The translations under genes were made by a program, and so were the position numbers. From Candidatus Zixiibacteriota bacterium (GTDB lineage Bacteria > Zixibacteria > MSB-5A5 > GN15 > FEB-12): DNA of 64,000 nucleotides. Below the pieces are notes generated by a model, which ran no database searches, was not told where the DNA came from, and saw only the letters and a program-made list of their open reading frames with translations. The stretch is taken from positions 62,001 to 126,000 of the forward strand of contig JAOUBJ010000012.1 in the NCBI GenBank assembly GCA_029860345.1, written 5' to 3'. Of the stretch, positions 1 to 64,000 are shown piece by piece; position 1 is the stretch's first letter, and every line of letters starts with the position of its first letter.

Positions 1-1
1 C

Positions 2-679
2 TCAACCGCCGTGGTCGATACATCCGGCGCTATACGCTATGGTCCCAGCGGCTACTCGCTGGCCACCAGGGACATTATAGTCGATTCTATTGAGATGTTT
101 CTGGGACTCAGCCAACCTGACACGGTCATTACTTTCTTCCGTCGCTACCGCCCCACCCGGCGAGCCACCCGCTACTATAATATGGCTGTTAATCTCAAAC
201 AGCGCGGGATGTTCGAACGGGCTCTGTCCAGCCTGGACTCGGCTCAAGTGTCCGACGCCAATTTTGCTGCCGTGCATTCTCTGCGCGGTCAGATTTATCT
301 TCACCTGGACAAACTGCCCGAGGCTGCAGAAGCCTTCGAAGCCTCAATCCAACTCGATAGCGCTTCGGTCCCCACCTGGGCCGGTTGGGGACAGGCCCTG
401 TTGAAATCAGGCCAGATCGAGGCGGCCAAGGAAAAACTAAACATGTCGCTATCTATTGAGGATACGTACACACCGGCTCTGATGGATCTGGGTCTGTGCT
501 GGGCTGAGACTGACAGCCTGGATCATGCTATCGAGAATCTCGAAAGAGCGGCCGAGCTGAATCAGATGGACCCGCAGATTCACTATTACCTGGGTCGGCT
601 CTACCAAAAAGCCGGGGACTCAGCCAAGACGATTCAATCATACGTGAAAGCGTTATCAATTCATTATCCGGGCGAGTAA
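2..679 (+). CDS. Redoxin/TPR protein, C-terminal part (5' truncated by window edge)
   Basis: The frame is open to the left edge, so the GTG at 11 need not be the true start. The first 30 or so residues (VDTSGAIRYGPSGYS) look like the last strands of a TlpA-type redoxin domain, which usually read v-D-x-x-G-x-I-R-Y. The rest is a run of about five tetratricopeptide repeats with A/G-Y-L and E-A-x-x-x-F/L signatures, so it should be a protein-protein scaffold. A thiol-disulfide redoxin ahead of cytochrome genes would fit heme-attachment chemistry, but the catalytic part lies outside the window. The next gene follows after 18 bp, so they are probably cotranscribed. TPR call firm; redoxin call inferred. 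Confidence 0.75.
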   Translation, partial: STAVVDTSGAIRYGPSGYSLATRDIIVDSIEMFLGLSQPDTVITFFRRYRPTRRATRYYNMAVNLKQRGMFERALSSLDSAQVSDANFAAVHSLRGQIYLHLDKLPEAAEAFEASIQLDSASVPTWAGWGQALLKSGQIEAAKEKLNMSLSIEDTYTPALMDLGLCWAETDSLDHAIENLERAAELNQMDPQIHYYLGRLYQKAGDSAKTIQSYVKALSIHYPGE

Positions 680-697
680 TCAAGGAGATGTACTGAT

Positions 698-1633
698 ATG
701 GTACTCAGAAGAAATGCTGCAATGAATGACCTAAGTGACACCCGATCAAAAGGCAGGGTAGCCTGGACTTTTCAGGCCTTGATGTTTGGTCTTTTGTTGC
801 TGGCTGCGGCTGGGGTTGTCGCCGATCCAACTGATCGCGGACTGGCCCCCCACGATACAACTAAAGCCAATCCTCCCCAAATCGGCGCTTACCACGGACA
901 CCCTACGCCCACAGGACAAAAACTCAACTACGATTCCCTCTTTCGCAATGCAACCTCGTTCCGAGTAGCACCCAAAGCTCAGGCTCTCATCGACAATGTC
1001 ATGCTCAGGTATGGAGGCCGCTCAGAGCTTTCGAAACTGACTTCCCTCGCCCTTGAGTACGCACCTGAAGATGGTGCAGGCACAGGTGTAAAGGTTACCA
1101 AGGTGTGGAGTTCCGATCGTCGTCTGAAGTACTCCAAGCTCGCAGTCCAGCCTGTTTCACGGTTCCTGAACGGCCAGGAATGTTGGCTGATCGTCAAGGG
1201 GCAGGTCCAGCCCGCTTCGACGCAACGCTACGTTGCGGAGTTGTACAGCTACCTGGTTCTCGCATTGCCGCTGGCAATCGAGCAGGAGTCCTTTAACGGG
1301 ACCAGGCACGGCCTACGAGATGACGATTCTCTTGAATATCTCTATCTGCTTAAAACGGACAGCCTCATGATTGTCCTCGGAGTTGATACTGACGAGCACC
1401 TAATCAAGTCGGCCGAAGGAGTCGTTTACGGCGAAGGCAGCAGAACGATCTTCAAGAATCTGTTTTCAGATTTCAGAGAAGTCCAGGGCTATACTTTCCC
1501 CCACCGGATACACAATTTCTCAATGGGTTTGGATATGGGAGCGCTCATCTTGAAAGATGTCCAGATCAATCCCACTTTGCCGGAGAACCTGTTCCGGCCG
1601 AACAAGAAAATAGAGGCAGCTCATCCGCACTAG
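698..1633 (+). CDS. Secreted protein with LolA/outer-membrane-lipoprotein-sorting-like fold
   Basis: 311 residues. AAGGAG lies about 9 nt before the ATG. A basic N-terminus and hydrophobic stretch (about residues 24-43) indicate export. The mature part has an L-I-D-N-V-x-x-R-Y-G-G start, then a chain of short beta-strand-like segments ending in a YTFPHRI motif and LPENLFRPNK. This resembles periplasmic LolA-fold proteins (a YGG-x-x-x-L opening and an F-x-F-P-x-x-I near the end), known to carry lipids or lipoproteins. No catalytic residues are evident. It sits between the redoxin/TPR gene and the 17-heme cytochrome. A role as periplasmic carrier or chaperone for cluster products is inference from fold and position. 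Confidence 0.6.
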   Translation: MVLRRNAAMNDLSDTRSKGRVAWTFQALMFGLLLLAAAGVVADPTDRGLAPHDTTKANPPQIGAYHGHPTPTGQKLNYDSLFRNATSFRVAPKAQALIDNVMLRYGGRSELSKLTSLALEYAPEDGAGTGVKVTKVWSSDRRLKYSKLAVQPVSRFLNGQECWLIVKGQVQPASTQRYVAELYSYLVLALPLAIEQESFNGTRHGLRDDDSLEYLYLLKTDSLMIVLGVDTDEHLIKSAEGVVYGEGSRTIFKNLFSDFREVQGYTFPHRIHNFSMGLDMGALILKDVQINPTLPENLFRPNKKIEAAHPH

Positions 1634-1664
1634 GCAAAACTCGATGACGTGATAGTCGCTGACC

Positions 1665-2948
1665 ATGTCTGTTTCCACAAACACCCACCGCAAATGGTGG
1701 TTTGCCGTTCTGATTTGCCTGCTTGCGACAATTCCGGTCGAAATCACGCGAGCAGGCAAGAAAGATGACAAAGAGAAAACCTGCCCGGATTGCCACCCCA
1801 AGATCCACAAGGAAATGAAGGGGGAATTCAATCACAAGCCTTTTGACAAGCGAAACTGCGAAGCCTGCCACGCCGGCCACGGTTTTCGTAATAATCTGGT
1901 TCTTAACGGTTCTGTCATGGAAGTCTGTACTTCCTGCCACGAGACTATCGAAGACCTGCCTCAAGTCGGCTTGCACTACCCTATTCTTCAAGAGAACAGT
2001 TGCGTCGAATGCCATGAACCCCACAGCGCCGATAACGAAAAACTGCTCAAAGTGCCGGGGATCGGGGGTTGTTTTGAGTGTCACGACGAGCCTCCTCCGG
2101 CGGGCAAAGGTGTTCACCAACCGTATGCCGATTCATCCTGCTTTGACTGCCACAATGCCCACGGCTCGATGTTTGCCGGACTTCTGCAGCTACCGCCCGG
2201 GTATATTTGTCTGGGCTGCCACGATGGCGTCCTTGATGGCTTCGGGCCCAACGAGATGCACTCCGGCGACGACCTGAGCTCCTGTGAACGATGCCACGAC
2301 GGCCATGAGTCACCCCATACCGCACTCCTCAAGAAAGAACCTTATGACCTTTGCCTTAGCTGTCACGAGAGTATAAAAGAGCTGCTGGTCGGCGATGAAA
2401 TACATGAAGCTCTCGAAGATGACGACTGCCTGATTTGCCACACGGTTCATTTCTCCAGGCATGGCTCGTCACTCACAGACCCACAGAAGGATCTTTGTTC
2501 GGGCTGCCACGGTGAGATTGAAGAAGCTATCAGCGCCGAGAACAGCCATGCTGTTCTGGAAGACGAGGACTGCACGCTTTGTCACGATCCCCACTCGGCG
2601 AAACTTAGCGATAATCAGGTGGATCTATGCATCGCCTGCCATGATAATGAGGATACTGTTTTTGTGGACAAGCATATCAAACTTGACCCCAAAAACTGTC
2701 GCGATTGTCATAATCCTCACGGCTCATCTCGGGCCGTGCTCATAAACGATGACCTGCATGTTCCGTTTGAGGATGGTGAGTGCGAAAGCTGTCATGAGGA
2801 CGGAATGACACCTTCCGATTTGCGATCGGAGGACATTTGTCTCAACTGTCACGATGTTGAGCCATCGGAAAGCCCTCATAACTCGTTGGAAATGAATAAC
2901 AAAGCGTGTGTCGATTGTCATTCGCCTCATACAGCACAATTACGATAA
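1665..2948 (+). CDS. 17-heme c-type cytochrome (doubled-CXXCH type)
   Basis: 427 residues with a Sec-type signal (residues about 1-30, KWWFAVLICLLATIPVEITRA). I count 17 CXXCH motifs, from CPDCH near residue 40 to CVDCH near 420. Many alternate as CxxCHxPHS/HG and CLxCH, the doubled-CXXCH pattern of periplasmic and extracellular multiheme cytochromes. That is one heme per 23 residues, with almost no other fold content, so it is likely a heme wire moving electrons across the periplasm or outside the cell. No convincing Shine-Dalgarno precedes the ATG, so the start is only moderately certain. It probably ends the first operon; the 832-bp gap that follows holds a regulatory region. Confidence 0.93.
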   Translation: MSVSTNTHRKWWFAVLICLLATIPVEITRAGKKDDKEKTCPDCHPKIHKEMKGEFNHKPFDKRNCEACHAGHGFRNNLVLNGSVMEVCTSCHETIEDLPQVGLHYPILQENSCVECHEPHSADNEKLLKVPGIGGCFECHDEPPPAGKGVHQPYADSSCFDCHNAHGSMFAGLLQLPPGYICLGCHDGVLDGFGPNEMHSGDDLSSCERCHDGHESPHTALLKKEPYDLCLSCHESIKELLVGDEIHEALEDDDCLICHTVHFSRHGSSLTDPQKDLCSGCHGEIEEAISAENSHAVLEDEDCTLCHDPHSAKLSDNQVDLCIACHDNEDTVFVDKHIKLDPKNCRDCHNPHGSSRAVLINDDLHVPFEDGECESCHEDGMTPSDLRSEDICLNCHDVEPSESPHNSLEMNNKACVDCHSPHTAQLR

Positions 2949-3348
2949 GGTTATCTACGTTTCGCCTCTTTACTCCCATCCCGTTCGTAATCATTGAATT
3001 ATGAATCGAGAGAATATAAATCGACGTTTTTGCCTCTTTCCCGGATCGAGTTAGGGAAAAAAATCACAAGATAATCTGATACAGCAGAACCACGGAGGGC
3101 TGTAACGCTTCCCTATGTGGTGATTGTGCACCAACTTATGTCAACTTCACCTAAATTGTCAAATAACCCTCCTTTTTTTCGAGAAAAGGTACTTTTTGTT
3201 AAGATTCGACTTGACGAGACAAATGATATCGTTATTTTTGTCACAAGCGTGTCATGAAAAAAGAAAGGACACGGCGGAAATGGAAAGGTCGAGTTACCGA
3301 GAAAGTGTTGAACATGGAACTGATGGAGCTTTTTTTTCCAGCAGGCAT

Positions 3349-3364
3349 TGTGATTTTTCTCACA
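3349..3364. promoter_or_regulatory. CRP/FNR-family operator 1
   Basis: TGTGA-TTTTTC-TCACA is a perfect match to the CRP consensus TGTGA-N6-TCACA, with A/T flanks on both sides (ATTGTGA and TCACAATA). Centre about 424 bp before the ATG at 3781. Proteins of the CRP/FNR superfamily, including redox-sensing members, bind this class of site; which member is used here is unknown. Confidence 0.7.
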
Positions 3365-3586
3365 ATATGTTCGGTATCTCAAGTACGTCATTTTGTAATC
3401 TGGAAAGTTATCGATTGATCGGATAGTCATGAACATCATCGTTTGCAGATATGGAACTTGTCAAGGTCAACTAAGTCGACTCCAGTGGGCAGTCGAGTCA
3501 CGCTACGACCGGGCGGCCGCTCGGTCCTTATCCTTGAGCTAATAGGAAGAAAGGGAATGAGTTTCCAATACGGACATAGTGGAGTT

Positions 3587-3602
3587 TGTGATTTCTCTCA
3601 CA
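3587..3602. promoter_or_regulatory. CRP/FNR-family operator 2
   Basis: TGTGA-TTTCTC-TCACA, perfect consensus arms, flanked by TT before and AG after. It lies 238 bp from operator 1 and 120 bp from operator 3. The spacers of sites 1 and 2 are both pyrimidine-only (TTTTTC, TTTCTC), suggesting one regulator with spacer preference. Confidence 0.7.
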
Positions 3603-3706
3603 AGAACTCGTACAGAGAGGGTCAATTTTGCCTGCAAAATGTTCCATTGCAACGAATAACGATGAACATGCCGATAATGAACCTACCAGGGTTAGCGGAC
3701 CACGAT

Positions 3707-3722
3707 TGTGATTGTCCTCACA
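3707..3722. promoter_or_regulatory. CRP/FNR-family operator 3
   Basis: TGTGA-TTGTCC-TCACA, perfect arms, followed by AGAA as in site 2. Its centre is about 66 bp before the ATG at 3781. It overlaps an in-frame alternative start near 3712, one reason I place the gene start downstream. Confidence 0.7.
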
Positions 3723-3739
3723 AGAAGTCCGAGTTATCT

Positions 3740-3760
3740 TCCAGCGCTGTAGGCGCTGGA
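3740..3760 (+). promoter_or_regulatory. Hairpin in the 5' leader of the FN3/propeller gene
   Basis: TCCAGCGC / GCGCTGGA is a perfect 8-bp stem with a TGTAG loop, 20 nt before the start codon and just before the GGAGGG ribosome site. No U-tract follows, so it is not a simple terminator; it could stabilise the mRNA or affect translation. Confidence 0.5.
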
Positions 3761-3780
3761 CCTTCTTTGGAGGGAACAGC

Positions 3781-5382
3781 ATGAAGCTAACAAAAGGTTC
3801 ATTAAAAGGATTGGAACGCAACATGACAACGAGGACTTGTCGTTTACTGACGGTTGCACTGCTGGTGACACTCATGATGGTGTCGTCGACTTATGCAGCC
3901 GGACCAAAACTGGTTGGTGCTTTCTTTGTCAAAGGAAAAGTTGGGTTGAAATGGACGGCTGTCGCAAACGCCTCCGAGTACATCATATATCGCAAGGATG
4001 CCAGTAGCGACTTTGCAAAACTGGGAGCCACCGACAAAACAAATTACTTTGACACTCAACTACAGGCTGGGGCTGTTTACACATATAAGATAGCCGCTGT
4101 TGTTGACGGCGCCGAGATCGAAGGTTCTACCAAAGATGTCAAGTTGCCGGCTTCGATCGATGCTTTTTCTGCGCCAAGAGGCGTGATGTTGCGGGTAAAT
4201 GATCGCGGAAACGGAATATCCCTTAGATGGGATAAAGTAAAAGGGGCTATCGCTTACAACGTCCTTCGCTCTTCAACGGCCGGCTCAGGACATGAGTTGG
4301 TTGGTAATGTTTCAGAGAACTCATACAACGACAAAGAGAATCTCGTCGGTGGCACTGTCTACTACTATACTGTAATTGCGATGAATGAGGAGTTTGAGGA
4401 GAGTGGTCCCTCGGAAGAAGTCACGATGAAGTTCGGACTGTCCGAAGAGGAACTGGCGGAACTGGCCGCCGCCGAATCAACTATTGATCTGGACTCCATC
4501 AAACTTGAATTTGTTTTTGAAGTGACAGAGGCGGAAGGCACACCGCTGAAGAATCCTACCAACCTTGATATCAATTCCAAAGGTGATATTTATATCACAG
4601 ACAAGAATAACCAAAGAGTTGTCTGCACCGACAACAGGGGAAATGTGAAGTTTACCTTTGGAACGGGCATGGAGTCCGATGAGCGGGACGATCCGCCTGA
4701 GGGAGCGTTTTTGTCCCCCTTCCAGCTTGCTATAGACACGAAGGACCAAGTCTACGTGGCGGACGTCGTTACAAACAACATACAAGTGTTCACGGCCGAT
4801 GGTAAATTCATCAAGAGAATCATCGTACCCGTTCAAGGCGAGCAGTCCGGACTCAGAGCAAATGGCCTTGACATTTTTGATGATGGAAGGATTATCTGCT
4901 CTGATGTCGGCAACGGGCGGGTTTTGATTATCGACGACAACGGCAATATCCTCAAAGAGTTTAATTCCGGTGAAACATTTCTCGCTCATTACCCCAACGG
5001 CGTTAAGATAGTCGATGGTAACAGCTTTGTTCACACCAATCCGGTTATTGGCGAGATCATTGTCTCAAATCTTAACGGTGAAGAACAAATGCGTTTTGGC
5101 GGAATGGGTACAAACATCGGCGTGTTTGGCCGTGCGGTTGCTGTGGCTGTCTCAGAAGACGGCATGTACTGGATCTCAGACGCTATGGGTAGCAATGTTC
5201 AAGCCTTCAACAAAGAAGGTGAAGTGAAGATCGTTATACCGACCAACTTTTTCTCAGAAGAGAAACTACAGATTGCCGGACCGCGCGGAATTCTCGTTCA
5301 GGACGGCATGCTATATATAGTAAGTGAAAGAAGCCATAAGTTGTTGGCCTTCACCTATCAGATAACAGTTACGGAAGATTGA
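3781..5382 (+). CDS. Secreted FN3-FN3-beta-propeller (NHL-type) protein
   Basis: 533 residues from the ATG at 3781, chosen for the GGAGGG 7-8 nt upstream; a longer reading from 3712 would start inside an operator. Signal peptide about residues 17-39 (LLTVALLVTLMMVSSTYAA). Two fibronectin type III-like domains follow (about 42-125 and 130-215), with repeated LKWTAV / LRWDKV and Y-x-Y-x-I/V-A signatures. From about 240 comes a beta-propeller with NHL-like blades (NPTNLDINSKGDIYITDKNNQRVV, D-x-x-G-x-x). There is no heme motif. NHL propellers often accompany multiheme cytochromes of metal-respiring bacteria as surface or filament-associated partners; a structural or assembly role is inference. 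It is cotranscribed with the 9-heme cytochrome. Confidence 0.85.
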   Translation: MKLTKGSLKGLERNMTTRTCRLLTVALLVTLMMVSSTYAAGPKLVGAFFVKGKVGLKWTAVANASEYIIYRKDASSDFAKLGATDKTNYFDTQLQAGAVYTYKIAAVVDGAEIEGSTKDVKLPASIDAFSAPRGVMLRVNDRGNGISLRWDKVKGAIAYNVLRSSTAGSGHELVGNVSENSYNDKENLVGGTVYYYTVIAMNEEFEESGPSEEVTMKFGLSEEELAELAAAESTIDLDSIKLEFVFEVTEAEGTPLKNPTNLDINSKGDIYITDKNNQRVVCTDNRGNVKFTFGTGMESDERDDPPEGAFLSPFQLAIDTKDQVYVADVVTNNIQVFTADGKFIKRIIVPVQGEQSGLRANGLDIFDDGRIICSDVGNGRVLIIDDNGNILKEFNSGETFLAHYPNGVKIVDGNSFVHTNPVIGEIIVSNLNGEEQMRFGGMGTNIGVFGRAVAVAVSEDGMYWISDAMGSNVQAFNKEGEVKIVIPTNFFSEEKLQIAGPRGILVQDGMLYIVSERSHKLLAFTYQITVTED

Positions 5383-5461
5383 GAGATTAACAAGTGAGAA
5401 ACATAGATTTTTCTCAAAACCCACACCATAATAACTTTTCTACTCCTGGAGGTATGAAAGG

Positions 5462-6664
5462 ATGAAGACTGTATTAACCCTCGTTATCGGTGCCGCTCTG
5501 TTGGCGTTACCAATGGCGGCAATTGCTGGAGTCGATGGCGGCGACCACGATCTGGTCGACGGTACTGGTACTACCAACGACGTTTCAGCACTAACCAATC
5601 TTGACTTGTGTACATCATGTCACTTGCCGCATAATGCGGAAGCCGGCGCAGCCCGGTTATGGGCGCAGGCCGTCGGTAGTGCTGCTGGTGTTGCGGGTCT
5701 GTGTCAATCCTGCCACGATGGTACGGTTGCTGCGGAACAAATCACAACCGGTTCGCAGCCTTTTGACAACCATTTGCATTATGGAACGTTGGTTGCAGAC
5801 TATGCTTCCTGCTCCGGTGCCGGAACTTCCTGCCATGACGTTCACACCCAGAATGCTGACGGTACTGGCAAATTCCTGACCACTGCCGCTGCTTCTACCG
5901 GTCAATGTGCCGATTGTCATAATGGTGTTGCCCATACCAACTTCACCCTGGCTGACAAGTTCCTGCAGACCGAAAACCATCCCCAGGATGGATCCTTCGG
6001 CTGTGGTGACTGTCACTCGATCTCTGTAGTCCACGGTACTGGTACTGTTGTGACTCAGAGTGGTAGTGTTGAGCCCGTTGCCGGTCAATGGTTGCTTCCG
6101 ATCGACAACAACACTGCCAACGCCTGGGGTGGCGTCTGTGTCGCTTGCCATGAAACCAATACCGCTCCTTACACCGGTACAGTGACTACCGAAGGCTACA
6201 CTCTTGCCACTTTCAAGAACTCAAGCCCGGCCTCCCTGCTTGGAAGGCACGTAACTGACGGTTCCGGCCCCAATCATACTCAGACTCTGGGTGGTTGCGA
6301 TGACTGCCACTTTGTCCACAGTATGCCTGGTGGTGGTGGAATCGAGATGCTGCAGAAGGTTGACAATACCGACTCAGATGGCTGTGTGGATTGTCACTCT
6401 AACGTAGCCAATGCTCCTATCTTTGGCGCAAACAGTCACCCTGTCGATGCAGATCCTTCTTTCACTTTCCCAGCGGCATTCCCGCTTAGTGATGAGATCG
6501 ACGATGCCAATCACGGCGATGCCAACGATTATGGCTCGGCCGTTTCACAGATCGTTTGTGAGAGCTGTCACTCGGTTCACAGAGATGGTGTAGCGACAAC
6601 GCAGTTCCTGAGAGCGAACAATGACAATGATGCTGTTTGTTCAGCATGTCATACTGCTAACTAA
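5462..6664 (+). CDS. 9-heme secreted c-type cytochrome with one extra CX6CH site
   Basis: 400 residues; GGAGGT about 10 nt before the ATG; clear signal peptide (residues 1-23, ending AIAG). Nine CXXCH motifs: CTSCH, CQSCH, CADCH, CGDCH, CVACH, CDDCH, CVDCH, CESCH, CSACH. A tenth cysteine pair near residue 120 has the form C-x6-C-H (CSGAGTSCH), possibly a non-canonical heme site. The protein is rich in Gly, Thr, Asn and Ala with few charged residues, typical of exposed extracellular cytochromes of filament or matrix type. It follows the propeller gene by 79 bp and is closed by a strong terminator, so those two genes form a unit under the CRP-like operators. Cytochrome call firm; extracellular location inferred. 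Confidence 0.92.
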   Translation: MKTVLTLVIGAALLALPMAAIAGVDGGDHDLVDGTGTTNDVSALTNLDLCTSCHLPHNAEAGAARLWAQAVGSAAGVAGLCQSCHDGTVAAEQITTGSQPFDNHLHYGTLVADYASCSGAGTSCHDVHTQNADGTGKFLTTAAASTGQCADCHNGVAHTNFTLADKFLQTENHPQDGSFGCGDCHSISVVHGTGTVVTQSGSVEPVAGQWLLPIDNNTANAWGGVCVACHETNTAPYTGTVTTEGYTLATFKNSSPASLLGRHVTDGSGPNHTQTLGGCDDCHFVHSMPGGGGIEMLQKVDNTDSDGCVDCHSNVANAPIFGANSHPVDADPSFTFPAAFPLSDEIDDANHGDANDYGSAVSQIVCESCHSVHRDGVATTQFLRANNDNDAVCSACHTAN

Positions 6665-6693
6665 GCTATAGCGATTAGCTTAGAATTGTTTTT

Positions 6694-6737
6694 GGGCAGA
6701 GTCCGGGTTATGACCCTGGCCCTGCCCTTTTTTTCTT
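6694..6737 (+). terminator. Rho-independent terminator after the 9-heme cytochrome
   Basis: GGGCAG pairs with CTGCCC, with an inner GGGT/ACCC helix, followed directly by a seven-T run at 6728-6734. It lies 30 bp after the stop codon and separates this unit from the next operon. Confidence 0.85.
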
Positions 6738-6773
6738 TGAGAACTGAGACAAAGAGAATTGATTTGAGTTGCT

Positions 6774-7868
6774 TTGAACTACTTGGTACTAACAACAATC
6801 GTTTGTCTTAGCCTGGGCAGCATGTCTGCGGCTTCGCCGGACCTGGAGATTCTTGTTCCGGATAGTCGAGTGTGTGTAAATCATGGCCATGTCATGATAG
6901 TCGGCAAGACGGAAGCAACGATTGTTGATATCATCCTGGACGCAGCAAGCTATGCCAGCATCCCGGTAATCGACAGTTTCTTCCATAAGCAGGTTGAGTT
7001 TGGTTATGGTCTGCACGAAATAAAAATTATCCCTGTCTACTCAGGCATATCCACATCAATAACAGATACTGCAACGATCGAAGTTATATATGCCCCGAAA
7101 GTAAATTTCGAGTTCAAGACATTATATCCTGATTATTGGTTCCACATCCGGGAGCTCGACCCCGTGTGCCTGGACTGCCACGATGTAAACTATGCTGATT
7201 TGGATAAGGTTGAAGGTACAGAATCCTGTTTGAGCTGCCATGTATCTTTGAGAGACAATTTCATCAAGCATACCAAAGGTGAGGACGAGACATGCTTTTT
7301 GTGCCATGACCTTGGTGCGGACCTGGTAGCCGTAATTGACGAACAAACCGAATCAAAGAACCCTTGCTTCAAGTGTCACCAGGACAAGATAAAGTCCTTT
7401 GACCAGGAATATGTCCATGGTCCGGTAGCCGGAGGAAGTTGTCTTATCTGCCATGCGAGTCATGGGTCCGATAATGAGCATCTGCTCAATCTACCGGAGG
7501 ATATGTTGTGCTTTGAGTGTCACAGTGATGTTGAAAAACAGGTGAAGGCTTTGGTTGTCCACCAGCCGTTTATTGAAGGTAAGTGCGGCGAATGTCATGA
7601 TCCTCATTCAACCAATAATGAGTGGATATTGAAAGTGAAATCTGAAGCGGTTTGCCTATCCTGCCATGATCCCGAGGGTGATCTAAAAGAACATGAACAT
7701 CCATTTGCCGTGAAACCAAAGAGGAAACTGCAGAACCACCTGGAATTGACATCAGACGGCCGACTGGAATGCCTTACCTGTCACAACGCGCACTCTTCCG
7801 ACCAAACACACATGGTCAAGTCAGATAGCAACCTCATCTGCTTAGGTTGTCACATGGATTTGTTATGA
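6774..7868 (+). CDS. 10-heme c-type cytochrome with N-terminal beta domain
   Basis: 364 residues. The only start giving a signal peptide (NYLVLTTIVCLSLGSMSAAS) is the TTG at 6774, since an in-frame TGA lies at 6765-6767; the ribosome site is weak. Residues about 25-110 form a heme-free Ig/Y_Y_Y-like beta domain (PDLEILVPDSRV...). The rest holds ten CXXCH motifs (CLDCH, CLSCH, CFLCH, CFKCH, CLICH, CFECH, CGECH, CLSCH, CLTCH, CLGCH), several with the CHDPHS/CHASHG style of doubled-CXXCH cytochromes. It is the first gene of a seven-gene operon and overlaps the next by 4 bp (ATGA). A periplasmic electron carrier feeding the barrel/tetraheme genes is a reasonable inference. Confidence 0.88.
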   Translation: MNYLVLTTIVCLSLGSMSAASPDLEILVPDSRVCVNHGHVMIVGKTEATIVDIILDAASYASIPVIDSFFHKQVEFGYGLHEIKIIPVYSGISTSITDTATIEVIYAPKVNFEFKTLYPDYWFHIRELDPVCLDCHDVNYADLDKVEGTESCLSCHVSLRDNFIKHTKGEDETCFLCHDLGADLVAVIDEQTESKNPCFKCHQDKIKSFDQEYVHGPVAGGSCLICHASHGSDNEHLLNLPEDMLCFECHSDVEKQVKALVVHQPFIEGKCGECHDPHSTNNEWILKVKSEAVCLSCHDPEGDLKEHEHPFAVKPKRKLQNHLELTSDGRLECLTCHNAHSSDQTHMVKSDSNLICLGCHMDLL

Positions 7869-8896
7869 GACATGTCAAATCAATATGTTTGGTGTTCGCT
7901 CTATCAGCTTTATTGCTGGGCAGCTGTGGTAAGCCGCCGACGCCGGTGGAGGAAATATACTGGCCCAAGGCTCCTCAGACTCCAAAGATCAAGTATGTAA
8001 AGACAATCTACGGCAATGAGAGCCTGAAAAGATCGTTTTGGGGTGGTATCAGAGATTTCTTCTTCGGCAAAGGTGACCGGCATTCCATGGGAAAGCCATA
8101 CGGCGTTACCTACGACGGCCGATCAAAACTCTTCATTGCCGATACTGCCAAGAAGGGAATACTGGTTCTCGACCTTGATCGGGGTACCTCGAAGTTTTTC
8201 AATTCATTGGGGAGCCAGGGCTATCTGGCCGAACCGGTCTATATCAAACTCGATAGAGACGGGCTGATCTATGTGAGCGACACAAAACTGAAGAGAGTCG
8301 TGGTCTTCACGCCGGTTTATGAGTTTTCGCATTACATTGGCTCACACGATGATTTCCAAGGACCGGTGGGTATTGCTTTTTCGAGAAATGAAGATAGGAT
8401 ATTCATTGTGGATTCTCAGGGGCATAAGGTAAAGATATTCACTAAGGACGGCAGCTTGGTGGATGAATTTGGCCACCGAGGGGATAAACTGGGCGAGTTT
8501 CACTATCCCTTGACTGTTGCAACAAATAACGGCGATTCGGTCTACATTGTGGACTCTTTTCATTCCTCCGTCCAAGTGTTTGATATTGACGGGACGTTCT
8601 TGTTCAGTTTTGGATCGTCAGAGAGTCATCCCGGGCCAATGGCTCGTCCGAGAGATATTGCTATCGATTCTGACAACAATATTTATATTACCGATGCAAT
8701 CAGAAACGCCGTGCACATTTATGATAATACCGGCAGGGTATTGTTGAGATTTGGACAAGGTGGTGTCAATGCCGGTGAATTCAGACTTCCAGCCGGTATT
8801 TCAATTGATGATGACGATTACATATATATAGGCGATTCAATAAACAAGAGAGTCCAGGTTCTTAGATACCTGGGACAGGAAACCTCTGACAACTGA
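7865..8896 (+). CDS. NHL-repeat beta-propeller lipoprotein
   Basis: 343 residues from the ATG at 7865, which overlaps the upstream stop as ATGA; a TTG 18 bp earlier is in frame but less likely. The signal ends in a lipobox (LLGSC), so lipidation at Cys 21 is expected. A WPKAPQTPKIKYV segment opens the mature protein; this W-P-x-x-P-x-x-P-R/K-I-x-Y-V start recurs in the paralogue at 11.7 kb. About six NHL blades follow (for example ARPRDIAIDSDNNIYITDAIRN). No heme or catalytic motif. Such propellers are common next to extracellular cytochrome genes of Geobacter-type bacteria; the exact role is unproven. It pairs with the tetraheme gene right after it. Confidence 0.88.
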   Translation: MRHVKSICLVFALSALLLGSCGKPPTPVEEIYWPKAPQTPKIKYVKTIYGNESLKRSFWGGIRDFFFGKGDRHSMGKPYGVTYDGRSKLFIADTAKKGILVLDLDRGTSKFFNSLGSQGYLAEPVYIKLDRDGLIYVSDTKLKRVVVFTPVYEFSHYIGSHDDFQGPVGIAFSRNEDRIFIVDSQGHKVKIFTKDGSLVDEFGHRGDKLGEFHYPLTVATNNGDSVYIVDSFHSSVQVFDIDGTFLFSFGSSESHPGPMARPRDIAIDSDNNIYITDAIRNAVHIYDNTGRVLLRFGQGGVNAGEFRLPAGISIDDDDYIYIGDSINKRVQVLRYLGQETSDN

Positions 8897-8906
8897 GGAC
8901 TGTGCC

Positions 8907-9581
8907 ATGAAAAATCTCATAATCTTACTGACAATCGCGAGCATAGCAATATTGAGCAGTCTTTCTCTTGCCGGCGTTCGAGAGACCAAGCACAATTTCA
9001 CATCACAGACCTATAGCCCCGGCGCATTTTTCTACAGTACTACCCGGCCGTGCTCGTTCTGTCATACCGCTCACAACGCCGATCCTACCGATCCGGCGCC
9101 ACTTTGGAATCATGAAAACTCAGGCCAAACCTATGACATGTACAACTCCAATTCCATGAACATGTCACGAACTCCCCAACCAAACAACGGATCGCTGGTT
9201 TGCCTTTCGTGCCACGACGGGACAATTGCCATTAACTCTCTTGCCAACGTACCTGGACCGCAGGGCGCCGGCAACTATGGATCGCCTGGCGGGTCGGCGC
9301 TTGACGGCGCCGGCAAATTGACGGCAGCTTCCGATTCATACATCGGCACAGATTTGCAGGACGACCATCCCGTTGGCATCATCTATGATGACACTCAAGA
9401 TGCAGAACAGGGCTTCGAGCCAAAGACAGGAAACTCTCTCCTATACCCCGATAAGCTCCTGTATGATGGGATCTATGTGGAGTGCAGTTCTTGTCATGAC
9501 CCTCATGATAATAGCAACGGTTCTTTCCTGGTAGAGTCCAATGCCAACTCTGCCCTGTGTGATCGGTGTCATAACAAGTAG
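8907..9581 (+). CDS. Secreted tetraheme c-type cytochrome (OmcE-like architecture), copy 1
   Basis: 224 residues; signal peptide 1-22 (SLSLAG). Four CXXCH motifs: CSFCH, CLSCH, CSSCH, CDRCH. Landmarks in order are RETKHNF, CSFCHTAHNA, APLWNHE, a Met/Asn-rich segment, CLSCHDGTIA, YIGTDLQDDHPV, CSSCHDPHD and a final CxxCH. The order (CH-T-x-H-N, LWN, CLSCHDGT, GTDL-x-x-HPV, SCHDPH) resembles small four-heme cytochromes that polymerise into extracellular filaments, of which OmcE is the type; that link is from memory and unverified. The paralogue at 12.7 kb shares every landmark. It lies between an NHL lipoprotein and an outer-membrane barrel. Confidence 0.9.
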   Translation: MKNLIILLTIASIAILSSLSLAGVRETKHNFTSQTYSPGAFFYSTTRPCSFCHTAHNADPTDPAPLWNHENSGQTYDMYNSNSMNMSRTPQPNNGSLVCLSCHDGTIAINSLANVPGPQGAGNYGSPGGSALDGAGKLTAASDSYIGTDLQDDHPVGIIYDDTQDAEQGFEPKTGNSLLYPDKLLYDGIYVECSSCHDPHDNSNGSFLVESNANSALCDRCHNK

Positions 9582-9592
9582 TAAGAGTTCTC

Positions 9593-11734
9593 TTGAAAGT
9601 AATCGACCACACATATTTCCGGGCGATTTCGTTTCTCCTGCTGCTGTTATGTGCGGACATTAAGGCACAAGACCTAATTGATGGTTTGATTGGAGTTGAC
9701 TTTTTCGCCATTAACTCCTCCAGTGAATCACACCAAAGCAGTTACCCGGCGGTCGATGCAACCCGTTTGATGTCAAACCACTTTGTGAGCTTTGCCAATC
9801 GCGGGAATGTCATAAGCGAGCACTTCGCCAATTACTCCCTTTATACAAAGCTGAGAGGTTCATTTACCGCCATGAACGGGAGGGATGTAGATCAGAGTTC
9901 CTATGTATCTCCGGACATAAATACTCTCAATGGCAACATTTCCTTTTTCCCCAGACGCTCATACAGTCTGAATTTGTTCTATCTCAAGATGAAAGATGTA
10001 GCCCTAAGGTATAGTAAAACCAACCGCTCAAAGACGGAACTCCTGGTTCCCGGCCTTGCAGCTTTACAGAAATACCGGCAGGATGGCACCGAGTACGGAG
10101 CATTTCTTTCAAGCATTCTATTTAAGGGAGCGACGGTAAGAGCAAGCCATAGTGAGAAATCGACTCAGAATTCTTATGACTACGATTTTAGTGAAGACAA
10201 GAATATTGCCGTTACTACCCTCGAGCTTGAAGGTGATATTTTCACCAATACGGCGCAAGTTACGTTTTCGAACAGCATTGATGACGACTCTGTGAGAATC
10301 GTCAGTGGAACAATCAATGAAATCATCCCTCCCGGCATCACCACTACCTTCGTTTTTGATTCGGGTTTTCATTTTATTGATATCATCCCTATGCATATTT
10401 ACAATCAGACGTCACTGACTCTCAATGTAAATCGAGAAAAACGTTATCTGGTCAATATTGAAGTCGAGAAATTCCCGATCCAAAGCGAAAACTTTAGTGA
10501 AGATACTGAATCCAATCTCTTCTTCGATTATCTGGGCAAGGACCTGACGCTAAATGCAAGTTATGTTCGCCAGGATGGTCTCAGGAAGAACACCGGCGCC
10601 AGACAGTTGGACAACATTATTAAGAACGCTCTGAGATATGACCTTACCAGGAAAATCAGTCTGGCTGTAAACACTGAAAAGAGTGACAGAGTAAGCTCGA
10701 AGATCAATAAGAACGATCAGACCGCGGATGAGTTCAAGAATACCTCAACACTTTCTTTTACACAGAAAAGGGGCCTTCTCGGGAGTTTTGCCCATCAGTA
10801 TGGAAAAGTTACTAATGTCAATCCAGACGGAGTGGTAGACATTACCACCGATGCAAAATACATCCCAAGAATCTCTCTGCCATCAAGAAGATTCAAGCAC
10901 AATATGGCTCTCAGTGGTGAGCTGAGTTTTCGAGACCAGGCCGGTGGTACAGTCAGCAACACTACAAACAAGAATATCACGCTTCTGAATACAATGGAGA
11001 TATTCCGCAAGAAGATCAAGTGGGTACCGACCTCTACAGTGAAAATCGACTCAAGACACAAGGTTGAGGACACCCTTGACACCAAAACTAATGAACTGAA
11101 CATTAGCTCAAGCCTCGAAGGCAGTCGACTGGCCACTCAACTGCTGGGAGATGTTTCATCCAAGCTCATCCATTCGTACCTTCGGACCGTAACAGATTCG
11201 GACCCGAAGAGCAATTCAACCATTGGATGGGAGATGATGCTCCAGAAAAAAATCTCTGAGGACCAATCGATCTCTTTTCGCACAGCTCATTCCTGGAAGT
11301 TTGCAAGTGATGTTACCGTTGAAATGGTTGACTCGGTTACACAAACTCCGACCATGGTGAAAGTCCCAACGCCAACACAGTATCAGAACTCAAGTTCAAT
11401 CGGATATAGTTCAACCAAGTATGAGGATGTTGCTTTTTCCACCATCATAACGGTGTCAAATGCCCCTGGTTCCAAAACATATCTGGGGTCAGCATCAGTT
11501 GAAGCCTACATCCCGTATATCAGATTCCCTTTTTCCACAGAAGTCTCCAAACAATACAGGAGTTTGGATGGAATGCCTCTACAGACATCTTTCAAGATGG
11601 AATCTCTGGTTGCGTTTAAGTACAATCAGATGAACCTGAAAATCACACATCTCTATACGTCGGAAAAACTTGTGCTTGACACCTATAGGTCGTGGGAGTT
11701 GTCTATAAGCCTAACGCGGACCTTTGGCATATAG
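9593..11734 (+). CDS. Large outer-membrane beta-barrel, probable porin of a cytochrome conduit
   Basis: 713 residues from a TTG start, the only plausible initiator after the in-frame stop at 9572, with a weak AAGAG ahead. Signal peptide about residues 8-26 (AISFLLLLLCADIKAQ). The mature part alternates polar and hydrophobic residues over its whole length, with many Y/F-x-x-S/N-x-x strand patterns, no Cys after the signal, and a C-terminal SWELSISLTRTFGI strand of the kind recognised by the BAM machinery. Between two NHL/tetraheme pairs, it is placed to act like the MtrB or porin-cytochrome barrels that sheath cytochromes across the outer membrane. Sequence similarity to those families cannot be judged here; the role is inferred from topology and context. 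Confidence 0.75.
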   Translation: MKVIDHTYFRAISFLLLLLCADIKAQDLIDGLIGVDFFAINSSSESHQSSYPAVDATRLMSNHFVSFANRGNVISEHFANYSLYTKLRGSFTAMNGRDVDQSSYVSPDINTLNGNISFFPRRSYSLNLFYLKMKDVALRYSKTNRSKTELLVPGLAALQKYRQDGTEYGAFLSSILFKGATVRASHSEKSTQNSYDYDFSEDKNIAVTTLELEGDIFTNTAQVTFSNSIDDDSVRIVSGTINEIIPPGITTTFVFDSGFHFIDIIPMHIYNQTSLTLNVNREKRYLVNIEVEKFPIQSENFSEDTESNLFFDYLGKDLTLNASYVRQDGLRKNTGARQLDNIIKNALRYDLTRKISLAVNTEKSDRVSSKINKNDQTADEFKNTSTLSFTQKRGLLGSFAHQYGKVTNVNPDGVVDITTDAKYIPRISLPSRRFKHNMALSGELSFRDQAGGTVSNTTNKNITLLNTMEIFRKKIKWVPTSTVKIDSRHKVEDTLDTKTNELNISSSLEGSRLATQLLGDVSSKLIHSYLRTVTDSDPKSNSTIGWEMMLQKKISEDQSISFRTAHSWKFASDVTVEMVDSVTQTPTMVKVPTPTQYQNSSSIGYSSTKYEDVAFSTIITVSNAPGSKTYLGSASVEAYIPYIRFPFSTEVSKQYRSLDGMPLQTSFKMESLVAFKYNQMNLKITHLYTSEKLVLDTYRSWELSISLTRTFGI

Positions 11735-11743
11735 TAAGTAGCT

Positions 11744-12739
11744 ATGATTAGATATTCTTCCATGCTGTTTGTTGGTATCTTACTTGTTGCGCTAACGATA
11801 CCAATCAATGCGATTGCCGGTAAACTGGTTTGGCCACCTCATCCCGATGAGCCAAGAATCGAGTATGTCGGGGAGATTCTCTGCAAAGACCTTCGCGCTG
11901 GAAGCGGCTTCTTCTCCAAGATAACGAACTTTCTCAGCGGCAAAAACCAAGATGATCTTATCAGATTGCCGTATGATGTCATCGTCGTAAAGGATAAGAT
12001 GTACCTTACCTGTCAGGGAATTCCAGCCCTAATTGAAGTGGATCTGTCCGATAACAGCTTTAGTAAGCATCACAACAAGAAGAACCCTTTTGGTTTCCCA
12101 CTTTGCTTATGTCTTGGAAATGATGGAACTATATTCATTACTGACGGCGAAACCAGGTCCGTTTACGAGTTTGCGGATGGAGAAGTCCGTCCTTTCATCA
12201 CCGATGGGCTATCCAGACCAACTGGCATATCGGCCAACGTTGAAAAAGAGAGGCTATATATAGTTGATACCGGTGATCATGATTTGAAGATATTTGATTT
12301 TGATGGAGAGTTGATTAGGACTGTTTCGGAGCATCTGACTACGGAAGATAAGTTTCATTTCCCTACTCATGTTTCAACTACGATCGGCAATAATATTCTC
12401 GTGACCGATGCTCTAAACTACAAGATCAAGAGGTTTGATTCCGATGGACATCTGATTTCATCTTTTGGGGAGGAAGGTGATGGACCCGGGACGTTCTCGC
12501 GTCCCAAAGGTGTGGCGTCTGATAGCGAAGGCAATGTCTATGTGATCGACAATCTGTTTGACAATTTGCAGATATTTGATTCTACCGGCCGTTTCTTACT
12601 GGTGATAGGATCTGTGGGCAGTCAAACCGGGCAGTTCTACTCCCCCTCAGGAGTTGCAATAACCAATGACACCGTATATATTGCAGATACATATAATGAC
12701 CGAATTCAAATCCTTCATTTCTTAGGATGTCCAAAATGA
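11744..12739 (+). CDS. NHL-repeat beta-propeller protein, paralogue of the 7.9-kb lipoprotein
   Basis: 331 residues; ATG 9 bp after the barrel gene. Signal peptide residues 1-26 (INAIAG) with no lipobox Cys, unlike its paralogue. The mature N-terminus KLVWPPHPDEPRIEYV matches the paralogue's opening, and both next have an F-F-x-K-I/G-I-x-x-F linker, then six NHL-type blades (RPKGVASDSEGNVYVIDN, SPSGVAITNDTVYIAD). The pair lipoprotein propeller/free propeller suggests one membrane-tethered and one soluble or surface form. It is followed, through a 4-bp ATGA overlap, by the second tetraheme gene, mirroring the first NHL/tetraheme pair. Confidence 0.87.
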   Translation: MIRYSSMLFVGILLVALTIPINAIAGKLVWPPHPDEPRIEYVGEILCKDLRAGSGFFSKITNFLSGKNQDDLIRLPYDVIVVKDKMYLTCQGIPALIEVDLSDNSFSKHHNKKNPFGFPLCLCLGNDGTIFITDGETRSVYEFADGEVRPFITDGLSRPTGISANVEKERLYIVDTGDHDLKIFDFDGELIRTVSEHLTTEDKFHFPTHVSTTIGNNILVTDALNYKIKRFDSDGHLISSFGEEGDGPGTFSRPKGVASDSEGNVYVIDNLFDNLQIFDSTGRFLLVIGSVGSQTGQFYSPSGVAITNDTVYIADTYNDRIQILHFLGCPK

Positions 12740-13389
12740 GGATTAAGTTAGTCATATCGTTCTTTTGTCTGGTCTCCCTGTTTTCAGTATATGGTGCCTT
12801 TGGCGCCGGTACCATCAATGATACGCGGCACAACCTGTCGGTGTCGGGCACAGGTGATATAAAATCACCCACAGAGACTCGTGTTTGTATTTTCTGTCAC
12901 AGCAGTCACAACGCTTCCACAGAGGGCCCCCTTTGGAATCACAAGACGGCTTCTCAAAAAACATTCCAAACATACCAGCGTTCAACAATGTACAGCAGAC
13001 CCGAACAGCCGAATGGCTCAACCAAATTGTGTCTCTCCTGTCATGACGGTACGATTGCCGTGGGGGCCGTTCACAATAGAGCTTCTGTCATACCTATGAA
13101 CAATGTAGGCTCTTCGGGCGAGATACCCGCTACCAGAGAGAGTCACATTGGAACGGACCTAAGTGGTACCCATCCGGTGTCGGTCAAATTTGATCAGCAG
13201 GTCGCCCTGTCGAGCAGTCACCTAAAATGGCCAATATCGAATCTGAGTGAGTCAGCCATGGTTGACTATAATGGCTTTGTGCAATGTACATCCTGCCACG
13301 ATCCACATGATGACTCTAAATCGGTTAAGTATCCATTTTGGAGAGCATCCACTTTCAGCGAGGTCTGTAAGGCTTGTCACGAGTTTTAG
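12736..13389 (+). CDS. Secreted tetraheme c-type cytochrome (OmcE-like architecture), copy 2
   Basis: 217 residues from the ATG at 12736 (ATGA overlap with the upstream stop, AGGA 9 nt before); an in-frame ATG at 12727 is the alternative. Signal peptide ends near SVYGAFGAG. Four CXXCH: CIFCH, CLSCH, CTSCH, CKACH. Landmarks shared with copy 1: DTRHNLS (RETKHNF), CHSSHNA, GPLWNHK, CLSCHDGTIAVG, HIGTDLSGTHPV, CTSCHDPHD. Spacing between hemes 2 and 3 is shorter than in copy 1. As a duplicated small tetraheme pair around a barrel gene, these are the best filament-subunit candidates in the window. Cytochrome identity is certain; polymerisation is inference. Confidence 0.9.
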   Translation: MRIKLVISFFCLVSLFSVYGAFGAGTINDTRHNLSVSGTGDIKSPTETRVCIFCHSSHNASTEGPLWNHKTASQKTFQTYQRSTMYSRPEQPNGSTKLCLSCHDGTIAVGAVHNRASVIPMNNVGSSGEIPATRESHIGTDLSGTHPVSVKFDQQVALSSSHLKWPISNLSESAMVDYNGFVQCTSCHDPHDDSKSVKYPFWRASTFSEVCKACHEF

Positions 13390-13397
13390 GAGAAGAG

Positions 13398-14462
13398 TTG
13401 AAGAACACAATCTACATAATAGCTTTCACAGTTGCCTTTCTTTCAATAGGTAGTTCATTTGCTCACATCGACAATTCTCTGCTTCCCGAAGAATGCGGTT
13501 CCTGTCATGCTGGACATGGCCTCAAGGGCGAACCGATGCTGAACCACGCCGAAGAAGAAATGTGCTACCAGTGTCATGGTTCGGAGAGTAACCGAGCCAT
13601 GATGAAAGCAACCGGAAGACTGGCTCAGCAGGCCGAACTTGCTGATCTGGAGAAGGAATTCAACAAGCTCTATCGTCATCCTGTCAAGCAGGGTACGGGC
13701 CATTCGTCGAACGAGAGGTTACCCGGTTTATCCTCATCGTCGGTCAATCATGCAGAATGTGTTGACTGTCACAACCCACACCAGGAGATTGTCGGTGGAG
13801 AGAAGAATTACGATGTTCGCGGCTTGAGTCTCTCCAGTCAATATGTCGACAAGGCCAGTGAAGAATACGAGATATGCTTGAAATGCCATGGAACTGACTT
13901 TGGTATTAGAAGTACATCCAAGAATTTCACGCAGGTGTTTGCTCTCAACAACCGGTCACAACATCCGGTAACAAAGGACATACAAAACAACAGGTCGGTC
14001 AGCCTGCTGATATCATTGGATTTCGAGAGTAGTCTAAAGTGTTCCGACTGCCACAGCAACGACAACAAAGATGGTCCCAAAGGGCCTCATGGCTCAAGAC
14101 ACAAATACTTGCTCAGTGGCAACTACGACACCGATGTGTACAACATCGAAAACAATCATGCTTATGAGTTCTGCTACTCTTGTCACAGCAGAACAAGTAT
14201 CCTGTCCAATGAAAGTTTCCCGCTACACAGAGAACACATTGTTGGTGATCTCGCCCGGAATCGAAAAGGGACTTCCTGCTATACTTGTCATGCTTCCCAC
14301 AGCTCCAAGGACAGTGAGTATCTGATAGCCTTTAATCCGGAAGCCGTCACTGCAGACGATGTTTCTCGCAAGGTTGAGTTTGATTCTTTTGATACGAATT
14401 CAGGTGCTTGTTATCTGAAATGCCACGATCATTCCCACAGTCCGGGGAGATACGAGAAATAG
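13398..14462 (+). CDS. 7-heme c-type cytochrome with one CX3CH site
   Basis: 354 residues from the TTG at 13398, chosen because AGGAG lies 5 nt before it; an earlier TTG at 13374 lies inside the upstream gene. Signal peptide KNTIYIIAFTVAFLSIGSSFAH. Seven CXXCH: CGSCH, CYQCH, CVDCH, CLKCH, CSDCH, CYSCH, CYTCH. The C-terminal CYLKCHDHSHS is a CX3CH variant rich in His, which could still bind heme. RHPVKQGTGH and QHPVTKD segments supply HPV ligand histidines of the kind seen in doubled-CXXCH proteins. Last gene of the operon starting at 6774. Confidence 0.9.
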   Translation: MKNTIYIIAFTVAFLSIGSSFAHIDNSLLPEECGSCHAGHGLKGEPMLNHAEEEMCYQCHGSESNRAMMKATGRLAQQAELADLEKEFNKLYRHPVKQGTGHSSNERLPGLSSSSVNHAECVDCHNPHQEIVGGEKNYDVRGLSLSSQYVDKASEEYEICLKCHGTDFGIRSTSKNFTQVFALNNRSQHPVTKDIQNNRSVSLLISLDFESSLKCSDCHSNDNKDGPKGPHGSRHKYLLSGNYDTDVYNIENNHAYEFCYSCHSRTSILSNESFPLHREHIVGDLARNRKGTSCYTCHASHSSKDSEYLIAFNPEAVTADDVSRKVEFDSFDTNSGACYLKCHDHSHSPGRYEK

Positions 14463-14626
14463 CATCCTACACGGCGCCCTGTCTTCATCTATCATAGAGA
14501 CTGGCTAGTGTCCCCAGACTATCTGCCCCATCTCCCTTCTTGAGCAACGGATACCGGTTAGGTCTCACTATAAGAGAGCATGATCGGACTGTTATCTTTG
14601 GCTGCGGGGTGCTTGCCTGAAAAGAA

Positions 14627-14655
14627 GAAGCCATCTCAAATCATGAGATGGCTTC
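14627..14655. terminator. Terminator hairpin between convergent genes
   Basis: A perfect 11-bp stem GAAGCCATCTC / GAGATGGCTTC with a 7-nt loop. On the minus strand it is followed by a T-rich TTCTTTTC, so it best serves the minus-strand gene at 14682-15245. It may also stop transcription from the cytochrome operon. Confidence 0.75.
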
Positions 14656-14681
14656 ATTAGTTTCACTGTGCTTGCGGTCTC

Positions 14682-15245
14682 TTACTCTTCCGAATCAACG
14701 AGAATAGGTCCCTTGGCAGATTGATGGCTGATATCAACAAATGTCGGTCTCTCGCCCGGATTACCATTTCTCCTGTTGACGATCTGAGAATACTCGATGT
14801 TACTCGTCGCGGCAATTACCCTGTAATTGACCATGATAATGACGTCTTCATTCTCAAACACCACCTCGCTAAGAGGTCTGTTGTTGACCTTAAGACCGAT
14901 GGCCTTGCACTCTGGTGTGTCATAACGATAAATATCAATCAGCACTGCCGACGGATGTATATCGTATATATTCATGAAGTCGGACCATTTCGGAACTTCC
15001 GCTTTAACGGCGAGGACTTCTTTTGGTGACATTTTGGCAAGTTGGGCCATAAAGAACACTGTCGGTACTTCTTCGATGGTGACATTGCCGGCGGCGATCC
15101 GATCGACATCTTCATAACTGACATCGAAATAATCGCCGACCTTCCTCAGGTATTCGTTGTCGACATTTTCAGCTGACCAGAGAGTACCGGCAGTCATTAG
15201 AAGCATGATTGTTATCAAGAGGGTTAAGGGCAGTAGTTTTCGCAT
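14682..15245 (-). CDS. Secreted protein of unknown function
   Basis: 187 residues. AAAGGAG lies 5 nt before the ATG, and a clean signal peptide (RKLLPLTLLITIMLLMTAGTLWSA) is present. The mature protein is acidic with an alpha-helical first half (YLRKVGDYFDVSYEDVDRIAAG...) and a beta-like C-terminal half ending near ILVDSEE. One Cys, no CXXCH, no recognisable catalytic motif. It is transcribed alone, against the cytochrome genes on both sides, and ends in a hairpin terminator. I do not recognise the family. Confidence 0.75.
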   Translation of the reverse strand: MRKLLPLTLLITIMLLMTAGTLWSAENVDNEYLRKVGDYFDVSYEDVDRIAAGNVTIEEVPTVFFMAQLAKMSPKEVLAVKAEVPKWSDFMNIYDIHPSAVLIDIYRYDTPECKAIGLKVNNRPLSEVVFENEDVIIMVNYRVIAATSNIEYSQIVNRRNGNPGERPTFVDISHQSAKGPILVDSEE

Positions 15246-15437
15246 ACAAACTCCTTTGCTTGTTTGATACCATCAGTCAATTTCAGTCATTTGCGTCAAC
15301 TAATCTTTCAATTCGGTAGACTGGGAGGTTCAATTGAGATTTTTCGTTGGATAAGCAATGACAGAGGGGGTTTATGTATAAGAATGCAACAGAAAAAGGA
15401 CCAATCCAGCGAGGATTCTATCGTACACTGCGCAGTA

Positions 15438-15644
15438 TTAAACCACTTCGATGCTCAGGGTAACCACGTCACCCCGGTTCCAGTTGCTTCTGACCCAGGC
15501 CTGGATACGGGCAGTATTTGCTTTATTCACCAATGGCTTCACCTGCCTGTTCAAGCGAACGCCGGCGGCTCCAGGATCGGTGCTGGTTGTGACCCCAGCA
15601 GACCTTGCCTGAGCCAATACAGGAGACAGCAGCAAGAGCCGCAT
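15438..15644 (-). pseudogene. Possible remnant of a small secreted protein
   Basis: A 68-codon reading begins with a short LLLLSPVLAQA stretch and ends in a protein-like IQAWVRSNWNRGDVVTLSIEVV. A neighbouring frame just upstream (from about 15668) encodes a better signal-like segment, VLISVYAALAAVSCIGSG, but soon runs into stops. This suggests a frameshifted small exported protein rather than an intact one. No ribosome site is evident for either frame. Weak call. Confidence 0.25.
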
Positions 15645-15985
15645 AGACTGAAATCAAGACTATACTAATGCTCATTCATCCCATAGTCATTTGAGCTTTG
15701 ACGTGATTTCCACAACCGTACATCAGCAAAAACAGAGACGCAGAAGTAGCAACCGCCCGCTCTGTCGCAACTTGTTCTATTACAACAACTTCACAAATCC
15801 TGGCGGCTCGGCGCCGGTTGTGGTCAAGATTCTTTTCACACTCTTGCCGGCGTGATTACACACAACCCCATTTCGGAAGTGGCATACTTTCTTGCAGTCC
15901 TTTTGCTGGATTTTTAAGGGTGCGCGAGGCCGGAAGATTACCGATATTACACTTATATGGTGACGAAACCAGTCAAAGAACGTAC

Positions 15986-16013
15986 TTGACTTCCCGCACC
16001 TACTTTGTTATCT
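15986..16013 (+). promoter_or_regulatory. Predicted sigma70-type promoter of the second cytochrome operon
   Basis: A -35 TTGACT (15986-15991) and a -10 TTATCT (16008-16013) are separated by 16 bp. The predicted start would lie near 16020, about 50 nt before the ATG at 16071. The -10 overlaps the CRP/FNR-like site. Confidence 0.45.
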
Positions 16014-16021
16014 TTTTCACA
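16006..16021. promoter_or_regulatory. CRP/FNR-family operator, one mismatch
   Basis: TGTTA-TCTTTT-TCACA matches TGTGA-N6-TCACA except one base in the left arm, and has the pyrimidine spacer of the sites at 3349 and 3587. It would link this operon to the same regulator. Overlap with the predicted -10 would favour repression if both are real. Confidence 0.45.
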
Positions 16022-16070
16022 AGGTTTCTGCTGTGGATGGATTATAGGAACGCAACAGACAATATAGGTA

Positions 16071-17609
16071 ATGGCAAATAGAGAGATTACAAGACGCTGT
16101 TTACATGGACTCTTGCAGGTCGTTCTGCTGGTCGGAGTGTTTGCAGTCGGTGTCGGCGCCTTAAACGTAGACTATGTTGGTTCTATCGAGGAAAGCCTCT
16201 ATGCGCCAACATCGCTTGAAGTGTTTGATAACGGTCTGGCCGTACTGGAGCCGTTCTCGGACGAAATCAAGCTGTTCACCGTCGACGGTGTGATAACTCA
16301 AAAGCTGCATCTAAAGGGCGAACCACATGGTCTGACCCACATTGTCAATAACCGCTTCATGTTTTGTGATCGTAAACAGCAGGCGGTAATTGAGGTTGAT
16401 CTCGACAACTATTCCGAACAAGTACTCCTCGGGCAATCGGTGTCACTTAACGATCCCGTTGACCTGGTGCAGAACGGTCAGACGCTGTACATACTGGACG
16501 CCGGACTGGCCGCGATTCTTGAGATCGGCGCGGCGCTTAAACTGACACGAACGATTCCGTTGGTCGATGACGAGGGCCAACGGCTGGCGTACGCTTCGAG
16601 TTTCTGTTTCGATGCACACTTGAAGCGGTTCTATGTTCTGGACCAAATCAACTCACGCATTTCTGCCTTTGACGAAACGGGTGCATTGGTTACCAGCTTT
16701 GGGTCGTTCGGTCGAGGCGCGGGTCAGTTTACACGTGGTGGCGAATTGGCTCTTTCCGAAGGCGGTCACATTTTTGTGACCGACCGTTTTCAGGGACGGG
16801 TTCTGGTATATGATTCCGATGGTGAATTTGCCGGAGCAATAGGTCCGGTCTCTGCAGGCGAGCCCGGCCTGGCGGTGCCGACCGGTATCGATGTCGATGA
16901 AAACGGTTTGCTGTTTGTTGCTTCTACGATGACTCCTTCGATCAATATCTATCATGTCGCGCTCAGTCCGGACATGCACAGACTGGCGGTGGCGCAACCG
17001 CAATTTCCGTTGGATGGGGCCCAGTTGAGCGCTGACGAGATAACTATTATCGCCTTTGCCGATATTGTGTCGGACGGTCTGGAGGTGTCCGGGTTTGATT
17101 TCCAACTGTTCGATCATCCCGATTCAGGGCAGCCGTTGCTTGAATTGCACGGTGTGGAAGGCGTGTTGCACGACCTCGATTCACTCCAGAGCCAACGACT
17201 GATCGCCAACTGGACACCAGACACCCGGCTTGGCAGTGATGTCGATTACTGCTGGCGCGCTCGCACCCAGGGGCGGGATACGGTCGGCGAGTGGTCGGCT
17301 TTGCAGTCTTTCCGGTTGAGTTCTCTTCCGACTGAGTTCCGGCTGGATCAAAACTACCCCAACCCGTTCAACTCGGGTACCAGGATCGGCTTCTCGCTTC
17401 CGAATCGAAGCAACGTGACCCTCGAAGTGTTCAGCCTGCTGGGGCAACGGGTCGCTGTGGTACACGAGGGCTCACTGCCGGAGGGATACCACGAGGTTAC
17501 TTGGAATGGTGCAGACGACAACGGTGCATCGGTTGCGACCGGCGTATATTTCTACAGGCTGCGTGCGGCAAACCTTGTGCAAACGAAAAAAATGGTATTG
17601 TTGAAATAG
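16071..17609 (+). CDS. Secreted beta-propeller protein with type IX secretion C-terminal sorting domain
   Basis: 512 residues; weak AGGTA before the ATG; signal peptide about residues 15-32 (LLQVVLLVGVFAVGVGA). Residues about 35-310 form an NHL/6-bladed propeller; about 325-425 is an FN3-like domain with the WTPDTRLGSDVDYCWRART segment; 430-512 is a classic FlgD-Ig/T9SS type A sorting domain (LDQNYPNPFNSGTRI, LEVFSLLGQRV, G-x-H-E-V-T-W-N-G-x-D, GVYFYRLRA, KKMVLLK). This domain directs export across the outer membrane by the type IX system in FCB bacteria, so surface or extracellular placement is well supported. First gene of a tight operon leading to the giant cytochrome. Confidence 0.9.
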   Translation: MANREITRRCLHGLLQVVLLVGVFAVGVGALNVDYVGSIEESLYAPTSLEVFDNGLAVLEPFSDEIKLFTVDGVITQKLHLKGEPHGLTHIVNNRFMFCDRKQQAVIEVDLDNYSEQVLLGQSVSLNDPVDLVQNGQTLYILDAGLAAILEIGAALKLTRTIPLVDDEGQRLAYASSFCFDAHLKRFYVLDQINSRISAFDETGALVTSFGSFGRGAGQFTRGGELALSEGGHIFVTDRFQGRVLVYDSDGEFAGAIGPVSAGEPGLAVPTGIDVDENGLLFVASTMTPSINIYHVALSPDMHRLAVAQPQFPLDGAQLSADEITIIAFADIVSDGLEVSGFDFQLFDHPDSGQPLLELHGVEGVLHDLDSLQSQRLIANWTPDTRLGSDVDYCWRARTQGRDTVGEWSALQSFRLSSLPTEFRLDQNYPNPFNSGTRIGFSLPNRSNVTLEVFSLLGQRVAVVHEGSLPEGYHEVTWNGADDNGASVATGVYFYRLRAANLVQTKKMVLLK

Positions 17610-17619
17610 GTCCGACGAG

Positions 17620-18327
17620 ATGCAAAAGAACCTGTTGATAATAATTGCGACAGTTGTGTTGGTGTCAGCATCGATGGTGTTCGCCGTAGACGACCCCCAC
17701 GGCACGACGAATTCCATTTACTGTGAACAGTGTCACATCAATCACAACTCGATGGGCGACATTCTGACTAACGCCACCGACTCACTGGTTGCGACTCTTT
17801 GTCTATCGTGTCATACACCGGGTGGCTGGGTACCGATGTCCAAGACCCTGTCGACCAAGCAGCAGGCCGATCCCGGCACGATTGGCACTTCCCACGCCTG
17901 GGATGCCCCGGCGGACAATGCCGATCTGGGTGCGTCGCTGCCGACCACTCAGGCGCTGTTGGACCATCTGACCCTGGACGACCGAATCACTTGCGGCACC
18001 TGTCACGATCCGCACAGCAACAGTAATTCACCATTTCTCAGGCTGGACAATTCGGCCGATGCGCTTTGTTTGGATTGCCACGCCGGTCGCGACAACAGCG
18101 ATGTAAAAACGTACACCGGTAATGAGCTATCGCACCCGGTCGGCATAGCCCTGCCTTCAGATGCTGATTTCCACAACCCGCCGTTGGACGTTGATGGGGT
18201 GGCGCAGCCAAACGACGGCAATCTTACCAATGACTTTGCGCTCTTAGCCGGCGACGTGGTGAGTTGCACGACTTGCCACGGCGTGCATTACTCAGATTCT
18301 AACTCGGGTACGACCGACGGACCATAG
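17620..18327 (+). CDS. 5-heme secreted c-type cytochrome
   Basis: 235 residues, signal peptide 1-22 (SASMVFAV). Five CXXCH: CEQCH, CLSCH, CGTCH, CLDCH, CTTCH. The order CEQCHINHNS, CLSCHTPGGW, CGTCHDPHSNSNSPFLR, ALCLDCHAGRD, SHPVGIALP, CTTCHGVHYSD shares the NxCH, SCHDPH-NS and HPV landmarks of the tetraheme pair but with an added fifth heme and a Ser/Thr/Gly-rich tail. It sits 10 bp after the T9SS-sorted propeller and 3 bp before the giant cytochrome, so all three are likely made together and may act on the cell surface. Confidence 0.9.
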   Translation: MQKNLLIIIATVVLVSASMVFAVDDPHGTTNSIYCEQCHINHNSMGDILTNATDSLVATLCLSCHTPGGWVPMSKTLSTKQQADPGTIGTSHAWDAPADNADLGASLPTTQALLDHLTLDDRITCGTCHDPHSNSNSPFLRLDNSADALCLDCHAGRDNSDVKTYTGNELSHPVGIALPSDADFHNPPLDVDGVAQPNDGNLTNDFALLAGDVVSCTTCHGVHYSDSNSGTTDGP

Positions 18328-18330
18328 AGT

Positions 18331-21300
18331 ATGGATTGGATAAGCATGACAAGTTTTTCCGGACTTCGGATTCCTCGGCTGGTCTTGGCTCTGGCGTTCG
18401 GACTGATGCTGGCGGTTCCGGCCGGAGCAGTGAACGTTGTGGATAACGGTACATTTGACTCCAATATCAACTTCTGGAACGCTGAGATAACAAAAACCGC
18501 CGGGACTCGGTCGTGGTCAAGTTCTGTTTTTGGCGTCAGCCAGGGATCGATCCAGTACATTACCACCACAGGTAACCGTCAGGAATTCCGGTTGACCGAC
18601 ACTACCACATTCAACGCACCTATTAGTTCCACGGATGCGCCGATTAATCTCAGCTTCTATTTTTACAAGACTTCGGTGAGTGCGACTCCGGATCGAAACG
18701 AAATCACGGTCTTTCTTATCAAGCCAAGCGGCTCTGCTGTAGCCCTTTGGAGCAACGTTGTCGACCCCACGGCCGGGCAGGTAATCGATGGAAACGTGGT
18801 CGATCAGGACATTTCGGCTGACTGCGACGAGAATGGTACATACAAACTGGTTCTCGATGTCTGGCTCAAGACAGGCCGGAATGGTGGAAACACTCAGGCC
18901 AACTTTGATGATATCGTAGTCGATGTCCCTTCCGCGGCCAACAACGCTCCGACTATTACGGCTGGTGCTACAACGGTCAGTGTCACGCCGGTTAACCGGT
19001 ACGGCAGTAATACGACAACGATCTCGACCGCGTTCAGCGATGCCGACGTCCCCGGTGTGGGCGCCTTTAATGTCACTTTCAAGATTCGTGAGCCGGGCGG
19101 CACAGAACTGACGCTGGTGAACAACCAGCCCAACGGCGGCGGCGGGTTAACGATCACCGATCAGGGCAGTGGCAACTACACCGCCAGCTATGTCTACAAT
19201 CCCGACGATGCTCAGGCTCTGGGTCTCTACGACTTGTATATGGAAGTTACCGACGGCACCGACAACGCTATTGATGGTTACACCTCCGGTGACAATGAGA
19301 ACCAACTTGAGATTGACGAAACGCTGCCAAACAACGCTCCGACTATTACGGCCGGTGCAACAACGATCAGCGTCACGCCGGTCAATCGATATGGCAGCAA
19401 TACCACCACTATCTCGACAGCCTTCTCAGATTCCGACGTCCCGGGTGGGGGTGCTTTCAACGTCACTTTCAAGATTCGTGAGCCGGGCGGCGCAGAACTG
19501 ACGCTGGTGAACAATCAGCCCAACGGCGGCGGCGGGTTGACGATCACCGATCAGGGCAGTGGCAACTACACCGCCAGCTATGTCTACAATCCCGACGATG
19601 CTCAGGCCCTGGGTCTCTACGACTTGTATATGGAAGTAACCGACGGCACCGACAACGCTATTGATGGTTACACCTCCGGTGACAATGAAAACCAACTTGA
19701 GATTGACGAAACGCTGCCAAACAACGCTCCGACTATTACGGCCGGTGCAACAACGATCAGCGTCACGCCGGTCAATCGATATGGCAGCAATACCACCACT
19801 ATCTCGACAGCCTTCTCAGATTCCGACGTCCCGGGTGGGGGTGCTTTCAACGTCACTTTCAAGATTCGTGAGCCGGGCGGCGCAGAACTGACGCTGGTGA
19901 ACAATCAGCCCAACGGCGGCGGCGGGTTGACGATCACCGATCAGGGCAGTGGCAACTACACCGCCAGCTATGTCTACAATCCCGACGATGCTCAGGCCCT
20001 GGGTCTCTACGACTTGTATATGGAAGTTACCGACGGTACCGACAACGCTATTGATGGTTACACCTCCGGTGACAATGAAAACCAACTTGAGATTGACGAG
20101 ACGCTGCCGAACAACGCCCCCACGCTGACACCCGGCGCTGTGGAACCGAGTGTCACGCCAGTTGTCCGAATCGGCGCCAACACAACAACTCTGTCTGCCA
20201 CATTCAATGACGCCGATGAGCCGGGCGTGGGCGCGTTCAACGTATCGTTCAAAGTTCGGGAGCCGAACAACTCCAGTGAAATCCTGCTGGCGATCAACCA
20301 ACCGAACGGTTCTGGCGGCGTTACGATAATCGACAACGGTGGCGGCAGTTATACCGCAAGTTTCGTGTACAATCCAAACGACGCGGCTGAGTTGGGGTTT
20401 TACGATACGTACTTTGATGTTACCGATGGCACCGATAACGCCATTGACGGCTATTCCGCCGGTGACAACACCGATGAACTTGAAATCATAGACCCGCCCA
20501 ACAACCCGCCGATCGTAACGCTCGGTGCGACCGGTGTGAGTCCGGCAACGGTGAATCGCCTGGGTGGATTGACTACCGTTATTTCAACGAGTTTTTCCGA
20601 TGCCGACGCGCCGGGCGTGAGTGCCTTTAATGTCACTTTCAAAATCCGCGAAAAGAACGACATTACGGAGTTGACCCTGGTAAATAACCAACCCAATGGT
20701 GGCGGCGGACTGACGATTACGGACGACGGCGGCGGCGACTATACGGCCAGCTATACCTATAATCCCAGCGATGCGGCAGATACCGGTCTGTATGATCTTT
20801 ATTTCGAGGTAACCGACGGTACCGATAATGTCATTGATCCTTACACCTCAAACGTGGATGAGCTTGAGGTATTTGAGCCGGCCGGGAACCAGGTGCCGAC
20901 ACTGGCCGCCAGTGCAACCACGGTCACGCCTGACTGGGTGCTCAGGTCGGGTACGAACACAACGGTGATAAGCGCCGATTTCACTGATGCCGACGATCCG
21001 GGCGTAGGTGCTTTTACAGTCACTTTCCAGGTCCAAAGGCCGGATAACAGCACCGTGGAGACTCTGGTTAACAACGAACCGAACGGAAGCGGTGGTTTGA
21101 CAATCACCGATAACGGCGGTGGCTCTTACACGGCTGAGTATACCTGGGACCCACCGAACAACCAGACACTTGGTTATTACGATCTTTACTGTCAGGTCGA
21201 CGACGGTACCGACAACGCAACCGACGGTTTCGCGGCCAACCCGGATGAGTTGCAGGTTGTCAACACGCCGCCCAACAATGCACCGACGGTTACCGCTGGT

Positions 21301-24300
21301 GCGACCGGCGTAACGCCTACTTCGGTAGACCGGATTGGTGCCAACACCACCACAATTTCAACGGTTTTTTCTGATCTGGACCAACCCGGGGTCGGAGCGT
21401 TTACGGTTACTTTCAAAGTTAAAGACAACGTTGAAGCCGAGACAATTCTTGTCAATGCGTTAACCAACGGCAATGGCGGGCTTACCATCTCGGATGGCGG
21501 CGGTGGATCATACACAGCATCCTATACCTGGGACCCGGCCGATGCTCAGGCAATCGGCTGGTATGATTTGTACTTCGAGGTCACCGACGGCACCGACAAT
21601 GTGATCGATACATACGTTTCCAACCCTGATGAACTTGAGATCACCACGCCCGGCAACCAGGCGCCGACCGTGACACCGGGTGCGACAGCAGTCAGTCCCG
21701 GCACGGTGAACAGGATCGGTGCGAACACTACCACAATTTCCACCGCCTTTTCCGACGCCGATGAGCCCGGCGTGGGCGCGTTCAATGTCACTTTCAAAAT
21801 CCGCGAAAAGAACGACATCACGGAGTTGACGTTGGTAAACGCTCAGCCGAACGGCGGCGGCGGTTTGACAATTACCGATCAGGGTAGCGGCAACTATACG
21901 GCCAGCTACACTTACGATCCCAGTGATGTGCAGGACACCGGCTATTACGATCTCTATTTCGAGGTGACCGACGGTACCGATAATGTGATTGATCCCTACA
22001 CTTCAAACATCGATGAACTCGAAATCATCGAGCCGGCCGGCAACCAGGCACCGACCGTCACACCGGGTGCGACAGCTGTCAGTCCCGGCACGGTGAACAG
22101 GCTTGGTTCGAACACGACCACAATATCCACGGCCTTTTCCGATTCCGACGTTCCGGGTGTGGGCGCGTTCAACGTCACTTTCAAAATCCGCGAAAAGAAC
22201 GACATCACGGAGCTGACGCTGGTAAACGCTCAGCCGAACGGCGGCGGCGGTTTGACAATTACCGATCAGGGTAGCGGTAACTACACGGCCAGCTACACTT
22301 ACGATCCCAGTGATGTGCAGGACACCGGCTATTACGATCTCTATTTCGAGGTAACCGACGGCACCGACAATGTGATTGACCCCTACACTTCGAACGTGGA
22401 TGAACTTGAGATCGTTGAGCCGCCCAACAATCCGCCGACGGTTACGCCGGGTGCGACGGTTGTCAGCTTGACGCCGGTGAACCGACTCGGTACATCCACA
22501 ACCATTATTTCAACCAGTTTTTCCGATTCCGATGTGCCGGGTGTGGGCGCCTTCAATGTTACTTTCAAAATCCGCGAAAAGGACGACATCACGGAACTGA
22601 CTTTGGTGAACAATCAACCCAACGGCGGTGGCGGGTTAACGATCACGGATCAGGGCAGCGGTAACTATACGGCCAGCTATACCTATGACCCCACTGACGT
22701 ACAAGATACCGGTCTATATGATCTCTACTTTGAAGTAACCGACGGCACCGACAATGTTATAGACCCTTACACTTCCAACGTGGACGAACTTGAGATCAAC
22801 GAAGTTGTTGTCAACAATCCGCCGACCGTGACGCCGGGTGCGACGGTGGTTAATGTCTCACCGGTGAACCGCCTGGGTACAGCTACGACTATTATCTCCA
22901 CCAGTTTCTCCGATGCCGACGCCCCCGGTGTCGGCGCGTTCAACGTTACCTTCAAAATCCGGGAGAAAAACGACGTAGTCGAACTTACCTTGGTGAACAA
23001 CCAACCCAACGGTGGGGGCGGATTGACTATTACCGATCAGGGCAGCGGCAACTATACAGCTAGCTATACCTATGATCCTAGTAACGTTCAGGATACCGGC
23101 CTGTATGATCTGTACTTTTGGGTCAGCGATGGCTCCGACAATGTCACCGATCCTCATTCATCGAACGAAGATGAACTTGAGATCATTGAGGCTCCATTAA
23201 GTGCCACTCCCAACATAGTCGCCGGGAATACCTCCGTGAGCCCGTCTTCGCTCGATCGAGTCGGTGCCGGTACCACGCAGTTCAGCGCCACGTTCGACGA
23301 TACCGACGATCCCGGAGTGGCCGAGTTTTGGGTGACATTTAAGGTCCAGTCGCCCTATTCTGAGTTTCAGGAAACGGTTGCCGACAGCCTCAAGCACGGC
23401 GTTGGTGGCATGTCAATTGCCGATAACGGAGGCGGCTCGTATACCGCAACTTTCGACTGGGACCCGGCCGATAACCAATTGCTTGGCTACTATGACCTCC
23501 AGTGCGAGGTGGCCGACGCCTATGATGAAGGTTTCGACGCCTTCGCAAACAACGCCGATGAGCTTCTTGTCACCAACGGAGGTGAAAACATTGCTCCTGT
23601 TGTTTCGGGAGACGAGACCACCGCGACCCCAGCCGCGATCGAACGTATCGGCGCAAACTCCACCAGCATAGCGGCGACTTTTGCCGATGGCGACGCTCCG
23701 GGAGTCGGCGCTTTCACCGTAACATTCAAGTTGCGCGACACCAATAACGTCACCGAGATTGTGCTGGCTGATAATGTCGGCAACGGCGTCGGCGGTGTTA
23801 CTATTAGCGATATAGGTGGAGGCATTTACACGGCTTCGATAAGCTGGGACCCGGGCGATGCCCAGGATTTGGGTTACTACGATTTGTACTTTCACGTCAC
23901 CGACGGTGTGGACACATCATACGACGCTTTTCAAAACAACCTCGATGAACTGCAACTCTACGACGCTATTTCCAATAATCCTCCGACTCTCACGGCCGGC
24001 GCCACGTTCCCATTGCCTCTTTCAGTGAACCGTATCGGAACCGGTTATGTGATGCTCAAAACGGCCTTTTCTGATGTTGATGAACCGGGTCAGGGCGCCT
24101 TTACAATTACATTTAAGGTGCGTGATCTGGCCTCCGGTGAGGTGACGGTGGTCAACGCAGCCAAGCATGGAGAGCAGGGTCTGCGGGTTGTTGGTCTGGG
24201 TGGCGGCAACTACGAAGCGGCCGTACTGTGGGATCCCGATGTGGCCGAGCCGACCGGTGGGCACGATCTGTATTTTTCGGTAACCGATAACAACAACGCC

Positions 24301-26487
24301 ACGGCGATTGACGACTATGCATCCAACGACAATGAACTAAACGTAACATCGTCGGCCATACTCGGCGATGGACATCTGCTTCGGCGCAACAATGACAGCA
24401 CGACTTGCGGCGGCCCCAATAACGCCTGTCATAACCTGCCGGGGCACCAGGACCAGGATTGCCGGGTGTGCCATACGCCGCACGGAACCAAGAACATCTA
24501 CCTGGTGCGGGATACGATCGCCACTCCGAATTCGGGCGACATGGAAGTCATCTTCAAAACGCTCGGTATCGGTGACCCTTACAACGATCCCGATCCGGTA
24601 AAAGGCGACCCGAACTCCGGAGTGATGGCCGACTCCACCGACGGAGTTGTCACAGGTGTCTGCGAGGTATGTCATACTACGACGACTCATCATCGTAACG
24701 ATATGACTTATGGCTCTTCGGATTCGGCTGTTCACAATGATGCGTTGGATTGTACATCAGGTTGTCATCCTCACTCTTCTTCTTTCGCGGTGTCCGGCGG
24801 TGGGGAATCGAGCGGTGGATCGAACTGTTCCTGCCACAATTCGATTTTCACTCCCATGAACACCTCCACCACGTCGTATCACCACCAGTTGAGCAGTAAC
24901 GCCCCCGACTATGCATCCGCCTCAAGAACGTGTTTGATGTGCCATGTCGATCACGATATTTTCAGAGACGATCTCAACACCGGGTTTGGTACGCGCGCCA
25001 AGAACCTGCGCTCGGCGTTTGACAACAGCCCGGTGCAAGGTGATGCTACCGTCCTGTTGAACAGCGACTACCAGTCATCCGGTGCGGGCGGTATCTGTTT
25101 GTCTTGCCATACTTCGGCGTTGACTAAGACCAACAACCCGCCGGACGGCAGCACTCAGACTGCTGCAATATCGAAGACTGGTTTCGACGCCGCCACCGGT
25201 ACGCACAACTATAGCGTACCGTCGACTTTCTCAGGTCCCTCGACGTTCAACGCCAACTGCGTCAAGTGTCACAACGACACGATGACCAAAACCTATCAGA
25301 CGGGTACATATAAATTCAGTGCCCACGACAACCCCTATGGTCGCCTGCTGAATCCATTCGGAGCGGCATCCCCCGAGGATCCGCTGGAGGAAGTGGTCTG
25401 CTTCGGTTGTCATTCGTCGACCTCGAATCCGAATGCTGGAAGCAACCTGGATTACTTCGGTGTGCAGGCCATGAGTTCGACGGCGTTGCGGATCGAGGAT
25501 GCTATGAGTCTGCCTTATGGGCACCCCACCGGCGACTCCTCAGGTCTTCACTCCGACGGTGAGAATGCCGCAGCACTTGGCGACGGCACCCGTCACGCTG
25601 AGTGTGGTGACTGCCACAGTGTGCACGAGGCTTTGCAGGGTACGCACGATGGTTCTACGAGCCTGGTTTCCAACGCGCTGAAAGGCACCTGGGGCGTCAA
25701 ACCTTCCGGAGCCTGGCCGGACGCGCCGGTGCCAACCGATAACGCCAACGTCTTTGCGGCTCCCTCAGGCTTTACGGTAGTGAACGACGCTACGCTGGAG
25801 GAGTGGATGATTTGTCTGAAGTGCCACTCCAATTACACCACCCTTCCCAGCGGTAATCGCAATCTGGCAGAGGAGATCAATCCGAATTACGCGTCAACAC
25901 ACGGCATCACATCGGCTGGAACCAACTCGTATTGTAATACTACAACTATGAATGAACCCTGGGGTTCGTCCGGTCGCACTTGGTGCTCCGATTGTCATCG
26001 CTCCGACAACACCAATGATCCGGCAGGCCCGCACGGCTCCAACCAGGAGCATCTGCTGGTGGAGACCATCGTATCAGATGCAACCAACGGCACACCATTG
26101 TGCCACGTCTGCCATAAATCATCTGTCTATTGGAACGGCAGTGCATCGGCCAGTAGATACACCGATCACCCGGCTACGCAGGGACAGCATATCAGGGCGC
26201 CCGGATGTTTCGCCTGTCATATGTGGGATCACGCCGCGTTGGGCGGTTACGGTGAACCAACCGACGACTGGCCGGGGGGTATGGACAATCCCACCCCAAC
26301 GGCGCCACCGATCAAAATCTGGGTGCACGGCATGAACAAGAAGTGGGTCACCAATACTTACGACGGTACGGCTGGCACTGGTGACTCGACTGACGCCTTT
26401 GTAGCCGGATATCTTTCTAATCTGGATCACGTCAATACTAGGTGCTGGACCGAAACCTGCAAGAACCACGCGAATAAGGATTACTAA
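18331..26487 (+). CDS. Giant secreted protein: CBM-like domain, 14 beta-domain repeats, 11-heme cytochrome tail
   Basis: 2718 residues. Signal region about 12-36 (LVLALAFGLMLAVPAGAV). Residues about 38-200 form a jelly-roll/CBM-like module (VDNGTFDSNINFWNA). From about 204 to 2005 come 14 repeats of about 128-130 residues, each with N-N-x-P-T-x-T-x-G, ST-x-FSD-x-D-x-PGxGAF, FK-[IV]-RE, NGxGGxTI-D-x-G-x-G-x-Y-T-A-S and YDLYFEVTDGTDN. The last 700 residues carry 11 CXXCH (CRVCH, CEVCH, CLMCH, CLSCH, CVKCH, CFGCH, CGDCH, CLKCH, CSDCH, CHVCH, CFACH) and three variants: CX6CH, CX3CH and CXCH. The repeats would give a stalk tens of nanometres long holding a heme head away from the cell; that reading is inference. 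An in-frame ATG at 18346 is an alternative start. Confidence 0.9.
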   Translation: MDWISMTSFSGLRIPRLVLALAFGLMLAVPAGAVNVVDNGTFDSNINFWNAEITKTAGTRSWSSSVFGVSQGSIQYITTTGNRQEFRLTDTTTFNAPISSTDAPINLSFYFYKTSVSATPDRNEITVFLIKPSGSAVALWSNVVDPTAGQVIDGNVVDQDISADCDENGTYKLVLDVWLKTGRNGGNTQANFDDIVVDVPSAANNAPTITAGATTVSVTPVNRYGSNTTTISTAFSDADVPGVGAFNVTFKIREPGGTELTLVNNQPNGGGGLTITDQGSGNYTASYVYNPDDAQALGLYDLYMEVTDGTDNAIDGYTSGDNENQLEIDETLPNNAPTITAGATTISVTPVNRYGSNTTTISTAFSDSDVPGGGAFNVTFKIREPGGAELTLVNNQPNGGGGLTITDQGSGNYTASYVYNPDDAQALGLYDLYMEVTDGTDNAIDGYTSGDNENQLEIDETLPNNAPTITAGATTISVTPVNRYGSNTTTISTAFSDSDVPGGGAFNVTFKIREPGGAELTLVNNQPNGGGGLTITDQGSGNYTASYVYNPDDAQALGLYDLYMEVTDGTDNAIDGYTSGDNENQLEIDETLPNNAPTLTPGAVEPSVTPVVRIGANTTTLSATFNDADEPGVGAFNVSFKVREPNNSSEILLAINQPNGSGGVTIIDNGGGSYTASFVYNPNDAAELGFYDTYFDVTDGTDNAIDGYSAGDNTDELEIIDPPNNPPIVTLGATGVSPATVNRLGGLTTVISTSFSDADAPGVSAFNVTFKIREKNDITELTLVNNQPNGGGGLTITDDGGGDYTASYTYNPSDAADTGLYDLYFEVTDGTDNVIDPYTSNVDELEVFEPAGNQVPTLAASATTVTPDWVLRSGTNTTVISADFTDADDPGVGAFTVTFQVQRPDNSTVETLVNNEPNGSGGLTITDNGGGSYTAEYTWDPPNNQTLGYYDLYCQVDDGTDNATDGFAANPDELQVVNTPPNNAPTVTAGATGVTPTSVDRIGANTTTISTVFSDLDQPGVGAFTVTFKVKDNVEAETILVNALTNGNGGLTISDGGGGSYTASYTWDPADAQAIGWYDLYFEVTDGTDNVIDTYVSNPDELEITTPGNQAPTVTPGATAVSPGTVNRIGANTTTISTAFSDADEPGVGAFNVTFKIREKNDITELTLVNAQPNGGGGLTITDQGSGNYTASYTYDPSDVQDTGYYDLYFEVTDGTDNVIDPYTSNIDELEIIEPAGNQAPTVTPGATAVSPGTVNRLGSNTTTISTAFSDSDVPGVGAFNVTFKIREKNDITELTLVNAQPNGGGGLTITDQGSGNYTASYTYDPSDVQDTGYYDLYFEVTDGTDNVIDPYTSNVDELEIVEPPNNPPTVTPGATVVSLTPVNRLGTSTTIISTSFSDSDVPGVGAFNVTFKIREKDDITELTLVNNQPNGGGGLTITDQGSGNYTASYTYDPTDVQDTGLYDLYFEVTDGTDNVIDPYTSNVDELEINEVVVNNPPTVTPGATVVNVSPVNRLGTATTIISTSFSDADAPGVGAFNVTFKIREKNDVVELTLVNNQPNGGGGLTITDQGSGNYTASYTYDPSNVQDTGLYDLYFWVSDGSDNVTDPHSSNEDELEIIEAPLSATPNIVAGNTSVSPSSLDRVGAGTTQFSATFDDTDDPGVAEFWVTFKVQSPYSEFQETVADSLKHGVGGMSIADNGGGSYTATFDWDPADNQLLGYYDLQCEVADAYDEGFDAFANNADELLVTNGGENIAPVVSGDETTATPAAIERIGANSTSIAATFADGDAPGVGAFTVTFKLRDTNNVTEIVLADNVGNGVGGVTISDIGGGIYTASISWDPGDAQDLGYYDLYFHVTDGVDTSYDAFQNNLDELQLYDAISNNPPTLTAGATFPLPLSVNRIGTGYVMLKTAFSDVDEPGQGAFTITFKVRDLASGEVTVVNAAKHGEQGLRVVGLGGGNYEAAVLWDPDVAEPTGGHDLYFSVTDNNNATAIDDYASNDNELNVTSSAILGDGHLLRRNNDSTTCGGPNNACHNLPGHQDQDCRVCHTPHGTKNIYLVRDTIATPNSGDMEVIFKTLGIGDPYNDPDPVKGDPNSGVMADSTDGVVTGVCEVCHTTTTHHRNDMTYGSSDSAVHNDALDCTSGCHPHSSSFAVSGGGESSGGSNCSCHNSIFTPMNTSTTSYHHQLSSNAPDYASASRTCLMCHVDHDIFRDDLNTGFGTRAKNLRSAFDNSPVQGDATVLLNSDYQSSGAGGICLSCHTSALTKTNNPPDGSTQTAAISKTGFDAATGTHNYSVPSTFSGPSTFNANCVKCHNDTMTKTYQTGTYKFSAHDNPYGRLLNPFGAASPEDPLEEVVCFGCHSSTSNPNAGSNLDYFGVQAMSSTALRIEDAMSLPYGHPTGDSSGLHSDGENAAALGDGTRHAECGDCHSVHEALQGTHDGSTSLVSNALKGTWGVKPSGAWPDAPVPTDNANVFAAPSGFTVVNDATLEEWMICLKCHSNYTTLPSGNRNLAEEINPNYASTHGITSAGTNSYCNTTTMNEPWGSSGRTWCSDCHRSDNTNDPAGPHGSNQEHLLVETIVSDATNGTPLCHVCHKSSVYWNGSASASRYTDHPATQGQHIRAPGCFACHMWDHAALGGYGEPTDDWPGGMDNPTPTAPPIKIWVHGMNKKWVTNTYDGTAGTGDSTDAFVAGYLSNLDHVNTRCWTETCKNHANKDY
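18940..20109 (+). repeat. Three tandem 390-bp units within the giant gene
   Basis: Units at 18940-19329, 19330-19719 and 19720-20109 have exactly the same length (130 codons). Units 2 and 3 differ at only about four positions over 390 bp by eye, all or nearly all silent. Unit 1 differs from them at more sites, mostly synonymous. The other 11 beta-domains downstream are clearly diverged. This points to recent tandem duplication or gene conversion at the array's N-terminal end. Confidence 0.9.
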
Positions 26488-26504
26488 CACCAATTGGAGT
26501 TAGT

Positions 26505-27566
26505 ATGACGATCAACTTATCCTCCACCCGGCTGGCCTTTGTTCTCATTGCCGTCCTGGTACTGTTTTTGGTACTGTCGGCCATCATACCACAGCGCGAT
26601 ATTTCAGAAGATCAGCTTCTGGACTGGCAGGAGTACCTGGGTGATAATTACGTTGTCATCGATAAGCTTGGGCTGGATCGTATCTACTTCACACCAACGT
26701 TTTTCATCGTGCTCGGGCTACTCGGGGTCAACCTGCTGTTCGGTAACATCAAACGATTCCGAAGCGTTTACCAGGTCGAGAGAACACTTCTCAAAACTCG
26801 CCACCTCGGATCGATACTATTTCACTTTTCGCTGATACTGATAATGGTCGCCGTGATTCTCAATTTCCTCTACAAGTATCACAGTGTACTGGCCATGACT
26901 GAGGGCCAGACGTTGAAGGACCGACCGGAGTCGTACCACCATGAGTTTCACGGTCCCCTCTACGACAATGAGTACGGTCGTTTCACGCTCAGCCTCACCG
27001 ATGTCCTGAGCAACGACGACGCCAGTTTGAGTTTGGGGAATGTGGCGGCTATAGCTGTACAGTCCGCCAGGGCAAAACACGAGACGGAGGTTTCCACCAA
27101 CCACCCGTTTGAACTGGGAGAGCTTCAGTTCCACTACGGACTGAAAAGTGGCTATTCACCCGAGTTTTTTCTGACCGATTCGGCAGGGAACGACCTGTTT
27201 CGTTCATTTGTTCGAGTAGCCAATAGAAAGGAAGAGGGCAAGTACGTGCATCGAGACTTCATTGTGGTCCCGGAGGACAACCTGCATCTTGAGATCGAAG
27301 TAAACCCTGATTCTATTGGGCCAGACATCGCATACCGGATAACGGCCTTACAAGACAGTGTTGAGTTATACGCCGGTAGTATCGGTTCCAACGATACAGT
27401 TGGTTTTGCAGGCTATAAGTTTACTGTTCCCCGGCTGCGGCAGTGGTGCTATATTGATGTCGTGAAAAGTCCGTATCTAAATCTGGTGTTTTTTGGATTC
27501 TGGTCGGCGTTGGCCGGATTGACGCTCAGTTTCGTCAGCAGATTGAAGCGAGCGAAGGCGGCATAG
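26505..27566 (+). CDS. resB: ResB/Ccs1-type cytochrome c biogenesis protein
   Basis: 353 residues with GGAG 6 nt before the ATG. Topology fits ResB: a TM helix at about 9-29 followed by PQRD, a second near 62-82, a third near 100-122, a large periplasmic domain (about 125-320) and a final TM near 325-345. With CcsA/ResC, ResB forms the System II synthase that moves heme to the outside and ligates it to CXXCH apocytochromes. It lies directly after the giant cytochrome and 1 bp before ccsA, so the cluster encodes its own heme ligase. The apocytochrome thiol reductants (ResA, CcdA) are not adjacent; a TlpA-like protein at 43.8 kb is one candidate. Confidence 0.85.
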   Translation: MTINLSSTRLAFVLIAVLVLFLVLSAIIPQRDISEDQLLDWQEYLGDNYVVIDKLGLDRIYFTPTFFIVLGLLGVNLLFGNIKRFRSVYQVERTLLKTRHLGSILFHFSLILIMVAVILNFLYKYHSVLAMTEGQTLKDRPESYHHEFHGPLYDNEYGRFTLSLTDVLSNDDASLSLGNVAAIAVQSARAKHETEVSTNHPFELGELQFHYGLKSGYSPEFFLTDSAGNDLFRSFVRVANRKEEGKYVHRDFIVVPEDNLHLEIEVNPDSIGPDIAYRITALQDSVELYAGSIGSNDTVGFAGYKFTVPRLRQWCYIDVVKSPYLNLVFFGFWSALAGLTLSFVSRLKRAKAA

Positions 27567-27567
27567 A

Positions 27568-28386
27568 GTGAGTTCCACGCAGGCGTTCCTATTCTGGGCC
27601 ACCACTCTCGCTCTTGCGGCGAGTTTTTTTGCGACTGTTTTGCGGCCAATATTCAGGAACGAAACCGCGTACCGCTGGGGGGTACACCTGTCGTTGGCGG
27701 CGCTGATTCTGCTGACGGTCTTCGGAGCCATGCGATGGGTCCAAACGGGGCATCCACCGTTTGTAACTTTGTTTGAGTCGATGATCACGGCCGTCTGGTT
27801 CGCCCTTCTGATCTTCCACTTGATGCGGCTTCGAACCACACCACTTCCAATCCTGTTACCGCTCTCGCTGGTTTCTTTTCTGATGATGGGTTGGGCGTCG
27901 TCGATGCCCACCGCGGCGTCGCCTTTGTCCGAGGCTCTGGACAACGTCTGGTTGTTTATTCATGCCTCGTTCGCCACGGCAGGGGCTGCGTCCTTTCTGG
28001 TGGCAGCATCTTTCTCGGCGGTCTTCTTGCTGGGTGAAACCAGGTACGGTAATCTGGGGAGGCTGGGGAACACCTTGCCGTCTTTTTCTTCACTTGGCCG
28101 TTCCACTCTCAATTTCTTGATATTCGGTCTGATACTTTGGGGTGTCATGATCGTATCCGGTTCCATCTGGGCGCACGCTGCGTGGGGTAGATACTGGGCC
28201 TGGGACCCGATAGAACTCTGGTCGCTGATAAGTTGGCTGTTGTACGGACTGGTGTTGCACGCTCGCATGGCGTGGAAACTGTCACAACGCACTTTCTGCT
28301 GGATGACGATCGTTGCGGCACTCACCGTTGTCTTTGCGCTATGGGGAGTAGGATACATTTATGAAACCATTCACGAATACGGGTAG
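27568..28386 (+). CDS. ccsA: CcsA/ResC-type cytochrome c biogenesis protein (heme handling)
   Basis: 272 residues from a GTG start 1 bp after resB, in keeping with translational coupling. About eight hydrophobic segments. The WWD heme-handling signature is visible around residues 200-215 as WAHAAWGRYWAWDPIE, followed by LWSLISWLLYGLVLHAR, all diagnostic of the CcmC/CcmF/CcsA superfamily. Candidate external heme ligands are the His in FIHASFATAG and in VLHARMAW. Together with ResB it forms the System II cytochrome c synthase in the cytoplasmic membrane. The length is close to short CcsA/ResC members. Confidence 0.9.
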   Translation: MSSTQAFLFWATTLALAASFFATVLRPIFRNETAYRWGVHLSLAALILLTVFGAMRWVQTGHPPFVTLFESMITAVWFALLIFHLMRLRTTPLPILLPLSLVSFLMMGWASSMPTAASPLSEALDNVWLFIHASFATAGAASFLVAASFSAVFLLGETRYGNLGRLGNTLPSFSSLGRSTLNFLIFGLILWGVMIVSGSIWAHAAWGRYWAWDPIELWSLISWLLYGLVLHARMAWKLSQRTFCWMTIVAALTVVFALWGVGYIYETIHEYG

Positions 28387-28395
28387 GCAATCAGG

Positions 28396-29376
28396 TTGCG
28401 GTTTAGATTTAGTGCAATGACTCTTCTCATGCTGATGTCGGTTTCGTGCATCGAGAAGAAGGTGGAACCCGGCACCGGATTTCAGGCGCTCCCGGTCCCT
28501 GTCGGGAGGCGCGTGCTTACGCAGGATGATGACTCGCTCAGGCCGGTGCGGCTGCGGATGTATCGCGACACTCTGTTTGTGTCGTATCGGGGCCTGCCGC
28601 GGATTGACATGTATGACTCGAATCTCGTGAAACTGGCATCGATCGAACTCACCCAGCCGGACTCGGTCTATCCGACCAACTTTCAAATCACCGATTCACT
28701 ATTGGTGGTCGTCGATCATGCCCAGCACGTCATGGTGGTTTATGATCGGTCCGGCGACCTGATCACATCGTTCGGAACGCTTCCGGATGGTGTTACTCCA
28801 TTGTCACCGTTTAGTGTTTACTGTTACGGCGGAGTTGCTTATGTGGGGGATGCTACCTTGCAGAAGGTAATGGCGGTATCCATCACAAACGCCGGTGACG
28901 TTACCGAGATGGGTGAACTGATTCTCACCATACCGAACGATACACTGCACCGCATACAGTTTCCGTCGATGGTTTTCGTGACTTATGACGGCCGTCTTAT
29001 CGCGGGCGACGCCGGTGAAGGCGATATCAAGGTGTTTACATGCGACGGACGTTATATCTACAGATTCGACACTGTTACAACCGAAGCTCCGATGGCTCCT
29101 CAGGGGATCGATATGGACAATCTGATTGATCCGGCTCTGCAAGATACAGCGGTATTCGATCCGTCCGGCGTGCGGCAGATGGGTCGGTTCCATCTTTTGG
29201 ATGTCAACAACCGACAAGTGCACATGTTCAACTCGCTCGGTCGCTATGTTGCGTCGTACAATGTCAGTGACACGGCGGGACGACCTTCGGATATTGCTAT
29301 TGATCGCAGACGAAATCGCATTTACATTGCCGATCCTGAGGCCGGAGCCATCCTAACCTACGAGTACAGTCGATGA
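28396..29376 (+). CDS. Beta-propeller lipoprotein (NHL/6-bladed type)
   Basis: 326 residues from a TTG start; an ATG at 28417 is in frame but leaves no basic n-region. Lipobox LMSVSC puts the lipidated Cys near residue 18. The mature part is a beta-propeller of the 6-bladed/NHL type with blades such as LFVSYRGLPRIDMYDSNLV, LVVVDHAQHVMVVYDRSG and PSDIAIDRRRNRIYIADPEAG. No heme motif. It is the fourth propeller-type protein of the cluster and the second lipoprotein among them. The next gene starts within its stop codon (ATGA). Confidence 0.8.
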   Translation: MRFRFSAMTLLMLMSVSCIEKKVEPGTGFQALPVPVGRRVLTQDDDSLRPVRLRMYRDTLFVSYRGLPRIDMYDSNLVKLASIELTQPDSVYPTNFQITDSLLVVVDHAQHVMVVYDRSGDLITSFGTLPDGVTPLSPFSVYCYGGVAYVGDATLQKVMAVSITNAGDVTEMGELILTIPNDTLHRIQFPSMVFVTYDGRLIAGDAGEGDIKVFTCDGRYIYRFDTVTTEAPMAPQGIDMDNLIDPALQDTAVFDPSGVRQMGRFHLLDVNNRQVHMFNSLGRYVASYNVSDTAGRPSDIAIDRRRNRIYIADPEAGAILTYEYSR

Positions 29377-29744
29377 GTTCCGCTTTTGGCGTCATACTCA
29401 TGGTTCTAAACTACTTTCACGACCTGGCTGTCGCGGTGCTCCTGGTAAGTATCGTCACGACAAATATCTTAGGACGATACCTGGACAGATCGGCAACCCC
29501 TGCCAGCCTGCCGAAACATCTCTTTGCCGGACTGCTGCGAGTTTCCTGGATTGCCCTGGCCTACATAATTGCCGGAGGTGCGTTGCGAGCGGCTTATTTC
29601 ATGGAATTTGAGTGGAATCCGGCTGTGGGCAAGGGACAAGTGGTTGCGCTGGTGGTAAAGCACGTTATACTTATAACTATGACAATCATCGGCGTCACCG
29701 CACACGTAAAGTACTACAAGAAGTATGGCCGAACGAAATCGTAA
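29373..29744 (+). CDS. Small integral membrane protein with conserved-looking His residues
   Basis: 123 residues; ATG overlaps the upstream TGA by 4 bp. Three hydrophobic helices (about 5-32, 49-74, 88-112). His residues near the helix ends (FHD near 16, KHLF near 48, KHVI near 94, AHVK near 108) could ligate b-type heme, and the layout faintly recalls CopD-like or small cytochrome b-type proteins. I do not recognise the family. Between a cytochrome c assembly pair and a radical SAM enzyme, a quinol-oxidising or heme-related role is possible but speculative. Confidence 0.7.
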   Translation: MSSAFGVILMVLNYFHDLAVAVLLVSIVTTNILGRYLDRSATPASLPKHLFAGLLRVSWIALAYIIAGGALRAAYFMEFEWNPAVGKGQVVALVVKHVILITMTIIGVTAHVKYYKKYGRTKS

Positions 29745-31182
29745 AATCCTGTTTGTAACTCCCCCGTACCACTGCGGTGTTGTGGAAGTGGCCGGCAGCT
29801 GGCCGCCGCTCGGATTGCTGTATCTCGGTGCTCAGGCAGAGCGGGCCGGATGGACGGCGGAGGTTTATGACGCCATGACCCTGCGCCATGATTACAAGAA
29901 GATCAAGAAGCATCTGGAGCAAACCGACTACGACGTTCTGGCAACAACCTCAATCACTGCCACATGGCCGGACGCTTTACGCTTGCTTGAGTTGGGCAAA
30001 GAGGTCCGTCCCGGTTGTGCTACGTTAGTCGGCGGGGTTCATCCAACGTTCTGTTGGCGCGATATTCTGAAGGAGCCTCAGTCGCCGGTTGATTATGTCA
30101 TCATCGGTGAGGGGGAGATACCTCTGTACGAGTTCCTCTCTCGATTCGACGACACCGAACAGCGTCACAAGACTCCCAACCTTGCCTATAGTCAGGCGGG
30201 TGAACTGGTCGCCAATCCGGCCCTGGATTTCAACGATGACCTGGATGCGCTGCCGGTCGCCTGGGAGTTATTGGACTGGACCAAGTACAAGTACTACGTC
30301 ATCCCGGATTCGGTGCTTGGCGCCGTGTCCACCTCACGCGGATGCACGCACGGTTGCACCTTTTGTTCACAGCAGAAATTCTGGGAGCAAGGCTGGCGCG
30401 GACGGGCGCCTAAGAGTGTTGTCGAGGACATCGTATACCTTAAGAAGAGACACGGCGTCAATGTCTTCTTATTTACCGATGAATACCCGACCTACGAACG
30501 CGACCGCTGGGAGGAGTTGCTCGACAGAATTATCGCCGCCGATCTGAATATCTACATACTTATCGAGACCCGCGTGGAAGACATCGTGCGCGATGAAGAC
30601 ATATTGTCCAAGTATCGCCGGGCGGGCGTGGTGCATGTCTATGTCGGCGCCGAGGCGACCGATCAGGAAACTCTGGACAAAGTCAAAAAGGAAATCACCA
30701 TCGGCGACTCCCGCCGGGCCATTGAGCTGATTGCCGAATACGGAATGATTTCCGAAACCTCGTTTGTGTTGGGGTTTCTCGACGAAACTGAAGAATCCAT
30801 CGAACGTACTTTTCAGCAGGCTCTTGAATTCAACCCCGACTTCGCGCACTTTCTTGCCATTACACCCTGGCCCTATGCCGATTTCTTTGATGAGGTGAAG
30901 CATGCCATAGCAGTCGAGGATCTCAGCCAGTATAACTTGATCGAACCTATAATCAAGCCGGACAAAATGACCCTGCGCGACATTGATCTGGCCATCATCA
31001 ACTGTTATCGACGGTTCTATATGCCGAAGATTCTTGAATTTGCCAGGGACTCCGATCCGTTCCGGCGGCACTACCTTATGGCCTCGACCAAGCTGATCAT
31101 GAAATCGTCGTTCCTGATCAAGAAATTCGCCAAGGTCGGTATCAACCCACTGGCCATGATGAGCAAGATGCTCTCCGACTGA
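29725..31182 (+). CDS. B12-binding-domain radical SAM protein, BchE/class B methyltransferase-like
   Basis: 485 residues, overlapping the previous gene by 20 bp. Residues about 1-140 form a cobalamin-binding-type Rossmann domain (ILFVTPPY, PPLGLLYLGAQAERAG, LVGGVHPTF, DYVIIGEGE); the cobalamin-contacting D-x-H-x-x-G is not obvious, as in many of this class. The radical SAM core follows with C207, C211 and C214 (RGCTHGCTFC) for the 4Fe-4S cluster, then FTDEYPTYERDR and GAEATDQETLDKVKKE. The family includes anaerobic Mg-protoporphyrin cyclase BchE and P-/C-methylases. Tetrapyrrole or peptide modification is conceivable given the cytochrome neighbours; the substrate is unknown. Its stop codon abuts that of the convergent cytochrome. 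Confidence 0.85.
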   Translation: MAERNRKILFVTPPYHCGVVEVAGSWPPLGLLYLGAQAERAGWTAEVYDAMTLRHDYKKIKKHLEQTDYDVLATTSITATWPDALRLLELGKEVRPGCATLVGGVHPTFCWRDILKEPQSPVDYVIIGEGEIPLYEFLSRFDDTEQRHKTPNLAYSQAGELVANPALDFNDDLDALPVAWELLDWTKYKYYVIPDSVLGAVSTSRGCTHGCTFCSQQKFWEQGWRGRAPKSVVEDIVYLKKRHGVNVFLFTDEYPTYERDRWEELLDRIIAADLNIYILIETRVEDIVRDEDILSKYRRAGVVHVYVGAEATDQETLDKVKKEITIGDSRRAIELIAEYGMISETSFVLGFLDETEESIERTFQQALEFNPDFAHFLAITPWPYADFFDEVKHAIAVEDLSQYNLIEPIIKPDKMTLRDIDLAIINCYRRFYMPKILEFARDSDPFRRHYLMASTKLIMKSSFLIKKFAKVGINPLAMMSKMLSD

Positions 31183-31752
31183 TCAGATCTTATCATCGTG
31201 ACATTGACCGCACAGACGATCCTGTTCCGCCATCTGCAGCAGCATTGCGTCTTGTTGTGGCTTGTGAATACTGTGGCAGTCTGAGAAACAGGTCATTACT
31301 TCGCCGGTCTTTGTGTGAAGAGCACCTTCTCCAACTATATGGGAATTGCCGAGCTGGTCTGAAGTATGACACGTTTCTGAGCAGAGGCTGATGCCCTCGG
31401 TGCTGAGACTGTAATTGTGGTTTGAACCATGCGGGTCGTGACACTCGATACAATTCAGATTGCCGTGGACGTCGGTTGCAGCCGTCCGGTCCTGCTCAAC
31501 ATGACACGCGAGACAGATGTCTTTTTCGGTATAGGTGATGACATGATTATCGCCCCCCCCAATATCGGTCTCGTGACAGAACATACAGTCGTCTTCAGTA
31601 TCAATAAAGTGATTGGTCCGCTCCGACAGCATTGAATCGTGACAGTCGGCACAAGAACCGGCGTCGGCTCCCGAATTGGCGTTGGGCACAAGTGTAAACA
31701 TCATCACCAGAATAGATGCCAATCCAAATACAATAACAGATGCTACACGCAT
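31183..31752 (-). CDS. 5-heme c-type cytochrome with two additional CX3CH sites
   Basis: 189 residues; AAGGGAG 6 nt before the ATG; signal peptide about 1-27 (LVPNANSGA). Five CXXCH (CADCH, CMFCH, CLACH, CIECH, CGQCH) and two CX3CH (CSETCH, CFSDCH), so 5 to 7 hemes. The order resembles NapC/NrfH-unrelated doubled-CXXCH cytochromes (CIECHDPHGSNHNY, CHSIHKPQQ). It is the only cytochrome on the minus strand and so has its own promoter; an inverted repeat at 31851-31873 may be its operator. A small soluble periplasmic shuttle is the likely role. Confidence 0.88.
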   Translation of the reverse strand: MRVASVIVFGLASILVMMFTLVPNANSGADAGSCADCHDSMLSERTNHFIDTEDDCMFCHETDIGGGDNHVITYTEKDICLACHVEQDRTAATDVHGNLNCIECHDPHGSNHNYSLSTEGISLCSETCHTSDQLGNSHIVGEGALHTKTGEVMTCFSDCHSIHKPQQDAMLLQMAEQDRLCGQCHDDKI

Positions 31753-32067
31753 GGTAAACTCCCTTTTGGCTTCAGGGCAGGCTTCGGTGCCGGTTATGTC
31801 CCCTGTACTGATTCACCAAACTGTACCGGTGAGTGGATCGTTCGGCATTTCACTGTTTCACCTGGTAACAGTGCAACTGGCATGCCCTTTTGTTGTCTTG
31901 TAAGGTAGGAAACAGCAGTATGTTACAGGGGCGAGTCGCCGTCACGATGATTAGCGACTTGAGAGTATGGGAAAGCCCCCATATTGTGTTGTTCTGAGTG
32001 GATGGTAAAAAGGTAGTGGATGTTCAGCTGCGCGAAACGTGCCCCGGGACTATTCGGATAGTAGTTT
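31753..32067. other. 315-bp intergenic region before the minus-strand cytochrome
   Basis: No gene seen. It holds a perfect inverted repeat CACTGTT-N9-AACAGTG (31851-31857 and 31867-31873), about 100 bp before the cytochrome start codon and suitable for a dimeric regulator, and a short 5-bp hairpin at 32049-32062 close to the next gene's stop. Confidence 0.5.
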
Positions 32068-33087
32068 TTATTCCTTTGTTACTTTGACTCGACCACGACC
32101 TCTGTTGTCGATCTGGTACTTCTTCATAGCTTCCTTGTTGGCCGCGTTGACAGCCTGATCTACTTCAAAATTGTGGGCATCAGCGCGGGCATTGTACGAA
32201 TCAATCTCTTCATTCTCCGACTGGATATTTCGAAGTTTCCTTGCTGACAGAGTTTTACCGAGGAGGTATGAGCCGGCAGTGAGAACAACCCCGGAAATGA
32301 TAAGGGCGTGTGCCGTTCCTTGATCATCGCTGTCCAGCAGGACCGACGCCAATAGGCCCTGACCCAGGGGAATAATCGCAAAAGTCTCAGCCATAGAATT
32401 GAACTGTCGCCTGAGCATATCCGCTTTTTCTTCATTAATCTTCGGCAATTGATCGTCGTAGACCAGTCCTAACGACTCGGCCGTGAGTTCAGGTGGCGGC
32501 TCCGGCCTCAGGGTGTATTTCATTATGGTGCGGTGCATCGAGTCGACGGTTACCGTTTTCGAAAGAAGTTCAAAGCCGGGGCCGACGACTTCCACCATCC
32601 GTTCTCCCACCGCCAGATCAAGCTGTGCCGGCGTGACCGATTCAACCGCTCGGCCATCGACCATGATGGTGGCGCTGTCAGGTTCCGACTCCACCGTCAC
32701 CGCTCCCGTTGCCGGTTCGGCTGGAATAACCGGCGGCAGAAATGCGATGTCGAGCGTGACGATCTGATTGGGCGTAAGAGATACCGACTGATGCTGTGTT
32801 TCAAAGCCCGCATGGTTAAAACCAAATTCATAATCGCCGACCGGGAGATTGAGAATAAACCAAGCCCCTTTGGTCAGACTGCTGCCGTGCGAATCCTCGG
32901 CAACGGTGTCTGAGTTGACTGTCAGCAACACGTTGTCGACATCGACTTTTATTTTGACACTGGCTGTATCCTGGGCAGCGGCTGCGTGGGCGAACAACAG
33001 GACAAGAAGGCTGAAGGCCATTCGTAGAGCCACGTTCTGACCAGACCTTCGTTCCCGTTGAGACGTCAGATTAATCATCGCAGTCAT
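32068..33087 (-). CDS. PEGA-domain exported protein
   Basis: 339 residues. A signal-like segment lies at about 22-39 (MAFSLLVLLFAHAAAAQ), so the true start may be an internal Met near 33024 rather than the ATG at 33087; neither has a clear ribosome site. Two PEGA-type beta domains follow (about 42-115, GDYEFGFNHAGFETQHQSVSL, and about 122-195, VESEPDSATIMVDGRAV ... P-A-Q-L-D-L). After about 205 comes a helical region with one hydrophobic segment (ALIISGVVLTAGSYLLG) and a basic C-terminus. PEGA domains occur in surface and envelope proteins; the function is unknown. Confidence 0.75.
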   Translation of the reverse strand: MTAMINLTSQRERRSGQNVALRMAFSLLVLLFAHAAAAQDTASVKIKVDVDNVLLTVNSDTVAEDSHGSSLTKGAWFILNLPVGDYEFGFNHAGFETQHQSVSLTPNQIVTLDIAFLPPVIPAEPATGAVTVESEPDSATIMVDGRAVESVTPAQLDLAVGERMVEVVGPGFELLSKTVTVDSMHRTIMKYTLRPEPPPELTAESLGLVYDDQLPKINEEKADMLRRQFNSMAETFAIIPLGQGLLASVLLDSDDQGTAHALIISGVVLTAGSYLLGKTLSARKLRNIQSENEEIDSYNARADAHNFEVDQAVNAANKEAMKKYQIDNRGRGRVKVTKE

Positions 33088-33149
33088 AAGATAACAATTT
33101 GGATTATCTAGTCAAGAATTCGCCACTCAACAGTTTCCGGTGATACAAA

Positions 33150-33176
33150 GAAGGCCGCCCGGTGGGGGCGGCCTTC
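33150..33176 (-). terminator. Rho-independent terminator of the Cys-rich gene at 33.2 kb
   Basis: A perfect 11-bp GC-rich stem (GAAGGCCGCCC / GGGCGGCCTTC) with a 5-nt loop; on the minus strand it is followed by TTTGT. It lies about 30 bp past the stop codon. Confidence 0.8.
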
Positions 33177-33204
33177 ATTAAAGACATGGTGTGGATGTCC
33201 GGGT

Positions 33205-33621
33205 TTATGCTTCGCCCTGAACAGCCTTGGTTGCGGTGCCGGTCGTCTTTGACGCACCCCTGGTCGCCCCGCCACAACAGCCGGGAGAGGGATTGCATCC
33301 GCTTGACGGCGCGCAGTCGACATTCGACGATGTCTTGACTGTCTTAGCCGAGTTGGCTTTAACGGTCACTGCCCGCTCAAAGGTCACCGTCTGCTTGCTA
33401 CCCTTCACCATTTTCAGACCGGCGGAGGTTCCACCAATCTTGCCCATGGTGGCACAGCAACCGTCGGGCGGTGTCGGACACGGCACGCATTTAACGTTGT
33501 CGGGACATGGCCCGGGGATACAATAGCCGGCTGTCTCACCGGCCATCAACGAGTATCCACCCGCAAACAGCGCCAGCACCAGAGCCAACGCCACAATACG
33601 CGGAATATGATACATTCTCAT
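33205..33621 (-). CDS. Small secreted Cys-rich protein
   Basis: 138 residues from the ATG at 33621, chosen for AAGGA about 8 nt upstream and because the signal peptide starts here (RMYHIPRIVALALVLALFAGGYSLMAG); the frame runs on upstream but without signal logic. The mature protein has two Cys-rich blocks (YCIPGPCPDNVKCVPCPTPP-x-GCC and DCAPSSGCNPSPGCCGG) around a Lys/Thr/Val-rich beta-like core. Ten or more Cys without CXXCH suggest disulfides or metal binding. Basic tail. Family not recognised. It is followed by a strong terminator and lies next to another secreted Cys-rich gene. Confidence 0.7.
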   Translation of the reverse strand: MRMYHIPRIVALALVLALFAGGYSLMAGETAGYCIPGPCPDNVKCVPCPTPPDGCCATMGKIGGTSAGLKMVKGSKQTVTFERAVTVKANSAKTVKTSSNVDCAPSSGCNPSPGCCGGATRGASKTTGTATKAVQGEA

Positions 33622-33707
33622 TACGAAATTCCTTCGTCTAAGTGAAGTCTCTATTGTTCTGTTGTAAATGAACTGTGGCCACGCGAGTTCATGGCCGTTG
33701 CTCAGTT

Positions 33708-34184
33708 TCAGGAGCGCACAACAGTAGTTGCAATGGTGAGGTGGACGCCCCAGGGGCGACCATCGGGGGAAGGAATATCTCTGCTTGGTTTCTTTTTGAG
33801 GCTTGGCCACGAGTGTTCGGCATCGCTTGACTCTTCCGGCGTGGCCAGGCGGCGCTCGAAGAGAGTTGACAATAGTCTGGGTGATGGTTGGTTTAGGTCG
33901 CAACGGTCGGTGTAGGCATCTTCGGACAATATGCATACGGTGCAAATTATTACCACCGGCTCCTGAGCTTCAACCGCGGGATCAACCGGGCAGCAACCGC
34001 TCATCTTTTCAGGTGGGAATTCATAGCCACAACCATAGCAAGATGACAGGTCAGGTTGGGAGCAGGGACTTACCGGCTCGCACTGAGAAACGGTAAACAA
34101 ACTGAAGCGAAGATAGCACAGAGAGCCCCGCACCGTGGTGATACAGAAGAAAACTACAAACAACACTGCTGCAACATACCGCAT
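33708..34184 (-). CDS. Secreted Cys-rich protein, divergent C-terminus
   Basis: 158 residues from the ATG at 34184, with GGAG about 10 nt before it; the frame continues upstream through a dispersed repeat, which I exclude. Signal peptide RYVAAVLFVVFFCITTVRG. A Cys block follows (CEPVSPC, SSCYGCGYEF, SGCCPVDP), then VVIICTVCILSEDAYTDRC and a polar tail. The CxxC-like pairs (CYGC, CTVC) could bind metal. It precedes the smaller Cys-rich gene by 86 bp on the same strand. Not recognised; the tail beyond residue 110 looks less constrained. Confidence 0.55.
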   Translation of the reverse strand: MRYVAAVLFVVFFCITTVRGSLCYLRFSLFTVSQCEPVSPCSQPDLSSCYGCGYEFPPEKMSGCCPVDPAVEAQEPVVIICTVCILSEDAYTDRCDLNQPSPRLLSTLFERRLATPEESSDAEHSWPSLKKKPSRDIPSPDGRPWGVHLTIATTVVRS

Positions 34185-34287
34185 ATCGAACTTACTCCCG
34201 GCTATATTTTGTATACGTGCGGGCAATCCCTGAGTTCCCACGGCTTTTCGGCTGATTGGTCCGGCCTTCAGGGCGTGTTGAAAGACC

Positions 34288-34345
34288 CCAGGAACCGTCA
34301 TTGCGAGGTGCGCCTGGCGCGCCGTGGCAATCTCAATTCGTTGTC
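34288..34345. repeat. Dispersed intergenic repeat (GTCATTGCGAGG type)
   Basis: The stretch begins GTCATTGCGAGG and ends GTGGCAATCTCA, forming an imperfect hairpin (ATTGC/GCAAT ends, GCGCGCC-rich middle). It resembles short palindromic intergenic elements seen in many genomes. It is the leftmost of the dispersed elements in this window. Confidence 0.45.
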
Positions 34346-34395
34346 CAGGTGGCATGCCGAGCGGAACCTTGTCAACAAGCCCTTCAGAGTCGAGA

Positions 34396-35631
34396 TTAAT
34401 AGTGATAGACCAACTCCGCCAGTAGATAACTGTCGCGTCGCCAATCGCTCAATCGGTTGTCATCGCCGGTATTGACCATCGCGCGACCTTCGATGTTGAA
34501 CTTCCAGGAATCATTCAGCCTGCGCGCTGCCTCAACGGACATAACCGAGGCGCCCGACTCGCGGTCGACAATCGCCCCGACAAGAAGCTCACTGCCGGAT
34601 ACATCGTTGAATCCCAACCTGGCGCCGACGAAAACATCATCGGCGAACGGTGTCGTGGCCGATTCATCTCGATCATCATATAGATACTCAGCCAACAGGC
34701 CGACATCGGCTGCGCTGCCCATGACTCCCGACAACGTATACTCGAAACCACCGACCAGCGAGGCGAAGCGTTCACCCGAGGCCGCGCGCGATATAGCCTC
34801 CAGTTTCCACAGCCAGTTACCATTGGTGGCCTGAAACTCCAGGCTGGTTTGATCGATCTGCCGGTAGTATGGGTGGACCGACGGCGTTGAGCCGGAATTG
34901 TTGTCGACAACAAACGATGGTTCACGACCGGTACCTCGAAAATGCGCCAGCGCGAATTCGTAATCGCCCACACTATGAAACCAGCGGGCCGCCCAGTCAA
35001 AATGATTCTGTCCCGCAGGTGATTCGTAACGAGCATCGTCGAACTCGATTGTTGTCGCAGAACGCAACCGGCCATCGACACCGGGGAAACTTCGCTCTCT
35101 GAAACCCGGCATGAGAAACAGATCAAGCGTGCCCCAGCGTCTCAAGAGCGTAAAGTTAATCGCCGGTTGACCCAACTTATCTTCTGAGTCCGGATTCTCT
35201 ATCAAATCCGTTTGGTTGATAATGTCAACCAGGTGCATCGACTCGGTGACACCCCAGAAAACGGTTATCAACCCGGCCTTCACCTCCCATCTGTCGGCCG
35301 CATACAGCCAGAACAACTCACCGATAACGCCGTGCGTTCGACGTTCATCATGCTGATCGTACCGATAGAATCCGGAGACCACCAATGTTTGGCGTCCATC
35401 GCCCCAGGTATGGTAGTATTCCGGTTCCAGCGCCAGTGACGGATAGAACCGCCGCTGGCTGTCGGCCAGCCCGGTTTGTGGAAAGGCTCTTGATTCCAAA
35501 CTCAACCGACCGGAAAGCTCGCCGGCGGCAACCGGTCCAGTCGTTATGCTTGCCACAATGGCAGATAGCACCAGGGCCACCGACAACAACGCTTGAGCCG
35601 GCCCGATGAATCCGATGCGTCGAACATACAT
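34396..35631 (-). CDS. Outer-membrane beta-barrel protein of an MMPL/RND export operon
   Basis: 411 residues; signal about residues 13-36 (LSVALVLSAIVASITTGPVAAG). The mature part is a beta-barrel (repeated aromatic amphipathic strands such as YYHTWGDGRQTLVVSGFYRYD, WEVKAGLITVFWGV, LLAEYLYDD) ending in YLLAELVYHY, a terminal aromatic typical of outer-membrane barrels. The order MMPL transporter, LolA-like protein, barrel resembles known three-gene export sets with DUF1302/alginate-export-like porins. It starts 3 bp after the LolA-like gene. It probably completes the outer-membrane step of export; the substrate is unknown. Confidence 0.75.
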   Translation of the reverse strand: MYVRRIGFIGPAQALLSVALVLSAIVASITTGPVAAGELSGRLSLESRAFPQTGLADSQRRFYPSLALEPEYYHTWGDGRQTLVVSGFYRYDQHDERRTHGVIGELFWLYAADRWEVKAGLITVFWGVTESMHLVDIINQTDLIENPDSEDKLGQPAINFTLLRRWGTLDLFLMPGFRERSFPGVDGRLRSATTIEFDDARYESPAGQNHFDWAARWFHSVGDYEFALAHFRGTGREPSFVVDNNSGSTPSVHPYYRQIDQTSLEFQATNGNWLWKLEAISRAASGERFASLVGGFEYTLSGVMGSAADVGLLAEYLYDDRDESATTPFADDVFVGARLGFNDVSGSELLVGAIVDRESGASVMSVEAARRLNDSWKFNIEGRAMVNTGDDNRLSDWRRDSYLLAELVYHY

Positions 35632-35633
35632 GG

Positions 35634-36419
35634 TCAGCGCATCCTCTTCAAAGCATTCCGGCTGAAATCGGCGTCGGTGAGGCCGGTAGCAAATTGATAG
35701 TCATCGAGCTGCAACAGAGTTGACTTGCCGTTCTGATGGTTGACCATGTTGTACTCAGCGGCCCGCCAGTATGAATCCATATACAACTCGTACCCGGTGA
35801 TAGTCAATGTTTTCAAGTGCGAGTTCTTGCGGTCGTAGTATTCGACTTTCCACACCCGGTACTCTTGCTTGTCCAGCCAGTTCACCTGACGAGAATAGCC
35901 GGAGTTCTTCCGGTCGACCGGGTAGTACTCGACCACGAAGCAGTCGCGTCCGTCATAGACTTCATTGCGCAACCATTTGTATGTGTACTTCTCGACCTCC
36001 TGACTGGAGATATCTTCGTAAGCGAACTCACTACCCATGAACGACCCGGATTTGTTACCGGAGCTGATGCGTTTTACACGCTTCAAGGCGGGCAAATATA
36101 ACCAGCGGTCGTCGTCGTCTTGTTTGTGCGAATAGGACAGGAAGGAGGTTCCTTTGACGTCGCGAGGATTGTCGAACACGGTTATGCTCTTATCGCCGTC
36201 ACCTTCGACCTCCAAGGCCTGAAAGCGGATAGCTCGCACACTTTCCTGACCGTGCCGATTGCGCAGGGTCATGGTCATATTGGCCGTGTAGTCACCGTAT
36301 CCAAGGTCGCGACGGTCGGCCTCGACCGCGATAGCCAGACCTTTTTCCTCAGCTGTCTCAGCCGACACGTTTGCTGTCGACAGGGACAACAACAGCAGAA
36401 TCAAAATTGACGGTTTCAT
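35634..36419 (-). CDS. Outer-membrane lipoprotein-sorting-like (LolA-like) periplasmic protein
   Basis: 261 residues; AAAGGAG 7 nt before the ATG; signal peptide 1-20 (STANVSAE). Diagnostic strings of the LolA-like partner of RND/MMPL transporters: TMTLRNRHGQESVRAIRFQ, DKSITVFDNPRDVKGTSFLSYSHK, WLYLPALKRVKRIS, GSFMGSEFAYEDI, DYQFATGLTDADFSRNALKR. These proteins are thought to carry hydrophobic cargo across the periplasm for their RND partner. Its first 62 bp overlap the end of the transporter gene in another frame, so translation is probably coupled. Confidence 0.9.
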   Translation of the reverse strand: MKPSILILLLLSLSTANVSAETAEEKGLAIAVEADRRDLGYGDYTANMTMTLRNRHGQESVRAIRFQALEVEGDGDKSITVFDNPRDVKGTSFLSYSHKQDDDDRWLYLPALKRVKRISSGNKSGSFMGSEFAYEDISSQEVEKYTYKWLRNEVYDGRDCFVVEYYPVDRKNSGYSRQVNWLDKQEYRVWKVEYYDRKNSHLKTLTITGYELYMDSYWRAAEYNMVNHQNGKSTLLQLDDYQFATGLTDADFSRNALKRMR

Positions 36420-38745
36420 TTGTCTTCTCCTTTGTTATTACAAGACTAGGTTGTTTTTCCCGGTCCACTTTGAGCAAGAGCGTGGGCAGGAAGAAGAAAT
36501 CGAGGACCAAGGCCAGCGAAATAGTCAATGCTGTCAGCAGCCCCATATCAGAACTCATTTTGTACCCTGAAAAAGAAAGTACTGCAAACCCGGCCGTCAG
36601 GGCCACCGTTGTGATACACATGGCCGCGCCCACCGTCCTGAACGAATACCGCACGGCATCGGCCGGATCCATTTGGTGTTCGCGCCGGGCGCGAAGATAC
36701 TTGCTCATGAAATGTACGGTGTCGTCCACCACGATCCCGAGGGTCATAGCCGCCACCACCGACAAACCCAGACCGGCTGTGCCGAACGTCAGACCCCAGA
36801 TGCCAAAGCCAATGACAGCGGGCGCCAGGTTCGGCACCAGGCTTAACAGCCCCAGCCTGACATCGCGCAAAGCAAATATCAAAATTAGCGATATCAGTAC
36901 CAGGGCGCCGAAGGCGGCTCCTAACATGTTATTGATGTTACGCTCTGAGATATGCGCCCACATCAGCGAAAGAGAGGAACTGGTTCCGGCGAACCCCGGC
37001 GATTCGTTGATGGCCAGCCACTTCTTGGCCTTCTCTTCCATGGCTCGCAGCTCGGTGGTGGTGATATCACTCAGCCTGACCACCAGGCGGGTGGCCGATT
37101 TGTCGATGTTTATCCGGTCGTTCAGGTCAAATCCAAAGGGCAACGACATCTCATACAGCAGAAGATACTGCGCGGCCAGATCACGGTTATCGGGTAGACG
37201 ATAGAACGCGTCATCGTCGGCGTGCATCGTCCGGTTGAGCCGTTTCATAGTGTTGGTGATGCTGCTAACATGAGATACTTTCGGCTGTCGCATCAGCCAC
37301 TGGGAAAACTCGTCGGCTTTGGCCAGGTATTCCGGATTGGAGATGCCGCCGGTTTCGTGTGACTCCAGATCGTATTCGATGGAATTGAAACCGGTCAGGT
37401 TCTCTTCGGTGAAATCGGTGGCTATGCGGATGTCGTAAGACTTATCAAAATACTTCATCCAATCATCCTGTAAGTCGATGCGTGTTACTCCCAGGGCTAG
37501 CACCATGCTTACTGTAATCATCGAGAAAAATACCACTCGGCGTTTGTCAATTACCAGGTCTGCGACCTTGTCCAGCATGCTGCGTCCGTACTCTGTCGAT
37601 TTGGTTTTCACTCGCATGGGCAACACAGCGGTCAAGGCCGGCAGGAACAGCACAGAATAAACAAGTGCGCCCATCACGCCCATGGCCACGATGTTGCCGA
37701 GGTCACGGAAGGGCGGTGCATCGGAGAAGTTCATGGTCAGAAATCCGATAGCAGTTGTAACGCTGGTCAGAAAAACGGGCAGCAGATTGATCCGCAGCGA
37801 CTCGGCGACAGCTTCGCTTTTGCTCCGTCCGCGCCTCATCTGTTGGACAATCGTGGTCAGGATATGGATGCTATCGGCCACGGCCAACCCCATGATGATG
37901 GTCGGGGCATTGGATGAGGCGGCGTTTATCTCCAAACCGAACCAGCCGGCCAGCCCCATACCGGTCGCCATCGACATCATAATGATTATCAAAGTGTTGA
38001 CCGTACCCGTCACCGAGCGTAGCGCAAGTCCGGCCACCAGCGCCAACACCAGGAACATGAGCGGCAGCAAGGTCGACATATCCTTCATGCTGGCCTCGCC
38101 GAATGCATTGTCGGACATGACGGAGCCGGTCAGATAGAAGTCGATACCAGAGTGTTGGCTGCGAATCTCATCGGCCATTGCCCGCACAAAGGCGGCAACC
38201 TCTATCACCTCTGTAGGCGACTCGCCCGGCAGTATTAGATTGACACTGACACCTGTTACATGCCCACGCACTGACACCAGGTTGTTGACCAACTCCGGCT
38301 CGTCCAAGGCCACCCTGCGAATGGCTTTTAGTTCCAGCGCGCTCACAGTCGCGCTGTTCGACACCAGGTCTTGGACCACCAACTCATCGCCGTCAACTTT
38401 GGTATGCTGGAAATTGGTTATCGAGTTGACCCGGCTGGAATATGGTATCCGCCACGATGCTTCGGTCAAGGCTTCGACAGCAGCCAAGGTGTGGGCGGTG
38501 AACACATCGCCGTCCTTCGGCGCCACGGTGAAGAAGACCGTGTTGGATCGGGTGTAGGTATTTTCCAGCGCATCCAGAGCCTGCAACTGAGGGTTATCCT
38601 CGCTGAAGAACACGCGGGTGTCGGAGCTGATAGTCAGCCTGCCGGTTCCGTAAAAAGCGGCCAAGAACAACAATACTGTTGCTGCGATTACCCACCAGCG
38701 ATTGCGAACCACCCACTCGCCGAATCTCTGTTCAAACTGTCTCAT
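36358..38745 (-). CDS. MMPL/RND-superfamily transporter
   Basis: 795 residues from the ATG at 38745 (GAGGAT upstream; the adjacent GTG at 38748 is less likely). Twelve TM helices in two 6-helix halves, each with a large periplasmic loop (about 45-205 and 435-600). The second-helix-bundle motifs GLAVADSIHILTTIVQQMRRG and GIVVDDTVHFMSKYLRARREH are the G-x-x-x-D signatures of MMPL proteins that carry proton-relay Asp residues. Family members export lipids, hopanoids or toxic compounds. Position after an ArsR-type regulator and operator suggests metalloid- or stress-linked expression; the cargo itself is unknown. Confidence 0.9.
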   Translation of the reverse strand: MRQFEQRFGEWVVRNRWWVIAATVLLFLAAFYGTGRLTISSDTRVFFSEDNPQLQALDALENTYTRSNTVFFTVAPKDGDVFTAHTLAAVEALTEASWRIPYSSRVNSITNFQHTKVDGDELVVQDLVSNSATVSALELKAIRRVALDEPELVNNLVSVRGHVTGVSVNLILPGESPTEVIEVAAFVRAMADEIRSQHSGIDFYLTGSVMSDNAFGEASMKDMSTLLPLMFLVLALVAGLALRSVTGTVNTLIIIMMSMATGMGLAGWFGLEINAASSNAPTIIMGLAVADSIHILTTIVQQMRRGRSKSEAVAESLRINLLPVFLTSVTTAIGFLTMNFSDAPPFRDLGNIVAMGVMGALVYSVLFLPALTAVLPMRVKTKSTEYGRSMLDKVADLVIDKRRVVFFSMITVSMVLALGVTRIDLQDDWMKYFDKSYDIRIATDFTEENLTGFNSIEYDLESHETGGISNPEYLAKADEFSQWLMRQPKVSHVSSITNTMKRLNRTMHADDDAFYRLPDNRDLAAQYLLLYEMSLPFGFDLNDRINIDKSATRLVVRLSDITTTELRAMEEKAKKWLAINESPGFAGTSSSLSLMWAHISERNINNMLGAAFGALVLISLILIFALRDVRLGLLSLVPNLAPAVIGFGIWGLTFGTAGLGLSVVAAMTLGIVVDDTVHFMSKYLRARREHQMDPADAVRYSFRTVGAAMCITTVALTAGFAVLSFSGYKMSSDMGLLTALTISLALVLDFFFLPTLLLKVDREKQPSLVITKEKTNETVNFDSAVVVPVDSKRVG

Positions 38746-38792
38746 CACTCTATCCTCTTTTTGTGATCACTTCCACGGCGGCGCCGGTGTTG

Positions 38793-38987
38793 TCAACGCA
38801 ACGCAGATTTCAGGTTGCTCACCGGATCAAGCCATGAAGGCAGAGCCGGCAGATCGTTCTTGGCTTGAGTGGAATGCGAAGGATTCAAGTCTCTAATCTC
38901 CCGCAAACCTGGGACGCGTCGGTCGGTGTCGGTGGTCTTGTCGACCTGATCGACTCTTGCGAAGCGTGATGTACATTCGGTTGTCAT
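38793..38987 (-). CDS. Small hypothetical protein at the head of the RND operon
   Basis: 64 residues. AAGGTG lies about 6 nt before the ATG, and it sits between the ars-type promoter element (39011-39061) and the transporter start. The product is polar and charged (ECTSRFARVDQVDKTTDTD...), with one Cys, no TM and no known motif. A real small gene or a leader; position and ribosome site support it, composition does not. Confidence 0.4.
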   Translation of the reverse strand: MTTECTSRFARVDQVDKTTDTDRRVPGLREIRDLNPSHSTQAKNDLPALPSWLDPVSNLKSALR

Positions 38988-39010
38988 TTGTTCACCTTTT
39001 CATGTTACGA

Positions 39011-39061
39011 GTTATCTATATATCTACATATGGAGATATGGCTATATATGTTTCAAAAAAA
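39011..39061 (-). promoter_or_regulatory. ArsR-type promoter/operator of the RND operon
   Basis: An AT-rich palindromic block on the minus strand, with TTGAAA as candidate -35 (39051-39056). It shares with the ars promoter at 40.7 kb the identical 18-nt string ATATATGTTTCAAAAAAA (39044-39061) and the string ATCTACATAT. An ArsR-family repressor is the natural candidate ligand. Confidence 0.55.
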
Positions 39062-39073
39062 GAGAGAGAAATC

Positions 39074-39379
39074 TCATTTTTCTTTCGTTTTTCTCGATCT
39101 CAGTCCCGGGACCGTCAAACAGTCGCAAAAGCCCTTGCAGCAGCTTTCTATAGCCTCAAGATTAAGGCTGTAAACCACCTGCTGGCCTTCGCGGCGATCC
39201 AGGACAAACCCGGAATCTCTGAGCACCGAGAGGTGCCGACTGACCGTCGGTTGGGCCAACCCGACCGCTTTGACCAATTCGCTGACGGATAGTCTGCCCG
39301 ACGACAAGACGGTCAGAATCCGCAGCCGGGTCGGTTCGGCAAACGCCTTGAAACTTCTGCTGACATTGCGTGCGTCCAT
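39074..39379 (-). CDS. arsR: ArsR-family transcriptional repressor 1
   Basis: 101 residues; GGAG 7 nt before the ATG. A winged helix fills residues 8-75 (FKAFAEPTRLRILTVL, recognition helix AQPTVSRHLSVLRDSG, wing RREGQQVVYSL). At the C-terminus C80, C81, C85 and C87 (SCCKGFCDC) resemble the As(III) site of Acidithiobacillus-type ArsR, which also uses a C-terminal Cys pair plus a third Cys. It follows arsM by 33 bp on the same strand. Predicted to sense arsenite and release its operator; likely targets are the two related AT-rich palindromes flanking it. Confidence 0.9.
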   Translation of the reverse strand: MDARNVSRSFKAFAEPTRLRILTVLSSGRLSVSELVKAVGLAQPTVSRHLSVLRDSGFVLDRREGQQVVYSLNLEAIESCCKGFCDCLTVPGLRSRKTKEK

Positions 39380-39412
39380 TCTGGCACTCCAATCGAGTGA
39401 CGTTGGGGTTTA

Positions 39413-40252
39413 TCAGACACTTGTTGGTTTACTGGCCGACAGATTGATACTGACCACCGTATCAGCGGCTGTTTCACTCACCTGTTCAGCCGTCATTTCC
39501 AACTTTTCCATGAGCTCGGACCCGATCGGATCATCGGCGGAGAAATTGACCGGTACGTTGATTTCTCGCTCGATAGTGATCCTGTCAAAACCGGCCGCTT
39601 CCACTTTGGCCAGATAGTCCTCTTTCAACATAGCGCCGGCGATACAGCCGACATAGGCAGCCACCGAGTCCTGGACCGACTGTGGCAGCTCTTTGGTGAG
39701 CACGATATCAGACACCATGACCCGTCCGCCCGGCTTGAGCACGCGAATGGCCTCTGCAAAAACCTTGTCCTTGTCGGGGGCGAGGTTTATAACGCAGTTG
39801 GAGATGATAACGTCGACCGAGTTGTCATCCACCGGCAGCGCCTCAATATCGCCCAGCCGGAATTCGACATTGTCGTAGCTACCGATTTTGGCGTTAGCGG
39901 TTGCTTTGTCGATCATTTCCTGGGTCATGTCCACGCCGATAACCCGCCCGCCGAGGCCGGTCTGCCGCGCCGCCAGAAAACAATCGAACCCGGCGCCGGA
40001 GCCGAGGTCGAGCACCGTATCGCCCGGCTTGATCGAGGCTACCGCCGTAGGATTGCCGCAACCGAGCCCGAGGTTGGAACCGTCCGGAACAGCTTCTACC
40101 TGGTCTGGGGAGTAGCCCAGTTTCAGAGCCTGTTCGGCAACACCTGACTGATCGGCGCAGCAGGCGGAGAGTTGACCCGTGCAGCAGTCTGCGTTTGTGG
40201 CCACCTGGGCGTAGCTCTCTCGTACTTTCTCTTTGACATCGGTGTCTTTCAT
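39413..40252 (-). CDS. arsM: Arsenite S-adenosylmethionine methyltransferase ArsM
   Basis: 279 residues; AAAGGAG about 6 nt before the ATG. SAM-binding motif [15 protein letters not shown] near residue 84, [12 protein letters not shown], and the ArsM-specific cysteines in [11 protein letters not shown] and YVGCIAGAM, plus the N-terminal CC pair (ADCCTG, SACCAD) and GLGCGNP. The enzyme methylates trivalent arsenic in the cytoplasm to methylated, partly volatile forms. It is cotranscribed with a small Cys-rich protein upstream and arsR downstream. Its start overlaps the end of a 33-codon ORF by 4 bp (ATGA). Confidence 0.95.
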
Positions 40253-40350
40253 TTCACGCTCCTTTGTTCTTTGTATGTTTGCTCCCCGGAGGCCGTAAGG
40301 CCTCCGGGAATCTCTGCGACTTCCGCTGTTACGGGGCAGTTTTGGGTCAT
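40249..40350 (-). CDS. 33-codon micro-ORF overlapping arsM
   Basis: ATG at 40350 sits in the stop of the preceding 22-codon ORF (CATGA), and its own TGA overlaps the arsM ATG. One Cys (TQNCPV). It contains the 10-bp hairpin at 40285-40308. It could be a coupling leader or a fragment of a frameshifted small gene; no independent ribosome site is visible. Confidence 0.3.
40285..40308 (-). promoter_or_regulatory. Perfect 10-bp hairpin in the arsM leader
   Basis: CCCGGAGGCC / GGCCTCCGGG with a 4-nt loop, about 33 nt before the arsM start codon and upstream of its ribosome site. There is no U-run after it, so it more likely affects mRNA stability or translation than terminates. Confidence 0.5.
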
Positions 40351-40415
40351 GCCCGGGACCAGCCTATACAGCCTTCGCTACAATGAGCGATCCGGGGGAT
40401 GTCAAAACGCTTCAT
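40347..40415 (-). CDS. 22-codon Cys-containing micro-ORF in the ars operon
   Basis: AAAGGA lies about 7 nt before the ATG, a better ribosome site than several full genes here have. The product is [20 protein letters not shown] plus two residues, with a C-x3-C pair. It ends in TGA that overlaps the next ATG. Possibly a metalloid-sensing leader peptide, or the start of a small gene broken by a frameshift (reading on in the next frame gives the 33-codon ORF). Confidence 0.35.
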
Positions 40416-40475
40416 GATAGGTTCCTTTCTTCAGTTGATACGTGACGAAGCTCAAAAAACGCTTCCATGTTCGGT

Positions 40476-40658
40476 TTACTTTTCCTCGGCTTTTTCATCC
40501 TCAGGCGAACAGCACTCGGCGGAACCGCCTTTGAAGCCAAAAGCCATCATGGGCACGCAACCGCAGTTGCAGAGGTCTTTGAGACCCTTGCCCTTGATGT
40601 CGATCCGTACACCGTCGTCGGTCTCGGTGAATTTGATCGCTCCAACTTCTTTTTCCAT
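40476..40658 (-). CDS. Small cytoplasmic Cys-rich metal-binding-type protein
   Basis: 60 residues; AAAGGAG 8 nt before the ATG. N-terminal beta-like part (VGAIKFTETDDGVRIDIKGKGL), then CNCGC near residue 30 and ECC near 50, with an acidic tail. Five Cys in 60 residues with no signal suggest a cytoplasmic thiolate ligand for As(III) or another soft metal. It is the first gene of the ars operon, right after the 40.7-kb promoter/operator. Family not recognised by name. Confidence 0.75.
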   Translation of the reverse strand: MEKEVGAIKFTETDDGVRIDIKGKGLKDLCNCGCVPMMAFGFKGGSAECCSPEDEKAEEK

Positions 40659-40688
40659 TCTGTCTCTCTCCTTTCGGTTAATGGTATC

Positions 40689-40732
40689 TACATATCTGTA
40701 TATGTAAATATATCGATATATGTTTCAAAAAA
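40689..40732 (-). promoter_or_regulatory. ArsR-type promoter/operator of the ars operon
   Basis: Two palindromes lie side by side: TACATA-N6-TATGTA (40689-40706) and the perfect 14-mer ATATATCGATATAT (40708-40721). On the minus strand TTGAAA (40723-40728) can serve as -35 with the palindromes covering the spacer and -10. The right end matches the RND-operon element over 18 nt. Confidence 0.6.
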
Positions 40733-40837
40733 AAGGCAGTAAACTGCTTTTTTTTAACGTCCGTGGCTATTGTGATATGTTTGAGAGAGTTAACCCGGCA
40801 AGCGCTGAAACCCGAGCGGCGTCCACGGAGGTGAATC

Positions 40838-41164
40838 TCACTTTCTTTTGGCTTTGGCGACGAATTTGACCGGTTTGACAGGAATAGAGAGGCAGTCGCA
40901 AAAGCCTGAACAGCAGCTCTCGACCGATATTTTGTTCAGACTGTAGAAGACTTGTTGGCCGTCGCGACGGTCGACCACGATGTCGGCTTCACGCAGGATG
41001 GATAAGTGACGGCTGACGGTAGGCTGAGAGAGGCCGACCTGTTTGACGATATCGTTGACGGTTCTTTCACCGCCGACCAGCAGGGCCAGAATCCGCAGAC
41101 GAGTGGGGTCGCCGAAGGCTTTGAAGTACTTGCTGTAGGTTTTTTCGTCCATTTTGCGGGCCAT
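40838..41164 (-). CDS. arsR: ArsR-family transcriptional repressor 2
   Basis: 108 residues. Same design as ArsR 1: FKAFGDPTRLRILALL, recognition helix LSQPTVSRHLSILREAD, wing RRDGQQVFYSL, and C84, C85, C89, C91 (SCCSGFCDC) as the likely As(III) site, followed by a Lys-rich tail. It is more basic at both ends than its paralogue. Its own promoter (TTGACA, TATATA) lies 50 bp upstream and overlaps an ATAT-rich palindrome, so autoregulation is likely. Two similar repressors in 2 kb, each next to a copy of the operator, suggest divided or cross-regulation of ars and RND operons. Confidence 0.9.
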   Translation of the reverse strand: MARKMDEKTYSKYFKAFGDPTRLRILALLVGGERTVNDIVKQVGLSQPTVSRHLSILREADIVVDRRDGQQVFYSLNKISVESCCSGFCDCLSIPVKPVKFVAKAKRK

Positions 41165-41192
41165 GAGGTCAGTCTTTCATCAGGCGTTCTGC

Positions 41193-41241
41193 TTATGTAA
41201 ATATAACGATATGTATATACCTATTGTTTCCAGCTTGTCAA
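41193..41241 (-). promoter_or_regulatory. Promoter and operator of arsR 2
   Basis: On the minus strand TTGACA (41236-41241), a 16-bp spacer and TATATA (41214-41219). An AT-rich imperfect palindrome (ATGTAAATATAACGATATGTATAT, 41195-41218 region) covers the -10 and start, as expected for repression. Confidence 0.65.
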
Positions 41242-41340
41242 GGTATCATTGGACGGGTGCAGCAGGTTAGTCAAAGCGATCTGCCTGACCGGAATCAATG
41301 AATATCTTCTTTATGGCCCTGGTTGTATGGCATGACCGTA

Positions 41341-42579
41341 CTAAATTACACGACGGAGAACAACTGTAACTTCCTGCCGGTTGCCGTTGCGCTCGATCAG
41401 CAACTCTATCTCAGCAGCCGCTTGCCTGAGCATTGAACGCAACTCAAAACGGTCGTACTCAGAGACCGGCTTGCTGTTTATTCTAAGGACCTTATCGCCG
41501 ACCTGCAAGCCGGCCTCGGTGGCCGGAGAACTTTCGTAAACCTGCTCGACCGTGGCAGATTCCAGATTAGGCGCACTCATTTCAAAACCGGTCATGTTGT
41601 ATTCGAAGGGACTTGCGAACCTCTCTGTCGGCTCGATAAACAGCTGCTGCCCATGATAATCAAAGACCAGATTGAAACGGGACAACAGCCCTAACCCGAT
41701 CATGCCCTCATAGACGGCGTGGTCTGAATGCTCCCTGGAAACGAAACTGACCAGGAGGTCCGGCAGCTTGTACCCACCGATATCGATTTGAGGGAGACGT
41801 CCGATGAATCCGCGAGTCTCCACCCGCTGTATATTCATCCCCAGACTGGCCGGTAGTTTTGCCTCAGGCATCGAAACAGCATGCTCGCCGCCGACAACAA
41901 CCTGCAACTGATCGTTGTAACCGAGATCCATCAGCAGTTTCATAGATACACTTCGCCCGTCCTCCAGGCTCAGAGTTGCCGGAATGGACCAGGGACCAAA
42001 CCCCAAAGGCTGCCATGGTACAGCTACACCTTGACCCCGGTAGGCAAACTCATCGGGCTTTATGAGAGTGATTATCATTCGCTCGAAATTGATATCGACA
42101 ACGAAATGTTTGAAAAAGGTCGCACTGATCTGCCCCACACTACCAAACCACATACCGGCGTTACCCGAGCTGTATGGTGTAACCACGGCCGCCTGATCCA
42201 AAAACTCAACAGCGGGGAAGCCGACTGTTATACCCGATGCTGTTCTCGACACAAGTTGGTCGCCGCCTTCGTCGCCGATACCGATCTCACCATCATACAC
42301 CAAACCGAGCGAATCGACGGCCGGGCTGCCCCAAAAGAGCAACTGGTCCCACATGAACCCGTCGTCCAACAGCATGTGCACCTGTTGTCCATTGACCTCA
42401 CAGATGAATCGAATGTCGCCTCGGTATATCTCAAATGGAATCTCAACTTTGTTATCTGCTGCCGTCATTTTGTAGCTGCCGGGCAATTGGCCGGCGTTGG
42501 CCGTATCATCGCAAAAGGCCGTCCGGGCAGGCAGACAAAAAAACGTCGCCAAGAGTAATGTGATCAATTGAGTTTTCAT
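41341..42579 (-). CDS. Secreted retropepsin-like aspartyl protease with C-terminal PDZ domain
   Basis: 412 residues from the ATG at 42579, where a signal peptide starts (KTQLITLLLATFFCLPARTAFC). Residues about 45-175 form one pepsin-like lobe with LLDDG (72-74) where D-T/S-G is expected; about 180-320 is a second lobe with LLMDLGYND. A PDZ domain covers about 325-410 (VYESSPATEAGLQVGDKVLRINSKPV). The family is known from tandem aspartyl-protease/PDZ proteins of FCB bacteria. The DDG at the first catalytic site is unusual and may alter activity. It lies 13 bp downstream of a TetR gene on the same strand, so it is probably regulated by it. Confidence 0.8.
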   Translation of the reverse strand: MKTQLITLLLATFFCLPARTAFCDDTANAGQLPGSYKMTAADNKVEIPFEIYRGDIRFICEVNGQQVHMLLDDGFMWDQLLFWGSPAVDSLGLVYDGEIGIGDEGGDQLVSRTASGITVGFPAVEFLDQAAVVTPYSSGNAGMWFGSVGQISATFFKHFVVDINFERMIITLIKPDEFAYRGQGVAVPWQPLGFGPWSIPATLSLEDGRSVSMKLLMDLGYNDQLQVVVGGEHAVSMPEAKLPASLGMNIQRVETRGFIGRLPQIDIGGYKLPDLLVSFVSREHSDHAVYEGMIGLGLLSRFNLVFDYHGQQLFIEPTERFASPFEYNMTGFEMSAPNLESATVEQVYESSPATEAGLQVGDKVLRINSKPVSEYDRFELRSMLRQAAAEIELLIERNGNRQEVTVVLRRVI

Positions 42580-42592
42580 AACATCTGTATCC

Positions 42593-43213
42593 TCACTGTC
42601 TAACTCCACGGGCAAAAGTGTCCATGTAGGTTTCGAAGTAGGCATCGGCCTTAAAGCGTGCGAATGAGTAGTTCGGCGAAAGAGCCCTGTTGATAACGGT
42701 CCTAATAGAGTAGAGAAAATGGCTGATAGTCATGTCGATTTTGAGGTCGGGACGTAGCGAACCATCTTTGACACCCAGTCCGAAAACCTCGCGCAGCCCT
42801 TTGGCCAATTGCTTGTTAATTGCCTCGAAAGATGCGAATGTCTCATCGCTTACCAGGGTCCGGTCGATTCCGGCCAGGTCCCAGTACAGTTGCAGCCGGA
42901 TAGAGCTGGGGTGACGGACGGTATAGTCGTACAGAGCTTCCGCCCAGATGATTATCTTCTCAAGACCGGTCCCGGCCTCGGTAAGACGCGCCTTTTGCTC
43001 AGCCCAGCGTGTTTTGAGGTCTTCTGTCAACAAACACAGGCTGATTTCTTCTCGGCTTTTGAAATATGCATACAGCGTTTTTCGCGTATACTCGGTGGCC
43101 CTGGCGATGTCTTCCATCGTACTGTTTTCGATTCCCTGCTCATCGTAGAGCTTACGGGTCTTTTGCAAAATGTAGTTTTTGCGGGCTTCTCTTTCGACCT
43201 GCCTGCGAGACAT
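42593..43213 (-). CDS. TetR-family transcriptional regulator
   Basis: 206 residues. The N-terminal DNA-binding domain reads ARKNYILQKTRKLYDEQG, STMEDIARATEYTRKTLYAYFKSREE (helix-turn-helix about 32-52), typical of TetR. The C-terminal ligand domain (60-200) is helical and acidic. A perfect inverted repeat 44 bp before the start is the likely operator, so it should repress itself and the protease-like gene after it. The ligand is unknown. Confidence 0.92.
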   Translation of the reverse strand: MSRRQVEREARKNYILQKTRKLYDEQGIENSTMEDIARATEYTRKTLYAYFKSREEISLCLLTEDLKTRWAEQKARLTEAGTGLEKIIIWAEALYDYTVRHPSSIRLQLYWDLAGIDRTLVSDETFASFEAINKQLAKGLREVFGLGVKDGSLRPDLKIDMTISHFLYSIRTVINRALSPNYSFARFKADAYFETYMDTFARGVRQ

Positions 43214-43256
43214 GCGCTACCTCGTTTTCCGGTATGTATACATCCAGTATAACATA

Positions 43257-43273
43257 TTATACGTGACGTATAA
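43257..43273. promoter_or_regulatory. Likely TetR operator
   Basis: TTATACG-TGA-CGTATAA is a perfect 7-bp inverted repeat with a 3-bp centre, 44 bp before the tetR start codon. TetR-family dimers usually bind palindromes of this size in their own promoters. Confidence 0.6.
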
Positions 43274-43348
43274 TTTACGGCTTTGTTGCAGAAGTTTGTT
43301 CTCGCACCCATTGGTCGTGTGGCCGTCTCCAACGTTGTTTGGGACGGG

Positions 43349-43481
43349 TTAGGTGCTGTCGAGCGGGTGTGGGTGGCCGTCTCAAACCCGTTTGGGACGG
43401 GTTAGGTGCTGTCAGGTGACTCGCCTGACAGTCAGTGGATGGGGAGGCGAGCGTCGGGCGGCGTCGCCCGACACCACTTGT
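43349..43481. repeat. 133-bp direct repeat, copy 1 (modular hairpin element)
   Basis: Matches copy 2 at 43553-43685 at all but about three positions. It contains three hairpin modules: CCGTCTCAAAC/GTTTGGGACGG, CTGTCAGG-(T/C)-GACTCGCCTGACAG, and TCGGGCG/CGCCCGA. Between the copies (43494-43509) is CGAGTCT-TC-AGACTCG, the module also found at 53.7 kb. A further diverged first module lies at 43322-43348. Confidence 0.85.
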
Positions 43482-43552
43482 TTTTGTGGTGGTCGAGTCT
43501 TCAGACTCGGCTACCAGGCCCCACGCGATCTGAAGATCACGCGGGCACCATG

Positions 43553-43685
43553 TTAGGTGCTGTCGAGCGGGTGTGGGTGGCCGTCTCAAACCCGTTTGGG
43601 ACGGGTTAGGTGCTGTCAGGCGACTCGCCTGACAGTCAGTGGATGGGGAGGCGAGCGTCGGGCGAGGTCGCCCGACACCACTTGT
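43553..43685. repeat. 133-bp direct repeat, copy 2
   Basis: Second copy of the element at 43349-43481. It ends just before the terminator of the TlpA-like gene. Short open frames in this region arise from the repeats and are not called. Confidence 0.85.
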
Positions 43686-43687
43686 AG

Positions 43688-43717
43688 AAAAAAACCGCCA
43701 GGTGATTGACCTGGCGG
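43688..43717 (-). terminator. Rho-independent terminator of the TlpA-like gene
   Basis: A perfect 9-bp stem CCGCCAGGT / ACCTGGCGG with a 5-nt loop; on the minus strand it is followed by seven Ts (43694-43688). Confidence 0.9.
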
Positions 43718-43764
43718 CGGAATTTTCTTACGAGCGTGAACTCGTTATCAATATCGATAGCAAC

Positions 43765-44382
43765 CTACAAGATAGCCTCGAAGGCCTGTTTGAACGTGGC
43801 GTAGTTGCGCGGTCCCACGAATCTTTGGACTTCTTTCCCTTCGCGATTATAGAAAATAGTGGTGGGGACACCGGTAGTGACGCCCAGCGTGTACAGATGC
43901 TGGTTTTCGCCCATCATCATAGGCCACGACATTTTATTCTGTGCAGCGTACTTTTCAACTTTCTGCGGGGTGTCGCGCACGGCCAGTCCCAGCAGGGCGA
44001 CACCTTTTTTTTCAAATTCCGCGTTGAGCAACACCAGATCAGGGATCTCACGTCGACATGGCGGACACCAGGTGCCCCAAACATTGATCACGGTCGGTTG
44101 TTTACCGATCCACTCGTCGGAATTGTGCAGCTTGCCCTTGATGTCATAAGCTGCAAACTGAACGACCGGCGGTTTTGACTCGGTTGCGACGGGGGTGGTT
44201 GTTGTCTTCTGGTCGGCATGTTTTGCCAGAATCGGCGGAGGGTCCTTCGGCCCGGACCGGGCTGTTTGTTTCTTGGCTTGGTTGTTAGCCGTATTGGTCT
44301 GTTTGGCCTCGTTGCTTCCGCTGCACGAAACCAGCAGAAAAACCATCAACACAAAAGAAACAGTAAGTGTGGTTTTGATCAT
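43765..44382 (-). CDS. TlpA/ResA-type thioredoxin-fold lipoprotein
   Basis: 205 residues. Lipobox LLVSC with Cys 20, then a Lys/Thr/Gln-rich linker to about residue 75. The AhpC/TSA-redoxin-like domain follows with the active site W105-C106-P-P-C109 (NVWGTWCPPCRREIP), the cis-Pro segment TTGVPTTIFYNREG and a terminal helix. Lipidated TlpA/ResA proteins reduce apocytochrome thiols or protect periplasmic proteins. With so many cytochromes and System II genes in this window but no other complete ResA, it is a candidate apocytochrome reductase, though 15 kb away. It lies downstream of a WCGWC thioredoxin-like gene. Confidence 0.9.
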   Translation of the reverse strand: MIKTTLTVSFVLMVFLLVSCSGSNEAKQTNTANNQAKKQTARSGPKDPPPILAKHADQKTTTTPVATESKPPVVQFAAYDIKGKLHNSDEWIGKQPTVINVWGTWCPPCRREIPDLVLLNAEFEKKGVALLGLAVRDTPQKVEKYAAQNKMSWPMMMGENQHLYTLGVTTGVPTTIFYNREGKEVQRFVGPRNYATFKQAFEAIL

Positions 44383-44410
44383 CGGTGGAAGCCTTGGTCT
44401 CTGATGCCGG

Positions 44411-44941
44411 TTATTTGCCGCCTTTGTTCTGACCCGGATTCTGGGCCTTGGTGGTGTCGTACTGCCTTTCGTGCACGTAGGTCAGATACTTGGAGAGTTG
44501 CTCTTTGGCCTGATAACCACGGGCAGCGCCCAGCTTGCCACCTTCGGGGGTCAGAAAATAGTAGGTGGGGTAGGACCTGACCTGAAACTCGCTCCTGGCC
44601 AGATTCTGCTCGGTGATTTTGTAGCCGTCGATATCCAGTTCGTTCTTGGAATCTCCATCGACCTTGACCGATACGAAGTTACTACCGAGCATGTTGACGA
44701 TCTCGTCTTCTTTGAAAGTAGTCTTGTTCATCTTCTTGCACCAGCCACACCAACTGGTGGTGAAATTGACAAAAACATGTTTGTCTTCAGCCTTGGCTTT
44801 GGCCAGACCGGCATCGTAGGACAACCATGCAATCTCGGTCGGCTTGGTCGATCCCGGAGTCTTATCATCACCGGCGCTAACTCCAAGCGCCAGGGCAAGA
44901 AGTAATAGAGCGACGATAGCGGTGATTTGCGTCTGTTTCAT
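44411..44941 (-). CDS. Exported thioredoxin-fold protein (WCGWC)
   Basis: 176 residues from the ATG at 44941; a TTG 24 bp earlier is in frame. Signal peptide KQTQITAIVALLLLALALGVSAG. A DUF255/thioredoxin-7-like domain: DKHVFVNFTTSWCGWCKKMNKTTF with C65 and C68, KVDGDSKNELDIDGYKI, the cis-Pro region VRSYPTYYFLTPEGG, and a Gln/Asn-rich tail. It is a periplasmic disulfide reductase or isomerase. It lies 28 bp upstream of the TlpA-like lipoprotein and 34 bp downstream of dnaE on the same strand. Confidence 0.88.
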   Translation of the reverse strand: MKQTQITAIVALLLLALALGVSAGDDKTPGSTKPTEIAWLSYDAGLAKAKAEDKHVFVNFTTSWCGWCKKMNKTTFKEDEIVNMLGSNFVSVKVDGDSKNELDIDGYKITEQNLARSEFQVRSYPTYYFLTPEGGKLGAARGYQAKEQLSKYLTYVHERQYDTTKAQNPGQNKGGK

Positions 44942-44975
44942 TGAAATACCCAATCTATCCAGCAATGTTGTTCAC

Positions 44976-47900
44976 CTATTTCAACGGTCTCAAATAGGCG
45001 CCTGATTCACCAAGCAGTTCTTTGAGCCGGTTCATTAACTGCGCGTCCGGTGTCACAGTATACTTATTAGACCTAATATACACTTCTGAGCCGTTTTGTC
45101 GAGCAGCAAGTAGCACCGGGGCTTTCCCCTTGTTCTGTTCGAGCATAGCAAGGGCCTCGTCAATGGCCTTATCGGAGCAATCCACACCAATCTTTATAAC
45201 GAGTTGGCAGTTGAAACGTTCCGTTAGTTTGGACAGACCAATCAACTCCGAGGCTATAATCTTTGGCGCCTCGCCCTCTCTGGTGGACACCCGACCGGTT
45301 ACCAAAACCATCTGGTCCACCTGGGCCGATTCGCGGTGTTTTTCAAAACAATCCGAGAATATTATCAGCTCGACCGAGCCTGAGAAATCTTCCAACGTCG
45401 CGAAAGCCATCAGGTTACCCTTCTTATCGGTCATGCTCTTGAGTACACCGATAATACCCCCCACCGTAACCTCGCGTCCGTCGGCTGCGTTGTGAAGATC
45501 GATTGTCTTGAACGATGCAAAGGAGTCCAGTTCGTCACGATAGCGGTCCAACGGATGGCCGGAGACATAATAACCCAGCATCTGCTTCTCTTTGGCCAGC
45601 CGGTCGCTGGTCGACCATTCGGCCAAATCCTTCAGCGGCGGCGCCACGCGATCGGCCAGGGCTCCGTCGACCGCGAACAGATCATGAGTGGCCGAATTCT
45701 CAGCCACCCGGTGGCCGTAATCCAACATAGTTTCTACGGCATCGAATTTCTGGTGTCGATTTCCGTTGAGACTGTCGCAGGCGCCGGCGGCAATCAGAGA
45801 CTCCATGGTTCGACGGTTGATCGACTTAATCGGCACCCGACTGACCAAATCGGCCAGATCGCCAAACCGTCCCTCGGTCAGACGTTCATCGACAACCGCC
45901 TTAGCCGGACCCACCCCGACATTTTTGACCGCCTGGAGCCCGAAACGGATATTTGAGTCGACTACGGTGAAGTCGATAGTCGATTCGTTGACATCGGGTG
46001 GCAGAACCTTGATCTGCATGCGACGGCATTCCTCCAGAAGCTGGTAGATGCGGTCTGAGTCGTTGATTTCCGAAGTCATCAGGGAGGCCATGTACTCCCG
46101 TGGATAGTATTGTTTCAGCCAGGCCGTCTGGTAGGCCACCAGGGCGTAACAAGTGGCGTGCGCTTTGTTGAAGCCATACCGGGCAAAGGTTTCGATCTGC
46201 TCGAACATCTCGGTAGCTATCTTTTTATCCACTTTGCGGGCCTCGGCGCCGTTCAGGAACTCCCTCTTTTGTGCGGCCATCAAGGCGGCGTCTTTCTTGC
46301 CCATTGCTTTGCGCAGCAGATCGGCCGTACCCATGCTGTATCCAGCCAGCACGTTGGCGATTTTGAGCACCTGTTCCTGGAAAACGATCACGCCGTAGGT
46401 ATCTTTCAGAATCCGCTCCAGGTCCGGATGCAGATATTTGATATTGGCCGCGCCCCGTTTGCAGTCGATGTATTGATCGATCATCCCGGAATCCAGGGGG
46501 CCGGGACGGTACAGCGCGTTCATGGCGGTAATGTCGGCGAATGTCTCAGGTTTCAATTTGCGCAGATAGTCACGCATCCCCGATGACTCAAACTGGAAGA
46601 TACCTATGGTCATACCGGTCGCGAACAGTTTGAACACTTTGGGGTCGTCAAGCGGCAGGTTCTCGATATCCAACTTAACATCAGGATAGTTCTCATGCAC
46701 CATCCGGACGGCGTCATCTATGACGGTCAGCGTGCGCAAGCCGAGGAAATCCATTTTCAACAGACCGATCTCCTCGACCATTTTCATGTCGAACTGGGTG
46801 GTGATTTCGTCCTTACTACCTTTGAACAACGGCACATAGTCGGTCAGCGCCGAAGGTGCAATCACCACGCCGGCCGCATGGGTGGAACAGTGACGAGCAA
46901 GTCCCTCCAGAGTGCGTGAGTAGTCGATCAGTTTATTGATCCGCTGATCCTTCTCGACCAGTTCGGCCAGTTCCGATGACTGTTTGAGTGCTTTGTCTAA
47001 GGTCATGTCGACAGCCAGCGGAATCATTTTGGCAATCTTATCCACTTCGCCATAGGGAATAGCCAGCACCCGACCGACATCGCGCACCACGGCGCGAGCG
47101 GCCATAGTACCGAAGGTGATTATCTGGCAGACATTCTTCTCACCGTATTTTTCGATGACATATTGAATGATTTCATCGCGACCGCGGTCGGCGAAATCAA
47201 TGTCGATATCCGGCATCGAAATCCGTTCCGGGTTGAGGAATCGTTCGAACAAAAGCTCGAACCGGATAGGGTCCACATTGGTAATTCTGAGCGCATACGA
47301 AACCAGCGACCCGGCTGCCGAGCCACGACCGGGCCCGACCGGGATTTTCTGCCGACGGGCGTAATCGCAAAAGTCCTTGACGATCAAAAAGTACCCGGCG
47401 TAGTGCATCTTTTTGATAACACCGAGCTCGTAGTTCAGTCGTGTTTCGATCTCGTCGGTCTGTTCTTCGTAACGCTCCTTAAGACCCTCGCGACAGAGAT
47501 GCTCGAGGTAGGCATCCGGATCAACAAACTGACTGGGAATGGGATAAACAGGCAGCTTAAGCTGCCCCAGTTCCAATTCCAGGTTGCAGGCCTCGGCAAC
47601 GCGGACAGTGTTCTCAAGAGCCGGTTTGAAATCCCCCAGAGCTTGTTCCATCTCAGCTTCGGTTTTGAAATAGATCTGATCGGTGTTGTAGCGCATCCGC
47701 TCGGTATCCTCGACCAACTTGCCGGTCTGGATACAAAGCAGAGCATCGTGGGCCAGGTAATCCTGCTGTTTGAGATAGTGGCAGTCGTTGGTGGCCAGCA
47801 TCGGGATCGAGGTCTCTCGGGCAATAGCCTCGATCTTGCCCAGCAGGATCTGTTCCGGTTCCAGCCCGTGGTTTTGCACTTCGAGATAGAACCCTTCAGG

Positions 47901-48419
47901 TCCGAAAATATCCTGTAACTCGCGGGCTGCTGCCACCGCCGCCTCGGTGTTGCCGCGCAGAAGATTCCAGTTCACCTCACCTTTAAGGCAGGCGCTGCTG
48001 GCTATCAAACCGTCGGAGTGTTCGCGGAGGAGTTGCTTGTCGATACGTGGCCGATGGTAGAACCCTTCCAGGAAACCGGCCGTGGACAGCTTGATCAGGT
48101 TTTTGTAACCGGTCAGGTTGCGGGCCAGCAACACCAGATGAAAGCCACCGTCCGGCCACTGTTTGGAGGGTTGTTTTTCATGCCGACTACCACCGGCCAC
48201 ATACGCTTCGATACCTATGATCGGTTTGATCCCGGCCCGGTTGGCTTTTTTGTAGAATTCGATCGCGCCGAACATATTGCCGTGATCGGTCACGGCCAAA
48301 GCGGGCATGCGGTGTTCTTTGGCTAACGCAATCAGAGCATCAAGACGACAGGCGCCGTCCAGAAGAGAGTACTGGCTGTGCGTGTGCAGGTGGACGAAGT
48401 TCGCATGTTTCACGGCCAT
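44976..48419 (-). CDS. dnaE: DNA polymerase III alpha subunit DnaE
   Basis: 1147 residues from the ATG at 48419 (GGAG about 10 nt upstream); an upstream reading to 48545 has no matching N-terminus. The PHP domain opens the protein (FVHLHTHSQYSLLDGA, AVTDHGNMFGAIEFY). The polymerase core has VGPGRGSAAGSLVSYAL and the catalytic PDIDIDFADRGRDEIIQYV, and YRPGPLDSGMID further on. The tandem HhH and OB-fold regions follow (VTVGGIIGVLKSMTDKKGNLMAFATLEDFSG). Length and order are normal for DnaE1, the replicative polymerase. No oddities seen. Confidence 0.97.
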   Translation of the reverse strand: MAVKHANFVHLHTHSQYSLLDGACRLDALIALAKEHRMPALAVTDHGNMFGAIEFYKKANRAGIKPIIGIEAYVAGGSRHEKQPSKQWPDGGFHLVLLARNLTGYKNLIKLSTAGFLEGFYHRPRIDKQLLREHSDGLIASSACLKGEVNWNLLRGNTEAAVAAARELQDIFGPEGFYLEVQNHGLEPEQILLGKIEAIARETSIPMLATNDCHYLKQQDYLAHDALLCIQTGKLVEDTERMRYNTDQIYFKTEAEMEQALGDFKPALENTVRVAEACNLELELGQLKLPVYPIPSQFVDPDAYLEHLCREGLKERYEEQTDEIETRLNYELGVIKKMHYAGYFLIVKDFCDYARRQKIPVGPGRGSAAGSLVSYALRITNVDPIRFELLFERFLNPERISMPDIDIDFADRGRDEIIQYVIEKYGEKNVCQIITFGTMAARAVVRDVGRVLAIPYGEVDKIAKMIPLAVDMTLDKALKQSSELAELVEKDQRINKLIDYSRTLEGLARHCSTHAAGVVIAPSALTDYVPLFKGSKDEITTQFDMKMVEEIGLLKMDFLGLRTLTVIDDAVRMVHENYPDVKLDIENLPLDDPKVFKLFATGMTIGIFQFESSGMRDYLRKLKPETFADITAMNALYRPGPLDSGMIDQYIDCKRGAANIKYLHPDLERILKDTYGVIVFQEQVLKIANVLAGYSMGTADLLRKAMGKKDAALMAAQKREFLNGAEARKVDKKIATEMFEQIETFARYGFNKAHATCYALVAYQTAWLKQYYPREYMASLMTSEINDSDRIYQLLEECRRMQIKVLPPDVNESTIDFTVVDSNIRFGLQAVKNVGVGPAKAVVDERLTEGRFGDLADLVSRVPIKSINRRTMESLIAAGACDSLNGNRHQKFDAVETMLDYGHRVAENSATHDLFAVDGALADRVAPPLKDLAEWSTSDRLAKEKQMLGYYVSGHPLDRYRDELDSFASFKTIDLHNAADGREVTVGGIIGVLKSMTDKKGNLMAFATLEDFSGSVELIIFSDCFEKHRESAQVDQMVLVTGRVSTREGEAPKIIASELIGLSKLTERFNCQLVIKIGVDCSDKAIDEALAMLEQNKGKAPVLLAARQNGSEVYIRSNKYTVTPDAQLMNRLKELLGESGAYLRPLK

Positions 48420-48614
48420 AAAAAGTCGCTCCGGTTCTGCTGCCTTTGACAGATGATACGCAGCCTCGGCAGAACCAGCGATCCAAATGCAGGCCGACGT
48501 ATAAGGTTGGAACCATGAGGTGGCAGGTTTCGCATCCTCCGGCATCCCCTTACATAATTGCAGAAAAGAGCGGTACGGTCAAACACTTTCTGGTTTTGCA
48601 GGCTCAGTCGGCAC

Positions 48615-48641
48615 AAAAAAAGCGGCCCCGAAGAGCCGCTT
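48615..48641 (-). terminator. Rho-independent terminator of the PEP-CTERM gene
   Basis: AAGCGGC / GCCGCTT stem with an 8-nt loop; on the minus strand it runs into a T-tract (48620-48615). It lies about 25 bp beyond the stop codon. Confidence 0.8.
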
Positions 48642-48664
48642 GAGAAATCGTATAGGGAGTCAGG

Positions 48665-49309
48665 TCAGGCTTTTCGAAATCTTCGCGCCACTCCAACACC
48701 GGCCAGCCCTAAACCTAACAGAAGAACCGTCGCCGGTTCGGGAATAGTCGTCTGGGCATCATGAGAAAAGGGTGCAAAGACTCTGTTCTTATCGAATCCA
48801 TAAGCGTCAAAATGCACACCACCGGCGTAGGTGGTGCTGATACCGAACTTGAAAACCTGACCGTACTGGTTCTCACCACCATCACCACCGGGCACATAGT
48901 CCTGAACATTGACAAAGGGACCGGAAGTTGTCTGGGCAGCTACAAAATGCTCCACATAGTCTGTCGGGAAGACACCGTGGCCCGGCATCGGATCGGAGGT
49001 GGGCGGGGTGCCGTAGACGTAGTCGGCGGCGCTGTAAGTAGTGCCGACACCACCTTCGGGAGTAATGGTCAGGGCGCCATCAGTTGGGGTTTGGCCCAAC
49101 AACGATGCCACCAGATGGATATCCTGAATAGAGCCATGATTCAACCCGGAGGCCACCACCCACAATTCAAAATCCTGCTCTGTCGTGTACCATGTTTCGC
49201 TGGATGCATCATACTCCCCACCCGGAATGTACAACTGCAAGCTTGGTACAGCCATACTGGTTGAGGCCAGAATAATGGTAGCGAAAACGGTCAAAACGAG
49301 ACTTTTCAT
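48665..49309 (-). CDS. PEP-CTERM surface protein, choice-anchor N-like
   Basis: 214 residues from the ATG at 49309 with GGAG about 10 nt ahead. Signal peptide KSLVLTVFATIILASTSMA. The mature start PSLQLYIPGGEYDASSETWYT with ELWVVASG recalls the choice-anchor N family. The C-terminus is a textbook PEP-CTERM tail: IPEPATVLLLGLGLAGVGVARRFRKA (PEP motif, TM helix, basic cluster), which is recognised by an exosortase (EpsH-like). No exosortase gene is in the window. It is a cell-surface or exopolysaccharide-associated protein; monocistronic, with its own terminator. Confidence 0.9.
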   Translation of the reverse strand: MKSLVLTVFATIILASTSMAVPSLQLYIPGGEYDASSETWYTTEQDFELWVVASGLNHGSIQDIHLVASLLGQTPTDGALTITPEGGVGTTYSAADYVYGTPPTSDPMPGHGVFPTDYVEHFVAAQTTSGPFVNVQDYVPGGDGGENQYGQVFKFGISTTYAGGVHFDAYGFDKNRVFAPFSHDAQTTIPEPATVLLLGLGLAGVGVARRFRKA

Positions 49310-50086
49310 ATCTGCATTCTCCAAAGAGCTAAAACTAGTCAGTTATATGTCAAGCAATCGGTGTGCCGAGCGACCCTTCGATAAAAGGCCATAAACGAGA
49401 TCACAACAATCTATCCTTCAATAGCTTGGCATTCACGGGTGACGGCCTCGTCTCGGCCGTGCAAATACAGGCTGTTCAATATGCAAACAGTTTCACCTTA
49501 TTCGCAAGGCATGGTATCTACTGAGTTGAGAATCACCTCATTAATATGGAGTGTAATGCTACATGTTTCCCGGGTGACATTTCCCCTCGACAATCTTCGA
49601 CCAATCTCAAGGGATTGGGTGCTGTCAGGTGACTCGCCTGACAGCCAATGGGTTGAACGGCGGGCGTCGGGCGGGTCGCCCAACGCCACCCGTAGACCAG
49701 GCTACTTTCAACACACCCTGACGCCTTGTGCGTTCGACCAATGTCAATACTGACGTAGGGCAAAACCGCTTCTGTTTCTGCCGCAACACAGTTTCGGGTG
49801 GCCGTCTCAAACTTTGTTTGGGACGAATAATACAAAAGCCACCCCCAAACCGGGTTTGAGGGTGACACCCATCGACATTTGGCGGAACCGCTAATCCCGC
49901 GCGGCGCGGGACGCACTATCGACTACGGTGGGGATCGGCTTGATGAATCGCCCTGTTTTCTTATCCAGAGCGCATTTTCACTGACGCCGTCTGTCAGTGC
50001 TATCTTTTATTTTAATCGCGACCAGAATGTGATATATTCAGCCGTTACTACTTTGTAATTTGGATGTAATGGCAAGTTAGAAAATC
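49310..50086. other. 777-bp gap with dispersed repeats and the recA leader
   Basis: No gene is credible. Repeats occupy about 49618-49694 and 49796-49870, with a further GC palindrome (TCCCGCGC-G-GCGCGGGA) near 49895-49911. The recA leader from about 49979 begins with hairpin CACTGAC-N7-GTCAGTG (49979-49999) followed by a T-rich stretch. I see no clear LexA box. Confidence 0.6.
49618..49870. repeat. Dispersed modular hairpin repeats before recA
   Basis: 49618-49644 is the CTGTCAGG-GACTCGCCTGACAG module, 49666-49689 the GTCGGGCG/CGCCC module, and 49796-49870 a GGTGGCCGTCTCAAAC-type module followed by its complement-like partner GCCACCCCCAAAC...GTTTGAGGGTG. The order is the same as in the 43.3-kb copies. 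Confidence 0.7.
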
Positions 50087-51178
50087 ATGATAAAGAAAGG
50101 CAAAGGACAAATGGCTGCTACCACTACTGTGGGTGATCGCTCCAAGGCACTTGAAGCGGCGCTGACTCAGATCGAACGATCATTCGGCAAGGGCTCGATT
50201 ATGCGGTTGGGGGACAATTCGGTTCTTGAGATCGAGGTTATTCCCTCGGGATCGCTGGGGCTGGATCATGCTCTTGGTGTTTGCGGGATTCCACGGGGGC
50301 GGGTAACGGAAATCTATGGCCCGGAATCATCGGGCAAGACCACGCTGGCTCTGCACATTATAGCGCAGGCTCAAAAACTGGGCGGGGTGGCCGCCTTTAT
50401 CGATGCCGAGCATGCTCTTGATGCCACCTATGCCCGGGCGCTGGGCGTTAACACCGATGATCTGCTGGTATCTCAACCCGACGCCGGTGAGCAGGCATTG
50501 GATATCACCGACACCCTGGTGCGATCCGGCGCGGTGGACATTATCGTAGTCGACTCGGTCGCCGCCTTGACGCCACGCGCCGAGATCGAGGGTGAGATGG
50601 GCGACCACCACATGGGTTTGCAGGCCCGTCTGATGTCACAGGCCTTGCGCAAACTGACCGCGATAATCTCCAAGAGCAAGACGGCGGTGATATTTATCAA
50701 CCAGATTCGGATGAAAATCGGTGTCATGTTCGGTAATCCGGAAACCACCACCGGTGGTAACGCCCTGAAGTTCTATTCGACCGTACGGCTGGACATCCGA
50801 CGGATCGCTACGATCAAAGATGGTCAGGAGCAGATCGGTTCACGCACCCGTGTCCGTGTCGTGAAAAACAAAGTTGCGCCGCCATTCAGAGAGGCGGAGT
50901 TCGACATTATATACGGCAAGGGTGTCTCCTACCACGGTGAGCTTTTGGACTTTGCGGTCAACCATGGCATCGTCGACAAGTCCGGCTCATGGTTTAGTTA
51001 TGGTGCGGATCGCTTGGGGCAGGGGCGCGAGAACGCCAAGCAGTTTCTGATTGAACACGAGGAGATTGCGTCTGAAGTTTTGGCCAAGGTCAAAGAGGCT
51101 TTGGGCTGGACCTTGATCGAACCGGACACGGAACCGGCGTCGCCGGCCAAAGCCGCCAAGGCCGCAGAAGAGAAGTAA
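50087..51178 (+). CDS. recA: Recombinase A
   Basis: 363 residues from 50087; an in-frame ATG at 50111 (AAAGGA close by) is an equally possible start. RecA signatures: [20 protein letters not shown], Walker [10 protein letters not shown] (about 78-86), [23 protein letters not shown], Walker [59 protein letters not shown] (L2 region). The C-terminal Ala/Lys/Glu-rich tail is typical. It carries out homologous recombination and SOS signalling. It appears monocistronic, flanked on both sides by repeat-rich gaps. Confidence 0.98.
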
Positions 51179-51184
51179 CGACAC

Positions 51185-51556
51185 GTGCTGTCGGGTGCCC
51201 CACAGCTTGCTGTGGGATATCGTGTTGCCGTCAGTAATCTTGCAGGGCAGTCCGCCGCGGCGTGGACCCGGCCTTGTGGATGATGTTTGGGTGGCCCACG
51301 CCGCCAAAGGCGGGGCTGTGGGAATATGGTGCTGTCGGGCGACTCGCCCGACGGCTGCGACGAAAAGAATCTGTTGTGCTGTGTCTTGGTCCCGACATTG
51401 GCGGGATTGTGACCCGGCACATATTGGAGGCAGTTGATACAAAGTCATTCTGGCGAAGGCCAGAATCCAGTCTTCGATTCAGGTGGCCGCCTCAAACCTT
51501 GTTTGGGGCGGGTGACAAGGGCCACCCCCAAAGCGACTTTGAGGGTGCCACCCGGC
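51185..51556. repeat. Cluster of dispersed hairpin repeats after recA
   Basis: Several modules: CCCACAGC-TT-GCTGTGGG (about 51199-51216), GTCGGGC-GACTC-GCCCGAC (51334-51352), ATTCTGGC-GAAG-GCCAGAAT (51447-51466), and the CCGCCTCAAAC/GTTTGGGGCGG plus GCCACCCCCAAAG/CTTTGAGGGTG pair (about 51488-51553). The open frame crossing them is not coding until 51571. Confidence 0.7.
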
Positions 51557-51570
51557 GAAAGGGAGGAAGT

Positions 51571-52503
51571 ATGTTTCATGCGCGTTACGTAATTGTACTT
51601 GTGATGTTCCTGCTCATAGGGACCGATAGGGCTGAGGCGGCCGACGGTGACGTTACTGGCTGCAAAGGCAGGTTTATAGAAATGGCTGGCACATTTCAAC
51701 GATTGGAAACAGAGTACTTTCTAAAATACACAGAATTGAATGGGAAAATCTCTAGTCTGGTATCTTCCGGTCGGGCTGACGATAAGGAACTGGACCGATT
51801 GTCAAAAGAGGTCGATAGATACATTGATCTGAGCTTTCACTTCCAAGCCTTGACCGATGACGCCAGCAATGGGCGTATGAGCATCTCCTGCGACGACTTC
51901 GAGAAACAGTTGAAATGGATTGTGGAGAACGATGATTACATGCGCACCATGGCGGCATTGGTTGATCCCTCGACAGCTCTAGACCCAATGGAGTACTTGT
52001 ACTCACAAAACTGGTTTGGGGAAGCAATCTCGAAGGCCATAGAAGAGCGTTCCTACGGTCACAAGGGAGTCCAGCAGGTCACCCTCAGGAACTTGGCTGA
52101 GCTTTGCAGGATGAAAGGTTATACGTTTTTTAGAAAGCACATTCTAAACGACATAGAGGGCGAGTCGGGACTTATGGACAGGCTAGAGAGCTTCTCAAAG
52201 AGCACCGCGACAAGTTTGGTCGTGGAGGCTTCGATAATAAGTGCCCTGGAAAACTATTCCAAGCAGAGCGTTGCCAAGGCGGTAGGCTTCACTGCTGGCG
52301 TCATTGTTTCCGTGGCCTGGCCAAGCGAAATCGATCTCCACCCTCTGGAGGTGCTCGAAAGTGATGGGTACAGTCTGTCCGAGCGAAAGAGTGCCGTTGC
52401 CGAAATCCTTCGGAGTGAGGCGACCACACGTGAACACCTGCAAACGGTCGCCAATGAAATCGCAACCTGGCCTGGCGGGGCATTCGGGAGAAGCCAGAAG
52501 TGA
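51571..52503 (+). CDS. Exported protein of unknown function
   Basis: 310 residues from the ATG at 51571, with AGGGAGGAAG just before it; the frame is open upstream only through repeats. Signal peptide HARYVIVLVMFLLIGTDRAEA. The mature protein is largely helical and charged (FQRLETEYFLKYTELNGKISSL, DDKELDRLSKEVDRYIDLSFHF), with two Cys early on and one in the centre, and an N-terminal coiled-coil-like stretch. A weakly hydrophobic VAKAVGFTAGVIVSVAW lies near residue 235. Lower GC than its repeat-rich surroundings. Family not recognised. Confidence 0.75.
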   Translation: MFHARYVIVLVMFLLIGTDRAEAADGDVTGCKGRFIEMAGTFQRLETEYFLKYTELNGKISSLVSSGRADDKELDRLSKEVDRYIDLSFHFQALTDDASNGRMSISCDDFEKQLKWIVENDDYMRTMAALVDPSTALDPMEYLYSQNWFGEAISKAIEERSYGHKGVQQVTLRNLAELCRMKGYTFFRKHILNDIEGESGLMDRLESFSKSTATSLVVEASIISALENYSKQSVAKAVGFTAGVIVSVAWPSEIDLHPLEVLESDGYSLSERKSAVAEILRSEATTREHLQTVANEIATWPGGAFGRSQK

Positions 52504-52542
52504 TAGGTTCAAGAGATGTTCATTTCCTCGACTTACCGTGGA

Positions 52543-52612
52543 TGCCCGCCTTAAACTCGTTTGGGGCGGGCAACAAGAATCATCCCCATAGAGGCTTGGT
52601 GGGTGCCACCCG
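52543..52612. repeat. Dispersed hairpin repeat
   Basis: CCCGCCTTAAACTCGTTTGGGGCGGG (hairpin module of the CCGTCTCAAAC type) followed by a diverged ATCCCCATAGAGGCTTGGTGGGTG partner and GCCACCCGG. Same two-part layout as at 51488-51556. Confidence 0.65.
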
Positions 52613-52644
52613 GAAATGACGCTCTCGCTAGCCCTTACCCCCCC

Positions 52645-53535
52645 TCACACATCATGCTCGGTTAACTTCACCTTACCCTTGCGTTCGGAGACGTAGACGC
52701 CGAAGGTGATCAAAGCAGCGCCAAGCAAAATCCAGACAGTAATAGACTCATTGATCAACAACCATGCAGCAACCATCGTGAACAATGGTTCGATGTACAA
52801 GTACGCGCCAACATCAGCCGCCGTGTAACGCGCCAACCCCTCCGCCCACAACCAAAACGAAACAGCTAAACATAACACACCAAGAAAAACCAGGCTAACG
52901 CTTGTTATCGGTTGCATCTCAAGGAAAACGTCGAACCCGCTGGTGGCCAGAGTGTATGGAATGAACACCGCCCCTGCCACAAGTGTCATCCAAAAAGTGG
53001 CCACCAAAGGATGGACCTTTTTGGTAATGTCGCGCGTGGCCACCGTGTAGAATCCCCAGGTCACGCACGAACCGAGCACGATTACATCACCGCGCGAGTT
53101 GATCCAGGCTAAGTTTCCCCAGCTTCCGTTGGCGGTCAACACGACAACGCCAAGGGTAGCTAAGATGAACCCTGTCCAATGGTGTTTGCTGAACGGTTCT
53201 TTCAGATAGAACCAGGCCAGCGCAGCCACGAATATCGGCGCCGTTGTCAGAATCCAGGCAGTGTTGGAGGCAGCTGTCTCTTTCATGCCGGTAGCCATCA
53301 CCCAGAAATGCAGAAAAACCAAAAACGACGCTGCGAAAAGGCCCCACTTTTTCTCCACCGGCCAGATCCTGAGACCCTTGGCCTTTATGATGATAAACAA
53401 AGTCGGGGCAGCCAGAAGGAAGCGCGCTGAGATCATCTCCACCGGTTCGAGTTCACGCAGCACCACTTTGATGGCGATATACGAGATACCCCAGAAGAAC
53501 ACCGGCAATAGCAGAAACAACGACGACAGTCTCAT
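52645..53535 (-). CDS. EamA/DMT-superfamily transporter
   Basis: 296 residues with ten hydrophobic helices in two homologous halves of the EamA (DUF6) type: FWGISYIAIKVVLRELEPVEMISARFLLA in the first, WGFYTVATRDITKKVHPLVATFWMTLVAG and LWAEGLARYTAADVGAYLYIEPLFTMVAAWLLINE in the second. Such proteins export amino acids, nucleotides or other small metabolites through the cytoplasmic membrane; the substrate cannot be told. It is alone on the minus strand between repeat-bearing gaps. Confidence 0.9.
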   Translation of the reverse strand: MRLSSLFLLLPVFFWGISYIAIKVVLRELEPVEMISARFLLAAPTLFIIIKAKGLRIWPVEKKWGLFAASFLVFLHFWVMATGMKETAASNTAWILTTAPIFVAALAWFYLKEPFSKHHWTGFILATLGVVVLTANGSWGNLAWINSRGDVIVLGSCVTWGFYTVATRDITKKVHPLVATFWMTLVAGAVFIPYTLATSGFDVFLEMQPITSVSLVFLGVLCLAVSFWLWAEGLARYTAADVGAYLYIEPLFTMVAAWLLINESITVWILLGAALITFGVYVSERKGKVKLTEHDV

Positions 53536-53565
53536 CCGACAATAAACAGAAGCATTTGATCCAAG

Positions 53566-53915
53566 GCAAGGTTGAGGTTTTGTGGCCTGCCTGTGTCAGG
53601 TCACAACCTCGCCTTTGGCGCAGCCCAGACCTGACACAACGTGAAAGTGCCGTTGGGCGCCCCGGCCCGCCCGAAGTTTATGCTTCGACTCCGCTCAGCA
53701 CGAGGTTGGGCCAGCATCATTTGCGTTGTGATGGTCGAGTCTTCAGACTCGGCCATAATCCCACCGAGTCTGAAGACTCGGCGGGCACAACGCAAGAGAA
53801 GACTGGATTCCGGCCTTCGCCGGAATGACAAAAGGTGCAGGCCGGCCAAGGCGACAAGTCGCTTCTTGGCGCTACGCACCTTATGACCTCACCCTGAGCG
53901 GAGTCGAAGGGTGGC
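53566..53915. repeat. Repeat-filled gap before the DUF2723 gene
   Basis: Contains TGTCAGGTC...GACCTGACA arms (about 53595-53637), CGAGTCT-TC-AGACTCG with its inverted partner CCGAGTCTGAAGACTCGG (about 53729-53783), ATTCCGGC-CTTC-GCCGGAAT (about 53811-53827) and CACCCTGAGCGGAGTCGAAGGGTG (about 53890-53913). The short frames here are repeat-derived. Confidence 0.7.
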
Positions 53916-54020
53916 GGTTTGCCTGTCGAAACTCCCAACTTGACAACAGTCGCGAAGTCCACGATCATCACACTTAGAAACCATCCCAGTCCGGAATCTG
54001 ACAGAATGCAAGGAGAGCGG

Positions 54021-56213
54021 ATGCATTCCATAAAGCACCCATCGCTTAGTTTCTATCTCGGTTTGATCGTAGTGGTACTGGGCTTCATCAGTTTGCGCAT
54101 GCCGCCGGTGGATTCGTTCTGGAGCATGACATTGGCGCCGCTGCTCCTGGTGCTGGGATATCTGGTGCTACTGCCGCTCGGCTTGTGGCCGCGCTGCTCG
54201 GAACCGAACCACGAATCAACCGCAGGCGAGGATGTCTCGACCAGCCGTTTTGCCGGTTTGGGCGTGTTTGCTTTAGCGCTCATTACTTACTGCCTGACCC
54301 TTTGGCCGGGTCCGCGTTGGTGGGATAGTGCTGGGTACATTGCATCAAGTATCACGATGGGGGTCGATAGTGCGCCCGGATCGCTGCTGCTGCAACTCAT
54401 AGGTCGCTTGTTCTCTGTCCTCACGTTTATAACGTCCCCGGCGGTACGACTCAATGTCATGATAGCGCTGGCCACGGCCGCGGCGGTGACGGTTGTCTAC
54501 TTTACGATCGTGCGCATGTTGCGCGCAGTATCGGTCAAGGAAGCACCTGATCAAACTGCGATTGTTGCCGGCTCACTCTTGGCCTCTTTGACGTTGGCTT
54601 TTGCTGTCAGTGTCTGGTCCCATGCGATTTTCACCAACCCTTATGGGCTGAGTCTGTTGTGCGCCGCTGTCTTGTTCTATCTCGCGGTGCGTTGGTGGGA
54701 AGACCCCGATGCCGAGAGCGCCGGTAATCTCCTGCTATTGGCGGTTTTTGTTTTGGGGCTGGATGTTAGCGTTCATCGCAGTAACATCCTGTTCATCCCA
54801 GGCTTCCTGGTCGTCGTGCTTCTCCGTCGACCGCGCCTGCTTACTTCGGGAAGGTTATGGCTGGGTGGAGTCTTGCTCTTCATGCTGGGGCTGTCGTTAC
54901 AATCGTTCAACATGTTTCGCGCCCAGCTTGACCCCTGGATAAACATGTCCGACCCCGACACGCTGGCTGGTCTTTGGGACTATTTGGCCCTCAAGCAGTC
55001 CGGGGTGGCCGCGTTCGGAACTGACCTGTTGCAGCGCAATGGTCCGGTGTGGTCCACGCAGATCAAACATGAATACCTGAGATACCTCGGATGGAACTTC
55101 GTCGGCTTCGATCACGCCACGCTCGGTGTCAAATGGAATGGAATGTATGGCCTACCTCTGGTTGTCGGGCTGGTTGGTATGGTCTGCCATTTTTTCAGAG
55201 ATTACCGACAGGCGCTGAGAGTCCTGGCCATGTTTCTCAGTGTCAGTGTGGTTGCGATCATTTACCTGAACGTGCCCGAAAATTACTTCCGCAAAATGGA
55301 CCGGCACTTCATGGCTTCGTACATGATCTTCACTGTCTGGATCGGATACGGTTGTTACACCGTCATAAGATACCTGCCTCGTCTGTTTGGCGAACGTGCT
55401 TTGGTTGTCTGGCTGGTCTCATTGCTACTCGTAATCGCTCTGCCGCTGAACGCCCTTTTTGCCAACTGGAAGATCAACGACCAGAGCGGCAACTACACGC
55501 CGCTTGAATTCGGCCGCAACCTTCTGAAAACATGTGAGCCGGGTGCTATCCTGATAACCGGCGGCGACTCAGACACCTTCCCATTGTGGTATTTGCAATT
55601 GGTTGAAGGGTATCGCACCGATGTTACCTGCTTGAACTATTCGCTCATGAACACCGAGTGGCATCTCAGGACCCGTCTCAAGTTTGAACCGGACATACCC
55701 TGGTCGCTTACCGAAGAGAGTCTGCTCGACCTGAATGTTCGAGCCGTCGACAGCCACACCGTGACAATCTACACGACCGGGCGCGACAGTCTGCCGGTGG
55801 AGTTCATAGTGGCGCCGACCTTCAACGATCAGTTCTTGCTGGTAGCCGATCAGGTTTTTCTGGACATCATCCAGACCAATCGCTGGCGTCGTCCGGTGTA
55901 TATTTCGGTCGGTATGACCGGCCGCATTCCGCTGGGATTGGATCAGTTTCTCAGGCTTGATGGTTTCGCCTATCGGCTGGTGCCGGACTCTGCCAAGCGC
56001 ACCAACTATACCGCTCTAAAGCATAATGTGTTCGAAGAGTTCTCATATCGCGGGCTTGGCGGCGAGGCTCTGTTGGATCAAGTCTCTCAGGACATGACCA
56101 ACAGCTATCGCCCGGCTCTTCTCACCTTGAACCGATACCTGGTAGAGCAGGGTGACAGCGCCTCAGTCAAAAAGCTGGACGCCCTGATGCACAGCCTGTG
56201 GCCGGGGGAGTGA
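54021..56213 (+). CDS. DUF2723-family integral membrane protein (PMT-like glycosyltransferase fold)
   Basis: 730 residues from the ATG at 54021, with AAGGAG 6 nt upstream. About 11 TM helices in residues 10-520, then a soluble C-terminal region. The motif WWDSAGYIASSITMGVDSAPGSLLLQLIGRLFSVL near residue 100 is the DUF2723 signature, with the Asp in the place of the acidic residue of protein O-mannosyltransferase-type GT-C enzymes. The later GDSDTFPLWYLQLVEGYRTDV is also characteristic. Probable transfer of a lipid-linked sugar to envelope protein; the substrate is unknown. It is followed by cmk 68 bp on. Confidence 0.85.
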   Translation: MHSIKHPSLSFYLGLIVVVLGFISLRMPPVDSFWSMTLAPLLLVLGYLVLLPLGLWPRCSEPNHESTAGEDVSTSRFAGLGVFALALITYCLTLWPGPRWWDSAGYIASSITMGVDSAPGSLLLQLIGRLFSVLTFITSPAVRLNVMIALATAAAVTVVYFTIVRMLRAVSVKEAPDQTAIVAGSLLASLTLAFAVSVWSHAIFTNPYGLSLLCAAVLFYLAVRWWEDPDAESAGNLLLLAVFVLGLDVSVHRSNILFIPGFLVVVLLRRPRLLTSGRLWLGGVLLFMLGLSLQSFNMFRAQLDPWINMSDPDTLAGLWDYLALKQSGVAAFGTDLLQRNGPVWSTQIKHEYLRYLGWNFVGFDHATLGVKWNGMYGLPLVVGLVGMVCHFFRDYRQALRVLAMFLSVSVVAIIYLNVPENYFRKMDRHFMASYMIFTVWIGYGCYTVIRYLPRLFGERALVVWLVSLLLVIALPLNALFANWKINDQSGNYTPLEFGRNLLKTCEPGAILITGGDSDTFPLWYLQLVEGYRTDVTCLNYSLMNTEWHLRTRLKFEPDIPWSLTEESLLDLNVRAVDSHTVTIYTTGRDSLPVEFIVAPTFNDQFLLVADQVFLDIIQTNRWRRPVYISVGMTGRIPLGLDQFLRLDGFAYRLVPDSAKRTNYTALKHNVFEEFSYRGLGGEALLDQVSQDMTNSYRPALLTLNRYLVEQGDSASVKKLDALMHSLWPGE

Positions 56214-56281
56214 GGGTAATGCTTCGTTAAACGGCGACTTTTCCATTGCGCTCAGGCAGCCCATCCCCTACCATGCCCACC

Positions 56282-56983
56282 ATGAGTGAGTCTGTCCTGC
56301 ATCTCGCCCGGCTGAAAGGGAAAATCATCGCGATCGACGGCCCCGCCGGATCGGGCAAATCGACAACATCGCGGATGCTGGCCGCGCGGCTGGGGTACAC
56401 CTATCTTGATACCGGCGCTATGTACCGTGCCATCACCTGGTTTGCCCTCAAGGCAAAAATTGAACTGTCGGACGCTGACAAACTCGGTGAGGTGGCTCAG
56501 AAGATGCCGCTTGAGTTTAAGACCGAGGACGAAGTCAACCGTGTGCTCGTGGGTGAACACGATGTGACCAGTGAGATTCGATCGGTCGAAGTCACCAAAC
56601 ATGTCTCCGAAGTATCCGCGCACAAAACAGTGCGTGAGGCGATGGTTGCACGTCAACGGCAGATGGCCAGGAATGGCTCCATCGTAGCCGAGGGCCGCGA
56701 CACCACCACCGTGGTGTTCCCCCGGGCCGATATAAAAATCTATCTCGATGCCGACACCCGCACCCGTGCCCGACGGCGGCTGCTGGACCTCTCGCACATG
56801 GGTGTCAGTACCACGGTCGAGGAACAAGAAGCGGATATCATTCGGCGCGATAAGTATGACTCCGGGCGCGCTCACTCGCCCTTGACCAAAGCCAAAGATG
56901 CCTACACGGTCGACACCTCGAATCTAACAATCGAAGGCCAGGTCGATCAGATTATTGCGCTCATCCGCTCGGTTATCAAATAG
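56282..56983 (+). CDS. cmk: Cytidylate kinase
   Basis: 233 residues from the ATG at 56282; ATG 56273 and a TTG at 56246 are in frame, with no ribosome site favouring any. P-loop IDGPAGSGKSTTSRMLA at about 19-34, LGYTYLDTGAMYRA (CMP site), VAEGRDTTTVVFPRADIKIYLDA, and the R-R-x-x-x-D/EADIIRRDKYDS lid region. It phosphorylates CMP and dCMP. It starts the conserved cmk-plsC-(ispH)-rpsA neighbourhood, here without ispH. Confidence 0.95.
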   Translation: MSESVLHLARLKGKIIAIDGPAGSGKSTTSRMLAARLGYTYLDTGAMYRAITWFALKAKIELSDADKLGEVAQKMPLEFKTEDEVNRVLVGEHDVTSEIRSVEVTKHVSEVSAHKTVREAMVARQRQMARNGSIVAEGRDTTTVVFPRADIKIYLDADTRTRARRRLLDLSHMGVSTTVEEQEADIIRRDKYDSGRAHSPLTKAKDAYTVDTSNLTIEGQVDQIIALIRSVIK

Positions 56984-56985
56984 GT

Positions 56986-57630
56986 ATGAAGATTCTGTAC
57001 TATACGGGGCGTTCGCTGACTCGGATTATCTTCGGTCTTTTCCTCCGGGCCAAAGTACGTGGCCAGGAGAACCTGCCGCCTGAGGGTGGCTTCATTTTGG
57101 CCAGCAATCACCTGTCCTATTGGGACCCGCCGCTGGTCGGCAGTTGGGTGCCCCGGCAGGTCTACTTCATGGCCAAGCAGGAGCTGTTTAAGAACCCGCT
57201 GTTCGGCGGCATTATAAAACGAACCAACGCCCTGCCGCTCAGGCGCGGAACCATCGACCGCGTGGCGCTGGATTTGTGTGTCGAGACTCTCAAGGCCGGC
57301 AACGTATTGACTGTTTTCCCGGAAGGGACACGGGCCAAAGAGGGCCACTTTCTGACACCCAAACCGGGTGTCGGCATGGTCGCAGTGCGGGCCAAGTGCC
57401 CGATAGTGCCTGCTCTGATCCAGGGCTCCAACCGTCTGAAGGCCTGTCTGCTGGGCACAAGCAGACTTAGCATTACTTACGGGCGACCGCTTGAGGCCGA
57501 CTGGGTGGAGTCGTTCGACGCCACTAAGGAGAGCTATACCCAGATCGCGGAAGCGGTAATGGAGCGGATCGGATCGCTTAGAAACGAGGCTCATACTGTT
57601 AACAATGCCGCCGGGTCGTCCGATTATTAA
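56986..57630 (+). CDS. plsC: 1-acyl-sn-glycerol-3-phosphate acyltransferase
   Basis: 214 residues, 2 bp after cmk. Acyltransferase motif I N41-H42-L-S-Y-W-D47 (NHxxxxD), motif II-like RRGTIDRVALD, motif III FPEGTRAK near 111-118, and motif IV IVPALIQGS. It makes phosphatidic acid at the cytoplasmic membrane. The gene order cmk-plsC-rpsA is typical of many bacteria. Confidence 0.95.
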   Translation: MKILYYTGRSLTRIIFGLFLRAKVRGQENLPPEGGFILASNHLSYWDPPLVGSWVPRQVYFMAKQELFKNPLFGGIIKRTNALPLRRGTIDRVALDLCVETLKAGNVLTVFPEGTRAKEGHFLTPKPGVGMVAVRAKCPIVPALIQGSNRLKACLLGTSRLSITYGRPLEADWVESFDATKESYTQIAEAVMERIGSLRNEAHTVNNAAGSSDY

Positions 57631-57693
57631 AGGGGTCGCAAATATCTCAGAAATGCCTTGATATTTTCGGATTTCGGGTTAGCTTAAGCGGCT

Positions 57694-57752
57694 GCCGCGA
57701 AATTAACGCGGCGTCCTGACGGTTTTCCCTCAAGGGAAAAAATCAAAACCGT
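57694..57752 (+). promoter_or_regulatory. Structured leader of rpsA
   Basis: Two hairpins in the 154-bp gap: GCCGCG-N7-CGCGGC (57694-57712), and a long nested helix, ACGG outside and TTTTCCC-TCAA-GGGAAAA inside, closed by CCGT (57719-57752). An AAGGAGG follows but is 13-14 nt from the ATG. S1 is known to regulate its own translation in enterics; whether that happens here is inference. Confidence 0.45.
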
Positions 57753-57784
57753 TGGGGCCAATGTAAGGAGGTTCTTAACCGTAA

Positions 57785-59974
<2,190 letters not shown>

Positions 59975-60012
59975 CAGCCCTTAGATTATAACATAAAAGC
60001 CATTTATGGCCG

Positions 60013-60046
60013 CCGGTGGTTGTTTATTCAGCCACCGGTTTTTTTG
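60013..60046 (+). terminator. Rho-independent terminator of rpsA
   Basis: CCGGTGG / CCACCGG stem with a 12-nt loop followed by seven Ts (60039-60045), about 40 bp after the rpsA stop. Confidence 0.9.
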
Positions 60047-60050
60047 TTTG

Positions 60051-60395
60051 GTGCGGTTAGGCGACTCGCCTGACCGCCGATGGGGCGCACGGCAGGTGTC
60101 GGGCGGGGTCGCCCAACACCACTCGCAAATGAGTTTGCTGCGCTCCCTACGTCGGGTGGCACCCTCAAAGCCGCTTTGGGGGTGACAGGCAAACCTGTTT
60201 CTCGCGTTTCGCGGCCATAAATGGCCTTTTGCGCTTCGCGGTGATAAACCACCCATAAATGGGCTCTTGGCGCTTCGCGCGTCACTTCTGTCACCCCGAG
60301 CGGAGTCGAGGGGCCAACCTCATGCTGAGCACTGACTGTCATTCCGGGCTTTGACCCGGCATCCATCTTCTGTCACCCCGAGCGGAGTCGAGGGG
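60051..60395. repeat. Dense cluster of dispersed hairpin repeats after rpsA
   Basis: From left: GTTAGGCGACTCGCCTGAC module, GTCGGGCGGGGTCGCCC module, GGTGGCACCCTCAAAG/CTTTGGGGGTG module (to 60188), short units ending in GCGCTTCGCG with CCATAAATGG palindromes (60205-60275), then TGTCACCCCGAGCGGAGTCGAGGGG twice (about 60292-60316 and 60371-60395). The rest of the gap to 60650 shows no gene; the only plus-strand frame overlaps the next minus-strand gene. Confidence 0.75.
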
Positions 60396-60650
60396 CCTGC
60401 ACACGCCGGTGAAATGGGTTTGTTTTACGAAAAAAAGTCTTTGGCGACCCCCCCCCTCTGAGCAAATGGGTTCGTTTGGTGTATTTTCTATTCACACCTA
60501 ATAGAATCGATGGTGATTGCGAAGCCTGTTTGATCTTGGTCTGCGTCAATCTGTGTTCATGGGATAGGTCCTTATTCTAACGGATGTGCAGCCGCGTTTT
60601 GTGTGGAGTGGGTAGAGTTACCGTTGGAGCGGCTGCCGTGCTGTCCACTA

Positions 60651-61844
60651 CTACATATCGCCCAAATTGAACTCACTGATCGATGCTGTGCCCGCTTCGC
60701 TGTCTATTGTAAGCCTGTTGATGCGTTCCGGCGATTGGGGATTGATCCAGATGAAACCCTCCAGAGCCAGTCCACTGGCAACGGCTTCGGCTGTGTCGAA
60801 CCTGTAAAGGAACGTCCTGGGTTGAAGACCGTTGGACCCCCAACTGGCAAAAGATGCAGCGAAGATATGCTCAGAAACAAACGTGCCTCCAACAGGAGGA
60901 ATATAACCGGCTTCCATCGGAATCGTGAAGTCGTCTACTGTTTTGACGTACCTCTCCCCATCTTTTGCAAGCACATCAATAGTCTGCGTTCGCAGGGGGT
61001 TATGGTGAATGAGCAGATAGTCTCCGTTCGGCGAGAGGAAGATGGCCGGTGAAATAGGAATATCGTCAAACGTGTCCAGGGGAACAAGAGCTACCGACTC
61101 ATTGTAGAGATCGCAAACCACGATGTGCTTGGCCGTGAGGTAGGCGTAGTGCGTCCCATCCGAACTGAGTGACCTTTTCATACTGGCGCCGGCGGGGCGC
61201 ACACCGTTGACTGCGATATCGCTGATTATGCTCATGTCGGGTACGGAAATCAATTGCACTCTATCGTAATGCTCCAGCACCAACAATGAGTCGTTCACAG
61301 CCGTCATCTCCCACGAGTCGGTTGTGATCGAGAACTCTGCCAGCATGTTGCCTTGCGAATCGTAGATTGTTGGCTTTCCAGGACTCGACTCCATTAGGGT
61401 ATTATCATTCTCAGTGAAGTAGTACTGCCCTGACGGGAATGCCCGCAACAAAGCCCGACACCACATATCAAGTAGTTGTTGCCCCGAATAATCGTATGCC
61501 GCATACATCTCAGAACCCTTGCGATCGGTGCGACCGAGAATGAAAAAGCCGTCGTAGTCACGCATCTGCACCATGAAAAACCCGCCAGGATCCAAGTGCT
61601 CGGAGAACACGACATTCCCCTGGAGATCAAACAACTGGAAGCTATGCTTGTTGTCGGAAACTACACCCATATACTCTTCGGTGGCATCGAAATGAGAAGG
61701 CTCATCAAGACGTGGGATACGAAAGGCATTGGGCTGATCCGAATCCCCGGTATCGAGCGATTTATCTCCACATGCAGGCAACGAAACCAGCATATAAAGA
61801 ACCAGCACGGGGATAGCAGTTTTTGACAATAGCGTGTTTTTCAT
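60651..61844 (-). CDS. 6-bladed beta-propeller lipoprotein
   Basis: 397 residues from the ATG at 61844 with AGAGGTG 6 nt before it; a GTG 9 bp earlier is in frame. Lipobox LVSLPAC puts the lipidated Cys near residue 25. About six blades with repeats such as SFQLFDLQGNVVFSEH, MYAAYDYSGQQLLDMW, TIYDSQGNMLAEF and RVQLISVPDMSIISD: the 6-bladed propeller style of FCB lipoproteins (BF3164/DUF4934-like). No heme motif, and not in the cytochrome cluster. Monocistronic. Function unknown. Confidence 0.8.
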   Translation of the reverse strand: MKNTLLSKTAIPVLVLYMLVSLPACGDKSLDTGDSDQPNAFRIPRLDEPSHFDATEEYMGVVSDNKHSFQLFDLQGNVVFSEHLDPGGFFMVQMRDYDGFFILGRTDRKGSEMYAAYDYSGQQLLDMWCRALLRAFPSGQYYFTENDNTLMESSPGKPTIYDSQGNMLAEFSITTDSWEMTAVNDSLLVLEHYDRVQLISVPDMSIISDIAVNGVRPAGASMKRSLSSDGTHYAYLTAKHIVVCDLYNESVALVPLDTFDDIPISPAIFLSPNGDYLLIHHNPLRTQTIDVLAKDGERYVKTVDDFTIPMEAGYIPPVGGTFVSEHIFAASFASWGSNGLQPRTFLYRFDTAEAVASGLALEGFIWINPQSPERINRLTIDSEAGTASISEFNLGDM

Positions 61845-61992
61845 TAAAATCACCTCTGGTCAGCAGCCGAAAACGAGAACTAATCCACCCGCTAGTTACT
61901 CTTTGACTGCATTCTTCCACTGTAGAATAGGCCGATTAGTCTATTCTGTCAAGGCCTAATCCACCCAGGCAATAACAACTCTGTGCGTCTCT

Positions 61993-62172
61993 TCTGTCCC
62001 CCCGAGTGGAGTCGAGGGGCAACCTCAGCCTAAGCGATGCCGAAGGGTGAACTAGAATGAAGTTGTCGAAACCTGCCTGCGGCAGCCCTGCGGGCCAGGG
62101 GTTTCGACTTGCTTCTGATAGTGGCGGGTTCACGCCGCGGCGCGCAGGCGAAGACGGACCCGCCCTACCGGT
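61993..62172. repeat. Dispersed repeats upstream of the tRNA genes
   Basis: GTCCCCCCGAGTGGAGTCGAGGGG (variant of the 60.3-kb unit), then GTCGAAACCTGCCTGCGGCAG...GGTTTCGAC, an inverted pair at about 62063-62108, and GTGGCGGGTT...GACCCGCCCTAC (about 62121-62167). The 450-bp gap 61845-62294 holds no gene. Confidence 0.6.
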
Positions 62173-62246
62173 ACTCTTCGGGCCACCCGACAACCCAGGC
62201 GAAAGCCAGGAACCTTTTCGGGTCGACGAGGTTTTGATTAAATCGC

Positions 62247-62275
62247 TTGACGGTCTTATAGTTTTTGCTTAAACT
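62247..62275 (+). promoter_or_regulatory. Promoter of the tRNA pair, embedded in an inverted repeat
   Basis: TTGACG (62247-62252), a 17-bp spacer and TAAACT (62270-62275) place the start near 62282, 13 nt before the first tRNA. The spacer and -10 lie inside a perfect 12-bp inverted repeat, GTCTTATAGTTT (62253-62264) and AAACTATAAGAC (62271-62282). Confidence 0.6.
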
Positions 62276-62294
62276 ATAAGACTCGGCCAAATTT

Positions 62295-62368
62295 GGGCCC
62301 TTAGCTCAGTTGGTTAGAGCAGCTGACTCATAATCAGCGGGTCGCAGGTTCGAGTCCTGCAGGGCCCA
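62295..62368 (+). tRNA. tRNA with CAT anticodon, probably tRNA-Ile2 (lysidine-modified)
   Basis: 74 nt, no encoded CCA. Acceptor GGGCCCT/AGGGCCC, D stem GCTC/GAGC, anticodon stem GCTGA/TCAGC with loop CTCATAA (anticodon 62329-62331), T stem GCAGG/CCTGC with TTCGAGT. The body resembles bacterial tRNA-Ile2(CAU) in the D arm and GGTCGCAGG region more than elongator Met, but the two cannot be separated with certainty by eye. Confidence 0.93.
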
Positions 62369-62391
62369 TGAAGGAAGGAAAGAAGGTTGTC

Positions 62392-62465
62392 GGGCAATTA
62401 GCTCAGTTGGTTAGAGCGTTCGGTTCACATCCGAGAGGTCACTGGTTCGAATCCAGTATTGCCCA
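62392..62465 (+). tRNA. tRNA-Val (CAC)
   Basis: 74 nt, no encoded CCA. Acceptor GGGCAAT/ATTGCCC, D stem GCTC/GAGC, anticodon stem TTCGG/CCGAG (one G-T pair) with loop TTCACAT (anticodon CAC at 62426-62428), T stem ACTGG/CCAGT with TTCGAAT. It lies 23 bp after the first tRNA, probably on the same transcript. Confidence 0.93.
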
Positions 62466-62653
62466 GTTTGCAAGATGACGATCAACAAACCTGACAAACA
62501 CCACAGCGTCGACCGTGGTCGAGCCTGTCGAATGACGGGCGACAACACAGGACGACATAAAGATAAGAGAACGCATTCTCCTGCCAGATCAGGGGGATGC
62601 GTTTTTCATTTGAGGTGCCGATGAATAAGCCGCTGGTGGCAGAAGGAGGTGTG

Positions 62654-63370
62654 ATGCCGAACGATCTCGAACTGCTGTTGAAACTACAGATTATCGACTA
62701 TGATCTTGGTGAGTTGGAACGGTCCAAAGAATATCTTCCCGATATGATGGATAATCTGCGCAACGAGATCGAGGAAGCCAAAAGCAAACTGGAAACCTGT
62801 ACCACCGAATTCGAGTCCAAGAAGGTTTCAGTCAAAACCCTCGAATTGGAAATCGCATCCAAAGAAGCTGAGCTGCAAAAGTATCAACAGCAGATGATGT
62901 CAATCAAGACCAACAAGGAGTATGACGCGCTTGTGGCTCAGATTGATGCTATCAAGCAGGATATATCCAAACAAGAAACCGAGTTTCTGGGCACCGAAGA
63001 ACGTATCGCCGAACTGGAAAAAGAAATCGCCGAGTATAACGAAAAATCGGAGTCGGCCCAGGACACAAACTCCAAACAGCTGTCTATTCTCCAGAACAAA
63101 ATCGACTCTATCGGTGACACTATGGCCGCCAAAGAAAACGAGCGCGACCGGATATCTAAAGAGATTCCCCGGCCTACCCGCTCCATCTATGAACGGGTCC
63201 GCAAGGGCAAGGGTGGAACGGCGGTGGTGATGGTCAAAAAGCGTGCCTGCGGTTCCTGCCACAAAGCGCTGACGCCTAGAAAAGTCCAGGAGATAAAGAA
63301 AGGTGATCGCATTCACACCTGTGAAAACTGTGGTCGACTCCTGTTCTGGGATGGTGAGGAGTCCAATTAG
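62654..63370 (+). CDS. Coiled-coil zinc-ribbon protein (CT398/DUF164-like)
   Basis: 238 residues from the ATG at 62654, chosen for AGAAGGAGGT just before it and because the family begins with an L-x-x-L-L-x-L-Q-x-I-D pattern (PNDLELLLKLQIIDYDLGELE); upstream ATGs at 62597 and 62621 are in frame. Residues about 25-175 form a long coiled-coil hairpin. A C-terminal zinc ribbon uses C199/C202 (ACGSCHKAL) and C223/C226 (TCENCGRLLFW). The CGSCH is part of the ribbon, not a heme site. It is thought to bind nucleic acid; the role is poorly known. Confidence 0.9.
   Translation: MPNDLELLLKLQIIDYDLGELERSKEYLPDMMDNLRNEIEEAKSKLETCTTEFESKKVSVKTLELEIASKEAELQKYQQQMMSIKTNKEYDALVAQIDAIKQDISKQETEFLGTEERIAELEKEIAEYNEKSESAQDTNSKQLSILQNKIDSIGDTMAAKENERDRISKEIPRPTRSIYERVRKGKGGTAVVMVKKRACGSCHKALTPRKVQEIKKGDRIHTCENCGRLLFWDGEESN

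Positions 63371-64000
<630 letters not shown>

Follow-up and report, generated by a model that had tools for sequence, protein, structure and literature searches.

A Uet-like operon of a Candidatus Zixiibacteriota bacterium probably encodes an outer-membrane electron conduit together with OmcE-type nanowire cytochromes

A cytochrome gene cluster in a genome of Candidatus Zixiibacteriota, a phylum still uncultured, is probably a Uet-like extracellular electron transfer operon, in which a conduit across the outer membrane would be built together with OmcE-type nanowire cytochromes. The cluster lies in a 64,000-nucleotide stretch of contig JAOUBJ010000012.1 (henceforth the window), and its core consists of five ORFs on the forward strand (positions 7865-13389) encoding, in this order, a lipoprotein propeller (PropA), a tetraheme cytochrome (TetA), a barrel, a second propeller (PropB) and a second tetraheme (TetB), with intergenic gaps of 10, 11, 9 and -13 nt. 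The first-pass annotation had proposed this very order, and all five ORFs, including the PropA lipobox, are present; it had called the two propeller-tetraheme pairs mirrored, whereas both run in tandem on one strand. It had also taken the five genes for the whole operon, but they are part of a 13-gene, ~25-kb cytochrome cluster with a Uet-like organisation, and the functional unit reaches well past them on both sides (1665-29376, Table 1), with an MtrA-related decaheme directly upstream of the core and an octaheme directly downstream. Gene-neighbourhood comparison revealed the same 13-gene order in about a dozen Zixibacteria-related genomes, and the five-gene arrangement is thus more than chance.

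Table 1. Features of the cytochrome cluster and the evidence for each (positions are those of the window).
Feature	Position	Strand	Evidence
17-heme cytochrome, CxxCH in evenly spaced pairs (DmsE-like region)	1665..2948	+	17 CxxCH; TIGR01905 2e-58
fn3 + NHL propeller protein	3712..5382	+	Pfam NHL 1.2e-12, fn3 5.8e-07; kept in relatives
9-heme cytochrome	5462..6664	+	9 CxxCH; kept in relatives
MtrA-related decaheme	6774..7868	+	10 CxxCH; profile match to 6R2Q_A
PropA, NHL six-bladed propeller lipoprotein	7865..8896	+	lipobox LLLGSC; Pfam NHL 6.3e-25
TetA, OmcE-type tetraheme cytochrome	8907..9581	+	profile match to 7TFS, 9YUQ
Large outer-membrane beta-barrel of MtrB size (predicted)	9593..11734	+	AlphaFold2, Foldseek
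PropB, NHL six-bladed propeller with Sec-type signal peptide	11744..12739	+	Pfam NHL 1.5e-22
TetB, OmcE-fold tetraheme of a separate lineage	12727..13389	+	7TFS profile match; tree; fusions
Octaheme cytochrome with its own signal peptide	13374..14462	+	7 CxxCH + 1 CX3CH
PropC, propeller carrying a sorting tail for type IX secretion	16071..17609	+	TIGR04183 4.8e-11, above cut-off
Pentaheme cytochrome	17620..18327	+	5 CxxCH; adjoins PropC in relatives too
2718-aa protein with repeated Ig-like units and C-terminal multiheme region	18331..26487	+	at least 11 CxxCH
System II cytochrome c maturation proteins, ResB-like and CcsA-like	26505..28386	+	Pfam ResB 2.1e-19, Cytochrom_C_asm 1.9e-27
PropD, propeller-like lipoprotein candidate	28396..29376	+	Pfam DUF5128 8.8e-04, below cut-off

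Judged by their sequences, TetA and TetB are true homologues of OmcE, a relationship that the first-pass annotation had suggested and that our searches bear out. Each translation carries a signal peptide and four CxxCH motifs, and the two proteins are 35% identical (E 5e-38), with the shared tetraheme landmarks that had been pointed out. Both tetrahemes are homologous to OmcE over their whole length, and both matched it with phmmer (E 3e-23 and 1e-26). In profile searches of the PDB, TetA matched 7TFS (OmcE, 8.9e-31) and 9YUQ (5.8e-29) and TetB matched 7TFS (3.8e-27) and likewise 9YUQ, all other entries being weaker than 0.01; 9YUQ bears the title 'putative multiheme cytochrome c'. The four CxxCH motifs and four distal histidines are invariant across 28 sequences that include TetA, TetB, OmcE and 9YUQ. 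For the fold comparison we used the TetB-type domain of a modelled TetB-octaheme fusion (locus L060), not TetA or TetB of the window, and Foldseek returned 7TFS as its sole significant match (E 2e-07, TM 0.66 by target length, all 202 residues), in a model whose OmcE-like domain is, near hemes 1 and 2 (residues 81-131), largely of low confidence. The structural matches are therefore not to periplasmic monomers only.

TetB appears from its relatives to be an ancient lineage distinct from TetA. A quick tree placed TetB with the N-domains of fused 11-heme proteins of other phyla (a modestly supported grouping, SH-aLRT 91) and TetA with stand-alone tetrahemes, so that their split is older than this operon. 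The C-termini also differ: the TetA class ends in CxxCH-x-K as OmcE does, the window-type TetB in CxxCH-x-F/Y. Of the earlier proposal that one propeller-tetraheme pair arose by duplication of the other, the deep homology of PropA with PropB and of TetA with TetB stands, but a recent duplication of the pair is contradicted by the tree.

Across many phyla, in more than 60 loci, TetB and the octaheme are fused into a single 11-12-heme protein. An alignment of fused proteins only shows, in 46/46 sequences, 12 heme motifs along with 12 invariant histidines outside the motifs. Against the model of these sequences, TetB of the window aligns to positions 6-218 (E 4e-67) and the octaheme to positions 247-571 (E 2e-67), so that the two match its halves back to back, and the eight heme motifs of the octaheme come with matching invariant histidines. 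A broken or frameshifted UetJ was rejected as the origin of this arrangement, since the octaheme carries a signal peptide of its own and the split state recurs (19 octaheme sequences). We conclude that TetB is probably a docking unit between filament and conduit; because so many other bacteria fuse it to a larger cytochrome, it may act as the plug tying the wire to the cell. A more specific version, which we put forward tentatively and with more doubt than belief, is that TetB, the N-domain of UetJ-like proteins, acts as a nanowire seed or socket on the conduit octaheme, onto which TetA polymerises with continuous heme stacking. If true, TetB would be the molecular anchor of cytochrome nanowires, and the Uet-like cassette a nanowire-conduit machine across many phyla. 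By contrast, co-polymerisation of TetA and TetB into a hetero-filament, alternating or in blocks, seems very improbable. Two OmcE homologues with the same ligand set in one operon would suit such a filament, but they belong to separate old lineages with different C-termini, and the octaheme portion to which TetB is fused in most phyla (325-370 aa) would be bulky within the 34-angstrom helical rise of OmcE (PMC12954529), which would fit an end-cap or base better than a repeating unit.

TetA, for its part, is likely a filament subunit. It retains homology over its full length, keeps all four distal ligands and ends in CHxK as OmcE does, and in OmcE the distal ligand of heme 2 comes from the neighbouring subunit (PMC12203936). 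These features argue against a conduit without filaments, in which TetA and TetB would be OmcE-fold monomers or short stacks at the surface, where they would form the end point of a Uet-like porin-cytochrome complex with no micrometre-long wire. We regard this alternative as unlikely, while acknowledging that OmcE homology is no proof of polymerisation, that a fused TetB-octaheme, as found in many phyla, is expected at 1:1 stoichiometry, and that Uet, in the accessible text of PMC10734462, is a porin-multiheme complex whose tetraheme, UetA, is extracellular, with no filament mentioned there. What cytochrome filaments do physiologically is also a matter of dispute (PMC11077965).

The barrel that had been assigned between the two pairs is upheld by structure prediction. 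AlphaFold2 yields an all-beta barrel (mean pLDDT 82, pTM 0.59) with about 26 long strands and a short-strand insertion at about residues 204-290, and the E-value-ranked Foldseek matches are large outer-membrane barrels, the highest TM-score among the matches listed being that of MtrB (6R2Q_B; TM 0.42/0.45, E 1.6e-08, rmsd 12.6). The ORF has no sequence or Pfam family match, MtrB included. Our search of the named genomes found no relatives because the barrel diverges too fast, and no sequence homology was detected between it and the barrel-slot proteins of most other phyla.

MtrA-type decahemes are known to thread outer-membrane barrels, and the decaheme of the cluster is a candidate for such a wire. 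Its profile (A9) has as best PDB match the MtrA chain of the Mtr complex (6R2Q_A, E 2.3e-17); it scores 94.7 bits against the DmsE/MtrA family TIGR03508, under the cut-off of 192.2, and has an extra N-terminal domain of ~120 aa. The 17-heme cytochrome also matches TIGR03508 (1.9e-44) but falls under the family cut-off; it occupies the same place in the clusters of relatives and is probably a periplasmic electron carrier or bridge. The next ORF, for the fn3 and NHL protein, is listed from a TTG, and its true start is probably further inside. A Pfam/TIGR family scan of the cluster proteins gave no above-cut-off match to the MtrC/OmcA family. The decaheme gene overlaps PropA by 4 nt and is translationally coupled to it, which speaks against an inner/outer division in which one propeller-tetraheme pair is periplasmic, the other outside, and tetraheme stacks carry electrons through the barrel with no decaheme. 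The barrel gene is indeed flanked by two pairs, and of their propellers PropA alone is a lipoprotein, but this geometry is not conserved, other phyla having the tetraheme before the propeller, and we consider such a division improbable.

The two propellers are homologous (32% identity, E 9e-51) and share the opening WPxxPxxPxIxYV noted in the first-pass annotation. The ORF tool calls the PropA start at a TTG (7847); an ATG lies at 7865. A loose regular expression found a lipobox-like motif in 37/51 PropA homologues; the window copy of PropB is without one. A PropB-type propeller lies directly upstream of TetB or a TetB-octaheme fusion in 41/51 scored loci.

Several products of the cluster point to the cell surface. 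PropC is likely surface-exposed, and SprA is encoded in the same genome; the 2718-aa protein, whose orthologues in relatives carry 13 hemes, is probably a cell-surface cytochrome. PropD is kept near the cluster in two relatives (L052 and L057). That all these cytochromes instead work in the periplasm, in storage or in transfer between proteins, with no tie to the cell surface, is extremely improbable. Multiheme cytochrome genes alone are no proof of extracellular transfer (PMC9769857), and location is here read from genes; however, a large outer-membrane barrel is predicted mid-operon, the structural relatives of the tetrahemes are OmcE-type only, and the sorting tail of PropC is accompanied by SprA.

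The preferred reading, a conduit built together with nanowire cytochromes, can be laid out as a path. The 17- and 9-heme proteins in the periplasm would pass electrons to the decaheme threading the barrel, and TetB and the octaheme would take them up at the outer face. The OmcE fold of TetB would offer a heme-to-heme docking face for TetA, which would polymerise into, or at least stack as, an extracellular heme wire. PropA and PropB would serve as scaffolds or adaptors at the barrel, and PropC, the pentaheme and the giant Ig-multiheme protein as further surface parts.

Secretion and cell anchoring of cytochrome nanowires are described as still speculative (PMC12307469). An OmcE-fold domain naturally fused to a larger cytochrome beside a barrel gene is a concrete, expressible candidate for the filament-conduit junction, and the adaptor idea makes the anchoring question testable. 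It also connects OmcE nanowires with the Uet conduit of cathode-oxidising bacteria, two systems that have been described separately, a link of which we found no statement in the literature surveyed, itself covered in part and short of the original Uet description and Baquero 2023.

Among the closest known systems is Uet (undecaheme electron transfer), a pathway found in Candidatus Tenderia electrophaga and in some Gallionella, for which the accessible part of PMC10734462 lists tetraheme UetA, PPIase UetB, barrel UetC, triheme UetDEG, NHL proteins UetHI and undecaheme UetJ. In many phyla we find a cassette of a stand-alone tetraheme, a propeller, a small multiheme protein, a ~650-700-aa barrel-slot protein, a propeller and a TetB-octaheme; its order around the barrel differs from that of the window. 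A heme-free ORF of barrel size lies no more than three genes away from 41 of the 51 anchors that were scored, and a second tetraheme no more than six genes away from 32 of them. The fused 11-12-heme protein, stand-alone tetraheme, two propellers and barrel match the gene list as far as that text gives it, and a gammaproteobacterial locus (L089) carries this list, including two triheme proteins and the PPIase, beside homologues of the window proteins. In the window, TetA, PropA and PropB, and the modelled barrel stand at the positions of UetA, UetHI and UetC, and the counterpart of UetJ is the adjacent TetB and octaheme, a likeness to the Tenderia protein drawn from the accessible gene list and heme count, not from sequence. 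Unlike Uet, the Zixibacteria cluster splits UetJ in two and adds the MtrA-related decaheme and about seven further genes. The cluster proteins scanned include neither triheme UetDEG nor the peptidyl-prolyl isomerase UetB, and we therefore name the system Uet-like rather than filing it as Uet. We conclude that the window encodes a Uet-like conduit in which UetJ is divided between two genes and a decaheme takes the place of the triheme subunits.

The cluster resembles MtrCAB and MtoAB in its MtrA-related decaheme and in a barrel model whose highest listed TM-scores are to the MtrB of that MtrA's complex; it differs in having OmcE-type surface partners in place of an MtrC homologue, a decaheme below the DmsE/MtrA cut-off and a barrel without MtrB sequence similarity. 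With OmcE and 9YUQ the tetrahemes share the positions of their heme motifs and distal histidines, and TetA shares the OmcE ending; by contrast, TetB forms a lineage of its own and is joined to an octaheme in other phyla, and both genes lie within a conduit operon that also encodes the barrel, propellers and decaheme. OetABI of ANME-partner sulfate reducers likewise encodes a porin-cytochrome conduit with putative filament cytochromes (PMC10553843). These are OmcS-/OmcX-like and not of OmcE type, a comparison made by description, and we rejected membership of the window cluster in OetABI on this ground. Two further cases, compared by description from the accessible parts of their sources, are similar in gene content: a locus of Geoalkalibacter ferrihydriticus has two NHL proteins beside MtoA homologues and one homologue of OmcE (PMC12016550), and verrucomicrobial clusters join a porin with multiheme genes in one locus (PMC5615132). 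In those parts neither is read in terms of a TetB-octaheme or an OmcE fold.

The first-pass annotation had proposed a set of five genes in which two propeller/tetraheme pairs mirror each other around an outer-membrane barrel. The set is real and close-packed on the forward strand of contig C12 of the 4.76 Mb genome, and the pairs run in tandem, not mirrored. PropA is homologous to PropB, and TetA and TetB share 35% identity.

Coordinates and features of the five core genes (positions in the window)
Gene	Position	Strand	Features
PropA	7865-8896	+	NHL propeller, lipobox LLLGSC
TetA	8907-9581	+	four CxxCH
Barrel	9593-11734	+	predicted beta-barrel
PropB	11744-12739	+	NHL propeller
TetB	12727-13389	+	four CxxCH

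A relationship of the tetrahemes to OmcE, the Geobacter nanowire cytochrome, had been proposed and is borne out by sequence and profile searches of the PDB. Single-sequence searches with TetA and TetB returned OmcE (7TFS) and a second relative (9YUQ) at E-values of 1e-16 to 1e-26, with all other entries above 0.03. Profiles built from orthologues only matched 7TFS and 9YUQ at 8.9e-31 and 5.8e-29 (TetA) and at 3.8e-27 and 4.4e-20 (TetB), with no further PDB match below 0.01. No variation is seen in the four heme motifs or in four further histidines across a 28-sequence alignment that includes both structures. When the OmcE-like domain modelled within a natural fusion (see below) was compared with solved structures using Foldseek, 7TFS was the sole significant match, aligned over its full 202 residues with 35% identity (E 2e-07; TM 0.66 by target length), with the surroundings of hemes 1 and 2 poorly modelled in this monomeric prediction. 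Since heme 2 of OmcE is ligated by the neighbouring subunit (PMC12203936), the poor monomer model fits, but does not prove, an inter-subunit interface in this region.

The barrel gave no sequence match in Pfam, NCBIfam or the PDB. AlphaFold2 with 12 orthologues predicted a chain with long antiparallel strands (mean pLDDT 82, pTM 0.59), and Foldseek matched this model to large outer-membrane barrels; among the matches listed, MtrB of the Mtr complex had the highest TM-scores (0.42/0.45).

The core genes lie within a larger cluster of conserved order: 17-heme, fn3-NHL, 9-heme, 10-heme, PropA, TetA, barrel, PropB, TetB, octaheme, PropC, 5-heme and giant. This order is kept, whole or in the part that contigs allow, in about a dozen genomes, and loci L066-L070 carry similar clusters; within the phylum Zixibacteria, the barrel occurs in 11 of 132 genomes and a tetraheme relative in 17 of 132. 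The octaheme has seven CxxCH and one conserved CX3CH. By profile, the top PDB relative of the decaheme is the MtrA chain of 6R2Q (E 2.3e-17), and the decaheme scores under the DmsE/MtrA family cut-off. PropC bears a type IX sorting tail, and SprA is encoded in the genome. ResB/CcsA cytochrome maturation genes come after the cluster.

The window also holds about 1.6 kb between the octaheme and PropC (14463-16070), which looks like an insertion because PropC starts a few bases past the octaheme in L055 and other genomes. It includes a reverse-strand ORF (14682-15245) for a 187-aa exported protein of unknown family, with homologues near cytochrome clusters at L052 and L070. Directly 3' of the maturation genes lies a BchE-like B12-binding radical SAM protein (29725-31182; TIGR02026 412 bits, under the 481 cut-off). 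On the reverse strand also lie another small multiheme cytochrome with paired CxxCH (31183-31752), which has a 6-heme homologue near the L052 cluster; a protein weakly similar to the anammox Kustd1514 S-layer glycoprotein family (32068-33087; 5e-08, far under cut-off); and an ArsM-like arsenite methyltransferase (39413-40252; NF008823, above cut-off). A second large locus for multiheme cytochromes, possibly another electron conduit, lies on contig C22 of the same genome (about 26600-38300) and encodes 676-aa and 417-aa paired-CxxCH proteins.

Scanning named genomes with the tetraheme alignment yielded at least 545 relatives, and we examined the neighbourhoods of the best 80, which come from Verrucomicrobia, Planctomycetota, Nitrospirae, Gammaproteobacteria, Bacteroidetes, KSB1, Deltaproteobacteria and others. 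A cassette recurs, composed of a stand-alone tetraheme, a propeller, a protein with 3, 5 or many hemes, a barrel-slot ORF that is heme-free and about 610-750 aa long, another propeller, and a fusion of a TetB domain to the octaheme. Among the 51 anchors with enough upstream sequence for scoring, 41 have a propeller directly upstream, 41 a heme-free barrel-size ORF at most three genes away, and 32 a further tetraheme at most six genes away. The barrel-slot proteins usually have an outer-membrane-type C-terminus, and for most of them homology to the window barrel is undetectable. The fused protein has 11 CxxCH and, where tested, one CX3CH; 12 histidines outside the motifs are invariant in 46/46 sequences. 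In the window genome, a model of this fused protein matched two proteins back to back, TetB with model positions 6-218 (E 4e-67) and the octaheme with 247-571 (E 2e-67); these two are therefore a split version of the fused protein. Duplicated parts, namely two TetB-octaheme fusions at L073 and two stand-alone tetrahemes within the cassette at L080, L130 and L137, are possible hetero-filament candidates.

TetA and TetB are not interchangeable. CxxCH-x-K ends the chain in all TetA orthologues but one and in nearly all other stand-alone tetrahemes, OmcE and 9YUQ included; window-type TetB ends in CxxCH-x-[FY]. In a 156-row tree built by a quick method, the CHx[FY] proteins form a single clade (99) that joins the fused N-domains (SH-aLRT 91), with the TetA clade (100) and OmcE apart from this group. 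The duplication proposed earlier is therefore an old one, and the TetB-type copy is the one fused to an octaheme elsewhere.

Electrons would most likely pass among periplasmic multiheme proteins, the decaheme in the barrel, the TetB-octaheme unit and external TetA, which may lie outside the cell as wires or stacks, with the propellers as scaffolds. Fold, fusion and gene order suggest that TetB anchors TetA. There are three alternatives to this scheme: the conduit could have OmcE-fold surface cytochromes that do not polymerise, TetA and TetB could form hetero-filaments, or the two pairs could be split between inner and outer positions.

OmcE nanowires, Uet conduits and Mtr conduits are already known. 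Within the literature accessible, two points may be new: the form in Zixibacteria, which has a decaheme and a split UetJ, and the interpretation of the N-domain of UetJ-like proteins as an OmcE fold. The Uet complex comprises the undecaheme protein UetJ, the tetraheme UetA, which is extracellular, the trihemes UetDEG, the peptidyl-prolyl isomerase UetB, the NHL proteins UetHI and the barrel UetC (PMC10734462). Exactly these protein classes, as listed there, occur at the gammaproteobacterial locus L089: a PPIase, two NHL propellers, a tetraheme of OmcE type, two C7 cytochromes with three hemes each, a heme-free ORF of 710 aa and a TetB-octaheme protein with 11 hemes. Judged by gene content, the window cluster has the core in common with Uet but lacks its triheme and PPIase genes, and we therefore call it Uet-like, not Uet.
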